Below are positions 1-64,000 of a stretch of 64,000 bases of DNA, one piece after another. Both the position numbers and the translations under genes were made by a program. Source of the stretch: Pisolithus tinctorius. Taxonomy: Eukaryota; Basidiomycota; Agaricomycetes; Boletales; Pisolithaceae. Location: positions 620,001 to 684,000 of the forward strand of contig JANFAH010000030.1 in NCBI GenBank assembly GCA_024663395.1, given 5' to 3'. The notes under the pieces are model-generated. The model searched no databases and was not told where the DNA came from. It saw only the letters and a program-made list of their open reading frames with translations. How positions within the stretch are numbered: the first letter of the stretch is position 1; every line of letters starts with the position of its first letter.

Positions 1-1075
1 AGAACTCCTGCAGGGTCAGCCCACACAGGTATGGTTCTCCATCAATCCACTCACCTCTGAATTGAAGTCATCCTTGGTAAAGTGAGGTAACATCCAATGG
101 TGGAAGCTAAATGGTATACACTTTCCTCCTACAACTCTGCCACCTGACACAGGTGGATATCTGTCAGACATTGATATATGAACCTTTGGGTTCTGCAGTG
201 ACCATTCACAAGCAAGGTCAAGTCAGTTTATGCTCAATTTTAAAGTTACAAAATTATGTCTTGCCTACTAAACCTAGTGCATGTGTTGATTTGTGTGCAT
301 CACCAAGTTTTCAATCATGGGGAATGAGTAGGCACACTGCACAGTCCCCAGACATAGCGTAGTGGGGGAGAAATGAAATGTGGACAACAGCTTTTAAGAG
401 ATTGGTAAAGCCAGGAGTTGAGAACAGGATGGCTTCATCATCAACCTTTGCTTCTGAATGAGCCTTCAACTCCAAAGCATCCTGAGAATAAGTGAATGTC
501 AAGGTCAGTAATAGGGGGGAACTGCTCAGTGCCCATCTCAGCCAGGTAGCCAAGCTGAAGACATGTGCATCATGTTCATCACTGTGAGACTGCACTAGTA
601 CTGGCAAAGAGGACAGCACAAACAAGGGATGTAGTCATGCACATCAGCCCCTCTACAAATCATGAACTATCAGACACCTCCCAAAAAAACAGTGGGCAGG
701 TCAGACCATGCCACAGATATATTGAAACCTATAGGCTACCTCAGTAGGTGTGAAACCACTGAGGGAATAGTGAAGGGAATGTATTCCTGGATGCTGTTAG
801 GCCAGGTCTGTAAACTCTTTGTCATCAACAATCATTCAGGCATTTATGGCTCATTAACCCCAATCATGTGAGCCTAGGGGGCAGGGGAAATTGGATTTGT
901 TGGGGTTTTGCAATCATTACATCATGACACGTTGTGTGGATGACCAGGGGCACATCAACGACTGTGTGTTAGCATGGACAGTGGCATGCACTGCTTGTAT
1001 ATTGACATTGCTGTTGTCAGCAACAATGCTGCTATTAGCTATGATTTTATCTGGTGAGAGTATTCACTTGAGTGT
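1..1075. other. No recognisable gene
   Basis: Only short, compositionally ordinary ORFs are present on both strands, and none resembles a family I know. The plus-strand Helitron remnant begins to be readable near 1076, so this stretch may be its 5' flank or a fully decayed upstream part. I see no clear terminal repeats, RNA gene or simple repeat. Confidence 0.4.
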
Positions 1076-1411
1076 GTGACTGAGCAGAATGGTTTTAGCA
1101 ACAGGTCAGTGAACCCTAGAGGGTCTTTGTTGGTATGTCATGCAAGCTCAGTTCAGGAGTTTGTGGAACAATACCCCTTCCTTGCACTAAAGGATCTAAA
1201 ATCTATTGCTGACCATCACAATGTGGTTTTCCATGGTCACTTGCACTGGCAGATGTGTGTGGATGTGCTTTGGGGTCATGAATGTACTATTACTTGTATG
1301 GCACTACTATATGTGTTTTGACAGTTAAAGCATGCCCAGTGAGGAAGATGTCTTGCCCCTGTACTGCAGGCAGCCACTCCATTCGATAGCAGCATCGCAG
1401 ATACCAAAGCT

Positions 1412-2089
1412 GTGCAGAGAAGTGTTACACAAGCACAAAGAGAGCGAACCATAATGACCAGAGATGAGGAGTCCACAGCTTATCCTCCTATCAGAACAAT
1501 GAATGAAAAATTAAACATTGTCAGGGATTGGCAGAGTCATATGTCACCACAGAGTCTTGCAGAAGGGGTCTGCACTATTTGTGCACAAATGTTTCCTTGT
1601 AATGAACTTTCTGATATCAATCCTTCCAAAGAAATACTTTCCATGCTACAGAATGATTGGTTACCTGTTGATTGTTGCCCACAGATGTACAATATAGAAA
1701 AATATTGTGGTGCAATTCTTTGCCCCTGCAGGATGCATTGTTTGTCCAATATTGCAGAGGTGCAGATGTGTACTGCTTGTTGCAAGGCATTAATGGCAAA
1801 AATGCCATGGCAACCAAAGGATGCCATTGCTAATTTTCAGTACTATGGTCTTGATGAGTTGCTGCACAACATTCAGGAGAGTATTCATGCAGCAAGCCCA
1901 TTGGAGCTTATGCTCATTTCAGCATGCAGAGCTACAGTTGTCATGCACCATTATCAAATGAAAAGTATTCAAGGAGGTCAAGTTCCAGAGGAAGCATCTC
2001 AGTGGTTTAATAGAGGTAATGTTGCTCTTTTGCCCCAGGATCCATCCACATTGTCAAACATTCTTCCACTGACACAGAATGATCTGTGA
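1412..2089 (+). pseudogene. Helitron N-terminal region, DUF6570-like
   Basis: This 225-residue open stretch carries paired cysteines (CTICAQMFPC, then CPCRMHC, then CTACCKALMAKMPW) followed by 'ALANG'-like and 'RGNVALLPQD' phrases. These match the cysteine-rich DUF6570 segment that precedes the Rep domain in many fungal Helitrons. The domain probably has a DNA-binding or structural role; its exact function is not known to me. A short upstream ORF (1076-1321) adds the preceding segment (FLALKDLKSIADHH, then a Cys-x4-Cys), and the gap between them may be an intron or decay. It continues in another frame at 2079-2276 ('VLVSKSRVRCIIEWLISNNEWY'), so there is at least one frameshift. Confidence 0.7.
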
Positions 2090-2272
2090 GGTGCAAGTGT
2101 GTGTGGTGTTTGCTGGTGGTGCATTTCATCCAAGCACAGATTCATTGCAAAGGTTTCCTCTGGTACTTGTTAGTAAATCAAGGGTCAGGTGTATAATTGA
2201 ATGGTTGATCTCTAACAATGAATGGTATATGAAAAAGGGAATAACATTTAGTCCAGAAAATCTAGCATTGTT

Positions 2273-2930
2273 GTGAATGGTGGCAACAATGTAGGCATGA
2301 TGCAGGGAATTGAGATAACTCATCTTCAGGATGGAGATGGGACAACAGATGCTGAGGCTTGTGTGGATTGGTCTACATTGGCATCTGATCTTGTGACTGA
2401 AACTGTTGTGTACATGGATGGCAACCATTCCAAGAGGTCCCACCGTGTGATGAAAGCAGCTGTGCTGGCTCATGCATTAAATCATAAGAGCTTTTTGGTT
2501 AGTCAAGCTGGTTCAGAGTTGATGAATGAGAACTCACTGGCATTTTTAACTGTGGTGTTTCCACATCTCAATCCATGGGGCATTGGGGGTTTCAATCATC
2601 CTGCCTGTTGACCAGACCAGCAGATCTCCTTCCAATGACAACTAAGAAATTTGTTGCAGCAAGTGGATTTGCCATTCGCACAGGATGCAACATTTCCATT
2701 CATATGTTGGAATATCCTGCAAAAGCAAGTGGCGAGTGAGAATACAGCATTTACCATATCATCTGGTCACCATCACAGTCTGGTGAATGATGAGCAGCAG
2801 GTGGAGACAAGTATAGCATCATTGGCAGAGAAACTGGAGAGAAATCCAAAGGCAAAGGTGGACTCCATTGGGGAGAAGGGTGTGTTACAGTTGTTTCATG
2901 AATTGAATGTGATATGTTGATCATTACTGG
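2273..2930 (+). pseudogene. Helitron central region
   Basis: Two successive open stretches (2273-2611 and 2651-2920) continue the Helitron protein: 'EITHLQDGD', 'YMDGNHSKRSHRVMKAAVLAHAL', 'FPHLNPWGIGGFNHP', then 'FICWNILQKQ' and 'ELNVIC'. A TGA separates 'HPAC' from 'PDQQISFQ', where an arginine codon is plausible. The reading ends at 2931, where the palindromic element entered. Downstream of the insertions the protein resumes near 4610 with 'YKLCQHNEIRSL', the expected next segment, so the insertions interrupt one continuous gene. Confidence 0.7.
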
Positions 2931-2933
2931 GTA

Positions 2934-4502
2934 CAGTGAGGGACAAAAGCATTGCAATGTTTGTGAGGTGTGACTTGTTGCTGATGTAGCTTGGGCTATT
3001 CTGCACAGATAATGATGATACCTATACTGTTGGAAAGGGGTGGCTCTAAGCTTTCCAGAGCACTAAGGTTCAGTCCAAACAAAGCAATACATGCTGAGAT
3101 ACACCCTATTGTTTCCAAAAAGTGCATTGCAATGCTTTTGTCCCTGACTGGTGAAATCATGAAATGTGACCTTTTGATGGGATTGAGGGCATGAAAGATG
3201 GGAAAATATGATTACATAATAAACCACATGATCATCCAGATGATTTGTCAGCATGTAAACAATGACAAACATTGGACTTGTACCATTAACCCTCCCTCTT
3301 TTACCACAACTCATGATATCATCTCTCTAGCTCACATGGTCATTTTCACAAGGAATTCTTATCAAATACTGGTGGCCACCACAGTGCCATCAGTATAACA
3401 TGCTCTCAGAACCATCAGTGCCTTAAAAAACCTGCTGTCAGTCATTTCCTGGACTGTTTCCCCCCATGCCTGATGTGTTCTGGGACTAATCAGTACTTGG
3501 AAGGCTGAAAATGTTATGGAGGTCAATCTGGCACTTCAGAACATGATGTACAAACAAGTCCCCTCTCAACCAATGCATTTTTGGAACAGGAACACTGGTA
3601 TGGAAGTTGGGGTGAGACAAAACCTCCTTGTGCTCTGAGCACCCTAAGAGGGTTCACTAGATCTTGCTCTGATCTGAACTGTAGATGACTGGGAAAGGAT
3701 TATTTGGTCATATGTGGCCAAAGGCAATATTCAGGGCCAGATGGAAGCACAGGATTCTGCTCCATGGCAGTTCAGTAGCATATCCTTCTGATGACACCCA
3801 GGGGTAAAGAGGATTTTGTCTTGCCCTAACTTCCATACCACTGTCCCTGTGCCAGAAATGCATTGGTTGAGAGGGGACTGGTTTGTACATCATGTTCTGA
3901 AGTGCCAGATTGAACTCCATAACATTTTCAGCCTTCCAAGTACTGATTAGTCCCAGAACACATCAGGCATGGGGGGAAACAGTCCAGGAAATGACTGACA
4001 GCAGGTTTTTTAAGGCACTGATGGTTCTGAGAGCATGTTATACTGATGGCACTGTGGTGGCCACCAGTATTTGATAAGAATTCCTTGTGAAAATGACCAT
4101 GTGAGCTAGAGAGATGATTTCATGAGTTGTGGTAAAAGAGGGAGGGTTAATGGTACAAGTCCAATGTTTGTCATTGTTTACATGCTGACAAATCATCTGG
4201 ATGATCATGTGGTTTATTATGTGATCATATTTTCCCATCTTTCATGCCCTCAATCCCATCAAAAGGTCACATTTCATGATTTCACCAGTCAGGGACAAAA
4301 GCATTGCAATGCACTTTTTGGAAACAATAGGGTGTATCTCAGCATGTATTGCTTTGTTTGGACTGAACCTCAGTGCTCTGGAAAGCTTAGAGCCACCCCT
4401 TTCCAACAGTATAGGTATCATCATTATCTGTGCAGAATAGCCCAAGCTACATCAGCAACAAGTCACACCTCACAAACATTGCAATGCTTTTGTCCCTCAC
4501 TG
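2934..4502. mobile_element. Palindromic foldback element F1, Tc1/mariner-derived
   Basis: Both ends read CAGTGAGGGACAAAAGCATT in inverted orientation, and a TA lies on each side (2932-2933 and 4503-4504), the target duplication expected of Tc1/mariner elements. The inverted arms run about 700 bp each (about 2934-3640 and 3790-4502) and are nearly identical, which is why the same 66-67-residue ORFs appear on both strands. Each arm includes a sequence related to the N-terminal helix-turn-helix region of the Tc1-like transposase at 28888-30486 (the 'IISLA' segment). The roughly 150-bp unpaired centre (3641-3789) carries a decayed 'DWERIIWS' segment, the first catalytic-aspartate region. No complete transposase is encoded. 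Confidence 0.85.
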
Positions 4503-4504
4503 TA

Positions 4505-4601
4505 CATCAGTAAACCACTTTGTGTGCTGGCAGTCCTAGGGGAACTGTCCAGTGCTGGACAGCTCTGGACAGCTCTGGCTAGCAAAAGTGATTTACTGAT
4601 G
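4505..4601. mobile_element. 97-bp MITE
   Basis: The ends CATCAGTAAACCACTTTG and the reverse complement of AAAGTGATTTACTGATG form terminal inverted repeats of about 17 bp with one mismatch. TA lies on both sides (4503-4504 and 4602-4603). No coding capacity. The left TA also serves as the right TA of the foldback element F1, so the two insertions abut exactly. The size and TA target suggest a Stowaway-like Tc1/mariner MITE. Confidence 0.75.
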
Positions 4602-4609
4602 TAGCAATG

Positions 4610-6080
4610 GATATAAGTTGTGTCAGCACAATGAGATCCGTTCTTTGACATGTCATCTAGGTACTCCTGCCTTTTTTTTAACCTTAAACCCACATGACAT
4701 GACCAATGTTCTCATTGCTCACTATGGGGGTTTGGATGTTTCCTGATGGTGCCAGCTAGGTGCATATGAATGTGCAGTTTTTGTCACCTCACATCCAGCA
4801 GCTGCTGCAAGGGCATTCAATGTTATTATCTGAACTTTTTTGGACATCATTGTGAAGTATAAGAATGGCCCTGGTTTGTTTGGAAAATGCACCAGTTACT
4901 ATGCAATGGTTGAAGCTCAAGGATGAGGAATGCTTCATTGCCACATGTTGCTGTGGGTGGAGAATCATCACAATCTGGAATGGTTGCAACAAATGATAAT
5001 GGCCAATGAACAGTTTGAGAGTTTGCTTTTTCAGTGGCTGGAGGATCTTATTAAGTGTGAGCTTCCAGGGTCCACATCTGATAACATTGATACCTCTGAG
5101 ACAAATCCTTCCAAGCCCAGTCAACAGGAGGATGTGCCAGATCCACATTTGCAATTACCACCTCAAATTGCACAAATGGAGGAGAGTAGTTTCAATGTTG
5201 CATTTGATGACTTTGTACAATGCCTGGCAATCGAATGTAATTGGCATGAACACACTCCTACCTGTTTCAAACATCTTCATCCTGGTGAAGAACCTGGGGA
5301 TGAGAATTGTCACATGCAAATTGACAGGTCCATTCAGGCACAGTCCTATGTCAATTCCAAATCACAGTCGATTCTTCATCATCATCTTCATCTGCATATA
5401 AATAATTACAATAATATCATATTATTCCTTCTGCAAAGTAATATGGACATCAAATTTATTGGCTTGGGCACAGCTGCAAAGGCATTGACTTACTATATCA
5501 GCAATTACATTACAAAGAATGATTTACAGGTCCACATTGGTCTTCAAGCGATCCACATGGCTATTGAAAGTCATCATAAATGTTTTCTGGATGATGTTGA
5601 GTCCTTGACCTCCATGCAAGAAAGAAATTTGCTCATGAAAACAGTCAATGCTATGATGGGCAGATGTGAGGTCTCGCATCAACAAGTCATGAGTTATTTG
5701 ATTGGGGGTGGGGACTATTATACAGGCCATGAATTTCATACCATATGTTTTCATGAGTTTGTTGATATAGCCATTGCCCACAAGCACCATGTCAATGGTG
5801 TTTGCACTTGCAGCACACCATCAGACCCCGATTGTCCTGGTAACATCTATGGTTCCACATGTACTGCACATACATCCCAGGGTTCACTCTCTGTGGTGTC
5901 AGACACACTTGACTACTTGATGCAACCTAGTGCCTCTCCCTTCAATAGTATGAGCTTGTGGCAGTTCCTCAAACAAACTGAGAAGGTGAGACATATGCAA
6001 GGCAACAATGAAAGAACACCCGAGACACTCACTGGTAACAGAGGTGACAATATGGTTTCCATTACAGAACATCCTGCATA
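4610..6080 (+). pseudogene. Helitron Rep (HUH endonuclease) domain
   Basis: This is the Rep nuclease that nicks DNA in rolling-circle transposition. The HUH motif is readable near 4930 as MLHCHMLLWV (His-x-His), preceded by 'KYKNGPGLFGKCTSYYAMVEAQG' and a TGA where family members have arginine before the motif. It continues openly at 4930-6096 with 'IIKCELPG', 'CNWHEHTPTCFKHL', 'NNIILFLLQSNMDIKFIGLGTAAKA' and the tyrosine motif YYISNYITK, then 'HQQVMSYLIGGGDYYTGHEF'. Both catalytic motifs, including two tyrosines four residues apart, are therefore kept. Reading fades after 'SMSLWQFLKQTEK' near 5990, before any helicase domain. Frame and stop defects upstream make it a pseudogene. Confidence 0.8.
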
Positions 6081-6148
6081 CTCCTGTAGATTTTGAGCCT
6101 CCTTTGCAGATGCATGGGACAAATGTGCATCCAAAGGGATATTAGGGG

Positions 6149-6420
6149 GGACAGCTGGTAGTGATGTTGAGAAGGGGTATGGTTGTGTATAGATACAAAC
6201 TTACATTGTTCACAATCATCCTCATCATTGGACATGCTCTGGAGGCCATGGTGCAGTTGTGCATCTGAAGTGGTACTGGGGGGGGCAGCTAGTGGTGATG
6301 TTGAGAGGGAATATGGTGACAAGAGAATACAAAATTACATTGTTTATGATGATCCTCATTGTCTGAAGGAGTATTGGAGGGGACAGCTAGTGGCAACACT
6401 GAATGATCATCCTCATTGAC
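6149..6420. repeat. Diverged tandem repeats, about 100-126 bp
   Basis: The phrase 'GGGACAGCT(A/G)GT(G/A)' recurs near 6149, 6275 and 6376. Each copy is followed by a related stretch, 'ATTACATTGTT...ATCCTCAT' in the first two and a shorter version in the third. The copies are clearly related but diverged. They lie just past the last readable Helitron segment; no gene is recognised here. Confidence 0.55.
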
Positions 6421-6603
6421 TATATCCTGCATAGTGATCATGCCTCCATGGAGCTGCTCGAGGGCAGTACAGTGGTCCAATTTTGTACCATCTTTTGGTG
6501 GAACCATTGTCAAGCAAAAGGAATTGAGATACTCTTCTTCCTTTTCTGTTAAACCTTGCAAGGGATGCCATGGACATGGCTTGTGAGTTGGACATCAAGC
6601 TAC

Positions 6604-6741
6604 ACTAGATCCAGCCTCCTGAAAATGAAGGTCAGCAAGCCAAAAAAAAACAGACCTAATGCAGCTCTAACCACTAGATCCAGCCTCCTGAAAATGAAGG
6701 TCAGCAAGCCAAAAAAAAACAGACCTAATGCAGCTCTAACC
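6604..6741. repeat. Perfect 69-bp tandem duplication
   Basis: Two adjacent copies (6604-6672 and 6673-6741) beginning ACTAGATCCAGCC and ending GCAGCTCTAACC appear identical along their length, including a nine-A run. The unit is a multiple of three, so both strands keep an open frame across it. The identity suggests a recent slippage or unequal-exchange event. Confidence 0.9.
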
Positions 6742-8568
6742 TCAGGACCAGTATTGTGGTTTCTGGTGGGTGTTGCTGGAAGGAGGTTGAGCACAAGCAT
6801 GGAAGACAGGGTAAATTATGCATATGTACCAGGTTTGATGGTGCAATGGCACTTCTTTGCACCTTGCCCAGGTTGGATTTTACCAGGTGATGTTGCAGTA
6901 CCCTTGATTCTTTTCAACCTGTGAACTCCAACAGGGGGGCCAATCTTCATAGAGGGATCAGAGGGTGACATTCATGGAGGCACAGCAAGAATCACACAGC
7001 AGACATGCAGTCACACAGTGGGGGAGTTCTCCAGGAACACAGTCACCTGGTTCCTTGCTGATTTGAATTCAAGCAAGAGTATAAAATCAAATGAAGAGCA
7101 AAAAGGAGTGGTCATGGTCAGTGATTCAACAAATGACTGGGGGTAGAAAAAGAGATGAGGAGGAAAGCAAGTTAGTGCCTATTTATGTTTTTCAGCCAAA
7201 AGGTGTATGCACCTCTTTTGAACTGGCACCAGCTTCTTCCTGGCTGACTCATAAAACCTTACAGCCATCAAGGGAAAATGTCAAATGACATGGGGTCAAT
7301 GGAATCAACAAACAGCAATGACACAGGGTCAATGGAATGAAATTTAATAACTAAAAAAAAACATATGAACAAGATTATGATAAAAGAAAAACTGACACAC
7401 TTTGTTAGAAGCTCCAGGCTGATAAGGTAGCTGGTAGAATGTGTCTTTCAAGCTGGAGGGAAGTAATATATATATATATATATATATAATGGTAACAGAG
7501 CATCTGCTGGCACCTTCACTTACCCAGATGTGGGTACTACCAGCACCATGGCTACACAAGGGAATGATGACCAAATGATTACATGTTGATGTGAGCAAAC
7601 AAACTAGTTCAGTGCATGGAAGCATGGAAGCATATTTTTGACCCTCTGATTGATAAGCAACATCAGTAGACCTGATGAAGACAGATTGTAAAACATATCT
7701 ATAATAGGAAGGTATGCTGAAAAGAAATGATGCAGAGACAGAGAGAAACATGTACCACAGATTGTGATGTGAGACAAAGTGTGGTTACCAGTGTAGTTTG
7801 AGGAATGGTCACATTGATGGTTAGTTTTGGCCTCAGTAGTGAACAGCATTGCATGGTAGTTCATAGGCCAGATCTGATGAACAAGGATAATGATAGGATC
7901 TACTATATAAAATATGTAGAGGAGGTGCATCAGACAGGACAAGTAAACACATACTATTCATTGTATTATGAGACAAAGTGGATAAGATGAGATAAATGCT
8001 AGCCAAATGGAAAATATCAGCACAATGTTCAGGAGAGTAGAAATGATAAAAGGACTTACCTCTTCTGCATCAATGTAGGCACCACTCCACTTTAGGATGT
8101 CTCTCTCTCTTTGATACATATAGTGATATGATCTACTACATACAGTATGTAGAGGAGGTGTGTTGGACAGGGTCAACTTGCTCTTTTTGATAATAGTGAT
8201 ATGATCTACTATATTGTCAAGTTCATGGTTGTCTGGGTTGAGGCTGGACTAGAGACCAAAGCAGGCACAAGGCCAAGTGGTTGGAGTGAGGAGGACAGAC
8301 AAGGTACAGAGGGGTGGACTGGGTGGACTTAGCAACTGAGGCTACAGCACTATTCCCTTCATGGGTCTCAGTCTGAGTCCAAGGCCAAGGCAGGGTTATC
8401 AGAGTAACTTAGTTGATTTCAGACTGAAGAGTACAGGTCGAGTATCTACGAGTTCATATACTAGAGGCAACCACAGTACAGAGACTGGTAATGCTGGTCT
8501 CACAAAGATTGCTAAGAAGATTGGTAAGACAAGTATTAGTAAGGTATGACAAAGACAATGGAGACTGG
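6742..8568. other. No recognisable gene; short repeats
   Basis: I recognise no coding sequence. A (TA)n microsatellite lies at 7466-7489. A diverged direct repeat built on 'ATGATCTACTA...TATGTAGAGGAGGTG' occurs at about 7885-7935 and 8125-8175, with a third partial copy at 8195-8214. From 8214 the sequence 'TGTCAAGTTCATGG...' could start an old LTR whose other part resumes after element C and ends 'ATGACTATGACA' at 15741, but I found no partner LTR. Confidence 0.4.
7466..7489. repeat. (TA)n microsatellite
   Basis: About 24 bases of alternating T and A lie between 'GGAAGTA' and 'ATGGTAAC'. Nothing else marks it as functional. Confidence 0.9.
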
Positions 8569-8964
8569 TGTAGGGAACAAGTTCAAGTTCCCTAGGAGAA
8601 GCAGACCAGGTCATGAGTTCAGGGGTGGAGAGTTTTCTTTTGTTTTATTTCCTTCTTTTGTTTTTTTTTGCATTGTACCACTGGACTTAGTGGCGAGCAG
8701 CTGCATTGCTGACTAAGCGCATGTGCTGTGTTCACGCAAGTTCAGTTTACCAACAACCAATCCATGTAACAGGCCCTCAGTAGTAGGGTGATTTTGTCTC
8801 ACAATTTGGCGAGTTTTTGAAGTTAGATTTATTACTTTGGGGAGTACCCAAAGTGCCAGGAGGACTGGCAAGAGTATTAGACAGGAACAGCTAAGTATCC
8901 TTTTACAGTTCGCATTTTTCACCCATTTACTAATTATAGGTACATCCCATTACCAATTCCTACA
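8569..8964 (+). repeat. 5' LTR of element C
   Basis: 396 bp, TG...CA, starting with a small inverted repeat (TAGGGAAC...GTTCCCTA). It matches 15129-15577 along its length apart from a 53-bp segment that only the right copy has near 15465-15520. Many of the substitutions are C/T or G/A (for example AAGCGCATG against AAGCATGTG). Confidence 0.85.
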
Positions 8965-8966
8965 TC

Positions 8967-8979
8967 TGGAGCCAACCAC
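8967..8979 (+). promoter_or_regulatory. Primer-binding site of element C
   Basis: TGGAGCCAACCAC begins two bases after the 5' LTR and starts with the TGG expected to pair with a tRNA 3' CCA. It resembles the site of element B at 62609-62622. I cannot name the tRNA without a search. Confidence 0.6.
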
Positions 8980-9337
8980 AAGGGGGGTTCTGTTTGTCTT
9001 GGGGAAAGAAGCCACTGCTTTATCACTGCATGAAAGTTTTTCTGGATTGGGTTTGGACAAGCTAAGTGTTCAGAATTTCAATTCTAGCTACAGTCTACTC
9101 TCAGGAATTTGGAAAATTTTCAGAGCTATTTTTTGAGCAGCAGATGTCAAGCAAGTATCTAAGTTGAAGATCCCTCAAGCTGAGAAGCAAGTCTGAAGGA
9201 AAATTAATAGTTGAATTTTTGTGAAGAAGCCATGAGAATGTGCCGAGAGAGCTCGAGGGAATGCCACTGAGGCATTCGAGGGATGCACCATGGTTCTCAG
9301 GGTGCATGTCTGACCTTTTTAGGTATTTTGAAGAGGT

Positions 9338-10343
9338 TTGAAGTCTTTGCAAGCATGAGAATTGCTTCGATGACCAAGAATGGGCAAAATGGGCTTGCTG
9401 GTATGCAAGTGGCAAAATCTCAGACTCATGGTATGAATTCATTGAAGATCAGCTGAGTTGGCCCAAATTCATGGTGGCCATTGCACATTTGTATCCTGGG
9501 TCCTGGAAAATGGATCAACAGTACTCAAGGAATGACCTTTACAGCCTCATTGACAGCCAAGCAAGAAGAGAAATTCATACAGAGGAAGAACTGATGAACT
9601 ACAGACTTTATTTTCTAGATTTAGCAACATATCTATGGGTTTCAAAGCAACTTGAGGCTGATGAGCTCGAAGACCTCTATTTACAAGGCTTCAACAAGGA
9701 ATTCTGGTGCGAAATTGTTTGGAAAATGCGATGCAATGATCGATGGCAACACTTGGATGACCCATGGCCCATGCAGCAAGTAACATACACAGCCACACAA
9801 CTACTATGCAAAGGATTTCACTTGGAGCAAGCACAGACAAGCACAGAAGAATATATTGGACCACAAAGTGACCAGGGAACTAGTTCAGACAAGCAGCAAC
9901 AGCCTACAGAGTCTTTTCCAAGTTCATCAATACACAGCTCACTGACAACTGATGTACAGGAATATATGGAATTACTGGAATGCATGCAGCATGAGCAAAT
10001 ACCGATGTTAGTGTCAGTGAGTCACGTGCAGCCACAGAGCCCACCCAAGAAGCCAAACAGTGAGGACCGAAGCCCTGGCAGGCTCATCAAAGCAGCTGCA
10101 GCAACCCGTTTCAAGACAAAAGAGTTTTCTTCAAGTACAAACAGAATACTGACTACTGAGTTACAGGAAGCAGTAGAGCTCGAGCAAGTCAAACCAGCAT
10201 TGGTGGAGGAACTGCTCACAATGAAAGTCCCATTCGAATTCAAGGCAAATTACAACACTCAAACAGGTTTTTCTTTTTGTTCATATCAAGTTTCTCTGAT
10301 GGCTACTGGTGTGTCACTACAGGAGTCCTGCCTAAGAGGTTGA
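9338..10343 (+). pseudogene. Gag-like ORF of element C
   Basis: The frame is open from about 9338, and the first ATG is at 9471. The protein (290 residues from that ATG) has the layout of Ty3/Gypsy Gag capsid: tryptophan-rich start (EWAKWACWYASGK, SDSWYEF), then 'YRLYFLDLATYL', 'FNKEFWCEIVWKM' and 'LDDPWPMQQVTYTATQLL'. A polar linker follows. I see no CCHC knuckle. The capsid would package element RNA. The nearest capsid-like sequence in this window is the Gag of element B. It ends at a TGA at 10341-10343, and a second ORF starts 46 bases later. Whether the frame is still functional cannot be told from sequence alone. Confidence 0.6.
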
Positions 10344-10388
10344 AACAATGAAAGAAGCAGCCTTGGAATTCCTGCAGTCAGCAGATAT

Positions 10389-11228
10389 ATGCATCAGTTA
10401 ACCAATGACCTATTTGTGTCAAAGATTCCACTCAAATTCAAAACAGAAAGACTGGAAGGACATGCAAGATCTACAAGAGTTGAAGATGAGGCACTTGAAG
10501 TGCTCGTGAGTGGCCATGAGGCAGATAAGTTGGTACATGAAGGGAATGCTGACTCATACAGGATGTTAAGAGGTACAGAATACATCAAGACGAAGGTTGT
10601 TGCAAGAAGGATCAAGATCGAGGAGCCATTGAGGCTTGTCATACGAAGGAAGCTGCCAGAAGAAGTTTTGCAAGTCGAAATGTTGAGGCACACAGCAAGG
10701 ATAGATGCCCTCGCATTTGAAATATTCTGCAGCCGTGCAGTGTTGGCAATAAATGTTTTATTCAAGGATTCATCGAGTGAATCGACACGCGCACTTGGTA
10801 TTAGGACTTGCACAGAAAGTCCTGCGATGTTGACTAAGCAGAGTCACATGACTGCTTTGTGCGTTGTGGCTGCACGCATTCAAGTGCTACATACTGACAA
10901 CTATAGTGTTACAGGCTGGCTATGCAAGATTGCTACAATTGGATATGAAGAATGGGGTGAACAACATACCATATGGAAGTTACTGCGACTACAAGTGACA
11001 GCGACGATGACAAGAGTGACATTGGCAGTGACTCGAGCGACAGCAAAGATGACGATGATGACCTTACTTAGTGTAGATAAATGGCCATACAGGATGGGAA
11101 GTGCCATATGGTGGAAACAGGGCGTGATGAGCATGAGTACTGAGCTCGATGGCTCAGAGGTTCGTTTTGATGTCAAGACGCTTTACTTACATCTATGCTA
11201 TTCTAGGGAAGGTAGCTATCTACGATGA
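10389..11228 (+). other. Open frame of unknown function inside element C
   Basis: A 279-residue frame follows the gag-like ORF. It contains repeated short phrases of the type 'FKTERLEGHARSTRVEDEALEVLVSGHEADKL', charged and without recognised motifs, and it runs into the first intron-like module at 11121. Another frame near 10990-11070 reads as an Asp/Ser-rich acidic tract. It may be the C-terminal part of Gag or captured sequence. No function is assigned. Confidence 0.35.
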
Positions 11229-14135
11229 ACAGCGAATGCAGTACCAAGAATGGTGGCAATGACGATGACACTCGGCACAGATTGAAGGCCACGTGAGGCT
11301 AGAACAGCCATTCAATGGGAACAAGGTGTGATGAGCGCCAGTACTGGGCTTGATGGCCCAAGGTTTCATTTACATTCCATAGTGATTTACTTACAAGTAC
11401 TTTGTTCTAGGGAAAATGGCTATACACAACGACATACAAGTGACATCCAGATGATCGGAATGCAAGGAACGACAACAACTAGACTTACCACAGATCAAAG
11501 GCTGAATGAGACCAGAAGAACCATCTGATGGAAACAGGGTGTGACGAGCACAGATATTGAGCATTACAGCCCAGGGTGTTGTTTCAATTTCATAGCAGTC
11601 TACTTACAGCTATCCTACTCTAGAAAAAATGGATGTACACAATGAAGAGCGCAAGCGATGACAACAAGAGTGACAGCAACGTCAACAACATTCAACACAG
11701 ACCGAAGGCCATACAAGGCAGGAATGGCAGTCCAGTGGACACAGAGTGCGATGGAGGTTACTGAGCTCGAATGCTCGAGGTTTCGCTTCGATTCTAAGAC
11801 ATTTTACTTTCAACTACTTTATTCTAGGGAAAATGGATGTACGAGATGACACTTGGGTGACATCCAGGCCACTGCGATATGAGGGACTATGACAATCTAT
11901 GAAGAAAGACAGCGGGCCATCGAGGGAAAACTACATGACAAGATGCAAAGGCACTCTACAAATGGGGTGAGCAGTCAAGACAAGTGCAAAGACTGTGGTT
12001 CGATCTACAACAGCGATCATCAGGGAAACGATGTCTGATGAACACAGATACTGGGCTTGACAGCCTAGGTTCTAGTCTTTTTGACAATGTGGTTTACTTA
12101 CAGCTACATTATTTTAGGGAATACAGGTGTTCACAAGATGTTGATGGAATGTCAAACTACAAAAGACCTACAGTATGAAGGTCCAGATCGGGATGGCCTG
12201 TGACCGTGTTCCTTCAAGAAGACACTTACCTTACTGCCAATCCAAACGAGTTTACAGGTTGACAAGTCACCAAACAGTTAGCGAAGGGAGACACCATCTC
12301 TGTGTTGGATACCGTGCAGAGACATGGTGGTGTCTCATTCTGTAGAGCCAGGATCACAGATGAATGGAACATGTTGGATATATTGAAGAGATCAGGCGTT
12401 ATATGTATCGTACATGCTACCTTACTATGGCGAGGCATGAAAGACCTCTCCATCTACATCAAGGCCAACGTTGAAGGCACTCGAGCTGTCATCGACACAG
12501 CTATTGCAGCTGGTGTCAGTGGGCTCATCTACATGAGTTCCACAAGCATCGTATTTATTGGCACTGATGTTGTGAATGTTGACAAGCAAGTACCCTATCT
12601 GGAGAAACCGTTCGACATGTATAATGATGCCCGAGGGACGTTCAGGTCCAGAGACAGCCAAGTAATCAGTGACAACAATAATCTGTTTGATTATACCTAC
12701 GTCAGGAGCATCACGAGTGCACACAGACTCATTGGGAATGAGCTCGTTCCTCCTCCCTCTTACTCCTCTACCACATTGAGCAAACCCAATCTAGACCTCG
12801 AAAGTGTGACAGCGAGGTCCAACAAATCTCTACACCATGCTCTCCTCCCCATATGCACCACAACCGAATATCACTGCAGGTTATGCAGCTATGTGCAGCT
12901 GCTTGGTCCCTATGGCACACCTGCATCCAACACTGGATCCATCCTATCTGTGTTCAACACCCCATTTGACCCACATGAAGCTACAGGCCTTGTTGTCTGT
13001 CCTCGAAGAGATGGACAAGCATTCTTCATCACAAATGGAGAAGTGTTTGGTACCTTAGACTTTACAGGGGTATACAACAAGTATGAGCGAAAACCATCAC
13101 ACTTAAAGGTACAGGGTACATATGAATGGCTATGTGATGAGACGAGGGTACAGCTCGTCATCAAACGATGGTCATTTGAAGCAACAATGAGCTTTCAATG
13201 GAGGAGATGCATAGAGGATTCATATGCTGAGCTCGATGGCTCAATCTTTCTCTTTTGTTTTGTGTCATATCGCTTACAGCTACATTACTATAGGAAAGTT
13301 TGGTGTCTATGAAGAGGTAGGAGTGACATCCAAGTGGCTGCAGTGCAGAAGTGCAAAGCAACACACAAGAACAAACACCAGACTATCAAATCGAAGCTAC
13401 ATGAGACAATTCAATGGTTCTACTATGAGTGGGGAGATTTGGTATGGTACTCAAGAGGACGAGCGCTGGCATTGCAGTGCAGTGTTGAAGGAAGCAAGAT
13501 GTTTGAAGACGAAGACTGGGAGACTGTGCAGCAGATGTTAGTGACAAAGACAAGGCTTAGCACATGCTGACAGCTGTGCGAGATAGGAAGAGCTGTTTGT
13601 TGGAGACAAAGAATGACAGATGCAGATGCTGAGCTTGACAGCTCGGGTTTTCATTTTGATCTTAGAACATTCTATTTACATCCTCATTATTCTAGGGAAG
13701 ATGGACATCTGCAGCAAATTACGATTGTGGTACAAGAGACTATGATGAACTGCAAGCAAAGGACATGTGGAGGCGATGGGAACACAGTAGTATCAACTCT
13801 CAGTATGAAGAGCTGTCCACCAAGTAACATGGATTCACATACTGAGCCCAAGCACTCCTTTTTGTCTTTTGTTTTAATGGCACTGTACTTACAAACCTAC
13901 AGATCTAAGACATATGAAGGAATCGACATGCGGCTACTGATGTCTGGAAGAGAAGAAGATGAAGCAAGTTTGAGTAGGCAAGATGGCAAGCGATATGCGA
14001 AGGTTGAGGAGGGGCAAGGCTGGCCAGAACAACGAAGTCGCACACAGTGCATTTGGGGCAATGTGGATTCAGGCACCGAGCCTGAGTGCTCATTTTTGTC
14101 TTTTGTTTGTATGATGTTCTACTCATGAATCTACA
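11121..14135 (+). repeat. Nine related intron-like modules
   Basis: Modules of about 65-86 bp recur at 11121-11206, 11326-11410, 11539-11623, 11746-11827, 12033-12117, 13222-13293, 13613-13695, 13826-13902 and 14069-14135. The best ones start GTGTGATGAGC, contain a stem of the type TGAGCTCGATGGCTCA, a T-rich stretch, a branch-like TTACTTACA or CTTACAGCT, and end TCTAG or TACAG. Between them lie exon-like pieces of about 115-130 bp. Two of these near 14230-14300 and 14475-14550 encode related peptides (DGQLKAIHQYLVSGLCPPD and DGRLEVAQKYLAQGLRPPD). This looks like tandem duplication of an exon-intron unit, or introner-like sequences, in captured host DNA. Confidence 0.55.
12262..13100 (+). pseudogene. 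ERG26: Degenerate ERG26-like sterol-4-alpha-carboxylate 3-dehydrogenase
   Basis: The intact enzyme is an NAD(P)-dependent short-chain dehydrogenase of the 3-beta-HSD family that decarboxylates C4-carboxylated sterols in ergosterol synthesis at the ER. From 12262 the frame reads 'GDTISVLDTVQRH', 'MLDILKRSGVICIVHA', 'KANVEGTRAVIDTAIAAGVSGLIYMSST', 'NVDKQVPYLEKPFDMYNDA', later 'NNLFDYTYVRSI' and 'GQAFFITNGE', in the family's order. The N-terminal Rossmann glycine motif is missing, the YxxxK region after 'YNDA' is altered, and the middle and C-terminal parts are scrambled or deleted. It sits inside LTR element C, so it is best read as a captured, decayed copy. A functional gene would have to be elsewhere in the genome. 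Confidence 0.75.
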
Positions 14136-15128
14136 GGTCTAAGGTACTCAACCAAGTCAAAGTGCAGTCGCTGATATCCGAAGGAAAAGAAGATGCCAAG
14201 TACCCTAGCACAAAGGAAAAGGCAATTGACAGGGATGGACAGCTCAAGGCCATTCATCAGTACTTAGTATCAGGACTTTGTCCACCTGACTGCAAGGTGG
14301 GAGGACGAAGCTCAAGATCGAACAAAGTTAGTGCCTGTAACTGTTGGAGTCAAAGACCTATCTTTGAAGCAGGCCCAAAGATCTACAGAATGAAGGTGAC
14401 ATGTTCTGTTATGATTCAAGCTTATACTATGTTGAAATATTTTGTTTCTAGCAGTGAAGAAGTAGTGAATGAAGATGGGCGACTCGAGGTTGCTCAGAAA
14501 TACTTAGCACAAGGGCTTCGGCCACCAGATGGGGTACCAGACAAGATTTACCTCTGTGGTCATTCAGTTTGAGAAGATTTGAGGGTGGAGAGTCAAGGCT
14601 GTCAAAATGGGAATGGGATGGATGGACAAAGTGAAAGTCCCGGTACATATGTGACTTTGAGCTGCCTCATAGAGGGTCTGTGTCTGCTGTACCAGCCACT
14701 GTGCTGTGTTACACCCTGCTACCATTTCACACAAAGACTGTGTCTTGAAGAGCAGTCTTTGACTTGCTCCACACTTGATTTATTACTCACTTGTTTGTTT
14801 GCCTGGAGTTTATCTCTGTTGTTGTTTGGTTTGAGGTTTGAGTTGCAAGGGGAGTGTTCAAGAAGCAGAGTGTGTGTTTGAGGCCAGGTGGTGTTTTTGT
14901 GGGTGGAAAGAGTTGCATTCAAGGGTGAGGAGTTTTGAAGACTGGGAGGGCTGTTTGGCGAGGCCAGGAGTGGGTCTTGGGAGAGAAGGGGGGTTGTGTT
15001 TGAGTAGTGTGAGGTTAGAGGGGCGAGGCGCCGTGTTCAAAGGTCGAGGGAAGTAGATGTGAGGGCGAGGATGTTCATGCAAGGAGGAGAGTGACTGAGG
15101 ACAGTCAAATTCTAAACTGCCCCTTGGA

Positions 15129-15577
15129 TGTAGGGAATGAGTTTGAGTTCCCTAGGAGAAGCAGTCTGGGTCATGAGTTCAGGGGTGGAGAGTTTTCTTT
15201 TGTTTTTTTTGCATTGTACCACTGGACTTAGTGGCAAGCAGCTGCATTGCTGACTAAGCATGTGTGCTGTGTTTGCACGAGTTCAGTTTACCAACAACCA
15301 ATCCATGTGACAGGCCCTCAGTAGTAGGGTGATTTCATCTCACAATTTGGTGAGTTTTTGAAGTTAGATTTATTACTTTGGGAAGTACCCAAAGTGCCAG
15401 GAGGACTGGCAAGAGTATTAGACAGGCACAGCTAAGTATCCTTTTACAGTTCGCATTTTTCACTCTTTTACTACTCTTCATTTCTCCAAAACAGGACCTC
15501 CCTTTTGGGTCAAGCACAAACCTTGGCCATCACTGACATTTACTAATTATAGGTACATCCCATTACCAATTCCTACA
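15129..15577 (+). repeat. 3' LTR of element C
   Basis: 449 bp, TG...CA, a partner of 8569-8964. It carries a 53-bp segment (about 15465-15520) that the left LTR lacks. The internal sequence just before it (ending CCCCTTGGA) also precedes an LTR-like end at 23003 on the minus strand, so related elements exist nearby. Confidence 0.85.
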
Positions 15578-15884
15578 CCAGGACAGGTGGACCGGAGACA
15601 AGACTGGGCAAGACTTAACCAAAGTGACACACTGCAAAGCAGTGTTTGCTGCACTAGGACATCTGGGGATAAGAAATTGGTGAGGCTGAGGCTGGACTAA
15701 ATGAATGCAAGGCCAAGTCCAGCTGGGGTTGAGACATGACTATGACAGTATCCCCCTCTTAGGGGTTGAACCCATGAGACCCCTGTGAGAGTGGTAGGCT
15801 GAGTCTGAACTTTGGCTGAGTCCAAAAAATTGATACTTGTAGCCTGCTAAGCCCTTTGTATCTTTCTTTCACATCCTATTCATC

Positions 15885-16939
15885 ATGTCTGAATTGAGGC
15901 TGATCAGCATGACTGACAACAATGACAAAGGCAAGGTCATCATTGACTGGACCCAGGTACTGGATGATGCCATCAGATATGACACCAACAATGAGGAAGA
16001 AGTGATGAAGGCTAAGTCGAAGGAAAGAAAAAGACAAAAGGCAGCTGAACAAGCCTGGCAGGAGGAGCAGACTCAGCTTGAGGCCAAGAGAGTGGAGAGA
16101 GAAAAGGCTGAGGCTGAGAGGGCAGAACAGGAGGCTGAGGAGACAAGGGTGCATGAGGATGAAGAGAGATGCAAGGCCAAGGAGGAAAGGGAGGCCAAGC
16201 AAAGGCACAAGGCCAAGGCCAGCAAGGGTGATGAGGCTGGGGGGGAGGTGAAGAAGGTGGTTATGGACCCTGGGTGAGTACCTTTCTTACTTCTGTGTGC
16301 TTTTTTCTGAAGCCCACTTTTAGCTGTACCCACTGCACCCAGGCAAAGACCATCTGCAAGTTCCTTGTGGATGGTAACAAAAAGTAGGTTGCCTGTACAG
16401 TGCAATCAATCAAAGGGCAAATGCCAGTGGCCTGGGGATGGGAAAGACATTGAGGCTGGTCCCAAGGCTGCTACCAAGGTTGATAAAGGCAAGAAGTGGA
16501 AGGCCAATGAAGAGATGCCTGAACCTGGGCCTAGTAAGAAGAAGGCAAAGGTCATTGACAAGCTGCTGGAGGTGCTGGATGTCGATGAAGATGAGGCTGG
16601 TGGGAGCAGACTGAGGGGGCCTGGTGCAGCAGCATTCTTGGGCTTGGAAGACAAGCTTGAGTGCTTGATCAACATCACAGGTCTTATTGCAAAAACCTGG
16701 TGGGCCTCTTTGAGGCCCATGAGACCATGGCTGAGAACTCTGGTAGGATCACCAATGTGCTTGGGGCAATGCTTGACAAATCCTACAGCTTCAGGATGGC
16801 AGTGTCCCCCTCAGATTTGGGCCCATCTGAGCTTGATTCTGATGAGCTGTGTGAGGAGGCCAACTGGCTGAAGGCCCATGGCGAGGACAAGGAGGAGGAG
16901 TCCGGCAGGGAGGATGAAACCATGGCCAAGGCCAAGTAG
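15885..16939 (+). pseudogene. Zn2Cys6-like coiled-coil protein (multi-copy fungal family), broken
   Basis: Exon 1 (15885-16273, starting MSELRLISM) is Lys/Glu/Ala-rich and a strong coiled-coil candidate. A good intron follows (GTGAGTACC... to about 16322, ending TTTTAG). Exon 2 opens with a zinc-cluster-like CTHCTQAKTIC, then, after a premature TAG and a one-base frameshift, CNQSKGKCQWPGDGKD. A basic segment (PGPSKKKAK), an acidic segment and a second frameshift in an A-run near 16692 follow. The C-terminus is FEAHETMAENSGRI to ...EEESGREDETMAKAK. I remember close relatives as abundant unnamed proteins in Boletales; no function is established. It lies just beyond the 3' end of Ty3 element D, on the opposite strand. 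Confidence 0.7.
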
Positions 16940-16959
16940 TTCTGTAGTGTACAGTCTTG

Positions 16960-17256
16960 TAGTTTTTTTCTCTGTGAATGTCATGTGTGGTGTCCAGTCT
17001 CAGTCTCAGGTAGTAAAGTAAGTAAATCAAGAGAAGAGAGTAAAAAGGAAAACAGGGTAAGCATAAGATCAAGGAACTAGATACCAATAGAAAAAAAAAC
17101 TGAAGAAAGAACTGAGGCCAGTCAAAGCTGGTTCTTATTGGTACGGGCTGGGTTTACCAGGGTAGCAGGAGTGGAACTCTTGCACAAGTTCAGAAGCATT
17201 GTCTAGTTTGGTAGCAAGTACCCAAGTGGTTTCTTTGTCTGTCTCTTTGTAGCTGG
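16960..17256. other. Spacer, nothing recognised
   Basis: AT-rich sequence with an A9 run at about 17091-17099 and a short inverted repeat (ATACCAATAG...CTTATTGGTAC, about 17080-17145). It lies between the zinc-cluster pseudogene and the putative 3' LTR of element D. A minus-strand ORF here does not resemble a known protein. Confidence 0.35.
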
Positions 17257-17602
17257 TGTAGGAAATGAGATTTAGGAGGGAGAGTGAGGGGAAGGGTGAA
17301 ATCTGAGGGGAGAGAGTAGACCAAAAGGGGCTTCTATAGCCTGGGACTGGATGGAGGGGACATCTGAGGGTTTCTATGGCTGTCTGGGTGCAGGGAAATG
17401 ACCTGCTCAATTTTGTCTCTCATCTGTGGTAACTCATCTCTTGTTTAAAAAAAGCTAACTACATCAAATGCTAGGTAGGGCTGACTAAGAAACCAAAATG
17501 CGAAATTCTAAGTACCACTAGCAGAAAAACACCTAGAATCAAAAGTAAATAAAATGAACAAAATAAAACAATTCCCCTAGTAGGGAAATTACATTCCCTA
17601 CA
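17257..17602 (-). repeat. Putative 3' LTR of element D
   Basis: On the minus strand it begins TGTAGGGAATGTAATTTCCC and ends TTTCCTACA, the same terminal style as the LTRs of element C (TGTAGGGAA...CCTACA). It directly follows integrase plus chromodomain. No clean partner was found at the 5' side. Confidence 0.45.
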
Positions 17603-18231
17603 CCAGTCCACTGGTCCAGGTACTGTAACCAACACTGGTGATGCTGGTCAACCTTGGAGTTGAGGATTTTGGCCACCTTGAACTCTAGTTCACTGTTGAC
17701 TTTGACTGGTGGGGGTGGTGGTTGAGTCAGGTTTGGGATGGTATTAGGGATGGCCAGCTCAAGTTGGGAGACATGGAAGACTGGGTGTACTGTGCACATT
17801 GAGTCCAGTAGGCACAGTGTGAATGAGTGGGTACTGGCTTGAGCTATGACCAGATACAGTCCAAGGTTCTTCTCTGAGAGTTTCTTGGAAGGCCAGGTTG
17901 ACCAGAAGTATTTGGCTTTGACATACACCTGGTCACTGACCTTGAAGTCCAGGGCCAGCATGCATTTAGCATCAGCTGGTCCTTGATAGCACTGTTGAGT
18001 GAGGGTCATTTCCTCATGTAGGAACTGGTGCAGTGAGTCTAGGTCTACTGCATAATCACAAGCCCAAGTGGAGGTGAGATCACACTCAGGGCATACTGAG
18101 ATGTTGGGGTGGTAGCCCTTATTAGCAAAAAAGGGTGAAACACTGGTAGTAGTGCTAGGGGCATTGTTGTAAGCAAACTCAGCCAAAGGTAGTAGGTCAG
18201 CCCAGTTGTCCTGCTGGTAGTTGCAGTACAC
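17539..18231 (-). pseudogene. Element D integrase C-terminus and chromodomain
   Basis: This 230-residue frame continues the integrase after a TGA ('TLEQYL' then stop then 'VYCNYQQDNWADLLPLAEFAYN'); arginine (CGA) is expected there. It contains the GPY/F-like region ('LGLYLVIAQASTHSFTLCLL', 'VHPVFHVSQLEL') and near the end a chromodomain, EFKVAKILNSKVDQ...CWLQYLDQWTG. In chromoviruses this domain targets integration to modified histones. The ORF runs into the putative LTR. Confidence 0.8.
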
Positions 18232-19840
18232 TCAGAGATACTGCTCAAGGGTCTGGTTGGTTCTCTCAGTCTGGCCATCACCTTTGGGGTGATAGCCTGA
18301 GGTGAAGTGTAAGTGCATATCTAAAGCCTTACCAAGTGACTGGAAGAAATGAGACACAAACTCCAAGCCTTGGTCTGAGGTTACATGGGCCAGCACTCCA
18401 TGCTTAGAAAAGACATGGAGTAAGAAAAGTTTGGCAAGTTCTGGGGCTGTGATAGCATCATGGGTTGGAATGAATATGGCCTGCTTGGAAAGCCAGTCAA
18501 CTACCACAAGGATGGCTGTGAAGCCAGATGAGGCCAGGAGTTGTTCAATGAAATCCATAGATATGGAATTCCATGGTTTCTCCAGCACAAGGAGTTGCTT
18601 GAGGAGGCTGTAAGGCTGATGGTGGGGAACCTTAGCCTGGGCACAGGCCATGCAAGACTGGATGTAGTCTTTGACAAATGTCCTGAGGCTGGGCAAGGTA
18701 TATTCATGCCATATGAGTTCTAAAGTACGGTTTTGGCCGAAGTGACCAGACAGGGGGTGGTCATGCTTAAGCTGCAAGACCCTAAGGTGAAGATCATTTG
18801 AGTCTGGCACATAGATCCTTCCATCAAGACAAAGGAAGCTGATTTCATCTACTGACCATTGGGGATCAGACATGTCAGACAGGCAGATTTGTGAGACTGG
18901 GTCATCTGGCAGTGTGGTCAGGATATCAATGTGGAGCTTTTCTATATCCATTAAGGCAACTGCTTGTAAGACCAGGTACTCAAGGTATGTTGCATGAAGG
19001 GAGACCTCTAGTTGCTCTTGGGTGAAGACTGGTCTCAGGTTTTGCAGGTTCACTTGGGCATAGCTGCTATTCCCCTCTTTGGGGTAGACATCCCATTGTA
19101 TAGTTAGGGCATTGGGCTTAGCCCCAAGCTTACCAGGTCTGAATCTGATGACCATATTGAATTGAGACAGGAATTCTGACCAGCGAGCTTGGCAGTGGGT
19201 GAGTACTTTAGAGGTAGAAAAGTACTCTAGGTTCTTATGGTCAGTGACAACATCAACTGGTGAGGCTGAGCCCTCAAGGTAGTGGTGCCAGGTCCAGAAT
19301 GCTTCAAAAATAGCAAGCAATTCCTTATTGTGGGTATCATAATTCAACTCCAGGGCTGTCAGAGTCTGGGAGTAGAAAGTGAACAGATGTATCTGGCCAT
19401 CATCACAGGTGATAGATAGAATACCAGTGATGCCATAGTCCAAAGCATCAGTTTTGACGGTGATGGGGACCCCAGGGATGAAGTGAGTTAAGACCAGTGC
19501 AGTAGTAAAGGCAGCCTTGAGGTTGTTGAATGACCAGTGGCACTCCTCAGAGAAGTTCCAAGGAGCCCCCTTGCAGGTAAGCTGAGTCAGTGGTATGACA
19601 ATGTCCAAATAATTAAAGATAAACTGGTGGTAGAAGTTAGCAAAGCCAAGGAAGGATTGTATGTCCCTGACCTTGCGAGGCTCAGGCCAGTTGCAGATGG
19701 TCTGGACCTTTTCTTTTGACATTGTGAGGCTGGCAGGGGAAAGGTGGAAGCCCAGGTATTTGACTGAGTCCAAGTGGAACTCACATTTCTCTGGCTTCAC
19801 ATAAAGGCTGTGAAGCCAAAGCCAGCAGAGCACCTCTCAG
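18232..19840 (-). pseudogene. Element D RT C-terminus, RNase H and integrase
   Basis: The 533-residue frame starts within RT after a TGA ('SHKQHV' stop 'EVLCWLWLHSLYV'). It reads RT thumb ('KCEFHLDSVKYLGF', 'SFLGFANFYHQFI'), RNase H ('TVKTDALDYGITGIL', 'DTHNKELLAIFEAFWTW', 'VVTDHKNLEYF'), an integrase HHCC zinc-binding region ('HDHPLSGHFGQNRTLELI...CMACAQAK') and the catalytic core with 'SMDFIEQL', 'VTSDQGLEFVSHFF' and 'SGYHPKGDGQTERTNQTLE' (D, D, E). Catalytic residues are visibly kept, so loss of function comes from frame breaks rather than from active-site change. Confidence 0.9.
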
Positions 19841-21190
19841 ACATGCTGCTTGTGGGAATCCTTATCTCCAGAGTAGATTAGGATGTCATCTAAGTAGATG
19901 ACTATGCATACATCCAACATATCTGCAAAGATGGTGTTCACGAAGCATTGGAAGGTGGCCAGTCATTGGTGAGACTGAAGGGCATCACTAACCACTTGTA
20001 AGAACCATACCAAGTCTGGAATGCAGTCTTCCATTCATTGCCTGGGGCAATCTGGACAAGATGGTAGGCATGCCAAAGATCAATTTTACTATAGATCTTG
20101 GCTTGGCTTGGTGAATCTAAGATGTCAGAGATGAGCAGGAGTGGGTAGCAGTCTTTCTTAGTGATTTTGTTGAGGCTGCTGAAGTCTACACAGAGCTGGA
20201 GGGAGCTGTCCTTCTTTTTAACAAAGAGGACCAGTGCAGTGTAAGGGGAGGAAGTTGGACAAATGAAGCTGGTGGTGAGGTTCTCATTGATGAAAGTCTG
20301 GAGAGCTTGCAGCTCAACTGGGGACAGTGAGTAGATGGTGCCTAATGGCAGGGTTGTTCCTTCTTCAAGCTCTATTTTCAGTTCATGCTCCCAGTGAGGC
20401 AGGAGTGCTGAGGCCTTGGCTTTACTGAAGACATCAGCAAAATCATGGTACTCTTCTGGTACATTGAGTAAGGCTGGAGGAGGGGAAGCCAAGGCTGATT
20501 GGGCTTGAGCTGAGTCCGAGGGGTGGAGCTGAAGTTGGAACTGCACAGACCCTTCAAGTTTGCAGGCATGCACAAAGGTGGCTGCATTGACTAGGGAAAA
20601 AAGAGGGGCCTTCAGGGGGGTGTGAGCCAGGGAGTTGGAGACTGGTACAGATGGTGCAAGGCTGGGTTGGTCACTAGGACCAGGGTCAGGAAGGCCAGTG
20701 GAGACTGGACTTACAGGGGGTGTCAATGGGGTTGGCATTCCTTGTGCAGGAGTCCAGAATGTTAGACTGCTCAGTACCCAATCAATCAATGGATTGTAGT
20801 GGGTGAGCCAGTCATGTCCAAGGACTATCTTACACTCAGAATCCAATGGGGCAAGATACAGGGTTACTGGTGTGACATCTCCAGACACAAAGCAGATATT
20901 GACATCTACTGCTTGAGTTATGGTAAAAGTGGATGTTCCATCAAAAAGCTGGAGTCAGATTGGGGAGACTGAGTACAGGGTAAATGAGTGCTGATTAACA
21001 AATTGATTATCTATAAAACAATGGGTGGAGCTGGAGTCCACTAAAGTATGAAGCCAAGGTAATTCTGGGTTTTCTAATGTGACATAGGGGGTTAATGAAT
21101 TTGGACTGGAAAGAGCAGATGCATTGAGTCTAGCCTCCAAGTTTGCACAACTGGAGTCAATGCAGCTCCCAGATTGTGTGGAGTCCCAGG
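19841..21190 (-). pseudogene. Element D protease and RT N-terminus
   Basis: The protease is marked by 'LVDSSSTHCFIDNQF', with DSS in place of the usual DSG/DTG, followed by a TGA within 'SPI-stop-LQLFDG', then 'SECKIVLGHDWLTHYNPLIDW'. RT begins with 'YHDFADVFSKAKASALLP', 'LCVDFSSLNKITKKDCYPL' and 'YSKIDLWHAYHLVQIA'. A frameshift near 19960 separates it from 'LATFQCFVNTIF'. The catalytic YLDD (VIYLDDILIYSG) is read on the minus strand at about 19865-19890. The order and spacing match Ty3 polyproteins. Confidence 0.88.
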
Positions 21191-21199
21191 AGCTGCTAC

Positions 21200-22554
21200 C
21201 TATTTTTTTGTCTTGGGGGTAGAACCTGAGTCTGAGGCTGGTGTGGCCTCAGTGGTGGCTGCAGTGCGAGCCTTGGCCTTTCCAGCTTTCTTGGGGCACT
21301 TCTCAGTGAAGTGGCCAGGGCCTCTGCAGAACATGCAGAGGTTTCCCTCAATGCAATGCTTGCATTCTTCTGGGGTGAGCTTCCCATCCTTACTGAGTTT
21401 GCTCAGTTTGGGCTTGGACAAGTTGCTGTTATTGCCTGGCTTTGATGAAGCTGCCTTGGGGGAAGATCTGGAGTTGTTATTGCTGCCTGTCTTGGCTGTC
21501 TCTTGACCAGTCTTGGCTTGATTGTTGTTGCCAGAGCCTCCAGACTTATTGTTGCTGGAGTTGGATGAGCCTTGGTGCTTACTTGCCCTTTGGACCTCTT
21601 CCTTGTGCTCCCAATAGTGCACATCTATTTCCTGGGTGAGGTGGCAGAGCTTGTGTAGAGTCTGGGGTTTGCCAACCTGACATACTTTGTCTTTGATGTG
21701 GTCTGGGAGCCTGGAGTAGAAATGATGGTGCAGTGCACCATCTCCATATCCCTGGACTTGCAAAGCAAGTCAGTTGAAGTCTACTACATATTTGTTTATG
21801 TGCTGAGTATCTTTCATATGTAGATGGTCAAGCTGACTCTCAGCATCAGTGACTGGATCATGGGGGCCAAAGGTAGTTTGTAACTCTAAGATGAACTCCC
21901 TCCAGGAGTCCATCCAGAGAGGCTGGTCATCAGGGTCATTGAGTCCAAGCAAGTCCAGCTCAAACCATTCAAGAGCCATGCCCTTGAGGTAAGACTGGGT
22001 GAAGATGACCTTGGCACAGTCAGTCCTGAAAGCCCAAGGACAGTCTTGAAAATTAAGCTCACACTGGATGAAGAAGGTGTGAAGCTTCTTGGGATCAGTA
22101 CCATCAAAGGTATCAGGCTCATGCAACTTGGTCCTGCTTGAGGACTCAGGACTAGTGCAGGCATTGTGAGCCAACAGTTTGATGGCCACTGCAAGGTTGT
22201 GTAGGACCATAATGGTGGGCTCAGTGTCTGGGTCTGGGAAGTCCAGTTCATCCTCTGGATCATTATCTTCCAGATTATTATCACCTGGCCCATCATCACT
22301 GGGACCATTGCCAGGGTCATCATCATCGGGGTTATTGTCATCATTGTCACCTGGCCCTTCATCACTGGGGTCATTCTCAGGGATGGGAGCAGTGGGACAA
22401 CATGGTGTGGGGGTATTGGATGTGCATGCTGAAAAGCCCCTGAAAGGACTGACAGGATCTGGGGAGCACCTAGTGGTGCCTAAGGCAGCTAGTGCTGTCT
22501 TGCAGTGAGCCCCACTGGCTGAGGCAGAGTCAGGATTGGTGGCAGAGCAGCCAT
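21200..22554 (-). pseudogene. Element D gag
   Basis: An ATG at 22554 starts MAALPPILTLPQPVG. A long Asp/Pro/Glu-rich linker follows, then the capsid ('EPDTFDGTDPKKLHTFFIQCELNFQDCP', 'LKGMALEWFE', 'WREFILELQTTFGPHDP'). After a TGA at about 21767 (FN-stop-LALQ, arginine expected) it continues 'FYSRLPDHIKDKVCQVGKPQTLHKL'. It ends with a CCHC knuckle, CMFCRGPGHFTEKC, which binds nucleic acid. Apart from that stop the frame is well kept. Confidence 0.85.
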
Positions 22555-23003
22555 GGTGTAAGAAACTGATTTCAGGTGGCTGAGAACTCTGCCTCTAGAA
22601 GAGGTAGGTTCTGCTTGAGTCAGGCCGACCCTGAAGGGGCTTTGGTCTGGATGCAGGATAAGTACTTTAGACAAACAAAAAGGGAACTCACCTGAGAAGA
22701 TATTTCTAGACTCTAAAGAAGAACTTGATAGAAAGGAGCTGAAGTGGGGATTTTTACTTTCCAAAGCAAGACACCAAGAGACAGTGATGTCTAGTACCAT
22801 AGTCATTGTCCCTGCTGTACTGTACTCTCTAAGTGACATGGCACATGCCATGACCACCCACATGCTTAGTCAGCTCTCTATCTTTTGACACCAAGTCCTT
22901 TTCAGCCACAACCCCTAAGTCTGAATCCTCTTTGACACTCTAGCCTTTCCTTCAACACAACAGAAGTGCAACTTCTCATAGGGAAAAGGTTTGTGTTCCC
23001 TAC

Positions 23004-23524
23004 ATCCAAGGGGAGGTTTAGATGCTGACCATCCTCAGTTGTCCCCCTTCCTCACATAGACATCCTTGGCTTCATACCCATCCTCACCAACCTCTCCTTC
23101 ACACCCTCACCCTCTGACTCTCCTAACCTTCCCCTTGCTCACTGTACCTTGCATCACCTTCTACCTCACACTCAACCCCCTCTTCCCCCAACAACACACC
23201 CCTTCTATCTTGAACCTGCAGTGCGCTCCTTGAACCCTTCCCTTACTCTCACCAATGTCTCCAAGACTCCTCATAGCCAACTCTCCTATACCTCCTCTCT
23301 CACCTTGCACTCTTGATTTTCCACACCTCCAAAGCCAACCTCTTACCCAGATGATGATCAAGGTGCTTCACATGAGCAAACAAGTGAGTGATAAATTGAG
23401 TGTGGAGCGAGGTAGGAACAGCTCATTGAAACACAGCCAGTGGTAGAATTGTGACAGGGCATTCACACAGCGCAGTGGCTGGGGGTAGTAACCCTCTGTA
23501 TATATGACTCAGCTCAAAGATTAT
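23004..23524 (-). repeat. Relict related to the 3' interior of element C
   Basis: On the minus strand, reading leftward from 23510, the sequence resembles the part of element C just before its 3' LTR (about 14680-15128). Shared stretches include 'CCACTG(T/C)GCTGTGT', 'GCTCCACACT(T/C)(G/A)ATTTAT(T/C)ACTCACTTGTTTG' and 'CCCCTTGGATGTAGGGAA'. It ends at an LTR-like TGTAGGGAAC at 23003. It is probably the remains of a second C-type element in opposite orientation, truncated on the right by the foldback at 23527. Confidence 0.5.
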
Positions 23525-23526
23525 TA

Positions 23527-25126
23527 CAGTGAGGGAGAAAAGCATTGCAATGTTTGTGAGGTGTGACTTGCAGCTGATGTAGCTCATGCTATTCTGCACA
23601 GATGATGGTGATACCTATACTGTTTGAATGGGGTGACTCTAAGCTTTCCAGAGCACTAAGGCTCAGTCCAAACAAAGCAATACATGCTGAGATACACCTT
23701 ATTCTTTCCAAAAGGTGCATTGCAATGCTTTTGTCCCTGACTGGTGAAATAGTGAAAAGTGACCTTTTGATGGGATTAAGGGGATAAAGGATGGGAAAAT
23801 ATGATTACATAATAAACCACATGGTCTTCCAGATGATTTGTCAGCATGTAAACAATGACAAACATTGGACTTGTACCATTAATCCTCCCTCTTTTACCAC
23901 AACTCATGAAATCATCTCTCTAGCTCACATGGTCATTTTCTCAAGGAATTCTTATCAAATACTGGTGTCCACCACAGTACCATCAGTATAACATTCTCTC
24001 AGAACCATCAGTGCCTTAAAAAACCTGCTGTCAGTCATTCCCTGGACTGTTATTCCATGGACTGTTTCCCCCCATGCCTGATGTGTTCTGGGACTAATCA
24101 GTACTTGGAAGGCTGAATATGTTATGGAGGTCAATCTGGCACTTCATCACATGGTGGACAAACCAATCCCCTCTCAACCAATGCATTTCTGGCACAGGGA
24201 CACTGGTATGGAGGTTGGGGGGGAGACAATACCTCCTTGTGCTCCAAGCACCCTAAGAGGGTTCACTAGATCTTGCTCTGATCTGAACTTTGGATGACTG
24301 GGGAAGGGTTATTCAGTCACATGTGACCAAAGGCAATATTCAGGGCCAGATGGAAGCACAGGATTCTGCTCCATGGCAGTTCAGTAGCATATCCTCCTGA
24401 TGACACCCAGGGATAAAGAGGATTCTGTCTTGCCCTAACTTCCATACCAGTGTCCCTGTGCCAGAAATGCATTGGTTGAGAGGGGATTGGTTTGTCCACC
24501 ATGTGATGAAGTGCCAGATTGACCTCCATAACATATTCAGCCTTCCAAGTACTGATTAGTCCCAGAACACATCAGGCATGGGGGGAAACAGTCCATGGAA
24601 TAACAGTCCAGGGAATGACTGACAGCAGGTTTTTTAAGGCACTGATGGTTCTGAGAGAATGTTATACTGATGGTACTGTGGTGGCCACCAGTATTTGATA
24701 AGAATTCCTTGAGAAAATGACCATGTGAGCTAGAGAGATGATTTCATGAGTTGTGGTAAAAGAGGGAGGATTAATGGTACAAGTCCAATGTTTGTCATTG
24801 TTTACATGCTGACAAATCATCTGGAAGACCATGTGGTTTATTATGTAATCATATTTTCCCATCCTTTATCCCCTTAATCCCATCAAAAGGTCACTTTTCA
24901 CTATTTCACCAGTCAGGGACAAAAGCATTGCAATGCACCTTTTGGAAAGAATAAGGTGTATCTCAGCATTTATTGCTTTGTTTGGACTGAGCCTTAGTGC
25001 TCTGGAAAGCTTAGAGTCACCCCTTTCAAATGGTATAGGTATCACCATCATCTGTGCAGAATAGCATGAACTACATTGGCTGCAAGTCACACCTCACAAA
25101 CATTGCAATGCTCTTGTCCCTCACTG
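23527..25126. mobile_element. Palindromic foldback element F2 (same family as F1)
   Basis: The ends CAGTGAGGGAGAAAAGCATT and the inverse of AATGCTCTTGTCCCTCACTG are flanked by TA (23525-23526 and 25127-25128). Arms of about 700 bp mirror each other around a centre near 24230-24410 with a decayed 'DDWGRVIQS' segment. Sequence identity with F1 (2934-4502) is high along the whole length, including the same ORFs in the arms and a 16-bp extra piece (about 24045-24060, mirrored near 24595-24610). It lacks a complete transposase. Confidence 0.85.
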
Positions 25127-25128
25127 TA

Positions 25129-26121
25129 TATACCTGTAAAACTCTCTATCAGCAACATATTCACAACCCTATGAGAGTGCATTGTGTGCTCTCAGCTCTG
25201 TTTCATCCTTAAGATGACTTAGCAGAAATGAAACCAAGAAAAAAACAAAAACAAAAACTTGACCCTGGAGAGACTTCCTCTACTCAACACCACATTCTTT
25301 TTATGGTACACTGGCCCCTCTCCCAACTCCTGGATTTGCACATCATGCACAGGAATGAATTTCATCTGGTGACTGACATGGGGAGCACAGTCTCATGCCC
25401 TTTAGCTTGGTCCCATGCCACATAATGATACCAGTGGCCTGTGACTCATGTTTCTAGTATTCCCATCTCTTTGTATGTACCTCTGAGAGCTTTTTGTTCT
25501 TGCTCTCCACCTTTCTGACACTGAAAACAAGACACTTTGACATAGTATATGTTTGAGCCACAATAGAACACTTCACCCTGAGCTCATGGCTTCTTGAGTC
25601 TACTTCAAGGATAGGTCTTTGACCCTGACAGGTGTGAATACAGGCCTTTGCTCGACCTCAGACATCTGCCCTCTGTTGATCCACTTTTTCTTGTGCTGGG
25701 GTACCTGATCCTCACAGTAAAATGCATTCAAATTGAAGCAAGAAAGGTCACCTGTTTGCATGGCTACTCTAGCCAAGCTTCTCTTCCAGTGCCACTTCTA
25801 CTAGGTTCATGTCTCTTTGTGCTTGTTCCAGCTCTGCATACCACTCCTGTAGCGACCCTTCATAGACATGCAGTGACCACCCAAGGGTATTCATGTAGTT
25901 GGGTGTTTCCTTCACATCTGCTGTTATCCTTTGTACTTAGTTTGCTTGTTTGAGTTTGGACTGTCACCCTTCCTAGTGTAGAACATGAGTGAGCGCTGCA
26001 ACACAAAAGGAAAAGAAGCTAGAATATAACAAGAGTGCCATGGCTCTTTGAGTGCATCGAGACCATAAGACTGCCACTGCATTGAGCGAAGGTTCTGATT
26101 TCCAGTGATAATTGATCCATT
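25129..26121. other. No recognisable gene
   Basis: Scattered short ORFs only; a 101-residue plus-strand frame (25648-25953) is hydrophobic at its end but resembles nothing I know. If the 3' LTR of Ty3 element A still existed, this is where it would lie, but I found no partner sequence. Confidence 0.35.
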
Positions 26122-26225
26122 TTGATTGACTTCCCACCATTTTCCCCTTCTTCTTATCTAAGCTACCCCATGCATTCCTTCCACTTTTCCTCCTTCATCT
26201 TTTTCTTTCTTGCCCTTGCTCCCAT

Positions 26226-27618
26226 GTCATCCAACCCCAACAACTTGACTCCTGATGTTGGCATCCTGGCTGATGACCTTGCACATGCTGCCTCTGTCCT
26301 CCAGTTCTTGCTGGGATCGTCACAAGGGGATACAGAATCAAGAAATGCACTGTTAGCATGCCTGGGGTCTCATGGTGCATGGTCTTTTTCTTTTCCTTGA
26401 CAGTTGTTCTGTTGACACTACCCATCTTCATAGGGCCCATTGCTGGCTCCTCTGGCTCCCAAACTTCAAGCCATCTCTTCTCCTGCACTACCAGTCGATG
26501 CTCCACCCATTGATGTCATTCAAGACAAACCAGCCCCTGCAAGTACCACTGCCCTGGTCAACTGCACCCCTGCAGAGCCCATGCCTGTTACTGTTGTCAT
26601 CCAGGGACTGGACCCCAGCTGTGCTCTCAACCTTCCAACCTTCAACACACTCCTGGACACTCCATTGTCCATGTCCACTGTCACACCTTCTTGTACACCC
26701 TCTCCCTTGCTCCTGGGTCCATTGGACCCTCCATCTCCTCTCACACCAACCATTTTGCCCAACCACCCATCCTCTGTCCCAGATGCTGCTGTGCCTGCAG
26801 ATCCTACCACACCCACCCACCAGGCACTTGACACCTCTGAGTCTGGCCTTGATCATCTTCCTGCTGACTCTCCATTGACTGGCCACATGTCCCTTGACCA
26901 TCCTTTGGTGAGCCTTAACCTCTTTCATTCCTCTTTGTCCCTTAATGAACTTTTTGAGGGCCAGAATGCAGACCATCTCAGGGAGTCCAGTCTCCAATGG
27001 CATGTCTACCATCCTGACTGGCACATCAAACTTGTTGAATGTACTTTGAATGATGGCAGTTTTCCCATCTACCTGCCCATCCCCTGTGACCATTGTCACA
27101 TTGCTCAAGCCATCTGCTCTGGAGCCTTAGGGCTCAAATGTGTGTGTTGTCATCAACTTCACTATACTTGTCCTTTATACATGCATGTTGCTTGCTCTCT
27201 TTTTGTCCTAAAAGCTGTCTTGCTGATATTGCTCCAGAACAACTTGGTCCAGTCCCAAGCCTGGGTCCAGGCACTTTTCATGGGCTCTACTCCTCCTGCT
27301 CTCACTCCTCCTTGGTACCCTGCCAAACCTGTCATTGAAATTGCTCAAAGGCCTGCTTGTGCTTCAAAATGCACTCATGTCAAGTCCCCATCTCCCAGTC
27401 TGACTCCTCCTCCTTCAACTTCTGGCATATCCTCTTCTAACTTGGTGCCAACCACCTCAACTTCCAGTTCCCCTTCTTTGCTGCCTTCGCTTTCCAATGC
27501 TGAGATGCTGGTCATGCTTCACAAAGCCCTTCATGCTGCAACCAAAGTGTTGGACCAGTCTTCGAAGGGTCACATCTTGTCTGAGAAGGTGTTGGGTAAG
27601 AGGAAATTGCACAATTAA
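26226..27618 (+). CDS. Zn2Cys6-like protein beside Ty3 element A
   Basis: A likely start is ATG 26226 (MSSNPNNLTPDVGI; 'LAHAASVLQFLLG'). The frame closes at 26400 and a long frame reopens after an AG at 26433, which suggests an intron of roughly 50-80 bases; I cannot fix the donor. The main part (to 27618) is Pro/Ser/Thr-rich. It then has FEGQNADHLRESSLQWHVYH and a six-cysteine cluster, CDHCHIAQAIC then a seven-residue linker then CVCCHQLHYTC, spaced like Zn2Cys6. A Ser/Pro stretch and a short helical end (SNAEMLVMLHKALHAATKVL) follow. It lies 240 bp from the end of pol of element A, in opposite orientation, separated by a T15 run. The function is unknown. The cysteine spacing matches the genes at 15885-16939 and 54530-56110. 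Confidence 0.55.
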
Positions 27619-27732
27619 GTATCTTGCACTATCTCTTTTCCAGGCTTCAACAGCCCCATCATTGTACCTCATGTATATCCCTGTTCAACACAGAATTGGT
27701 CAGTGCTTATTGAATTGTTCAAAAGCTGTGAC

Positions 27733-27747
27733 TTTTTTTTTTTTTTT
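27733..27747. repeat. T15 run
   Basis: A homopolymer of 15 T lies between the plus-strand zinc-cluster gene and the minus-strand end of Ty3 element A pol. A similar T22 run lies at the equivalent place in element B (56238-56259). Confidence 0.9.
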
Positions 27748-27859
27748 GATCAGAATGTACAAGTCAGTGTACACATTGCACCAAATTACACTTGAATTTC
27801 AGCTGATAGTCAAAGTGTCTCAGTTGAACAAGCACACCAATATCTACAACTGGAGGTCT

Positions 27860-28887
27860 TCAGATACTCTCACCTGACTTGCTCCCTTTGATGTCCTCTT
27901 CTGGTAGAATGCCTTCAGCTTTGGGGATCGATTTGTCCTCTATTGACTCCTCCTTGAATTTGTGCAGCTCTTCTTCACTTTGGTTCATGAGTTCCTTTAT
28001 TGCTATCGAGATTCGTTTCCTAGAATAATAAGGGAGTAAGCAAAATGCAGTGTATTGAAGTTGGGAAATCAAGCCATCAAGCTCAGCTAAAAGGTATGAA
28101 CCCCCTTCGGTTCACCTGATGACTACCATAGGGCCTAAGTATCTTGGCTTCATCTTGCAGTCAAGTTCCTTCTCAATTCTCATATTGCGAGCTAAGACTA
28201 GCACTCCTGGTTCAAACTCATAGCTTCATATTGACCCCTTCACCCTCTGCTTGAACTCCTTTGCCATCTGGCACTGTGCCTTGTATACCTGTTGACAAAC
28301 CTGCTCTATGTCTTCTTGTCTTCACTGCAGCTGGTGGCACCTATGCAATATCAGTTCTTTGGTTGAATACTTATCCTTATCCCAATTCATCAGGAAGGTC
28401 ACTTCAGCAAAGTTGAATGGCAATCTCAGCTCAATCCCATGGACCATCTGATATGGCAAAAGTTTTGTTGACTTTTGTGTTGTCACCCTTTTGGCCAGAA
28501 CACTGATGGTGCATACAATGACCATTTGCCCACTTCACCCTCACAAGTCTTGACGAGGGCTTCTCAAACAGTTAGATGCCTTTGCTCAACAACTCCATTG
28601 GCTTGAGAATTGTATGCTGAGATCTTTATATGCCTGATATCATACTTCTTTGCAAGGTAGGCAAGGGCTTGTTTGGGGACCTCACTGTCACATGATCTGT
28701 TCAAATATGAATCATCCCAAGGTTTGTCCTGTTTCCATGTGCAGCATTTGCCACTCAGGATATGAAGTCAGAGAACACCTAGCTTGTACTATGTACTGGA
28801 ACCCATTCAACTTCAGCATCACCATCAAATCCATGTATGCCTTGTAAAACAGAGGCTCAGGCATGGCTATGACAGGTGGGATATGTA
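27860..28887 (-). pseudogene. Element A integrase core and C-terminus
   Basis: Starting at the Tc1 border the minus strand reads 'HIPPVIAMPEPLFYKAYMDLMV', 'SLTSYPEWQML', then, after stops, 'MVHGIELRLPFNFAEVTFLMNW', 'YEFEPGVLVLARNMRIEKELDCKMKPRYLGPMVV' and the tail 'LQYTAFCLLPYYSRKRI'. These correspond to the integrase segments of element B. The catalytic D, D, E cannot all be placed because the middle (28550-28700) is broken. Confidence 0.75.
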
Positions 28888-30486
28888 CAGTGACTTCCAA
28901 AATTGATTCAGTGTTCACACATTTTGGGTTGTTTGTTAAATTGATCAGGAACCAAGACAAATAAGACCAAAGTGTAAGTTGATGACATAAACCATTTGCA
29001 CAGGGCAATCCATCAAAAAAAAGATTATGTAATTTGAATTAGTATCCATGGCAATATACTTGATTTAAATCACCATGTCATTGAATCAATTTTGTAACTA
29101 TGTATTGGATCCATCAGAATCCAACCAATATCACATAAAACAATTTCAAAAATCATCAAAGATGGTTTCTATGGTTATTGTACCTTAGCAACCATTTCAG
29201 TCCAAGCTATTTAACCACTGTCTATGCTGTCAATGTTTCCTAACTATACTATGCACCCCATCTCCTCTGCTCAGAAGGCAAACATCATTTCTCTGGCCTG
29301 TAATGGTCATTCTACTTGCACTATTGCCTCCAGGCTGGGTGTCAGCCAGCCTACAGTCTCCAGGGTGCTCAAGAACCTTCTTCTGGATGTCCTGCTAAGC
29401 TTTCATCCACCTCTCAGCATGCCATTATTACACAAATCACCACAGGCAAGACCACCAATGCTGTTGAGGGTACAAAGAACATCAATTCCATAATCTCCAA
29501 TCCAGTCTCCTCACAAACAGTCAGAAGGGTCCTCAGAAAACATTCATTCAAGGCTGTAACAAAGAAGAAAAAACCACTCCTTTCTATAACTCACAGGAAG
29601 AAGCAATTAGCCATTGCTCTGAAATACAAAGAATGGACTGTGGAGGACTGAAGAAGGATTATCTGGTCAGATGAGACCAAAATCAATAGGATTGGGTCAG
29701 ATGGGAAGGTTTGGGTGTGGAGACAGGCAGGAGAGGGGCTTATTGAGAGAGAGATACAGGGAACAGTCAAGCATGGAGGAGGAAACATTATGGTATGGGG
29801 ATGTATGGGCTAGGAAGGTGTTGGCCATCTTGCAGAGATTGAGGGGAGAATGGATGCCAACCAATATGTGGACATTTTGGAGAGCCAGTTGCTTCCTAGT
29901 TTGGGAGATTCTGGAATTCCTTTGAAGGATGTTATCTTTCAACAGGACAATGACCCAAAACATACCTCCAAAAAGGCCAAGAAGTGGTTGGAGGACAACA
30001 ATATCAATGCTCTAGACTGGCCTCCACAGTGTCCAGATATGAACCCCATTGAACACCTCTGGAATCACATCAAACAGGAGCTCAACAAGTATTCAACATG
30101 GCCAAAGGGAGTTTGGGAGGTTTGGGAGAGAGTGGCAGTGGTGTGGAATAATATAGACCCAGGGGTGTGTCAGAATTTAATTGAAAGTATGCCTAGAAGG
30201 GTCCAAGCAGTGATAAAAGTCAAGGGAGGTCATACAAAGTATTAAAATTATCAGTTTCTATATCTCTGATACACACTTCCAAAATTGATTCAATGACATG
30301 GCAATTTAAATTGTATATACCTTTATGGATACTAATTCAAATTACATAATTCTTTTTTTGATGGATTGTCCTGTGCAAATGGCTTATGTCCTCAACTTAC
30401 ACTTTGGTCTTATTTGTCTTTGTTCTTGATAAATTCAACAAACAACCCAAAATGTGCAAACATTGAATCAATTTTGGAAGTCACTG
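28888..30486 (+). mobile_element. Tc1-like DNA transposon inserted in element A integrase
   Basis: TA lies on both sides (28886-28887 and 30487-30488). Ends read CAGTGACTTCCAAAATTGATTC in inverted orientation, and the terminal inverted repeats are long, about 220 bp (28888-29105 and 30268-30486), with an internal copy of the AAAATTGATTCA motif in each. The interior encodes a transposase on the plus strand (29224-30245). It cuts the integrase of Ty3 element A between the zinc-binding region ('CHECQI') and the catalytic core ('HIPPV'). Confidence 0.92.
29224..30245 (+). pseudogene. Tc1-like transposase, slightly damaged
   Basis: Cut-and-paste transposase of the Tc1/mariner superfamily. The start MLSMFPNYTMHPISSAQK leads into a helix-turn-helix ('NIISLACNGHSTCTIASRLGVSQPTVSRVLKNL') that binds the inverted repeats. 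After a frameshift near 29375 it continues 'QHAIITQITTGKTTNAVEGTK', 'SSQTVRRVLRKHSFKAV' and 'KEWTVED'. A TGA stands where tryptophan is usual, followed by 'RRIIWSDETKINRIG' (first Asp), 'HGGGNIMVWGCMG', a frame change, 'VIFQQDNDPKHTS' (second Asp) and 'WPPQCPDMNPIEHLWNHIK' (Glu). The last two catalytic residues are 34 residues apart by my count (DD34E). Only a few lesions separate it from an intact gene. Confidence 0.9.
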
Positions 30487-30487
30487 T

Positions 30488-31630
30488 ATCTTGTCCATGC
30501 ATCAAATTTGACACTCATGACAGGTACAGAGGAACCATCATATGTCTTGATCTAGTGATGGCCACCAAAAGTGAATCAGTAATCTCGACTTAGTGGGGAA
30601 TACCCCCTTGTGACCCAAATCGTTGTGTGCTTGCTTCATCAGCTCCAGGCATTTCTTGTACATGGGTACTACTTGATGCTGTCCTCTCAGTTCTCAGTGC
30701 CATAGTTCCCTGTTCTTCAAGAAGAATCTTGCTGCATATTTGATTAGCAAGTTCAGTTCCAAGTCTGACATTCTGGGAGGTCACTCTTGGTCTTCAAGGA
30801 ACCTGCAAACTACTTCCAACTGTTCATCTTGTCACCCCTTTCTCTGTCCTAAGGATTTCTATATCAGCAGTAGCATCCATCCCTGATGCCTGCAATAAAA
30901 CCACCTGGGTCTTGGTTGCTTTGTTTGACTTCTCTGATCTCTGCTCTCCAACATAGGGGATCCATCCTAATTTTGGCTTGACAACCTTTTGACTTTGGAA
31001 AAAAGCTTCTTTTCATTTGCCTCACTGAGGGTTGAGGAGTTCAACTGCAAATGATCCTACCTCATTGATCCAGTCTTCATAATCATCCTCCAGTTCTGGA
31101 TCCTCATCCACTCAAGGTCTCCTTGATAATCTGTCTGGGCCTCTATGCTTCTCTGTCAGTATGTGTATCAGTTTGAACTCAAAGAGGAGTATACCAGCAA
31201 TCCATTGATTGATGGTTGCATTTGGTTGCAGGTCAGGGTTATTGATCATACCCTTGATATACTTGGCATCGACTTCCACAGCTAAATCTTTGACTCCAAA
31301 TATGTGGTTGCATATGTCCCAAAGCATGTGAAATAGACCAAACAACTCTAGCTTTGCCTGGCTATAATGACTTTCCATTTCGTTGAATGTGATCAACCCA
31401 AACCTTGATGGATAATGCTTCGAATCTTCTCCAACCTGTAAAAGTAGGTAGCCTACTGCCATGTGTGAGGTATCAACAGCCAGAATGACTTGCTGTCCTG
31501 ACTTGTAATCTATCAGTTTTAATGCTGGTGAGTTGGCAAGCACTTCCTTTAAGTCATCCCTTGCTGCTTTGTGTACTTTGTCGAACCTGAAGACTACTCC
31601 TTTCTTGGTCAACTTGATCAACAGTTTCAC
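30488..31630 (-). pseudogene. Element A RNase H, linker and integrase zinc region
   Basis: 31630-31112 is an intact-looking RNase H-containing frame: 'FRFDKVHKAARDDLKEVLANSPALKLIDY', 'VILAVDTSHMAVGYLLLQ', 'ESHYSQAKLELFGLFHML', 'VEVDAKYIKGMINNPDLQPNATIN', 'GPDRLSRRP'. An acidic linker ('DEDPELEDDYEDWINEVGSFAVELL') follows after a stop. Next come fragments of the HHCC region ending 'CHECQI-stop-CMDK' at the Tc1 border. The corresponding block of element B is at 57480-58490. Confidence 0.8.
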
Positions 31631-31639
31631 CCTTTTTGC

Positions 31640-33410
31640 ATAGTCTCAAATGAAGATGTGGCAGTAGCTGCAGAGGCCTAAGAAGCCTCGCACTTCTGTG
31701 ATGTTCTTGCAATAGGGCCAATCTCAAATCTTCTGTACTTTGGATTTGTCAGGTATTCAGCCTTCATATGAAACTTTGTGTCCCACTACAGTGATAGATG
31801 GGACTGCCACTGCAAATGTCTTTGCAGAGACAGTAGCTCCAATGTGCATGAGACACTGTAGAACTCAATTAGTATTGATGAGGTGCTCCCATATGAACCT
31901 CCTGATTCCTGAATTCCCTTCAATCGTTTCATATGTTCTGTCTTCTTGCATGTACCTTGATCATGGTCCTTTTACTGGTATGTTGTCAATGAATGGCATG
32001 GTTACATCCAGTGTTTCCTCCCTGAGTGTAAATGACATGTCCCCATGGAACACTTGTACAGCATTCATGTAGCCCATGGGGAGTTTGGTCAGCCTGAACA
32101 TGCCAATTGGCATTTGAAAGGTCATCAGGTTGTGATAGTCTTTGTGGATCACTCAATGGTCATAACCAACCATAAGGTCATACATGCCATACACTGCATG
32201 TCCTGCAAATTCTTCCGTGATACTGTCTACATGTGGGGGAACTCCTGAATCCTGAATCAAGACCATGTTGAGTGGCTGTAGGTCATGGACCAGTCGCAGT
32301 GATTTCCCATCCTTCTTTACTATGCAAAACCATCTCAAACAATAAGACAAAGTTGACAGTTCATAAACTCCTGCCACAATCTTCTCTTTGATTATTTGCA
32401 TGACATCCCCATAGATTGCTGGTGGGATGGGAATATTCCGATATACCCATGGCTTGTGTGGGACCATCAGAATCTTGAGAGGCAGGAACATGTCTTCTTG
32501 GAACATCCCCCTTTGCCCACATCTCAAGCGAAAGCCTTCTAATGGATTTGTACTAGCCACTTGACTAATTTGAGTTTTTTGGGCCATAAAAATCTGCTGG
32601 GCTCCCATTTGAACTTGTCTGCTCGCTCCTGGCTAAGTCATTCCCCAGGTGTGAACTCCAGGGGATTAACTGGTATCTGGGGGAGGTTAGCCAACAGGTC
32701 CCCCACTTCTCTTCTCTCAACTCTAAACTCTGCTGGTGTCTCTGTTGTGACTGGTCAAACCTTCTTTGCCATGGGTTTGTACTTCATCACCTGCTTTACC
32801 CATTCTTCCTTGTCCTGTAGCTCGTTGGTCAGACTCTCTACTAAATAAGATTCAAAACATAAACCTGAGGACTTGAAGTCCTCCTCTGTCATCATGAACA
32901 TCATCTTGCAACCTTTCAGTCTTGCCCCTGGGCATTCAATCTCTATTTTTTCACTTTGATCTTCTTCAATGATTCAATCCACTCCTCTTTCTCTGCATCC
33001 CTCATGAGAGGGTTCCTCTCTTTGATACTGTCCTGTGTCTCTACAATAAACAACCTGCAATTTGATTTCTATACCTGCAGGAAAAGTCAGTGCATCATTC
33101 ATACTCAATCTAAAAGAAATGCTATGGCTGGTCACCTCTATGTCTAATGTCAATTCTTGTTTTCAATTTTCAGTTATATCCTGAAACTGCATGTTGAAGT
33201 CTGAGACATATGTACTTGATTTGTTCTTATATACCACTATAGGCTGAGCAAGATACCCCAGCCTTACAGGGTTGGCTGATCCCATTGAAACATCTCCTCA
33301 CTGGCTATTCGAGTCCTGGATGAAGTTTAAAAACCCTTGTCCTGAGGTCAACACTGCATCCTATGGGGTTTGTGCCCTATCCTCTGAACATACTCCCTCT
33401 TTGCATGTCA
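31640..33410 (-). pseudogene. Element A RT and degraded Gag/protease
   Basis: RT is read in pieces: 'GMFQEDMFLPLKI', 'YRNIPIPPAIYGDVMQIIKEKIVAGVYE', 'WFCIVKKDGKSLRLVHDLQPLN', 'VYGMYDLMVGYDH', then 'HKDYHNLMTFQMPIGMFRLTKLPMGYMNAVQVFHGDM' and 'FIDNIPVKGP', where the catalytic aspartates should lie. Further right, 'MKYKPMAKKV-stop-PVTTETPAEFRVERREVGDLL' matches the segment upstream of RT in element B. Beyond 32900 only fragments remain up to the DIRS border. Confidence 0.7.
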
Positions 33411-33540
33411 CTACTGGTAGCTGTTAAGGGAATAATATAATTGCGAGTAGAGATTTGAAAGATAGAAGCAAGTGGGTGGAGGTGCAAAGCACCTCCCAGC
33501 TGTGGTGAGATAGGGACCTGTGAGATGAGCATTAGCTGCA
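33411..33540 (-). repeat. DIRS split direct repeat B2
   Basis: 130 bp beginning CTACTGGTAGCTGTTAAGGG and ending ATTAGCTGCA; it matches 34748-34877 with few changes (for example TTGCGAGTAG against TTGTGAGTAG, a CpG transition). Confidence 0.85.
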
Positions 33541-33675
33541 GGGCAGGTGGGACACCTCACGATGACTAGTGCATGTCCTATAGGGCCACTGTCTCAACAC
33601 AGCAGCTTCATGAGTTGAGTGAGGTGGAGATTCAGAGGGTTCTTGGAGCCTGTAGAATCTTGTGGTGTGGTGGGT

Positions 33676-34579
33676 TGTCATATCCATGACTCTCGGACTC
33701 GGACTCAGCCCAGTCCGGACCCCTAGCCCCTATCTCCGGTCAAGTCCGGTCCTAGTCCAGCCTAGAAAACCCAATCCCGGCCCTAGATAACTCAACTCCG
33801 GCTTGCATAACTCAAGTCCGGTGTTTTACCCCTATCTCTGGTCCATTTCGGCCTCCCGGCCTCGCACTGCTCCACCCTGGTCCTCCTAGGTCCATGTCTG
33901 GGTCACCCGGACATAACTCCGGTCTGTTTCCCTTTGTTTGTACTATATTTAGTCTAGCCCATTGCATCTGACTTTGCTTACTGTACAAATCCTGTGTCTG
34001 ACCCCGGTATGCCGGTCACCCGGACTTTGGCTATTAGCCTTGGCACAGCCACTATGGCTATCCACTCTCTTGCTAATCTTCTTGCTAATAGCTTATTAAC
34101 AAGTCCGGCTCTATGTTCGTTATCCCAGACCGGCCTCATGTATTTAACCCCTGTACATACTTCGTAGTACCCTCAGTCAGAATATCAACTTAGTATTACC
34201 CTCAACTCCGTATTACCCCTCGAGACTACTCTATAGCTAAGGCCGAGCCTTAAGCTATCCCCGACCCCTGTCCCAGACCTCTCCCCGGCTTGCATAAGGG
34301 TACAGCACATAAGCTGAGACCAAGGGAGGTAGATCCAACCCCGGACCAGCTTCCCCTTGTGCGCACTCCAAGACCGGTCGGTTTCCCACACTACCGGCCT
34401 TGTTCCCGCGCTCCCGGCCTTAAGTCCGGTCCTCCGGACTTAGCCCCTAACCTCCGGCCTCAACTCCGGTCCAACCGGACTTGGCCCCTGTCTCTCGGCC
34501 TTGACTCTGGCCACTCGGACTCAGCCCCTGTCACCCGGTCTTGAAGCCCGGTCACCTGAGGGTAAACCCGTACTTCACA
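33676..34579. mobile_element. 904-bp solo LTR
   Basis: It begins TGTCATATCC, ends TACTTCACA and is bounded by the five-base duplication TGGGT (33671-33675 and 34580-34584). No internal retroelement sequence remains, so it fits recombination between two LTRs. It is much richer in CCGG and CCGGAC-type words than its surroundings, with many imperfect short repeats (TCCGGTC, CCGGCCT, CCGGACT) in 33690-34560. A TATTTAACC near 34140 may be a TATA-like promoter start in the plus direction. Confidence 0.85.
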
Positions 34580-34585
34580 TGGGTG

Positions 34586-34737
34586 GGTGAACAAAGAATG
34601 AAGTGGGGCCCACACTGTAGGCCGAGTGCTGATGATGGTGGAGGAGAGAAAAGACGAAGTGCATCGCAGCACAGCCACTCACACAAAGACAAAATTCTAT
34701 TACTGGTCATACCTCCTATGTACTAGAATCACTATCT
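34586..34737 (-). repeat. DIRS split direct repeat A2
   Basis: 152 bp from GGTGAACAAAGAATGAAG to AATCACTATCT, matching 45088-45239 (A1) nearly base for base. It lies next to B1, as expected for the fused B1-A2 junction of PAT-type elements. Confidence 0.88.
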
Positions 34738-34747
34738 TTGTGTGTTG

Positions 34748-34877
34748 CTACTGGTAGCTGTTAAGGGAATAATATAATTGTGAGTAGAGATTTGAAAGAT
34801 AGAAGCAAGTGGGTGGAGGCATGAAGCACCTCCCAGCCATGGTGAGATAGGGACCTGTGAGATGAGCATTAGCTGCA
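34748..34877 (-). repeat. DIRS split direct repeat B1
   Basis: 130 bp matching 33411-33540 (B2). It lies 10 bp from A2, between it and the recombinase gene. Confidence 0.85.
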
Positions 34878-34980
34878 TATCCCAGGTGTTAGGAGGGGTT
34901 TTTTGCCCAATGTGATGGGCTGTCGCTTGGCTCCCCAAGGTTAGGAAGGGCAAAGGTCTCGACTCACAAGTGATGTGGTT

Positions 34981-35994
34981 TCAGTGTATGGGGGGCATTG
35001 CGATGCAGATGAATTCTGTGGCTGTCTCTGTGGGCATCACTTGGATGTATGGAGTGAGTATCTGGTTGTGCTTCCAGAGGTAAAGCTGGAAGGCATCGCT
35101 TGCCCACCTCCCTTTGACTTTCATCACCTCAAAGGGGACTCCTTGTAGTAGGTATTCAAGGGTTGCTCCTATCCTGAGTCTGTGGCCATGTATGTGCTCG
35201 TATCCTGCTGCTTTGGCCAGTTTCTTTAGGCATGAAATGAAAGCTTGTCATGTCAGGGGGCAGTAGCACCTGTCCTTTTTGTAGGTGAATAGGGGGCTGT
35301 TGGTGGGTGGGTTATTGATCCTCAAGTGCTGGAGGTATGCAGCATGTGGGTCTGATGGTCCTGCCTGCTTCACCCAGTTCACTTCTTCACCATTGGGGTT
35401 CGACTTTGTGCTCAGTAAGGCAAATACTGTAGTTTTTAGCCCATTGCAATCCATCTCCTCTCGAACTCTTGCAGGGGTGATGTGCAGTGTGGGATCAAAA
35501 GCATTGAGGGGCTTGAGCGTGAACTCTCTGACTCTGGCCACTGCATAGAAGGTGGTGGTTAAGCATGCAAATAGGGCTACATCCATGGGATCATCTTTCA
35601 GCAGGAAATTGTGGATGTTGCAGATCATCTGCACTGTGATTGGCTTGTGCAGGTTTTGCTTGGAGGAGGCAGGTGCAATCTTGGAGGCCCCTTTGAGCAT
35701 GGTCACTATCTGGTCTTCATGAAGTATCCACAGTAGTCTGTTGAGGGTGTGCCATGCATGCACACTGTAAACATAGCCTTGTATGGTCTTTCCCAAGTAT
35801 GACCTGGCCAGGGAGGAGATGAAAGTTGATATTAAATTTGTGTCTGCAGGTGCATGCTCCTCTTCCACAATGTTTCTGCTGTTGCAGAAAACATGGTATA
35901 TGAGCAGACCTGCTCCATAAGATGCCCTGGTGCTGTCATTCCAACCGCTGAGCATGACCTCCCATACTCTGTCCCTGAAGTCTGGTGGCATGTT
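34981..35994 (-). pseudogene. DIRS tyrosine recombinase, one premature stop
   Basis: The recombinase integrates the circular DNA copy. The frame 'MPPDFRDRVWEVMLSGWNDSTRASYGAGLLIYHVF' starts the core-binding domain (SAM-like). The catalytic domain shows 'YAVARVREF' (first Arg), 'HGHRLRIGATLEYLL' (His-x-Leu-Arg box) and 'GRWASDAFQLYLWKH' (nucleophilic Tyr). All catalytic residues are present. The only lesion I see is a TGA at about 35243 (CPLT-stop-QAFISCL), where CGA for arginine is likely. It ends at a TGA at 34983-34981. Without the foldback insertion the frame runs upstream, in phase, into the RT fragment. Confidence 0.85.
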
Positions 35995-36008
35995 TAGGGA
36001 TTGTACTA

Positions 36009-37595
36009 CAGTGGCTCAAAAAAGTGTCCCAATGTTGGGTGAATTTGGAAAGAGTTGAGATTTATGAGAGAGCCAATAGGAATTAGTTCAAACTCCTGCA
36101 GGACCAAACGTAGTACTAACTGTTGCCTTGACAACATGGGCTTGCTTATGTAATTCAGTTGACATGGCACCAAGATATGACCATTTTAAAATGACATGTC
36201 ATTGGGACACTTTTTTGAGCATGATGTTGTCAGTCATTATTTAGTAAATAACATAAAGATTTGACAACTTCTAAGGGATTTTGTGCTTCAACCCTGACTG
36301 ATTATGTAATGTACATAATCCTGAGCCATAAAAATGGCTTGGGTCCCACTCAGCTAACCCTACTTCACCATGAAATTCATTCTTGCCTCTGCTAGAGCAA
36401 ATATCCATCTTCTTTCTGAATCTGGCCTTTCTGCTCATCAAATCTCCTCTACGACTGGTCAGGGGAGCTCTACTGTGGCCAGGGTCATCAAAGAGTTCCA
36501 GCTAGATAAGGAAAATCTCAACATGGGACATCCTTACCAGCTTTCTTCTACTGGCAGAAGGAGAACAGTTGCTAGTGTGACCTCTGGAAGAGCTGAAAAT
36601 GCTGTCCAGGCTACCCATATAATGTGTGTGGCCCTTTCCTCTCCTGTCACTTCCCAAATTGTTTGCAGTGTGCTCAATTCTGCATCCCTGAAGGCTGTAG
36701 TCAAGCAGGAGAATTATCCTGCAAACACTTCCCTACCACTTTCCACACAAATTTCCTTCCATCTGGTCCAATACTATTGATCTTGGGCTCAACTGACCAG
36801 ATTACCTCAGTACAGTCATCCACAGTCCAGTTTTGGTGCTTAAGAGTGAAGGCAAGTCACTGTTGTGTATGCTTGCAAGACAAGAGTGGCATCTCCTGCT
36901 TGACAATAACCTTCAGGGATGCAGAATTGAGCACACTGCAAACAATTTGGGAAGTGACAGGAGAGGAAAGGGCCACACACATTATATGGGTAGCCTGGAC
37001 AGCATTTTCAGCTCTTCCAGAGGTCACACTAGCAACTGTTCTCCTTCTGCCAGTAGAAGAAAGCTGGTAAGGATGTCCCATGTTGAGATTTTCCTTATCT
37101 AGCTGGAACTCTTTGATGACCCTGGCCACAGTAGAGCTCCCCTGACCAGTCGTAGAGGAGATTTGATGAGCAGAAAGGCCAGATTCAGAAAGAAGATGGA
37201 TATTTGCTCTAGCAGAGGCAAGAATGAATTTCATGGTGAAGTAGGGTTAGCTGAGTGGGACCCAAGCCATTTTTATGGCTCAGGATTATGTACATTACAT
37301 AATCAGTCAGGGTTGAAGCACAAAATCCCTTAGAAGTTGTCAAATCTTTATGTTATTTACTAAATAATGACTGACAACATCATGCTCAAAAAAGTGTCCC
37401 AATGACATGTCATTTTAAAATGGTCATATCTTGGTGCCATGTCAACTGAATTACATAAGCAAGCCCATGTTGTCAAGGCAACAGTTAGTACTACGTTTGG
37501 TCCTGCAGGAGTTTGAACTAATTCCTATTGGCTCTCTCATAAATCTCAACTCTTTCCAAATTCACCCAACATTGGGACACTTTTTTGAGCCACTG
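36009..37595. mobile_element. Palindromic foldback element F3, Tc1-derived
   Basis: The ends CAGTGGCTCAAAAAAGTGTC are in inverted orientation with TA on both sides (36007-36008 and 37596-37597). The two arms, about 704 and 701 bp (36009-36712 and 36895-37595), are almost identical. Each encodes the same N-terminal Tc1-like segment (ORFs 36370-36780 plus and 36857-37234 minus): 'LLSESGLSAHQISSTTGQGSSTVARVIKEF', a helix-turn-helix, then 'VTSQIVCSVLNSASLKA'. The unpaired 182-bp centre reads on the minus strand 'WTVDDCTEVIWSVEPKINSIG', the first-Asp region (Asp replaced by Val). It is a different family from F1/F2 but has the same architecture. Confidence 0.88.
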
Positions 37596-37597
37596 TA

Positions 37598-38111
37598 TAG
37601 GGATAGTTCTGTAGGCTTTGGCTACATCTTGGGTTGCTCCTTGGCATCCTGGGGGGAGCGATGAGATTAGGGTGCATGTTGTAAGGAAAGTTCCCCAGGT
37701 GCATGGGAACAGTGATGAGTCAACCTGTGAGTTGATTGAGATAGCAGCGCTGTGTCTAGCTACAGTGGGGTACCATAAATTCTGTATTAGGCAGTACTTC
37801 CCCAGCTTTCTGGGTTTCAGTATGATACTCATGGGAGAAGACTGGAAAGGGCCTATGTACTGTTTGAGGAGCTGGGGGGGAAAGGGTCCTAGGTAGTGTC
37901 CCTTGGCAAATTCCTTATTGACTATCTCTTGGAAGGCAGGTTGGTATTGGTCTACAGACAGGTTGTTGGGTGGGGTGAATGTGTAGGGTATGTTTGGTAT
38001 GTGGATGTGGAAGCCATGGATTAATTGATGTACTAGGGATGGGTATTTCGAAGAGAGGTTGTAGTGGGTTAATAGAGTTTTCCATGCCTGAGGGTGGTAA
38101 GGGGTGCACAT
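37598..38111 (-). pseudogene. DIRS reverse transcriptase, N-terminal half only
   Basis: The frame reads 'HQLIHGFHIHIPNIPYTFTPPNNLSVDQYQPAFQEIVNKEFAKGHYLGPFPPQLL', 'YIGPFQSSPMSIILKPRKLGKYCLIQNL' and 'LISSLPPGCQGATQDVAKAYRTIPI', the fingers and first palm part of DIRS-type RT including the first catalytic Asp (DVAKAY). The rest of RT (YxDD box) and RNase H are absent. Across the foldback site the frame would read 'AYRTIPI' then 'VQSLNMPPDFRD', that is, directly into the recombinase in phase. So an internal deletion existed at or before foldback insertion. Confidence 0.8.
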
Positions 38112-38123
38112 GTTTCTGTGTTG

Positions 38124-39717
38124 TCATTCTTCAAGCTGTTTGGTGGTATGGGCAGTCCTGTGTGCCATGCTTGATGTCTCCACATCCCAAGCACTCATGG
38201 CAGTGTAACTTGCTGGTGCATCCCTTGGGGCACTGGAAGTCCCAGCATAGGATCTGCCTGTTCTTGTTGACGAGGTGCCCCTGCTGGTCTTGGGTGCAGT
38301 AGGCTGCTGTCGTCTTGTCCCAGTGCATAGGTTCACTGCAGAAGGATCAGTCCTCGTGCCATCTGAGGCATTTAGGGCAAACAGTGTGGTTCTTGGTGTG
38401 AAAGTCATGGCAGGGCCTCTTGTCCCTACTTGGGGTTTGTCTGGGGGACCTGGACTGTCTTTGTGGGGAGCATGACCTTGGGCATTGTGACTGCGATCTC
38501 TGGTAGTGTTGTCTGGGTTTTTGGCCTTGGCCATACCTGGGGGATGGGGAGCAGGAGAACCTCCATCTCTGGAAGCATGTTGCTTGTCTGCCTCTTTCGA
38601 TGGGCTCAGGGTGGGGGTAGCAGCTGTTCTGGAGCTTTGTTGTGTTAATTTCAATAGTGGTGGTGTGGCATGTATGATATGCCATGTAGCAGCAACAGTG
38701 TGTGGGGGGGAGAATGTAGCAGTGGGCCCAAGGGCAGCAGCGACAGTGTTGATGTGTGAGAAGCAGAGAGGAGGGGGTTGTGGTGGCCGTGAGGCAGCAG
38801 CAGTGTCATTAAGTGCAGATTGTGTATGCACCTGGTGGGGAAGAGGGTGGGGTGAAGGGAGGGGAATGTCAGTGATTGTTGATGTGGGCTTTGAGGGCAC
38901 ATGCTGACCTGATCAAGTCCTAGCTGAACATCTTTGGTGTCCAGATCCCAGCCGATGTCTGTGAGGAGGTCCTTGTTGATGACTCCGATGTTGTAGGCCT
39001 GGTTTCATGCTGCTTTGTCATGCCAGTCCTGTCTGACTTTCAAAGCATAATGAAGGAGAGCACATTCCCCTCAGTTGCCACAGTCTTGTAAGCAGTGGTT
39101 GTCAATTCTGTGGAAGAACCAGTTGAATGCATCAACCAGTAGGTTGCCCCACCCAGCATTCTGGATGCACATCAGGAAATGGTTCTTAGCATACATGTAG
39201 TTGGTGAACGAGAGACTGTGGTCCGGTCTGGCATTTTTGGAGGTGGTAAGGGAGTTTGCTGAGCGCAGAGTGACGTTTCCTTCGCCAGCTTGAGTGATCA
39301 CTAGCGTATTGTTTTCTTCTAGCTGTCTGACAGTTTGTGCTGCTTCTCGTAGTCCCTCCCTGGTGAAGTACCACATGTGGACAAACTTAAATGCCTCTAT
39401 TTTCTTGATGGCATACTCTGCAGGTTGTGTTGGGAGATTGGAGGATATGATGGCATCAGGGTCAAAAGTGGGTGGGGTTGGGTCAGTTGCTCGTTGGGGA
39501 GGTTGCTCATTTCCAGCTACTGGGGGTTGAACTGGGGGGTGTGGAGGGTTCTCAGGTGGGGGTGCAAGCCCTTCTTCCTGCCATGGCTGTCCATCCTGTT
39601 GGGCCTGGCCCTGAGGGTTGTCCCGCTCCCAGTGTTGCTCTAGTGCTTCAATGGCTTCCTCTCTGGTCATGTTTCCCCCAGCCATTATGAGTTTGACTAC
39701 ACCCTGTAAGGCTGGGA
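38124..39717 (-). pseudogene. DIRS gag-like ORF, main part
   Basis: From the copia border (39717) the minus strand reads 'LPALQGVVKLIMAGGNMTREEAIEALEQHWERDNPQ', a proline-rich linker, then 'KKIEAFKFVHMWYFTREGLREAAQ' and 'SFTNYMYAKNHFLMCIQNAGWGNLLVDAFNWFFHRIDNH', which match the Gag-like ORF of agaricomycete DIRS elements. Further on are a Pro/Thr/Ser-rich part and a cysteine/histidine region read partly in other frames: 'CPKCLRWHED', 'CWDFQCPKGC', then 'CHECLGCGDIKHGTQDC' (zinc knuckle). Frameshifts near 38900-39070 and 38330 break it. Its first residues lie beyond the copia insertion, at 44934-44979. Confidence 0.75.
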
Positions 39718-39722
39718 GGGTG

Positions 39723-40009
39723 TGTTGGAGTTTATCCCTTTTTAACCTTAGTTGTGATTCACTGAGCACAGCATTATGTAATCCAAAAGCGGACACTTAG
39801 CAGTTTATTTTTCCTTACTGCACCTCAGCTTCAACCAACTTGAAGTCTGAGGTGGGACTCCTTCCATTCATTATATTGGAACACTTACTTACCTACCTAC
39901 AGTATATTCCTCTCTATAGGTAGTTAATTGTTCAGCTTCAACCAACTTGAAGTCTGAGTATATTCCTCTCTATAGACTTGACAATCCTGCAGCTCGTCAT
40001 CCTCCAAAA
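39723..40009 (+). repeat. 5' LTR of copia element
   Basis: 287 bp, starting TGTTGGAG and ending CATCCTCCAAAA, so the right end is not the usual CA; the boundary is fixed by equal LTR length and the GGGTG duplication. It contains an internal direct repeat (CAGCTTCAACCAACTTGAAG, twice) and two copies of GTATATTCCTCTCTATAG. Confidence 0.9.
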
Positions 40010-40023
40010 GGTTATGAGCCCCG
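40010..40023 (+). promoter_or_regulatory. Copia primer-binding site, initiator tRNA half
   Basis: GGTTATGAGCCCCG starts right after the LTR. It is complementary to the anticodon stem-loop of initiator methionine tRNA (...GGGCTCATAACC...), not to a tRNA 3' end. Priming from a cleaved initiator tRNA half is known from Drosophila copia and some fungal copia elements. Confidence 0.75.
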
Positions 40024-40082
40024 CTTGCAAGTTCTAATCCTAGGAAAATTGAACACGTCAAGTCTGGTACAAAGTGTCTACT

Positions 40083-43000
40083 ATGTCTGGTCCATCAGCA
40101 TCCACTTCCGGTCCCTCAAAGGTTCCAGTCTCCGCCTCAACAGTAACCTCTACTACACCTTCAGGTAAAGCTACTCAAGCCTCCAGTCGACTCTATGACA
40201 TACTGTCCCTCGAAGACAATGGTTCGAACTTCCAGACATGGAAGTACCGAATTATGATGATCCTAGATGTCTGTGGACTCTGGGAGCTCGTAGAAGGAAA
40301 GTTGAAGGCACCTGATGCAGCAGCTGATCCAGTTGCATGCGCAGACTGGCACTACAAGGATAAAGAAGCAAGGGCTCAAATCACGCTTACTCTAAAAGAC
40401 GACCCACTTAGTGGTGTTCTGCATGCCACGACGGCAGCAGAAGTCTGGAAAAAACTATGCGAGCGCTATGAAGGCAAAGGGAAACAAACGATAGCCTACC
40501 TTATCGGCGAACTATTTCGTGGTACCCTAGCAGATGATGTCTCGATGGAGACGCAGCTTAATGCCATGTGGCAGAAGGCAACAATCCTAAAGTCTCTTGG
40601 ACAGCCCCTCAAAGACTCTCTTGTTGCCATAGCCATGGTCATCTCCCTTCCAACCTCGTACTCAACCCTTCGCACTATACTCATGTCGTTCGATGAGAAA
40701 CTAACTCCGGACTCTGTCATTTCCCAAGTCTTGATAGAAGAGAAGTCTCGCCGCACCTCTTCGGCACAAACTGCCCTCGTAACAAAGACGCCTAACAAAA
40801 AGGGAAAGAGGAATGACAAGAAAAAGAAAAAGGCTTGTGGCTATTGCAAGAAGACGAACCATGTCGAAGATGACTGCTACAAGAAGAAGGCTGATGAGGC
40901 AGCCAAGTCCCTGTCACAGGCTGAAAAGGATAAGCCTAAGGAGGACAAACTTGTTGCTAAAGTCGCACGCATCTCACCTGCTGAAGACAGCGCTCTACGT
41001 CTCTTCATGGCCACTGACAATGGCGAGAATTTACACACGCACTGGGTCATTGACTCCGGTGCCTCTGTTAATATGTGCTGTCAGCGGAAATGGTTCACTT
41101 CGCTGAAGATGCTCTCACCCCCGCAGCCTGTAATCGTTGGAAATGGAAGCACAATTCCTGCTACTGCCATCGGACAGATCGAACTTCGTATGGATCTCCC
41201 AAATGGGAAGACCAGTAGAATCCTACTACAGAAGGTCTATTTCGTTCCAGACCTCAGCGCAAACCTCCTCTCAGTGGCATACCTTGCCACTAGAAATGTC
41301 CAGGTCACCTTCATGGGTGGAACATGCTCAATCACCGACGGTACAGACACTGTAGGAGTGGGTCATCGCCAAGGCTCACTCTACATCCTTGCAGCAAGGA
41401 CTCACTCTCCGAGTCATGGAGCACTTGTCGTACAAGGACCATCTCCACTACTTGACCCCTCTCTTACCTTCCCGGCACTCGCAGCTGCAGCACCAAAGTC
41501 TGTAGCCACACTTGACTTGTGGCATCGATGACTTGGGCATGCAAATATAAAATCTGTGCTTAAACTGGTTAAAGTGGGAATGGTTGAAGGCATGGAGCTT
41601 ACCGGCACTGAGGACTCGAAGTCAGTATGCCAACCTTGCCTCGAAGGGAAGCAACACCGTAAGGTGATACCCGTCAAGTCAAACGTTGAAAGCCCAACAA
41701 TACTCTACCGGACATACTCTGATGTATGTGGCCCCATGGAGACTACAGCCCGAACTGGACACCGCTACTTCGTAACCTTCATTGACGCTCACTCACACCA
41801 CCTTGTGGTTAAACTAATAAAATCCAAGGACGAAGTCTTCCCCTCAGTGAAAGACTACCTCGCTCGAGCTGAAGTCGAGACTGGCGAAAAAGCAAATTAT
41901 TTTCGGAGTGACGGAGGTGGGGAGTATGGCTCAGATGAGTTCAAGGCCTACCTCAAGTCAAAAGGGGTCCACCATGAGAAGATGAATGCCTATACCCCAC
42001 AGGAGAATGGCGTTGCCGAGCGGATGAACCGCACACTTGTTGAAAGTGTGCGGGCAATGCTAAAAGACGCTGGACTGCCAAATAAATATTGGGGGGATGC
42101 TATCCAGTATGCGGCCTACCTAATCAACCGATCACCAACCCATGCTATCTCCGAGGATGTCACGCCATATGAAGCCTTTACAGGGATTAAGCCATCGCTG
42201 GCCCATATCCGAACCTTTGGCTGCACCGCACACGTACATATACCCAAGGAAAAAAGAAAGAAGCTAGATGCAAAGTCCTTAGAATGCATTCATCTGGGCT
42301 TTGCGGAGAACAAGAAAGCGTACCTATGCTTACACCAGCCCACTGGTCGTGTCTTCGAATCCCGGGATGTAGTGTTTGATGAGGGAAGCACAGCGGTGGG
42401 CCTAGATCGTGTCCGGATAGAAGAAGATCCTGCAACCGTGGTTAGTAAACCAGCGGACATAAGAGGGAATGCCCAAAAGGGCAATACATCACACCTGGAT
42501 ACCATCAGGGCTTCAGGCATGGAAGACCGTGCTCACATGGAGTCTGATGATGGGGATCTCAAGTCTAGTGAGGGAGAGAGTGAAGACGTCGTCCATGAGG
42601 TCGAAATCGAGTCAAACGATGCACCTGATCACTCAGGATCAATGGTAGATCATTCCCCACAGCACTTGGAGGGTAATATGCCAGGAAGCGGCCAGAGTTC
42701 TAAAAAAGCGCTTGAAACGGCCTCAAAACCATCAGTAAAGCGAGCTAGGACGACACCGAAACCTACCGTGCATAAAGCGACACCCCCGCAGCCCTATCCA
42801 ACTCCAATTCCGCCTCGAGAGACCCACAGGTCCACCAGAACACGAAAAGTGCCACCTAGAGACGATGATTATCGCTTTTTTGTCAATTCCTATGACAGGA
42901 CAACCTTACCTAGTCAACAGCTTGAGGCGCTGGAGGGTTCAGGTGCAGAGAGTGAGGGTGGAAGCCCCATTGACGAAGTCGCTCGAGAGCGAGAGCGTGC

Positions 43001-44615
43001 GTGTGGCAACAGCGAGGCTGAGGTGGCTGGGACGAATGAGAAAGTGGCTTACAAAGCATACACAACACATGACAACGAACCTCGCTCGTTCAACGACGCA
43101 ATGCGACACACCAATGCAGATCAGTGGTATGCTGCGATGATTGACGAATTACAGACCTTTAAGTCCATCAGACTGTACGAGGAAGTTGCCCTGCCTCCTG
43201 GCCGTAAACTGATTGACTCGAAATGGGTCTACAAGATCAAGCGAGGGCCAACTGGTGAAATTGAGAGGTACAAGGCTCGTTTGGTAGCCAAAGGCTTTAC
43301 ACAGGTACACGGGATCGACTACACCGAGACGTTTGCACCTGTCACCAAGTTCGCAACCATCCGCATACTCCTGGCACTTGCCGCTAAGTATAATCTCAAA
43401 ATTCATCAGATGGATGTTAAATCTGCATTCCTAAATGGACTATTAGATGAAGAAATATACCTTCGCCCCCCTCCGGGCTTTCCTCCTGACAGGAACAAAG
43501 TCTGGCGGCTGCTACGAGCGCTCTATGGCCTTAAACAGGCCCCCAAGTCATGGTACTCTCGTCTTCGGACTGTTTTCGAATCCCTGGGATTCACTCGAAG
43601 CCAGGCTGACCATAGCCTCTTCTTCAAAGTCGAGAACGGCATACTAATTGTTGTTGCTGTCTACGTAGATGACAAGCTAATACTCTCAAAGTGCCGCACG
43701 ACTATTGAGCGTGTCAAGGCTCAGCTCTCACAGGAGTACGAGATGAAAGATCTGGGGGAGGCACATTGGATTTCGGGAATGGAGATACTTCGCGACCGTG
43801 ATAAAGGTATCATACAGCTCTCACAGAAGAGATATGTCGAGAATATTCTCGAATGCTTTGGAATGAGCGAGGGGCGAGCTGTCGCAACCCCCATTGAGCC
43901 TAACCTAAAGCTTAAAAAACTAGAAATTCCAGAGGCCGACACCAAGTCATACCAGGGTGCTCTTGGAGCCCTTATGTATGCAATGCTAGCAACGAGGCCT
44001 GACCTTGCCTTTACTGTAGGCATGTTGAGCCGTCATGCTGCATGCCCTGGGCATGAACACACTACTGCACTAAAGCGCATTTTTCGCTATCTGCAACGCA
44101 CCCCCGATGTCCGTCTTACCTATAAGCGAGACTCAAATGCACACGCAATCAGGTATGTAGATGCAGATTGGGCAGCAGATATCAACGACCGCCGCTCTGT
44201 TACTGGCTATACTTTCATCCTTTCTGGTGGAGCTGTTAGCTGGTCATCGAAAAAGCAATCATCTGTTGCTCTCTCAAGTACAGAAGCCAAGTACATGGCT
44301 GCATGCGCTGCCACAAAGGAAGCTATCTGGATTCGTACCCTAGTCCTCGAACTCAAGACTGTGTCGTCGCATGAACCCACTCCCCTCCTCATTGACAATC
44401 AATCTGCTATCTCACTGGCTCGAAATGCGATGTTCCATGACCACACGAAACATATTGCGATCCATCATCACTTCATATGAGAGAAGGTGGATTCTGGAGA
44501 AGTAGTCGTCAACTATGTGTCTACCAATGACCAGGTGGCCGACATGCTGACTAAGGGTGTGTCTAGGGAGAAGCATGTTCGTTTCTCTGAAGCTATGGGT
44601 ATTATTTTCTTCTAA
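40083..44615 (+). pseudogene. Copia Gag-Pol polyprotein, two premature stops
   Basis: Start ATG 40083 (MSGPSASTSGPS). Order: UBN2-type Gag ('NFQTWKYRIMMILDVCGLWELV'), CCHC knuckle CGYCKKTNHVEDDC, protease WVIDSGAS, GAG-pre-integrase ('LWHR-stop-LGHAN', 'CQPCLEGKQHR'), integrase ('YSDVCGPM', 'FRSDGGGEY', 'TPQENGVAERMNRTL'), a variable linker, RT ('KWVYKIKRGPTGEIERYKARLVAKGFTQ', 'MDVKSAFLNG', 'VAVYVDDKLIL') and RNase H ('VDADWAAD', 'SSTEAKYMA', 'NDQVADMLTK'). All active-site motifs are intact. The frame is interrupted by TGA at about 41530 (expected Arg in HRRLGH) and at about 44478 (expected Arg in FIREKV), both one transition from CGA. The stop TAA is at 44613-44615. Confidence 0.93.
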
Positions 44616-44634
44616 TTCCTTCTTGACTATACTC

Positions 44635-44646
44635 ATTGAAGGGGCG
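44635..44646 (+). promoter_or_regulatory. Copia polypurine tract
   Basis: ATTGAAGGGGCG directly abuts the 3' LTR, the expected position for plus-strand priming. Confidence 0.6.
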
Positions 44647-44933
44647 TGTTGGAGTTTATCCCTTTTTTACCTTAGTTGTGGTTCACTGAGCACAGCATTA
44701 TGTAATCCAAAAGCGGACACTTAGCAGTTTATTTTTCCTTACTGCACCTCAGCTTCAACCAACTTGAAGTCTGAGGTGGGACTCCTTCCATTCATTATAT
44801 TGGAACACTTACTTACCTACCTACAGTATATTCCTCTCTATAGGTAGTTAATTGTTCAGCTTCAACCAACTTGAAGTCTGAGTATATTCCTCTCTATAGA
44901 CTTGACAATCCTGCAGCTCGTCATCCTCCAAAA
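44647..44933 (+). repeat. 3' LTR of copia element
   Basis: 287 bp. I count two differences from the 5' LTR, both near the start (CTTTTTAACC against CTTTTTTACC, and TTGTGATTC against TTGTGGTTC). Confidence 0.92.
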
Positions 44934-44979
44934 GGGTGAAGTCAGGCCGGTTCTGTATCTGGGGTTGGTTATCTTCCAT
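44934..44979 (-). pseudogene. DIRS gag 5' end beyond the copia insertion
   Basis: On the minus strand an ATG at 44979 opens MEDNQPQIQNRPDFT, which joins in phase, across the copia element and one copy of the GGGTG duplication, to 'LPALQGVVKL' at 39717. The start and the precise insertion point are therefore both explained. Confidence 0.8.
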
Positions 44980-45087
44980 GTTTGCGACTAGGGATTGGAC
45001 TGATCTGGGCACAAGAGATGGTGCTTCTGGTCAACAGAGGGGGTTAACAACGAGATTGGTGGTATGCTAAAAGGAGTGACTCCAGTT

Positions 45088-45239
45088 GGTGAACAAAGAA
45101 TGAAGTGGGGCCCACACTGTGGGCCGAGTGCTGATGATGGTGGAGGAGAGAAAAGATGAAGTGCATCGCAGCACAGCCACTCGCACAAAGACAAAATTCT
45201 ATTACTGGTCATACCTCCTATGTACTAGAATCACTATCT
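45088..45239 (-). repeat. DIRS split direct repeat A1
   Basis: 152 bp matching 34586-34737. It marks the 5' end of the DIRS element; the next base (45240, GTAGGACAGTG) starts the neighbouring sequence. Confidence 0.88.
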
Positions 45240-45360
45240 GTAGGACAGTGTCCCTAGATTCTTTTAAGCAAATTACTGCATAAGTATGCAGCGCAACTTG
45301 AGGAGCAGTACATACTACCCTCTATTTACTTTGCTAAGACATCCTAATCCTAAATTGAAT

Positions 45361-46867
45361 GCAGGCTTGCAGCATTTCCAAGCTGGTGAGGTTTGGCACA
45401 CTTCAATGGCATCCTACATGTAAGCTATGCTGATGGGAACAAACTCCAAGATCTTGCATGGGTGAGATTCTTCTTTTGACTTCCTGGTATGAGCTAATGA
45501 ACTCACAAGCAAACCTTCTATGCTGCTTTGAATATTCTGACAAACAACATAAGCTGTGAAGGCTACCAGCTCCTATGGATGCTCCACAGCTACTTAGAAT
45601 TGGACAGTCTCATTGGGCTGGACATGCACACTGACAGGACCCTTGAATTGATAGAGATGGAGCAGTTGGTTTTCAGGAGTGAGCTAAAGGTATGTGATAT
45701 TTCCTTGCTGTTAGAGTTGACTGTTGACCCCCCACTCTGACCTAGGAGTATGTCTCCCATGTGGCTAATGGTGAGCTAGCAGAACACCTCAAAACAGACT
45801 GGAATTTTCCAAAGGTCCATCTTTGGAAACATGTCATGTGGGACATTTGGAATAAAGGAGCAGCCCATAACTACAGCACTTGGCCCAATGAGAAAATGCA
45901 TGGCTCACTTAAAGATGTATATCAGGACCACTCAAATGGTAAGGACATTGCTGTTCAGGTGTGTCCAGCTTCTGCTCTTCTCATCTCACTCAGTCCCACT
46001 GACCTGAAGTCACATAGGTCCTTCATGTCAACCACCACCACTTAGCTGTGAAACTAATTAGGAACTGGGTGGATGCTGAAGCCAATCATACACAGCAAGA
46101 TTGCGATGATGATGATATTGACAGTGGGGGTGACAAGGATGCCCTTATGAGTTTCAGCGAGCATGTTAAGCTCAGTTCACCATGGTCACCAAAGAGCATT
46201 CAATTGATCATTTGTGATCATGCTTCACAGCAAGAATTCCAAGGTTTCCATCAGAAGTTTACTTGGTTCATCAATCAGTGCCTTCCTATCTACCTCAATT
46301 GCGACCAGAATTCTTGGAAAAATATCTCATTTGTTGAAATGTTCCAGGTATGTTTCACCATGTTGCATAGTGGTCATTACCCCATCTCACAACAACCTAG
46401 ACATGTAGTTGCAGGAACATGCTTACCTCAAGGTCAATTACAAATCAAGGATGGACTGGTGGCAAGCTACCGACTACCTATGGTGCAATCCTTCATTCCA
46501 TGGCAAGCATCATTATGACACTGTCCTCTTTCAGCTTTTGCATAGTGAGATTGCTTTTGCTCATTTGGTATTCATGTTTTTGTGCAATATCCCTGACTTT
46601 GGCACCTATCAATTTGCTCTTGTTTGCCCCTATACAGCCAACATCAATGCAGCTTGCAGCTCCTTCGACAATTCCTTCAGGCTCACATGCATTAAAGCCC
46701 ATCCCCACACAGTGTCAATATTCATCCCCATCTGGTCCATTGTTAGGGGAGCATTGCTGTACCCTGATCCCAAATATAAAGATGAATATTTTGTGGTGGA
46801 GCACATCAATGGAGACATGTTTCATCATGTCAATGAGTGGAATGGGCATCATCTAGACCAGGAGTAA
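45361..46867 (+). pseudogene. Multi-copy agaricomycete transposase-like protein, partial
   Basis: Exons separated by clean short introns (GTGAGATTC...TCACAAG at about 45461-45509; GTATGTGAT...GACCTAG at about 45690-45745; GTGTGTCCA...CACATAG at about 45960-46018) read 'FYAALNILTNNISCEGYQLLWMLHSYLELDSLIGLDMHT', 'LAEHLKTDWNFPKVHLWKHVMWDIWNKGAAHNYSTWPNEKMHGSLKDVYQDHSNGKD', 'AVKLIRNWVDAEA', 'FQGFHQKFTWFINQCLP', then 'YLKVNYKSRMDWWQATDYLWCNPSFHGKHHYDTVLFQL' and 'IFIPIWSIVRGALLYPDPKYKDEYFVVEHINGDMF'. I remember this as the C-terminal half of an unnamed protein family with many copies in Agaricomycetes, possibly Plavaka-related. The N-terminal half is missing, probably lost at the DIRS border. Confidence 0.6.
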
Positions 46868-47325
46868 GGAAACATTATATTGTACTTTAGATAGCTGCTC
46901 TCTTTCCTCATACCAATGCTCTGTGCTAGCATATTCTGAATCTCTCACTGGATCTCTAACAATGATACAGATTTTCCTTCAAATCATTGTTGCTATGTTT
47001 TGAGTTACTAATTCCGATCTCTTGAGTCATAATATTGCATGTTTACTGACATCATGATGTCAACTCAATAACATCAAAGTGGCAGTGGCAGGGCCTTTAT
47101 CTGGACTACAACAAATGATATTACTCCTACAGACACATTCAAATGGTGACTCTGCTCTTATCACCATTCCGATTGGTTCTCCTGGCTGCCATTCTAACTT
47201 GGTATGCCCTACTGGTAGGCAACAGTGAGGTAAGATACCTCAATAATGTTGCACCAGCATAAATGGTTAGTCAACTTCATTTCTGTCTTTTGCCTCATTG
47301 AACACCCTTCAAAAGGATCTGCTCA

Positions 47326-48680
47326 GTGCCAATGTTTAGTATGAGGACCTCACCCCCAATTTGTTACATGCTGGTCATGGAACTTCAGCTGCAACCTGGA
47401 CTAGGTCTGTTTTACCAGTTTCCAGTGATGTCCAAGGATTTTACTCTAGATATTGACACTGTGGGCCATGATAGCCCTGACAAGAATACTGATAATGATG
47501 AGGATGTCCTGCATGCAGCAAACCATGGGGTGGCCAGAGATGCAGGCACTAACTTGGACAGGGAACTCGATGAGGTGCAAAGGGTTATGGCTGCCCCTGC
47601 ACTGGATGTGAGCCCTGCTGAGTTGTACCAGGTATGCATTCTGACCTGCCTATGAAACTGAATATTACTGACTACCACTACTAGGCACTGGGCCAAGTGC
47701 AGGTCTCCTTTAATCACCTACAAGAGGAACTAATAAAGATGAGGAACAAGCTAAATGAATTTAAGGCCAAGGTTGCACCCAGAGCACAATCCCAGGCCCT
47801 CAAGTTGATCACTCAAGGCCCACTGGATGCTGCCATCATCACCCTAGCAAAGAAGTATGCTTACTTTTATCACTTATGGGTCCCTAGCAGCATCTTCCCT
47901 CTTTGTGTGTGCCCTCCCAACTTTGATTTATGCAATCTGATACATCATCAAACTCCTGAGTCCAAGGCCATTGCTAATGGTGCCAAGCTTTACCTTATGG
48001 TTCCCCCTGAGCTTCAGGCTCAGACTATGAAGTATGAACACTTTGAGCAACTCATAAGTGAAGAATACCTAATCCAGCAAACAATTGCTAACTATTGCTT
48101 CTCACAGTTCACATCTACAGTGAATGGTGAATGTGGCAACATTCTTAAATCTGTCAAGGACTCTGTCATGCAACCCTTCACTCATTTGAGTACAGGACAG
48201 GATCTGGTGGCACTCAGTGACTGGAGAAAGAGAATGGACAATCTTGCCTTTTTGTCACTCCTCAAGCAAAACCCAGCGAACCCTGATGAGGCATATACAC
48301 CACTCGCACCAATCCTTTTTGAAAACCTGTCAGCAATGAATGTCTCTGGCCTCTTCAAAAACAAGGTGCTCACTCAGGTAAACCACTTCCCAGCTGAATG
48401 TATTGGACATGCTCACAGCTGATCATCTTGTTATATTAGATTGCATGTGTGTTGCACTTCAGAAAAGGCATCCTGACAGGCAAGAAAAAAGGTGGTCCAC
48501 CTGGCAGGGGTCAGAAATTGAAGGTGACAACAATGCCAGAGGGCATCATTGCAATTTGTTGTACATTTGTGAGTCAAATTACATCCTACCTGTGCTGACA
48601 GCTGCCCACTCATCATACATTGATAGGCCCACTTCCTGCTCTCTGGGGATGATGAATTCTCATCTACCAGTGTAGGAATA
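47326..48680 (+). CDS. Unnamed fungal protein, 'KKYAYFYHLWVP' family
   Basis: Pieces read 'VSPAELYQ' (intron at about 47632-47685), then 'VSFNHLQEELIKMRNKLNEFKAKV', 'LITQGPLDAAIITLAKKYAYFYHLWVPSSIFPL', 'AKLYLMVPPELQAQTMKYEHF', 'FTSTVNGECGNILKSVKDSVM', 'LAPILFENLSAMNVSGLFKNKVLTQ', an intron (GTAAACCAC...TATTAG, about 48379-48441), then 'GKKKGGPPGRG' and 'FLLSGDDEF'. I recall similar sequences as unnamed multi-copy proteins in Agaricomycetes, often beside transposase-like genes; the function is unknown. The last part needs a frame change, so it may be decaying. It is on the same strand as the upstream transposase-like gene, 460 bp downstream. Confidence 0.5.
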
Positions 48681-48716
48681 GGTAATAGGGTGGTACCTAG
48701 AAATAGAAATTAGTCA

Positions 48717-49515
48717 GTAGGGATTCTCCCACCAACTCTGGGGATTCTCCAGGCAATGCTGGGGATTCCCCAACCCACTCTGGGGATTCTCCAGGCAATG
48801 CTGGGGATTCTCCCACCCACTCTGTGGATTCTCCAGGCAATGCTGGGGATTCTCCAACCCACTCTGGGGATTCTCCAATCACTGCTGGGGATTCTCCAGG
48901 ATATGTCCTGGGGATTCTCCAGGCAATGCTGGGGATTCTCCCACCCACTCTGGGGATTCTCCAGGCAATGCTGGGGATTCTCCAACCCACTCTGGGGATT
49001 CTCCAATCACTGCTGGGGATTCTCCAGGCAATGCTGGGGATTCTCCCACCCACTCTGGGGATTCTCCAACCCACTCTGGGGATTCTCCAATCACTGCTGG
49101 GGATTCTCCAGGCAATGCTGGGGATTCTCCCACCCACTCTGGGGATTCTCCAGGAAATGCTGGGGATTCTCCAACTGACTCTGGGGATTCTCCAAGGTAT
49201 GACCTGGGGATTCTCAAAGCACTGCTGGGGATTCTCCAGGCAATGCTTGGGATTCTTCAACCTGCTCTGGGGACTCTCCCACCCACTCTGGGGAGTCTCC
49301 ATGGTATACTGGGGATTCTCCAAGTTCTGTCTTGGGGATTCTCCAACCTGCTCTGGGCATTCTCCCACCCACTCTGAGGATTCTCCAAGCTATACTGGGG
49401 ATTCTCCAAGTTCTGACCTGGGGAATCTCCAGGCAATGCTGGGGATTCTCGCACACACTCTGGGGATTTTCCCAGCAATGCTGAGGATTTTCCAATGCAC
49501 TATGTGCATTCTCTT
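48717..49515. repeat. Minisatellite of about 21-bp units
   Basis: About 38 units of the form (C/T)TGGGGATTCTCCA followed by a variable 8-10 bases. Three main unit types alternate: AGGCAATG, (A/C)CCCACTC and ATCACTG, mostly 21 bp. Higher-order blocks of three to four units repeat near 48840-49140; units degrade toward 49515. Because 21 is divisible by three, several frames stay open across it; the resulting Trp-Arg-Ile-Pro and Gly-Glu-Ser-Pro repeats are most simply a by-product. Confidence 0.92.
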
Positions 49516-49673
49516 GTTAGTTTAATCAATCATAATGCTTGACCCAGCAGGAGGCCAAAGGCATTGCAGGTCACCATAAAACAGAGTTCCTTAGGGTAAA
49601 ATTGAATGTAGATCACTCATACATATCTTTTCTCTGGGCACAAACTATTTATTGATGAAGCTTAGGTATGCAT

Positions 49674-52600
49674 CTAGTATCTACACCTTTTTGATGGCAC
49701 CTGCAATGGTGATGAGGGCAAATAACCAGTTCCAATGTCCTCCAACCAATCCTCATCCTCTGTAAATTCCCCTTCATTTGCTTGCTCAGTGGGACATTCC
49801 TCTTCCAGTTCCATCTCTTCAATGGCCATCAACAGCTCATCATCTCCTTCTGACATTACATCCCCTTCATCAGAGTCATTCTCTTCTAATACTGGTGCTG
49901 TTAGATCCTCTGAAGCATGGGTTCCACCAGGATTATGTGTGGCAGCAAGGCAATCCCTGATGTCTTCTGCTGTAGGTCCCCATGGCCCAGATGCAGCCCA
50001 TGCATATGGCATATGTTGAACCTTGGCCTCCCATTTGACATATACTGCAACAATAGAATCCCTGTAGGCATGCAGGTGATACTTGTAATATTCATCTAAC
50101 TCCCTATGAGATGGGACATAAACATGGTATTTGCACTCACCTGCCACATTTTCCAGAGCAGACTTTATACTCAGCCACTCCATGGAAAACCATTCCTGTA
50201 TGATAGACCACTCTCTTGACAACCTTCTTTCTTCTTCATTACAGTGATCAACTTCCAACATCAACCTGATTCCCTTGCACACACTCTCATCAGCAAGCCA
50301 ATGTGGGGTGCTAGCACTAAGCTCCTCAAGACCATCCTGCCAAATATCACTATCAACATCCAGCTGAAAGATACCTTTGGAAGGTATGGGATTGGGAGGG
50401 ATGGCACCAGGTGGTGCCTTACACAGTCATATCATACTCTGCAGTTCACCACAGAGATTATTGTATGTGGTGACAAGTTTCAGGATGGTAGGCTCTCATC
50501 ATTTTATGGATGACTCCACAGGTGACTGTAAATGGTTTTCTACATGATGTTATTGAACATGGCAGCCAGAAATAAAAAATTGCTCACTACTGGAAGAGGT
50601 CCCATATGACCATTGTAGTCACTGGAACTCAAACTTGTGCTGACAAAGTCATTCCCTTATCCAAACCTTAAGTGCTTGTGCATTTGTTTGCATTTGGAGC
50701 CACTTGTTGTTCCTCAGCAGATGAAGGTCAGTTTGGGCAGGAAGTCCCAATGAAGCCTTTTTCTTCTTGAGGGCCTGGGCTGCCTTTGACAGTGACCCTT
50801 TTGCTGCAGCAAGTTGTAGATTGTAGTCAACAATGTCATTGACATGATCATCAACAAGATCCTTCTCTAACTGATCCACACAGCACTGATAGTCCTCAAC
50901 TGTTTTCTCCAGAGCAAGAACATGTGCCAACTGTTCAGAACCCTTGTTCTTTGACTGACCTACAGGTTGGTGAGTCATATGATCACACACACACAAAGGG
51001 AACAGACTAACAAGGTAGAAGTTGAGTTTGTGCATGTACTTGTGCAGCCCACTCATGCTGTAGAGTCTGCATGTCAACATGCAGAGCATGAAGAGCCTCC
51101 AAAGCCACCAATTTCCTACTTTTGCAGAGGGACCATTTCCTGCTCAGCCACTGGCCAAATGCATCAAAAGACTTCTTGTCCAAGTGTCAAATTTGATTGT
51201 CAAGGACAAATAATCTCTGATGATACTAAGGGTAAAATGAGTACTGGAATTATATTTGAAGAAGAGTCAATGCTTACCCCAGAAACTCGAAGAATTGGAA
51301 TGAGCATTTTTAGGGCACTCCATAGTCACTCACACCCCTCACCATCTGACAAGCCAAACCCTACACATTTATGTGGGTGATATACCAATTGGCATGGCCA
51401 TTGATGACCACAAGCATGGAAGACAGAAATACCAAACTTCAACCTGGAGAGTATCCCATCATCAAGGAGTTTCCACTTTTGACAGCTATGCTCCAATTGA
51501 CAACCAATGTCATATAAGAGGCCAACAGTCATCTTGGCAGGGAGATGGTCAAAGAGATGTTTCACCAGCACTAGGGCATAGTGCTGCTTTTCCCCTGCTG
51601 ATGTCATATTAACCAACCAGAGGACACAATCATGATGACACAACAAAGCCATAAGCCCTGTATCTGCAAAAAATTGTGTGCTGGCCTTTTGCCTCTTCTC
51701 ATCTGCTGCATGAAAAGAATCTCCACACCCATCCAACACAGAGGCAGGCACCCTCATTCCATCCTCCAACCTGTCTTGCTAGTTTTGAGTCTGAGAATGA
51801 TGTTGACTGGTTGGGAGGGATCTCTGTTTCTCAATGAAAACTTGCATGGCCTTCACCTCTGACTCAGGGATGAATACAGTGCTGGTGGGATTGGGAGGGT
51901 CATCAGTGGCAGATTTGTGGGTTCTCTTCTGAGTGAAACATGCATCTAAGCAGACAATGCAGTCAAAGCTATTGGGTCTCAGTCATCTAGTCAGCAACAA
52001 TGAGCTTGTCATTGACTCACTCATCCTGAGGAGGGTTAGAGCTCTGTAAGTCACCTCCCCCGAAGCAAAGAGGACAGCAAGCACATAGGTAGTCACTTGG
52101 CCAGGGGCTATCTTGCTGTGGCATGGAGTTTGGGTGAAAGGACTGGACCATAGCAGAAATATGGTCCTCCACATATATTGTCAATACAGTATACCAATGA
52201 TAAGCATTACTGAAGCCCTGCCAGAGATTGTCCTGATCATTTGAATAAGCACCCATCATTACACCAGAGATATTTGTGTGGGTACAAGTACATTCAAACC
52301 ATGATGATATACCAATACAAGAAGTAGTATACAGGGTGGATGTGAAGATGAAGGCAGAGATCCAGTGATGGTGTTTGGAAAAGTACATACCTTGAATGGC
52401 AGTCTATACCCTCAACCATCCAGGAAGCTTTCAAGTGCTTCACACCATGCAGTTGTGTTTGGGGTTAGCCAGACAAAGAGCTTCTTTACAAACTCCAGTA
52501 CATGAAGGTCAACTGCCAGAGTAGGTACCACAGGCGATGATGCAAATAACCCATGGCCCATGAGGCATATAGGAGCTGGGGTGCATGCACAGTAGCTTAT

Positions 52601-53222
52601 CCCAACATCCTCCAAACCTGGGTATACATAAGCATCACAAGAGCACACAACAAAAGGGTCACATATGGTCAAAGAAGAGACAGCAAACAGTGAGTTGATA
52701 CACTGTGCAAGTGCAACATTGATGGATGACTGGGGGGTCTACCACCATGCGGAGGGATTTGGATGCCTTGAGATAGCACATGTAGGGCTTGAGAAGTGCT
52801 GGAATGATATCTTGTGACCACTGTTGCCATTGGTTCTTGTGCTTCTGTGAACCACTCAGATGTGAAGGCAAGCCAACCTCACTGGGTTCGAGCTCATTCA
52901 CAGCATTGAAGACATCAACAGGTTGGTGCTGAGGGCGATGTGGCATTGCAGTAGTATCTTGAGCATGGCATTGGCAGCCTGGAAGTACAAAGACAGGTGG
53001 AGGTGCAGGGAGGTACAGCACTTTCATACCAAAAGGGCAGCATTGACAAGCTAGGGGAGGAGGGACAAACAATGACTGTGTCATATTCTACCTAAAAATA
53101 AACACATATAACCTCTTAGACATAGGATCAGAACATACTGAAGGGGCAGGTATACCAAGTGACACTTGGTTGTTTGATGATGGAGTGGCTACATTGGGCA
53201 GCCAGTTGGTTGAGGCAGACAA
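49674..53222 (-). pseudogene. KDZ (Kyakuja-Dileera-Zisupton) transposase, main part
   Basis: Read on the minus strand: 'CQCCPFGMKVLYLPAPPPVFVLPGC' and 'VIHQCCTCTVYQLTVCC' (CxC1-type N-terminus, 53084-52659), 'CACTPAPICLMGHGLF' and 'PTLAVDLHVLEFVKKLFV' (52600-52450), 'NAYHWYTVL' (52210), 'CPLCFGG' (52070), 'CFDACFTQKRTHKSA' (51940), then the catalytic domain 'SVLDGCGDSFHAADEKRQKASTQFFADTGLMALLCHHDCVLWLVNMTSAGEKQHYALVL', 'VGLLYDIGCQLEHSC', 'FHACGHQWPCQLVYHP', 'LSDGEGCE-stop-LWSALK' (51769-51305). The C-terminal helical part runs to 49674, with introns such as GTAAGCATTG...CCCTTAG (about 51225-51285). At least two TGA codons replace expected Arg. Ty3 element B interrupts the gene at 53223, and it resumes at 63674. 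Confidence 0.9.
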
Positions 53223-54267
53223 TGTGGGACACTACCTCTGGGTAGTGTGCGGATAGGGGAAGGCTGTAGGGGAAATCCCTAGGCTCGACCCAAGGGGTGC
53301 TGAGTAGGAAGGAGACATAGAGTACGATGATAGAGTCAGTTGAAGAGTCAAATGTAGGGCACAGAATTTGATTCCACAGAGTTGTAGGTAGGAATAGACT
53401 TCGCTTCTGAAATTCCAAGGGACGATCTTGACCCGACGAAGTAACTCCGAGACGAATTAGGCACATGAGAGGGGAAACGAGGGACTAGCAGACCAAGGAC
53501 ACAAAGACACGGGAGACACAGTGGACACAGATGATGCAAAGACACAGGTATGCAGCAAACACAGAGGACACAAGGACACTTAGAACACCTTAGACTCACA
53601 TGTGACACGGATGGTGAGTCCTGAAAGATGATTCTTTTTGTCTCTAAGGCAGACTTATATAGTACATGGATAGTAAGGTACTGATCAGAGAAATGTGGGG
53701 CAGGTAAAGCAAAATTCCAAAAAACAAAGAGGGCGATGTGTCAGATGTCAAAGCCATACAGGATCATGTGAAGACAAACTGTTAAGTAGTAACCAAGAAA
53801 AACAAATGGGAAAAGATGGGTATATTTTGGCAGGACAAGTGTACATCGTACTGTGGAGTGCACGAAGGATAGAGGCCATAGATGCAAGGGGGTACTCGCA
53901 TTGCAGAGAAAGGTTTGCAGGAGAAGAGCGAGAGAGGTAACTGGAGTTTTTACTGATGATCTGCATGATTTCCCAGCTATGTGGCGAGGCGGAGGTTGAG
54001 GCGACACAACTGTGGAATTCCGGATAGATGTGTGTCAGGTTGATGTTGAAACGGAATTCCGGGATGATGACTGGTGTGTGTTATTGATGGACAGGGGAGC
54101 TCCAAAGGATCATCGGGCAAGGCAGTGCACGAGGCTGATGCATGAGGCTGATGCAATAATTCCGAAGACGACAGATGTGGAACTTTGATAGGGGTCAACT
54201 TTGGTAACAGTGGAATTTTGGTGTTGGCATCCCTATTTTGGCCTCAGGGAGTATACTACTCCCTACA
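53223..54267 (-). repeat. 3' LTR of element B
   Basis: 1045 bp. On the minus strand it starts TGTAGGGAGTATACTACTCC, a perfect short inverted repeat, and ends GTGTCCCACA. It differs from the other LTR mainly by C/T and G/A changes at CpG sites. Confidence 0.93.
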
Positions 54268-54529
54268 CCTCCCATGGTCTTCGAATGCTGACCGTCCTTG
54301 GTCAGAGGTCATCGAGTCACGACAGAAGGGCAGCAGAGATTCGGCAGGTGACATAAACAAAGATGGTTCATGTTCAGCCACATGCCTTGTGTGAGCAAAA
54401 CTCCGCACATGGGTAATGCATCAGCAACAGCCCTGCGGAATTAAAAAAACTCGCCTGGAAACCGTCTCATCATCAGATTCACCCTTGTTACTCTACCACC
54501 TTGCTCTCAGACTCTCACAACTCTCGCCA

Positions 54530-56110
54530 ATGACCATGCAAGCCTACTCCATCAACGACGCGCATCCCATGTTCAGCATGAGGGACCAGGCGACCACAGC
54601 GCTCGCTGCAGCTCTAGGGCATGTCTGGAACTTGATCAAGGCGGCACCACAGCCAGAGGAGAGGCTGGAGACCATCTATGCATGGGTGGAGGACTGGGAT
54701 AAGACATGGGTGAGCAACCTTCCACTGTAGTGCATCGTGCATTGACAGAGATCCACAGGCCAGCATATGCTCATGGTGGAAATATGTCGATGACAACGGA
54801 ATTTCTGTGCCAAAGGTTCGCGACGAGTGCATGTGCAACTACACCGAGGAATCTGCGATGTGCCAAAGCCTTCTAGTCCCAGGTGCTATCGCCATCGCTG
54901 ACCTCCATCGTCCAGTGGAGCAGAGACGGATCCAAATCGACGACATCTTCGAAGACTACCAGGAGAGCATAGAGTTGAGAGCGCAGCTCGAGGCAGAGAG
55001 GTTGGCAAGAGAGCCTCCTATGCGCACGGGCAGACAGGCAGCAACGACGATAGGTGAAGGTCAAGGCTGCGCGCCCAGCGACACTGAAGCAGGGGAGTCT
55101 TTGAGGGGGACTGGATGACCAGTGTGGGAACAGATGGATAGTACAGGCAAGGGGAAGGGCAAGGAAAAGGTATGTCCTACCCTCCAGGAAACTCCGAGCG
55201 CGATGGTTAATGTTCAGAAAAACTCCGCAGGCCACAGACGAAGTTGACGAGCTGGAGAATGATGAAGGCAAACACCCACCTAACCCTGACCCATCGAAAA
55301 CTGGTGCTCCAGCACCTGACCCCAACCTTCAATGCAGGGAGTGCACAAAGGTAAATGCAGCGTGCGAAGGGCTACCTGGGGAGTCGTGCGAGCGATGCAG
55401 GCAGGCCAAACGGAAGTGTAGCTGGTCGCTCAGAGTGGGTAGGAAGGTGAGTACGAGCTGATCGTGACGTGAAGAATGAGGACACTGAACTGTAACACAG
55501 TGCAAGAATGCTGGTAGTGGAGAGATGGCTGCTGGGCCGTTGCATAAACGGACCAAGTCAGTAATGGTAATGGCGATGACTGGGCTGAAACTCTGGATCC
55601 CTGCTCACAAACCCCTCCCCAGGCAAAACTCCAAACTGACTCCTGGGCACCCAACACCTCGTGCTAGTTCCCCATCGACCTCAAACATGCCTCCTCCTCC
55701 TGCACCTCGACCTCCCCTCTTCCTTCCATCAGCAACCCCTGCACCTTGACCTCACCCTGAGCTAACTCCGCCACCAATGGACAATCTGGGAGACCTCGGC
55801 GATGGTGGACTTTTTGGCAGACCGACAGGATTATTGGACGATCCACCCGCACCAGTCGACAGCGTGCAGGATGAAGAAACTCCACCAGTCGCAAACCCGA
55901 GCGAATCGACTATGTGCGAGGCTCTTGCTGAGCGCATCTGACTGTTGGAGGGTAGGGCAGACAACGAGGAGTTTGAGTTGACCCAGATTCACCAGACACT
56001 GGGGCTGTTGGCAACGCGAGTAGAGCAACAGATTGGTGCAGTTCAGGGGCAACATGAGGAGCTGAAGAGGTTGAAGGATCAGCCAAGGATATGTAGGTAC
56101 GAGTACAGTA
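54530..56110 (+). pseudogene. Antisense Zn2Cys6-like coiled-coil gene inside Ty3 element B
   Basis: Start ATG 54530 (MTMQAYSINDAHPMF; also ATG 54536). Plus-strand exons with good splice sites: introns about 54708-54749 (GTGAGC...TGACAG), 55170-55229 (GTATGT...CCGCAG), 55447-55500 (GTGAGT...AACACAG). The protein reads 'TALAAALGHVWNLIKAAPQPEERLETIYAWVEDWD', 'QRRIQIDDIFEDYQESIELRAQLEAERLARE' (coiled coil), then a six-cysteine cluster CRECTKVNAAC-x7-CERCRQAKRKC spaced like Zn2Cys6. A Pro-rich linker and a C-terminal coiled coil ('LLATRVEQQIGAVQGQHEELKRL') follow. Two TGA codons (about 55118 and 55939) stand at likely arginines. It lies between pol and the 3' LTR, in opposite orientation to the element. 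It may act as a DNA-binding regulator; this is inference. Confidence 0.7.
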
Positions 56111-56237
56111 GTGTAAGTAGGATGCAGAATTTATTTTGTTTTATTTTGTGAGTCTTTTGGTATTTTTGAATGGGAATATCGCTAAGAAGGGAGCAGGGAA
56201 AGAGAACAAATCGATGAGAGATGGAAGATGAGCGGAA

Positions 56238-56259
56238 TTTTTTTTTTTTTTTTTTTTTT
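56238..56259. repeat. T22 run
   Basis: A homopolymer of about 22 T between the antisense gene and the end of pol, with GA-rich sequence following (56280-56360). Confidence 0.9.
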
Positions 56260-56358
56260 GTGTGGGGTTTTGTTTTATATGAGACGAAGAGGGTATATAT
56301 ATAAGCGAAAGGAAAAGCGGAGAAAGAGAGGAAAGAAAGAGATAGAGAGAAAGGTGTG

Positions 56359-57545
56359 CTACTCATCTGATTCATCCAAAGGGATGCCAGCAAGTGTGGG
56401 GTCTGGTAGTGAATCGTCTTCCAAGTGATCTAAGTTGCCTGCGGAAATTCCAGTCAACTGTGTGACTTTGATACGAGAGTTATTCTGTGGGAAATAGGGG
56501 TAAAGATGGAAGGCGGTGAAATGGAATTTGGACATGGCACCATCTAATTCCACCAGGATGTACGAGCCTCCTTTGGTTCGCTGAACGATGATCATGGGGC
56601 CTAGGTAGTGTGGTTTGGTCTTGCGATCTAGTTCTCGCTTGATACGTGAATTCCGCATGAGGATGAGTGACCCAGGTTCGAAGTCGAAGTCTTGGATGGT
56701 GTGCACAAAACGAGCGACAAAGTCTTTGAGTGAAGCGAAGCAAGACTTCAGAACAAGATCATGGATGTGAGCGAGGTCTTCTGAATGTTTCTGGAGTTGT
56801 CGAGCACGATGGGCAATGAGTTCTGTCGTCGAGTAAAATTCTGCTTTGAAAGGGGCTAAGAATGTCACCTCAGCAAGGTCAAAGGGGAGTCTAGGTTCGA
56901 TGCTGTGAGCCATATAGAATGGAGAAAACCCAGTTGCCTTGTGAATCGTAACCCTCTCTGCCCAGAACACTGTAGGAGCCACCTCTGACCACTTTGATGC
57001 TTCCCTGCCACAACTCTTTACCAACACCTCCCTCACATCGAAATGCCGACGCTCAACAACTCCATTCACTTGTGAGTTATAAGGTGAGATTCATATGTGG
57101 CAAATTCTGAAGGTCTTGGAGAGCCAATCAAGGGCGAGTACATAGGGACCACCATTATCTGTGACAATTTCTGCAACAGCACCCCAATGGCACAAGATCT
57201 GCTCGAAGATGAATTTTCCAATGGTCTTGCCAGTTTCTGTGCAAAGCATAGCCCACTCTGGATAACTAGTGAGTGAACAGCAAGCTTGGGTGACGTAGCG
57301 AAATCCATTCGACTTCGGCATTAAGAATTTGTCCATATATGCTTTAAAGAATAGGGGCTCGGGGATGGCGACGACTGGTGGAATATGTACACGATCCAAA
57401 TGGCATATTTGGCACTTGTGACACGACTTGACATACCAGCAGACGTCCTGCTCTAGCATAGGCCACCAGAAATGAGTCAGCAACTGCATGCAGGTCGAGT
57501 AGATACCCTTGTGTCCTAGCTCATCATGAGCCTGACGAAGAATCC
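56359..57545 (-). pseudogene. Element B integrase
   Basis: Minus strand: HHCC region 'RLRILRQAHDELGHKGIYSTCMQLLTHFWWPML' (preceded by a TGA at about 57540) and 'CHKCQICH'; core 'HIPPVVAIPEPLFFKAYMDKFLMPKSNGFRYVTQACCSLTSYPEWAML', 'ILCHWGAVAEIVTDNGGPYVLALDWL' (second Asp), then after a TGA at about 57092 'ISPYNSQVNGVVERRHFDVREVL' (Glu). The C-terminal part is 'PFYMAHSIEPRLPFDLAEVTFLAPFKAEF', 'DFDFEPGSLILMRNSRIKRELDRKTKPHYLGPMIIVQRTKGGSYILVEL' and an acidic tail ending at 56359. Catalytic residues are kept; only the two stops break it. Confidence 0.88.
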
Positions 57546-57549
57546 TGAG

Positions 57550-58128
57550 TCATTTGTGAGGGGCGACTACTAGTTGGTGACATCCTTGAGGGTCTTTTCT
57601 CCACAGGTCTCCCCCTTTGACGAAATACCAAGTGGCGAGATGCACCAGGCTTGCCAACTCCACTTCCTCCAATCCTTCTGGCTTCTTCTTCGTCTCCAAA
57701 AACTCCTTCACCACTTTCAACCTCTCCTCTCTCTGGATCGCTTTCTCTGAGCATGGAATTTCCATCTCGTAGACACTTGGCGAGGTTTGTTCGGAGGAAT
57801 AGATGCCTAGACTCTGTGACAAGACTGAAGGTGAGTCTGACAAGGTACTCGGAATTTCCGAAGGGTAAGGCTGAGACTCGAAATGGGCCTCCCTACAGTT
57901 TGAAAGCTCGACAGTGAAGGCTCCACACTCGTCTATCCACTCCTCGTAGTCCTCTTCTCCATCCTCATCTTCTTCTGCTTTTGGTCTCCTTGAAAGACCA
58001 TCTGGCACTGCATGCTTGTGAGCAGGGACATGTACAAGCTCAAAGTCAAATAAAAGAATTCCCGCAATCCAGCAGTTGATGGTTGCGTTGGGCTGTAAGT
58101 CTGGATTGTTAATCATCCCCTTTATATA
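57550..58128 (-). pseudogene. Element B RNase H C-terminus and linker
   Basis: After a TGA at about 58129 ('VEVDA-stop-YIKGMINNPDLQPNATIN') the frame continues 'WIAGILLFDFELVHVPAHKHAVPDGLSRRP', the end of RNase H. An acidic linker follows ('EEDEDGEEDYEEWIDECGAFTVEL') with a variable Ser-rich part, then 'LASLVHLATWYFVKGGDLWRKDPQGCHQLVV', which leads into the integrase zinc region. Confidence 0.85.
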
Positions 58129-59382
58129 TCATGCATCAACCTCAACAACTAAATTCTGCACACCGAAAATGGGAAGTCTGACATCATGTAAAGTGCGGAA
58201 GAGACCAAAGAGCACGAGTTTGGCTTGGCTGTAACAGCATTCGTGGTTGTTGAGAGTTATCGAGCCGAACCTCGCAGGGTAACATTTTCCATCTTCCCCC
58301 TCCTGCATGAGGAGGTATCCTACAGCGATATTCGAAGTGTCGACTGCCAGAATGACCTTCCTCTCGGAATTGTAGTCGATAGTGCGTAGCGCAGGGGATG
58401 AGACAATAGCTTGGTCCATGGCTTCCCTGTGTTCATCGCGGAATTCAAAGGAGACGTCTTTCTTGGTCAGCTTGACGAGGGGACATGTGGGCTTAGCGAA
58501 ATCCTTGATAAAGATCCTACAATACAAGCAAAGACCTAAAAATCCGCGCACTTCGGTGACATTAGTGCAGTAGGGCCAGTCTTTAATTTTCTGGACTTTA
58601 GCTTTGTCCAGAATTCTCCCCTCGAATGACACCTTATGCCCAAGCACAATGATAGACGGCACGGCGATGACGCATTTCTTTGCTGAAATGGTAGCTCCTG
58701 CGTGACACAGATGATGCAAGATGTGGTTGACATTCTGCAGATGTTCACAGATGAAGCACCGGATCCTGGAGTTTTGTGCGATCGTCTGGTAGGTACCGTC
58801 GGAATTTTGGTAACGAGATTTGGGGCCCTTGATCGGGCAGTCATCGATGAATGGGATGGTAACTTCCAGAATTTCATCCTTCAATATCCAACAGATGTCT
58901 CTGTGGAAAATCTGGACGGCATTCATGTAGCCCATAGGTAGTTTAGTGAGTCGAAGGGTACTGATAGGGGTTTGGAAAGTAGTAAGATCGCAGTATTCAT
59001 CATGTATGGTGCGATGATCGTATCTGACCATAAGATCTAAAATTCCATAGACGGAGTGGCAGGCAAAAGCTTCTGCAATCGAGTCGACGAAGGGGGGAAC
59101 AGCTGAATCCTGTAAGTCATGGACAAGGCACAGAGATTTTCCGTCCTTCCTGACTATGCAGAACCATTTTGAGCAATAGGATGAAGTAGATGGTTTGTAG
59201 ACTCCTGCAGACATTTTTTCTTTGATTATGCTGACGACATCACGAAAAATGGCGGGAGGTATGGGGATATTCTGCTTGACCCAGGGTTTGTGGGCTAGTG
59301 TGGGTATCTTCAGCAGCGGAAACATATCTTCTTGGAAGGTTCCCCTTTCTGTGGCATCCCAAGCAAAGGCGGTCTCATGCAT
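58129..59382 (-). pseudogene. Element B reverse transcriptase and RNase H
   Basis: A 417-residue open frame: 'TERGTFQEDMFPLLKIPTLAHKPWV', 'NIPIPPAIFRDVVSIIKEKMSAGVYKPSTSSYCSKWFCIVRKDGKSLCLVHDLQ', 'VYGILDLMVRYDH' (first palm Asp), 'MSTLRLTKLPMGYMN'-like segment, 'VTIPFIDDCPIKGP' (catalytic FIDD in place of YxDD), 'RGFLGLCLYCRIFIKDFAKPTCPLVKLTKKD', 'ILAVDTSNIAVGYLL' (RNase H). Upstream, TGA codons at about 59396 and 59411 interrupt the frame where Arg is likely. All RT boxes are present, so this copy decayed recently. Confidence 0.9.
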
Positions 59383-59399
59383 CTTGACCAGCCATCATA

Positions 59400-60557
59400 C
59401 CAGATTTAACTCCGCAGGTCAGAGGAACTTCAAAGGGTCCAGGTCGAGCTCATCAGCCCTTTCCTGGGTGAACCTGGAGCCTGGCATGAATGGAGGAGGA
59501 TGAGTAGGTAATACAGGCAAGTCTGTGAGAGGATTTTCAGCCTCCCAATGCTCTACCCAGAATTCCACAGGCATCGATGTCAGTACAGGCCTGACCTTCT
59601 TCGCTACAGGTTTGTACTTTAAAATATGAAGAATGGGATCGAACTGGTAAGTGGAACGTAAAGCTGAAACTGTCAGTGGTGAAATGGTAGTGCTAGTAGA
59701 AAATAAGAAGGGGTCATTTGAAGAAATGGAACTAGAATCGAACAGATCAATGGGGGGCATACTGTTGCTTTGTAAATCGTAGAGCAATGCCGCAGCGGAA
59801 TTTTCGGTAGTGTCTGTAGAGGAAAGGGAAGCCAGCTTCAAAGGTAACAAAGGAGGATCAGAGAGGTAGAGAGAACACACAGAGAAAACATTATCATGGC
59901 CTCCTCATGATCCAAACAAGTCATCGACCGACACTAAAAACCCTGCTCAGGTTGTTTCATGTGGCGACGCATCTCCTTGCATGCAAAGTAGTCTTCTTTG
60001 TCTTCGCGATTTACGAACCATGGAAGAGGCTGTAGTCTGTTTCGAGGGCATGTCTGAATTAATACCTGTCTACCCATGTTAGGGTCACAAATCTCCAGAG
60101 ACTGTTCTCCATCAGGACAATCTTGTAGGATGCTGGAGAGCAGGCAGAAGAAAGGTCGCCCGAGCAGTAGATCAAATGGTGCACAGTCGACAACCTGAAT
60201 CTGGAGGTGCGCTTCGATATTCCCTATGCGCAAGGACGTGTTCTCTATGACCCCATGGGTGCTTTCTTTGGATTGGTTAGCAGCCTCCAGAGTCATGGTC
60301 ATGTCAGTATGGAGGGGGGCCTCTAAAGCTTCCCACAACTCTCATCGCAAGGCCACTACCTGGCATCCACTGTCCAGAATACATTCGACATGAAGTTTGT
60401 CCATCAAGATTCTGTCAACAGCACATAAGGGAGCCATAGCGAGGCCTATGCACTTCCCTTCTGTGTCTCTGACCCAGAATTGCTCATAGGATGCCCATGC
60501 AGGTGATGCCACAGCTTCTGACACCGTTTCCAAGCTCCCAATCATTATCTTCTTCAT
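59400..60557 (-). pseudogene. Element B protease region
   Basis: The minus strand reads 'ASYEQFWVRDTEGKCIGLAMAPLCAVDRILMDKLHVECILDSGCQVVALR', with DSG as the retropepsin active site. After a TGA (expected Arg) it continues 'ELWEALEAPLHTDMTMTLEAANQSKESTHGVIENTSLRIGNIEAHLQIQVVDCAPFDLLLGRPFF'. After another break come 'LHILKYKPVAKKVRPVLTSMPVEFWVEHW' and 'RFTQERADELDLDPLKFL'. It cleaves the element's polyprotein. The ILDSG...LLGRPFF spacing is typical of pepsin-like retroviral proteases. Confidence 0.85.
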
Positions 60558-60656
60558 TGTGGCCAGTTCTCAGACCTGCTTGCAAATCTCTGGACTGACA
60601 GCAAAGAGGTCTTTGGTAGAAATTTCCATCTTCACCTCTAAGACTTGGTTTATGAG

Positions 60657-62605
60657 TCATCTAGTAGCAGCCACTTCATCGAAGCTGCTCTGGTATCGAA
60701 ATTGGGGTGCAGGAATCATTGTAGGCTTAGCTTTCCTGGGATCTGTGGGATTAGAGATGACCGGAGTTTTACTAATGGCTGTGTTTTCTGTAACATGGAC
60801 GGGATCCTTTGGAACGGAATTATCAACTGGCCTGGGGGCAGTTGACACGTTAGCAGGCGCTGGACCTGTTGCGGGGGTTCGCTGATGGCAAGCTGGAATA
60901 TCTACACCATCGAAACGAGTGACCTTCTTCTTCTTGATATTATTTTTCAATTCTTCTACCTGTGCATAGGCTCTTGCCAGTGCGCACTGGTCCTCTTCAT
61001 CAGTATTACTCTCTAGTTCTTTGTCGATTAGGTAGGAGGAGGGATGTAAGTCGACCTGAAATTCCACGGTCTCTTCATTACTGAAGAACATTGTGCTGAT
61101 GAGATGAGGTGGGGTATCGCATCCTCGAGACAAGTTTGATGGCTGGTTAGGATGTTGTACGGAGACGAGGTTTGCTGAGGCGATGATAGAATCACACATG
61201 GAAAGGAAGTTGTCGATCTTTTCTTTAAAGTTCTGCCCAGCAGCCATCCTAGGAATGTCAGAACCATCAGGCATAAATACCCTTCCCCCTATCAGGGTGC
61301 ATTTCCCAGCTTGTACATATTCACGACACAGTGTGCACTCTGCCATGCAGTGACCATCGGTGCTTCCACAGAAGAAACACTGTGGGTCAAAAGAGCGATG
61401 GAATTGGCCCTCTTGACCTTGCTGAGGAGGTGACGTGTTGGTAGGTTGTTGGGCGACTTGGACATACTCATATTTTAAGATAGTGGGGACCGTCGACGAA
61501 GAAGGGGGTGTGGAGTTCTGAGGAAACAAGGCTGAAGAATCAGGTTGAGGGAGATTTCATTTTGCTCCACTGAGCAGGTAGTTAGCATGCTTGTAGACCA
61601 GATCCAACTCCCAAGGTTCGTCAATGTCGTGATCTAGGTCTGAAAGTTGCAATCACGTGAGCAAGGAATTCCGGAACCTCGGGGGAAATCCCTCAAGGAA
61701 TTTCTCGTTGATGTAGTCCTCAGGGAGCTTCTTCTTCTTCTGGACGAGGCCAAGGATGTGTCGGAATTCCCGGATGTATTTACTGAGATCTTCCAGCGAT
61801 CCCATAGGTTTCTGAACTTGATGGTAGAGTAAGGTCTCAAGGTTGGCTTTGGTATAGTGACAATCTTTCACTGAGGCACCTGGATAGTAGTTCAGGAGTT
61901 CTTTGGAAAACACGTCCCAGTCATTGAAGCTGTTGGTTGCAGTGTCTAGGGTAGACCAAAATTCTGCCTTGTTGTGATCGGTGTAACGGATGACCCAGTG
62001 GATTTTATCTTTTCCAGTGTCAAGGCCAGCTTCGACACAGAGTTGTTCAACATCTTTGAGGTAGCAAGTGATGTCTTCAGTGCGACTGGAAAACTTCGGG
62101 GCTTTGTTGGAGCCCCTGAGTGGCATGTCTCTAGCTCCAGACATTATGCAAACGGATGCAGAATTTAAGAGTGGGGCGACTGAGGTATTCTGAGTGGGAA
62201 CTTGGGCAGGGGAAACGATAGTGGGATTTAAACTGAGCGATTGCGAAGGGATAAGGAGTTGTTCAGCAGCGAGTTCTGAATCACTGGATGGCAAGGATGA
62301 CGAAGAGGTTAGTTCTGAGAGAGGCGAAAGTTCTTGACGTTCAGTGGGAGGATCGAAGGGTTCGTCAAAGTTGAAGCCTCCTGGAAATGCTGGGTAAAAT
62401 GCTGGGGACTCTGGGCTCCAAAAGATCTCGTCTAAACCGAGATCTGAGTCTGACGAGTGTGGCTCTGAAATATCTCTAGGATCAGCTACCAGGATTAAGA
62501 TTTCTGATGAGGAAATAGACAGTCTGCAGAAGGGCTCTAGGAGCTCTTCGAGTTCGGTTCTTTGATGAGTGGGTTGTAAGGATCTCCTTTCCAGATCTAC
62601 AGACC
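60657..62605 (-). pseudogene. Element B gag
   Basis: The frame is open from near the primer site (about 62600) to 61653 without an obvious ATG. It has an acidic start ('SDSDLGLDEIFWSPESPAFYPAFPGGFNFD'), then the capsid 'APKFSSRTEDITCYLKDVEQLC', 'KIHWVIRYTDHNKAEFWSTLDTA', 'SLEDLSKYIREFRHILGLVQ' and 'YINEKFLEGFPPRFRNSLLT'. The second part (61529-60657) has a cysteine/histidine cluster, CFFCGSTDGHCMAECTLCREY, a non-classical knuckle, then 'VFMPDGSDIPR' and 'KKKKVTRFDGVDIP'. The break at 61530-61650 contains stops. Confidence 0.82.
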
Positions 62606-62608
62606 CCT

Positions 62609-62622
62609 CGCGGTGGGCTCCA
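62609..62622 (-). promoter_or_regulatory. Primer-binding site of element B
   Basis: On the minus strand TGGAGCCCACCGCG lies six bases inside the 5' LTR. It begins with TGG and resembles the site in element C (TGGAGCCAACCAC). Confidence 0.65.
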
Positions 62623-62628
62623 AAACAA

Positions 62629-63673
62629 TGTGGGACACTACCTCTGGGTAGCGTGTGGATAGGGGAAGGCTGTAGGGGAAATCCCTAGGCTCAACCCAAG
62701 GGGTGCGAGTAGGAAGGAGATGTAGAGTACGATGATAGAGTCAGTTGAAGAGTTGAATGTAGGGCACGGAATTTAATTCCACAGAGTTGTAGGTAGGAAT
62801 AGACTTCGCTTCTGAAATTCTGAGGGATGATCTTGACCCAACGAAGTAACTCCAAGATGAATTAGGTGCACAAGAGGGGAAACGAGGGACTAGCAGACCA
62901 AGGACACAAAGACATGGGAGACACAGTGGACACAGATGACACAAAGACACAGGTACACAGCAAACACAGAGGATGCAAGGACACTTAGAACACCTTAGAC
63001 TTGCATGTGACACGGATGGTGAGTCCCAAAAGATGTTTCTTTTTCGTCTCTAAGGCAGACTTATATAGTACATGGATAGTAAGGTACTGATCGGAGAAAT
63101 GTGGGGCAGGTAAAGCAAAATTCCAAAAAACAAAGAGGGCGACGTGTCAGATGTCAAAGCCATACAGGATCATGTGAAGACAAACTGTTAAGTAGTAACC
63201 AAGAAAAACAAATGGGAAAAGATGGGTATATTTTGGCAGGACAAGTGTACATCGTACTGTGGAGTGCGTGAAGGATAGAGGCCGTAGATGCAAGGGGGTA
63301 CTCGCATTGCAGAGAAAGGTTTGCAGGAGAAGAGCAAGAGAGGCAACCAGAGTTTTTACTGATGATCTGCGTGATTTCCCAGCTATGTGGTGAGGCAGAG
63401 GTTGAGGTGACACGACTGCGGAATTCTGGATAGATGTGTGTCAGGTTGATGTTGACATGGAATTCTGGGACAATGACTGGTGTGTGTTATTGATGGACAG
63501 GGGAGCTCCGAAGGATCAACAGGCGAGGTGGTGCATGAGGCTGATGCACGAGGCTGATGCAATAATTCTGAAGACGACAGACGTGGAACTTTGATAGGGG
63601 TTGACTTTGGTAACAGCAGAATTTTGGTGTTGGCATCCCTATTTCGGCCTCAGGGAGTATACTACTCCCTACA
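62629..63673 (-). repeat. 5' LTR of element B
   Basis: 1045 bp, matching 53223-54267. Compare GTGTGCGG with GCGTGTGG, CTCGACC with CTCAACC, and GACCCGACG with GACCCAACG: most differences are transitions at CpG. Confidence 0.93.
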
Positions 63674-64000
63674 ACGACATCAATAAGACCTGTAGGGGAG
63701 CTAAGATGATATGAAGAATACCATAATGAAATTGCACACACCGAAGGGCCAGAAGTACAAAGTGATGGCTCATTACCAGACAAAGATGAAGGATGGTCAG
63801 TGAGTACACTGGGTACCAGCCCAGCTTGGACAGATGAAGCACAGGAGGCCTGTAGAGAAATGATGAGCACAACATGAGGCTTGAAGACAGGGAAAACTCA
63901 CAATATTAGAATTACTCATAGAAGGTGAAGCATTGCGATGCCTCTGAGGCTTTGGATGGCAAACAGCCATCTCAGATCATTCTGGAAACTGCAACACAAA
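63674..64000 (-). pseudogene. KDZ transposase, N-terminal part, cut by window edge
   Basis: This continues the KDZ gene upstream of the Ty3 insertion. Minus-strand exon-like pieces: 'FQNDLRWLFAIQSLRGIAM' near 63950, an intron-like GTGAGTTTTCCCTG...TTCTCTACAG (about 63850-63902), then 'ASCASSVQAGLVPSVLTDHPSSLSGNEPSLCTSGPS', a second intron-like stretch ending CCCCTACAG at about 63691, and 'GLIDVV' at the LTR. The start codon is probably beyond the window. Assignment rests mainly on position and on continuity with 53222. Confidence 0.55.

What the first reader, a model, noticed from the sequence alone, without database searches (positions are those of the whole stretch)
54530..56110. A spliced Zn2Cys6-like gene in antisense inside a Ty3 retrotransposon
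Seen: between pol (ends 56359, minus strand) and the 3' LTR (53223-54267) of element B lies a plus-strand gene with at least three GT...AG introns, a six-cysteine cluster spaced C2C6C7C2C6C and two coiled-coil segments. Introns that splice only on the plus strand imply the gene is expressed opposite to the element's genome, which would otherwise lose them. Known: Zn2Cys6 domains are the typical fungal DNA-binding domain; antisense ORFs near the 3' end are known in some plant Ty3 lineages. Inference: the protein may bind element DNA or regulate its transcription, or it may be a captured host gene.
Basis: partly seen in the sequence, partly recalled or inferred. Interest (0 to 1): 0.78.

Follow-up and report, generated by a model that had tools for sequence, protein, structure and literature searches.

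The report
Backward zinc-cluster gene in fungal retrotransposons
Jumping elements of the mushroom Pisolithus carry, on the strand opposite to their own genome, a spliced gene for a probable DNA-binding protein, and one lineage of them is peppered with a short DNA word of the kind such proteins bind, which suggests that the elements steer their own activity.

Summary
Element B (53223-63672) is a Ty3-type retrotransposon of Pisolithus tinctorius; between pol and its 3' LTR lies a plus-strand gene with three introns and a C2C6C7C2C6C cluster. All 39 other gene copies fetched sit in element sequence, and 80 of 93 integrase ends of the B group have the gene next door, none on the same strand. A younger Ty3 family (D; integrase ends 52-56% identical) has a homologous antisense gene with three introns and the same cluster, open in 7 of 9 copies, Ka/Ks 0.13-0.30 in 32 of 36 pairs. 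A third family in this window (A, 26434-27618) has the same cluster spacing. The window's own copy is decayed (three stops, one frameshift).

New: B elements, but not A, D or the rest of the window as far as compared, are peppered with CGGAATT words (37 GGAATT against 6.4 expected, no strand bias, beyond synonymous-codon expectation); CGG is the classical zinc-cluster half-site.

Most likely an element-encoded, self-targeting transcription or anti-silencing factor, comparable to HTLV-1 HBZ and plant VANC proteins. Expression and binding are untested. The kind (antisense accessory ORF) is known; this is a new variant.

The parts
53223..54266 (-). 3' LTR of element B (the element reads on the minus strand)
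   Evidence: 93.4% repeat of the stretch at 62629-63672; eight GGAATT/AATTCC sites in it
54287..54305 (.). Palindrome GCTGACCGTCCTTGGTCAG beside the polypurine stretch and 3' LTR, upstream of the antisense gene
   Evidence: In 38 of 38 upstream regions that could be cut out (of 42), varying only at CpG-type positions; also in family D; 33 genome matches, some sites counted twice, against 0 for the reversed control, in the form followed by CATG
54536..54709 (+). Antisense gene, exon 1 (ATG at 54536)
   Evidence: Alignment of the window and 31 copies
54710..54758 (+). Intron 1, GT..AG
   Evidence: GT/AG in 32 of 32 rows, 49 or 50 nt
54759..55169 (+). Exon 2 (in-frame stop near 55116 in this copy)
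55170..55230 (+). Intron 2, GT..AG
   Evidence: GT/AG in 32 of 32 rows, lengths 59-67
55231..55446 (+). Exon 3, holds the six-cysteine cluster (55333-55419)
   Evidence: Cysteines invariant in 10 aligned proteins; 4 of 30 non-duplicate rows have a 19-nt deletion inside it
55447..55500 (+). Intron 3, GT..AG
   Evidence: GT/AG in 31 of 32 rows (L036 has a deletion here)
55501..56096 (+). Exon 4: basic stretch, proline-rich region, C-terminal coiled coil (stops near 55747 and 55939 and a one-base loss near the end in this copy)
56359..62684 (-). gag-pol region of element B, in pieces (RT/RNaseH at 58132-59394; integrase C-end at 56359-57090; the ORFs in the place of gag have no significant Pfam match)
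   Evidence: RT_RNaseH_2 1.4e-11, RT_RNaseH 1.2e-8, RVT_1 3e-4; repeated as a unit with the antisense gene
62629..63672 (-). 5' LTR of element B
   Evidence: 67 differences in 1044 aligned positions, 64 of them transitions
53223..63672 (.). Dispersed CGGAATT-type motif: 37 GGAATT/AATTCC sites
   Evidence: 37 against 6.4 expected, the top-ranked 6-mer; 21:16 by strand; by segment
26434..27618 (+). Antisense ORF of a second Ty3 element in the window (family A) with the same C2C6C7C2C6C spacing

Best explanation
The gene is a conserved accessory gene of a Ty3 retrotransposon clade, read from the strand opposite to gag-pol out of a promoter just inside the 3' LTR. Its introns can be removed only from its own transcript, so the element's genomic RNA, which holds them backwards, keeps them at every round of reverse transcription. 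After splicing it encodes a protein of about 310-480 residues with a helical N-terminus, a Zn2Cys6-like cluster with a basic tail, and (clearly in B) a C-terminal coiled coil. I infer that it is a nuclear, dimeric, sequence-specific DNA binder, that in B elements it recognises TGCGGAATT-type sites strewn over the LTRs and the body, and that it thereby switches the element's transcription on, tunes it, or keeps off methylation. SHOWN: gene structure, fixed place and strand, presence in two families (B with two subfamilies, and D) and probably a third, purifying selection on the spliced protein, over-representation of the motif in B. INFERRED: transcription, zinc and DNA binding, the link from protein to motif, direction of the effect.
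For: Gene and place: 39 of 39 fetched matches have element sequence beside them, LTR side in 37 and pol side in 34; 80 of the first 93 rows of the integrase-end search have it within 3 kb on the 3' side, opposite strand, and none on the same strand. Other families: subfamily B2 in the same place in 2 of 2 loci read; family D, one locus read by eye and then 8 of 8 stretches fetched by distance from the integrase hit held the gene, all 27 introns GT/AG, 7 of 9 frames open. Homology of B and D: profile match over the cluster, probability 88.5%, E 2.7e-6; three introns each, the first two in phase 0 in both, cluster wholly in exon 3. Selection: D Ka/Ks 0.13-0.30 in the 32 of 36 pairs with Ks above 0.25, while shifted frames give pN/pS 1.17 and 1.50; B at non-CpG sites 0-fold 0.033 against 4-fold 0.104, pol C-end 0.014 against 0.066. 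Motif: AATTCC is the top 6-mer in two B1 copies and in one of two B2 copies and second in the other (37/6.4, 24/2.8, 22/2.1, 23/1.9) but not raised in A (4/6.2), D (0/1.1, 0/2.8) or two other window stretches (19/14.8, 14/11.4); no strand bias, and 19 against 6.65 in synonymous shuffles, 0 of 1000; TGCGGAATTT 668 genome-wide against 37 for the reversed control, 3.19 per 10 kb inside assumed B spans against 0.053 outside among the 100 places listed.
Against: No RNA evidence at all. No binding evidence; the motif was found by looking, not predicted beforehand. Pfam Zn_clus is below its cut-off for the window protein, absent for six of the seven proteins (19.1 bits for the seventh) and for all four. 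The PDB sequence hits to a fission-yeast Zn2Cys6 regulator have E 3-5, not significant. AlphaFold models are poor (pLDDT 49 and 67) and Foldseek found nothing usable. 67 of 100 listed TGCGGAATTT places lie outside the B spans, among them four inverted pairs about 1.0-1.1 kb apart in what looks like another repeat. D carries the gene without GGAATT; its own top 6-mer CCGCGG is weaker (10 against 1.8). B copies are heavily CpG-decayed, so if the protein fights methylation it has often failed. 26 of 112 antisense pieces have no listed integrase beside them, and assembly duplicates inflate counts. The basic residues are not where Gal4-type proteins have them.
Confidence: 0.55

Rival explanations
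1. Accessory protein with another job: the antisense gene is a real, selected element gene, but the protein acts on nucleic-acid packaging, nuclear entry or integration, and TGCGGAATT is a site for a host factor that the B elements exploit.
For: Gene and selection as above. The motif also lies in coding DNA and in another repeat, and D has the gene without the motif.
Against: CGG is the half-site of zinc-cluster proteins (recalled), and the motif has no strand bias, which argues against an RNA signal. It is shared by B1 and B2, whose clusters are alike, and missing in D, whose cluster differs.
Confidence: 0.27
2. Antisense RNA is what matters: plus-strand transcription across the 3' end makes double-stranded RNA or interferes with the genomic RNA, and the protein is incidental.
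For: Antisense transcription with such roles is discussed for plant and animal elements (PMC7264820, passages read). Head-to-head arrangement with the U3 of the 3' LTR.
Against: Selection acts on the amino-acid sequence of the spliced frame, splice sites are kept while intron sequence diverges (mean p-distance 0.38-0.47 in D), and the six cysteines are invariant in the aligned proteins. An RNA-only role needs none of this.
Confidence: 0.07
3. Captured host gene, carried as a passenger in one lineage.
For: Zinc-cluster proteins are abundant fungal regulators (recalled); retroelements do capture genes (PMC7264820, abstract passage). 26 of 112 antisense pieces have no listed integrase beside them, so a free-standing copy is not excluded.
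Against: Shared by families with integrase ends 52-56% alike, under long-term purifying selection inside the elements, introns kept, no free-standing homologue among 39 fetched places and no homologue outside Pisolithus among those listed. An ancient capture at the root of the clade remains possible.
Confidence: 0.06
4. Ordinary host gene that happens to lie between two element parts, or a chance ORF.
For: The window copy is not open, and relatives are listed as 'hypothetical protein' in Pisolithus proteomes.
Against: Repeated as a unit with LTR and pol; conserved frame, splice sites and cysteines.
Confidence: 0.02

Closest known systems
brtn, the antisense gene of Boty-like Ty3 elements in Botrytis cinerea (Zhao et al. 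2011, Virology 417:248; paper not read, known from its title and from passages in PMC7264820, PMC8365987, PMC4227169, PMC5987419)
   Same: Fungal Ty3 element with an extra antisense gene between pol and the 3' LTR.
   Different: Ascomycete chromodomain element (PMC4227169 passage). The passages that I saw give no introns, no zinc cluster, no selection test and no target motif; homology to our gene was not tested.
Antisense aORFs of plant elements (Grande gene23, RIRE2, Retand with the TRP28 domain; PMC7264820 passages and sections 5 and 7, PMC11963269 passages)
   Same: Same place and strand; conserved over a clade; TRP28 is predicted to bind DNA; Grande GENE23 is nuclear and has its own promoter.
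   Different: TRP28 is a different domain; the word 'intron' occurs 0 times in either main text; no dispersed cognate motif in what I read.
HBZ of HTLV-1 (nuclear antisense protein: PMC11963269 passage; spliced bZIP gene driven from the 3' LTR: recalled)
   Same: Spliced antisense gene beside the 3' LTR, nuclear, dimerising regulator of the element itself.
   Different: bZIP, not zinc cluster; an animal retrovirus; no common origin claimed.
VANC anti-silencing proteins of VANDAL DNA transposons (PMC5735166, passages read)
   Same: TE-encoded, sequence-specific protein whose 9-bp motif (YAGTATTAY) is dense in its own family and rare in other TEs.
   Different: DNA transposon in a plant; motif mainly in non-coding parts and in one orientation, whereas here both orientations and coding DNA as well. 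Binding and loss of methylation were shown there, not here.
Fungal Zn2Cys6 transcription factors (Gal4 type; Pfam PF00172)
   Same: C-x2-C-x6-C-x7-C-x2-C-x6-C spacing, basic residues in the cluster, coiled coil (in B) for dimerising.
   Different: Basic residues lie between the fifth and sixth cysteine, not the second and third; Pfam below cut-off and matching the second half only; cluster in mid-protein.

Membership tests
Antisense accessory ORF (aORF-3R) of LTR retrotransposons | ORF between pol and 3' LTR, antisense to gag-pol | tested here: met
Antisense accessory ORF (aORF-3R) of LTR retrotransposons | Present in most copies of a family, with conserved sequence | tested here: met
   80 of 93 B-group integrase ends; 9 of 9 D copies looked at; selection
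Antisense accessory ORF (aORF-3R) of LTR retrotransposons | Antisense transcript | not testable with these tools
   No RNA data available
Ty3/Metaviridae element | LTRs and RT-RNaseH-integrase order | tested here: met
   LTR pair; RT_RNaseH_2 and RT_RNaseH above cut-off in B; in D RT_RNaseH, then Integrase_H2C2 above cut-off, then rve just below cut-off. No tree was made
Zn2Cys6 (Gal4-type) DNA-binding proteins | Six cysteines spaced C2C6C(5-12)C2C(6-8)C (definition recalled) | tested here: met
   Invariant in 10 B proteins and 9 D rows; present in the A ORF of the window
Zn2Cys6 (Gal4-type) DNA-binding proteins | Basic residues between the second and third cysteine (recalled) | tested here: not met
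   They lie between cysteines five and six (RQAKRKC, ARMKQRC)
Zn2Cys6 (Gal4-type) DNA-binding proteins | Match to PF00172 above the curated cut-off | tested here: not met
   20.1 against 21 bits, second half only; P0020 19.1 bits, six others none; none in two D proteins
Zn2Cys6 (Gal4-type) DNA-binding proteins | Two-zinc fold | tested here: inconclusive
   AF2 puts helices at both CxxC pairs, block pLDDT 67-80 there; Foldseek and VIA-align gave nothing for this part
VANC-like self-targeting anti-silencing system | Short motif dense in the element's own family, not in others | tested here: met
   the motif is not exclusive to B (67 of 100 listed places outside the B spans)
VANC-like self-targeting anti-silencing system | Encoded protein binds the motif and removes methylation | not testable with these tools
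   Needs EMSA or DAP-seq, and bisulfite sequencing
HBZ-like retroviral antisense regulator | bZIP domain | tested here: not met
   No bZIP match in the Pfam scans; the comparison is functional only

The most novel reading that the evidence does not exclude
These Ty3 elements carry a self-targeting regulatory system of the VANC type in an LTR retrotransposon: a spliced antisense gene makes a zinc-cluster protein that binds TGCGGAATT words, which selection has multiplied through the LTRs and even through gag-pol by synonymous changes, so that one open copy can de-repress or control every copy of its own lineage; sister families keep the gene but have switched to other CGG-type words (CCGCGG in D).
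Probability: 0.3. Interest if true: 0.9.

Novelty: new variant of a known kind. Interest (0 to 1): 0.74.

Why it matters
Antisense genes near the 3' end of LTR retrotransposons have been noted for decades without a known function. Here is one with a recognisable nucleic-acid-binding cluster, three introns that show which strand is meant, strong selection over deep divergence, a family with mostly open copies, and a candidate target word already written into the element. That makes the old question 'what do antisense retrotransposon genes do' directly testable with one recombinant domain and one oligonucleotide. If right, it would be convergent with HTLV-1 HBZ and with plant VANC proteins. It also means that many 'hypothetical' or 'Zn(2)-C6' proteins in Pisolithus proteomes are probably retrotransposon genes and not host regulators.

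Tried and rejected
Intron 4: my first model had a fourth intron (55557-55622). In one group of copies its donor reads AT, its lengths are 66, 78 and 84 (83 and 79 in two frameshifted copies), and the stretch codes for residues conserved in P0022; dropped. The selection test was run on the five-exon model and so leaves that stretch out of the coding sites; it was not repeated. It also drops columns with more than three gaps and two duplicate rows.

Fold searches: the full-length model (pLDDT 49) and the cluster model (67) gave no usable match. Phmmer of the D cluster against PDB gave only hits at E 1 or more.

Relatives elsewhere: an IMG/VR scan with the RT confirmed none. No other fungal genomes are on hand, so the distribution outside Pisolithus rests on protein searches that scored only the candidates sharing most words. 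Those listed no other genus at E up to 0.01 and 1; distant relatives could be missed.

Target-site duplication: the flanks GTCGT and TTGTC do not match; not resolved. The tRNA of the primer-binding site was not identified.

CGG-N4-CCG and CCG-N4-CGG pairs as the B motif: not clearly raised in L021 or L054; TGCGGAATT took their place.

Literature: the listings of searches led me to fungal Boty brtn and to plant aORFs, and I saw nothing on an antisense zinc-cluster gene in a basidiomycete Ty3 element; most listed papers were not opened. The Laccaria TE paper has no 'antisense' or 'zinc' in its main text (PMC3411680). Only open-licence papers are held, so this is no proof of absence. The Lys14 site (GCGGAATT-like) is recalled and was not found in the paper that I checked (PMC4863609).
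Full report
What the window is. The window is G000:C30:620001-684000 of a 92.5 Mb assembly in 221 contigs. Proteins found in public records lie on contigs whose lengths equal G000 contigs (800628 = C31; 4449062 = C3; 636008 = C38 and others) and are named BKA82DRAFT, Pisolithus tinctorius, an ectomycorrhizal mushroom. I infer that this is that assembly.

The element. Element B has LTRs at 53223-54266 and 62629-63672 (67 differences in 1044 aligned positions, 64 of them transitions, 32 at a CpG of one LTR) and reads on the minus strand: ORFs in the place of gag (no significant Pfam match), RT/RNaseH (RT_RNaseH_2 1.4e-11), integrase end at 56359 (named by position and by its relatives; no Pfam match of its own). 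The 3' LTR begins after a purine-rich stretch; no target-site duplication was found.

The gene. In the window and 31 copies that align over the whole gene (8 of the 39 fetched were left out as truncated or interrupted) the start codon, three introns and the frame are shared. Exon lengths: 174 in 28 of 30 non-duplicate rows, 411 in 23, 216 in 26. Introns 1 and 2 vary by one or a few bases (49/50; 59-67) and intron 3 hardly at all (54 in 29 of 30), as expected if only exons must keep frame. One of the 32 rows is fully open. Of 89 in-frame stops, 81 are TGA at codons that other copies have as CGA, that is, CpG decay after insertion. The window copy has three stops and a one-base loss.

It belongs to the element. 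All 39 fetched matches have element sequence beside the gene: the LTR side in 37, the integrase side in 34 (counted from its table; these are the best matches to this very gene, so they are not a random sample). Going the other way, the first 93 rows of the integrase-end search have an antisense match within 3 kb on the 3' side and on the opposite strand in 80 cases, and a same-strand one in none. Of the other 13, five have an unclaimed one 3.9-8.5 kb away on the expected side, one has a match that already belongs to a nearer integrase, one has a match on the wrong side, and six have none within reach. The antisense list was 112 main pieces, not all rows; 26 of the 112 had no listed integrase beside them, and assembly duplicates are counted on both sides.

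Other families. (i) Subfamily B2 (proteins 50-56% identical to B1): the same arrangement in two of two loci read. (ii) Family D: integrase ends 52-56% identical to B, many with 1209-aa open frames. One locus was read by eye and showed the gene; then eight more stretches were fetched only by distance from the integrase hit, and all eight held it. Seven of nine frames are open (313-322 residues), the other two have one stop each, and 27 of 27 introns are GT/AG. B and D profiles match over 48 columns covering the cluster (probability 88.5%, E 2.7e-6). Both have three introns, the first two in phase 0, intron 3 in phase 0 in B and phase 1 in D, and the whole cluster in exon 3. Outside the cluster the two proteins were not aligned by the profile comparison. 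(iii) Family A, in this same window (RT 62% identical to B): a plus-strand ORF at 26434-27618 on the 3' side of the integrase end, with CDHCHIAQAICSGALGLKCVCCHQLHYTC, the same spacing. Profile match to D: probability 33%, E 4.5e-4; to B: 11.5%, 0.0026. So the homology of A is likely but not proven. At least 30 loci in the genome match it (75 pieces).

Selection. Family D, nine copies, 36 pairs: Ka/Ks 0.13-0.30 in the 32 pairs with Ks above 0.25; 0.28-0.55 in the four closest pairs. pN/pS is 0.32 in frame, 1.17 and 1.50 in the two shifted frames, and 1.12, 0.48 and 1.70 on the other strand (the 0.48 frame shares third positions). Family B needs care because CpG sites are saturated (variable in 94-100% of columns in every site class). 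At other sites, diversity is 0.033 at 0-fold and 0.104 at 4-fold positions (30 rows, two duplicates dropped, five-exon model), against 0.014 and 0.066 in the integrase end of the same family. So the spliced protein has been kept by selection, somewhat less strictly than pol (ratio 0.32 against 0.21). Since the frame exists only after plus-strand splicing, this also argues that the gene is expressed as an antisense mRNA at some time; no RNA data were available.

The protein. Helical N-terminus; acidic and low-complexity middle; the six-cysteine cluster followed by basic stretches (GRKRKN, SHKRVK in B); in B a proline-rich part and a C-terminal stretch with heptad pattern (2 of 5000 shuffles as good; D L064 142, D L058 1589, A 4615 of 5000). 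Pfam Zn_clus is just under cut-off for the window protein and matches the second half. Public records call six of the relatives 'Zn(2)-C6 fungal-type' (P0020, P0022, P0029, P0035, P0036, P0043). AF2 puts helices at both CxxC pairs with modest confidence; fold searches were uninformative.

A word in the element. While looking for CGG-type sites I saw that GGAATT recurs. AATTCC ranks first of all 6-mers in the window's B element (37 against 6.4 expected in dinucleotide shuffles), in L021 (24/2.8) and in L054 (22/2.1), and second in L053 after poly-A (23/1.9). It is not raised in A (4/6.2), D (0/1.1; 0/2.8) or two other stretches of this window (19/14.8; 14/11.4). In L021 and L054 the base before it is C in 37 of 46; before that G and T are the commonest, 21 of 46 each: (TG)CGGAATT. 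Both orientations are about equally common (21:16, 13:11, 10:12, 13:10), as for a DNA and not an RNA signal. In 4950 nt of gag-pol coding pieces there are 19 against 6.65 in synonymous-codon shuffles (0 of 1000 reach 19). It is densest in the LTRs (8 and 5 in about 1 kb each) and nearly absent from the antisense exons (1 in 1397 nt). 38 of 39 copies exceed three times expectation, though copies are not independent. Genome-wide, TGCGGAATTT occurs 668 times against 37 for the reversed word. Of the 100 places listed (contigs C1 and C2 only), 33 lie in nine assumed B spans, 0.8% of the sequence (3.19 against 0.053 per 10 kb; one span lies beyond the listed stretch, so 3.19 is low); 15 more are in other clusters; the rest are alone, in smaller groups, or in inverted pairs 1.0-1.1 kb apart in some other repeat. 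In D the top 6-mer is CCGCGG (10 against 1.8), again a CGG-type palindrome but far weaker. The comparison covers few D sequences (one 5.9-kb locus and eight gene fragments) and one decayed A copy.

A conserved palindrome, GCTGACCGTCC(T/C)(C/T)GGTCAG, sits between the 3' LTR and the antisense gene in 38 of 38 B regions that could be cut out (of 42) and in D, where a second, partly decayed copy lies between the gene and pol. It could be an RNA hairpin for plus-strand priming, a protein site (CCG-N4-CGG), or both.

How it most likely works. Transcription from a promoter just inside the 3' LTR, head to head with the LTR's own U3, yields a spliced mRNA; the protein enters the nucleus and binds the element's CGG-type words as a dimer. 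Density in the LTRs suggests control of transcription; spread through the body suggests marking the whole element, as VANC proteins do against methylation (PMC5735166, passages). CpG decay suggests that these elements are, or were, methylated. Activation or anti-silencing seems likelier than repression, because selection on the element favours it, but HBZ-like restraint cannot be excluded. The steps after 'selected protein' are inference.

What is known. Antisense ORFs between pol and the 3' LTR are known in plants and in the fungal Boty element, function unknown (PMC7264820, sections 5 and 7 and passages; PMC11963269 passages; Boty also in PMC8365987, PMC4227169 and PMC5987419 passages; the Boty paper itself was not read). 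So the kind is known; splicing, zinc cluster, breadth, selection and the target-like word are what is new here, to the extent of the searches named.

Noticed in passing
window 26434-27618 and 27893-32536: A second, CpG-decayed Ty3 element (family A) with its own antisense zinc-cluster-like ORF; at least 30 loci in the genome.
   Followed up: partly
L056 436-478 and 2561-2607: Family D has the purine-rich tract plus palindrome twice: next to the 3' LTR and again next to the end of pol, so that they flank the antisense gene. This could be a central polypurine tract or the scar of how the gene got in.
   Followed up: partly
window about 55343-55361 in L013, L028, L032, L044: A 19-nt deletion inside the cysteine cluster occurs in four B copies of different subgroups, as if a broken allele spreads by recombination or recurs.
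   Followed up: no
C1:5740614/5741711, C2:1557713/1558796, C2:2190085/2191049, C2:4318672/4319766 (G000): TGCGGAATTT in inverted pairs about 1.0-1.1 kb apart: perhaps another repeat that carries the same word at both ends.
   Followed up: no
window 39718-44935: Nearly intact Copia element: 294-bp terminal repeats 99% identical, gag (Retrotran_gag_2) and pol (RVT_2) open except for one stop between them.
   Followed up: partly
window 2924-4513 and 23525-25131: Two 92% identical copies of a roughly 1.6-kb unit, each made of two 700-bp inverted arms 98% alike.
   Followed up: no
window 35248-38123: Inverted repeat of about 705 bp, 99.6% identical (36007-36712 and 36892-37597), beside ORFs that look to me like a tyrosine recombinase and a DIRS-type RT (no Pfam match).
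   Followed up: no
P0001-P0093: Antisense element genes are listed as hypothetical or Zn(2)-C6 proteins in P. tinctorius and P. orientalis proteomes; in some that I read (such as P0001, P0066) the predicted introns skip decayed stretches.
   Followed up: partly
C143/C16, C148/C29, C163/C73, C151/C30, C33/C124 (G000): Pairs of places with equal scores on small and large contigs: probably unmerged haplotypes or assembly duplicates, which inflate copy counts.
   Followed up: no
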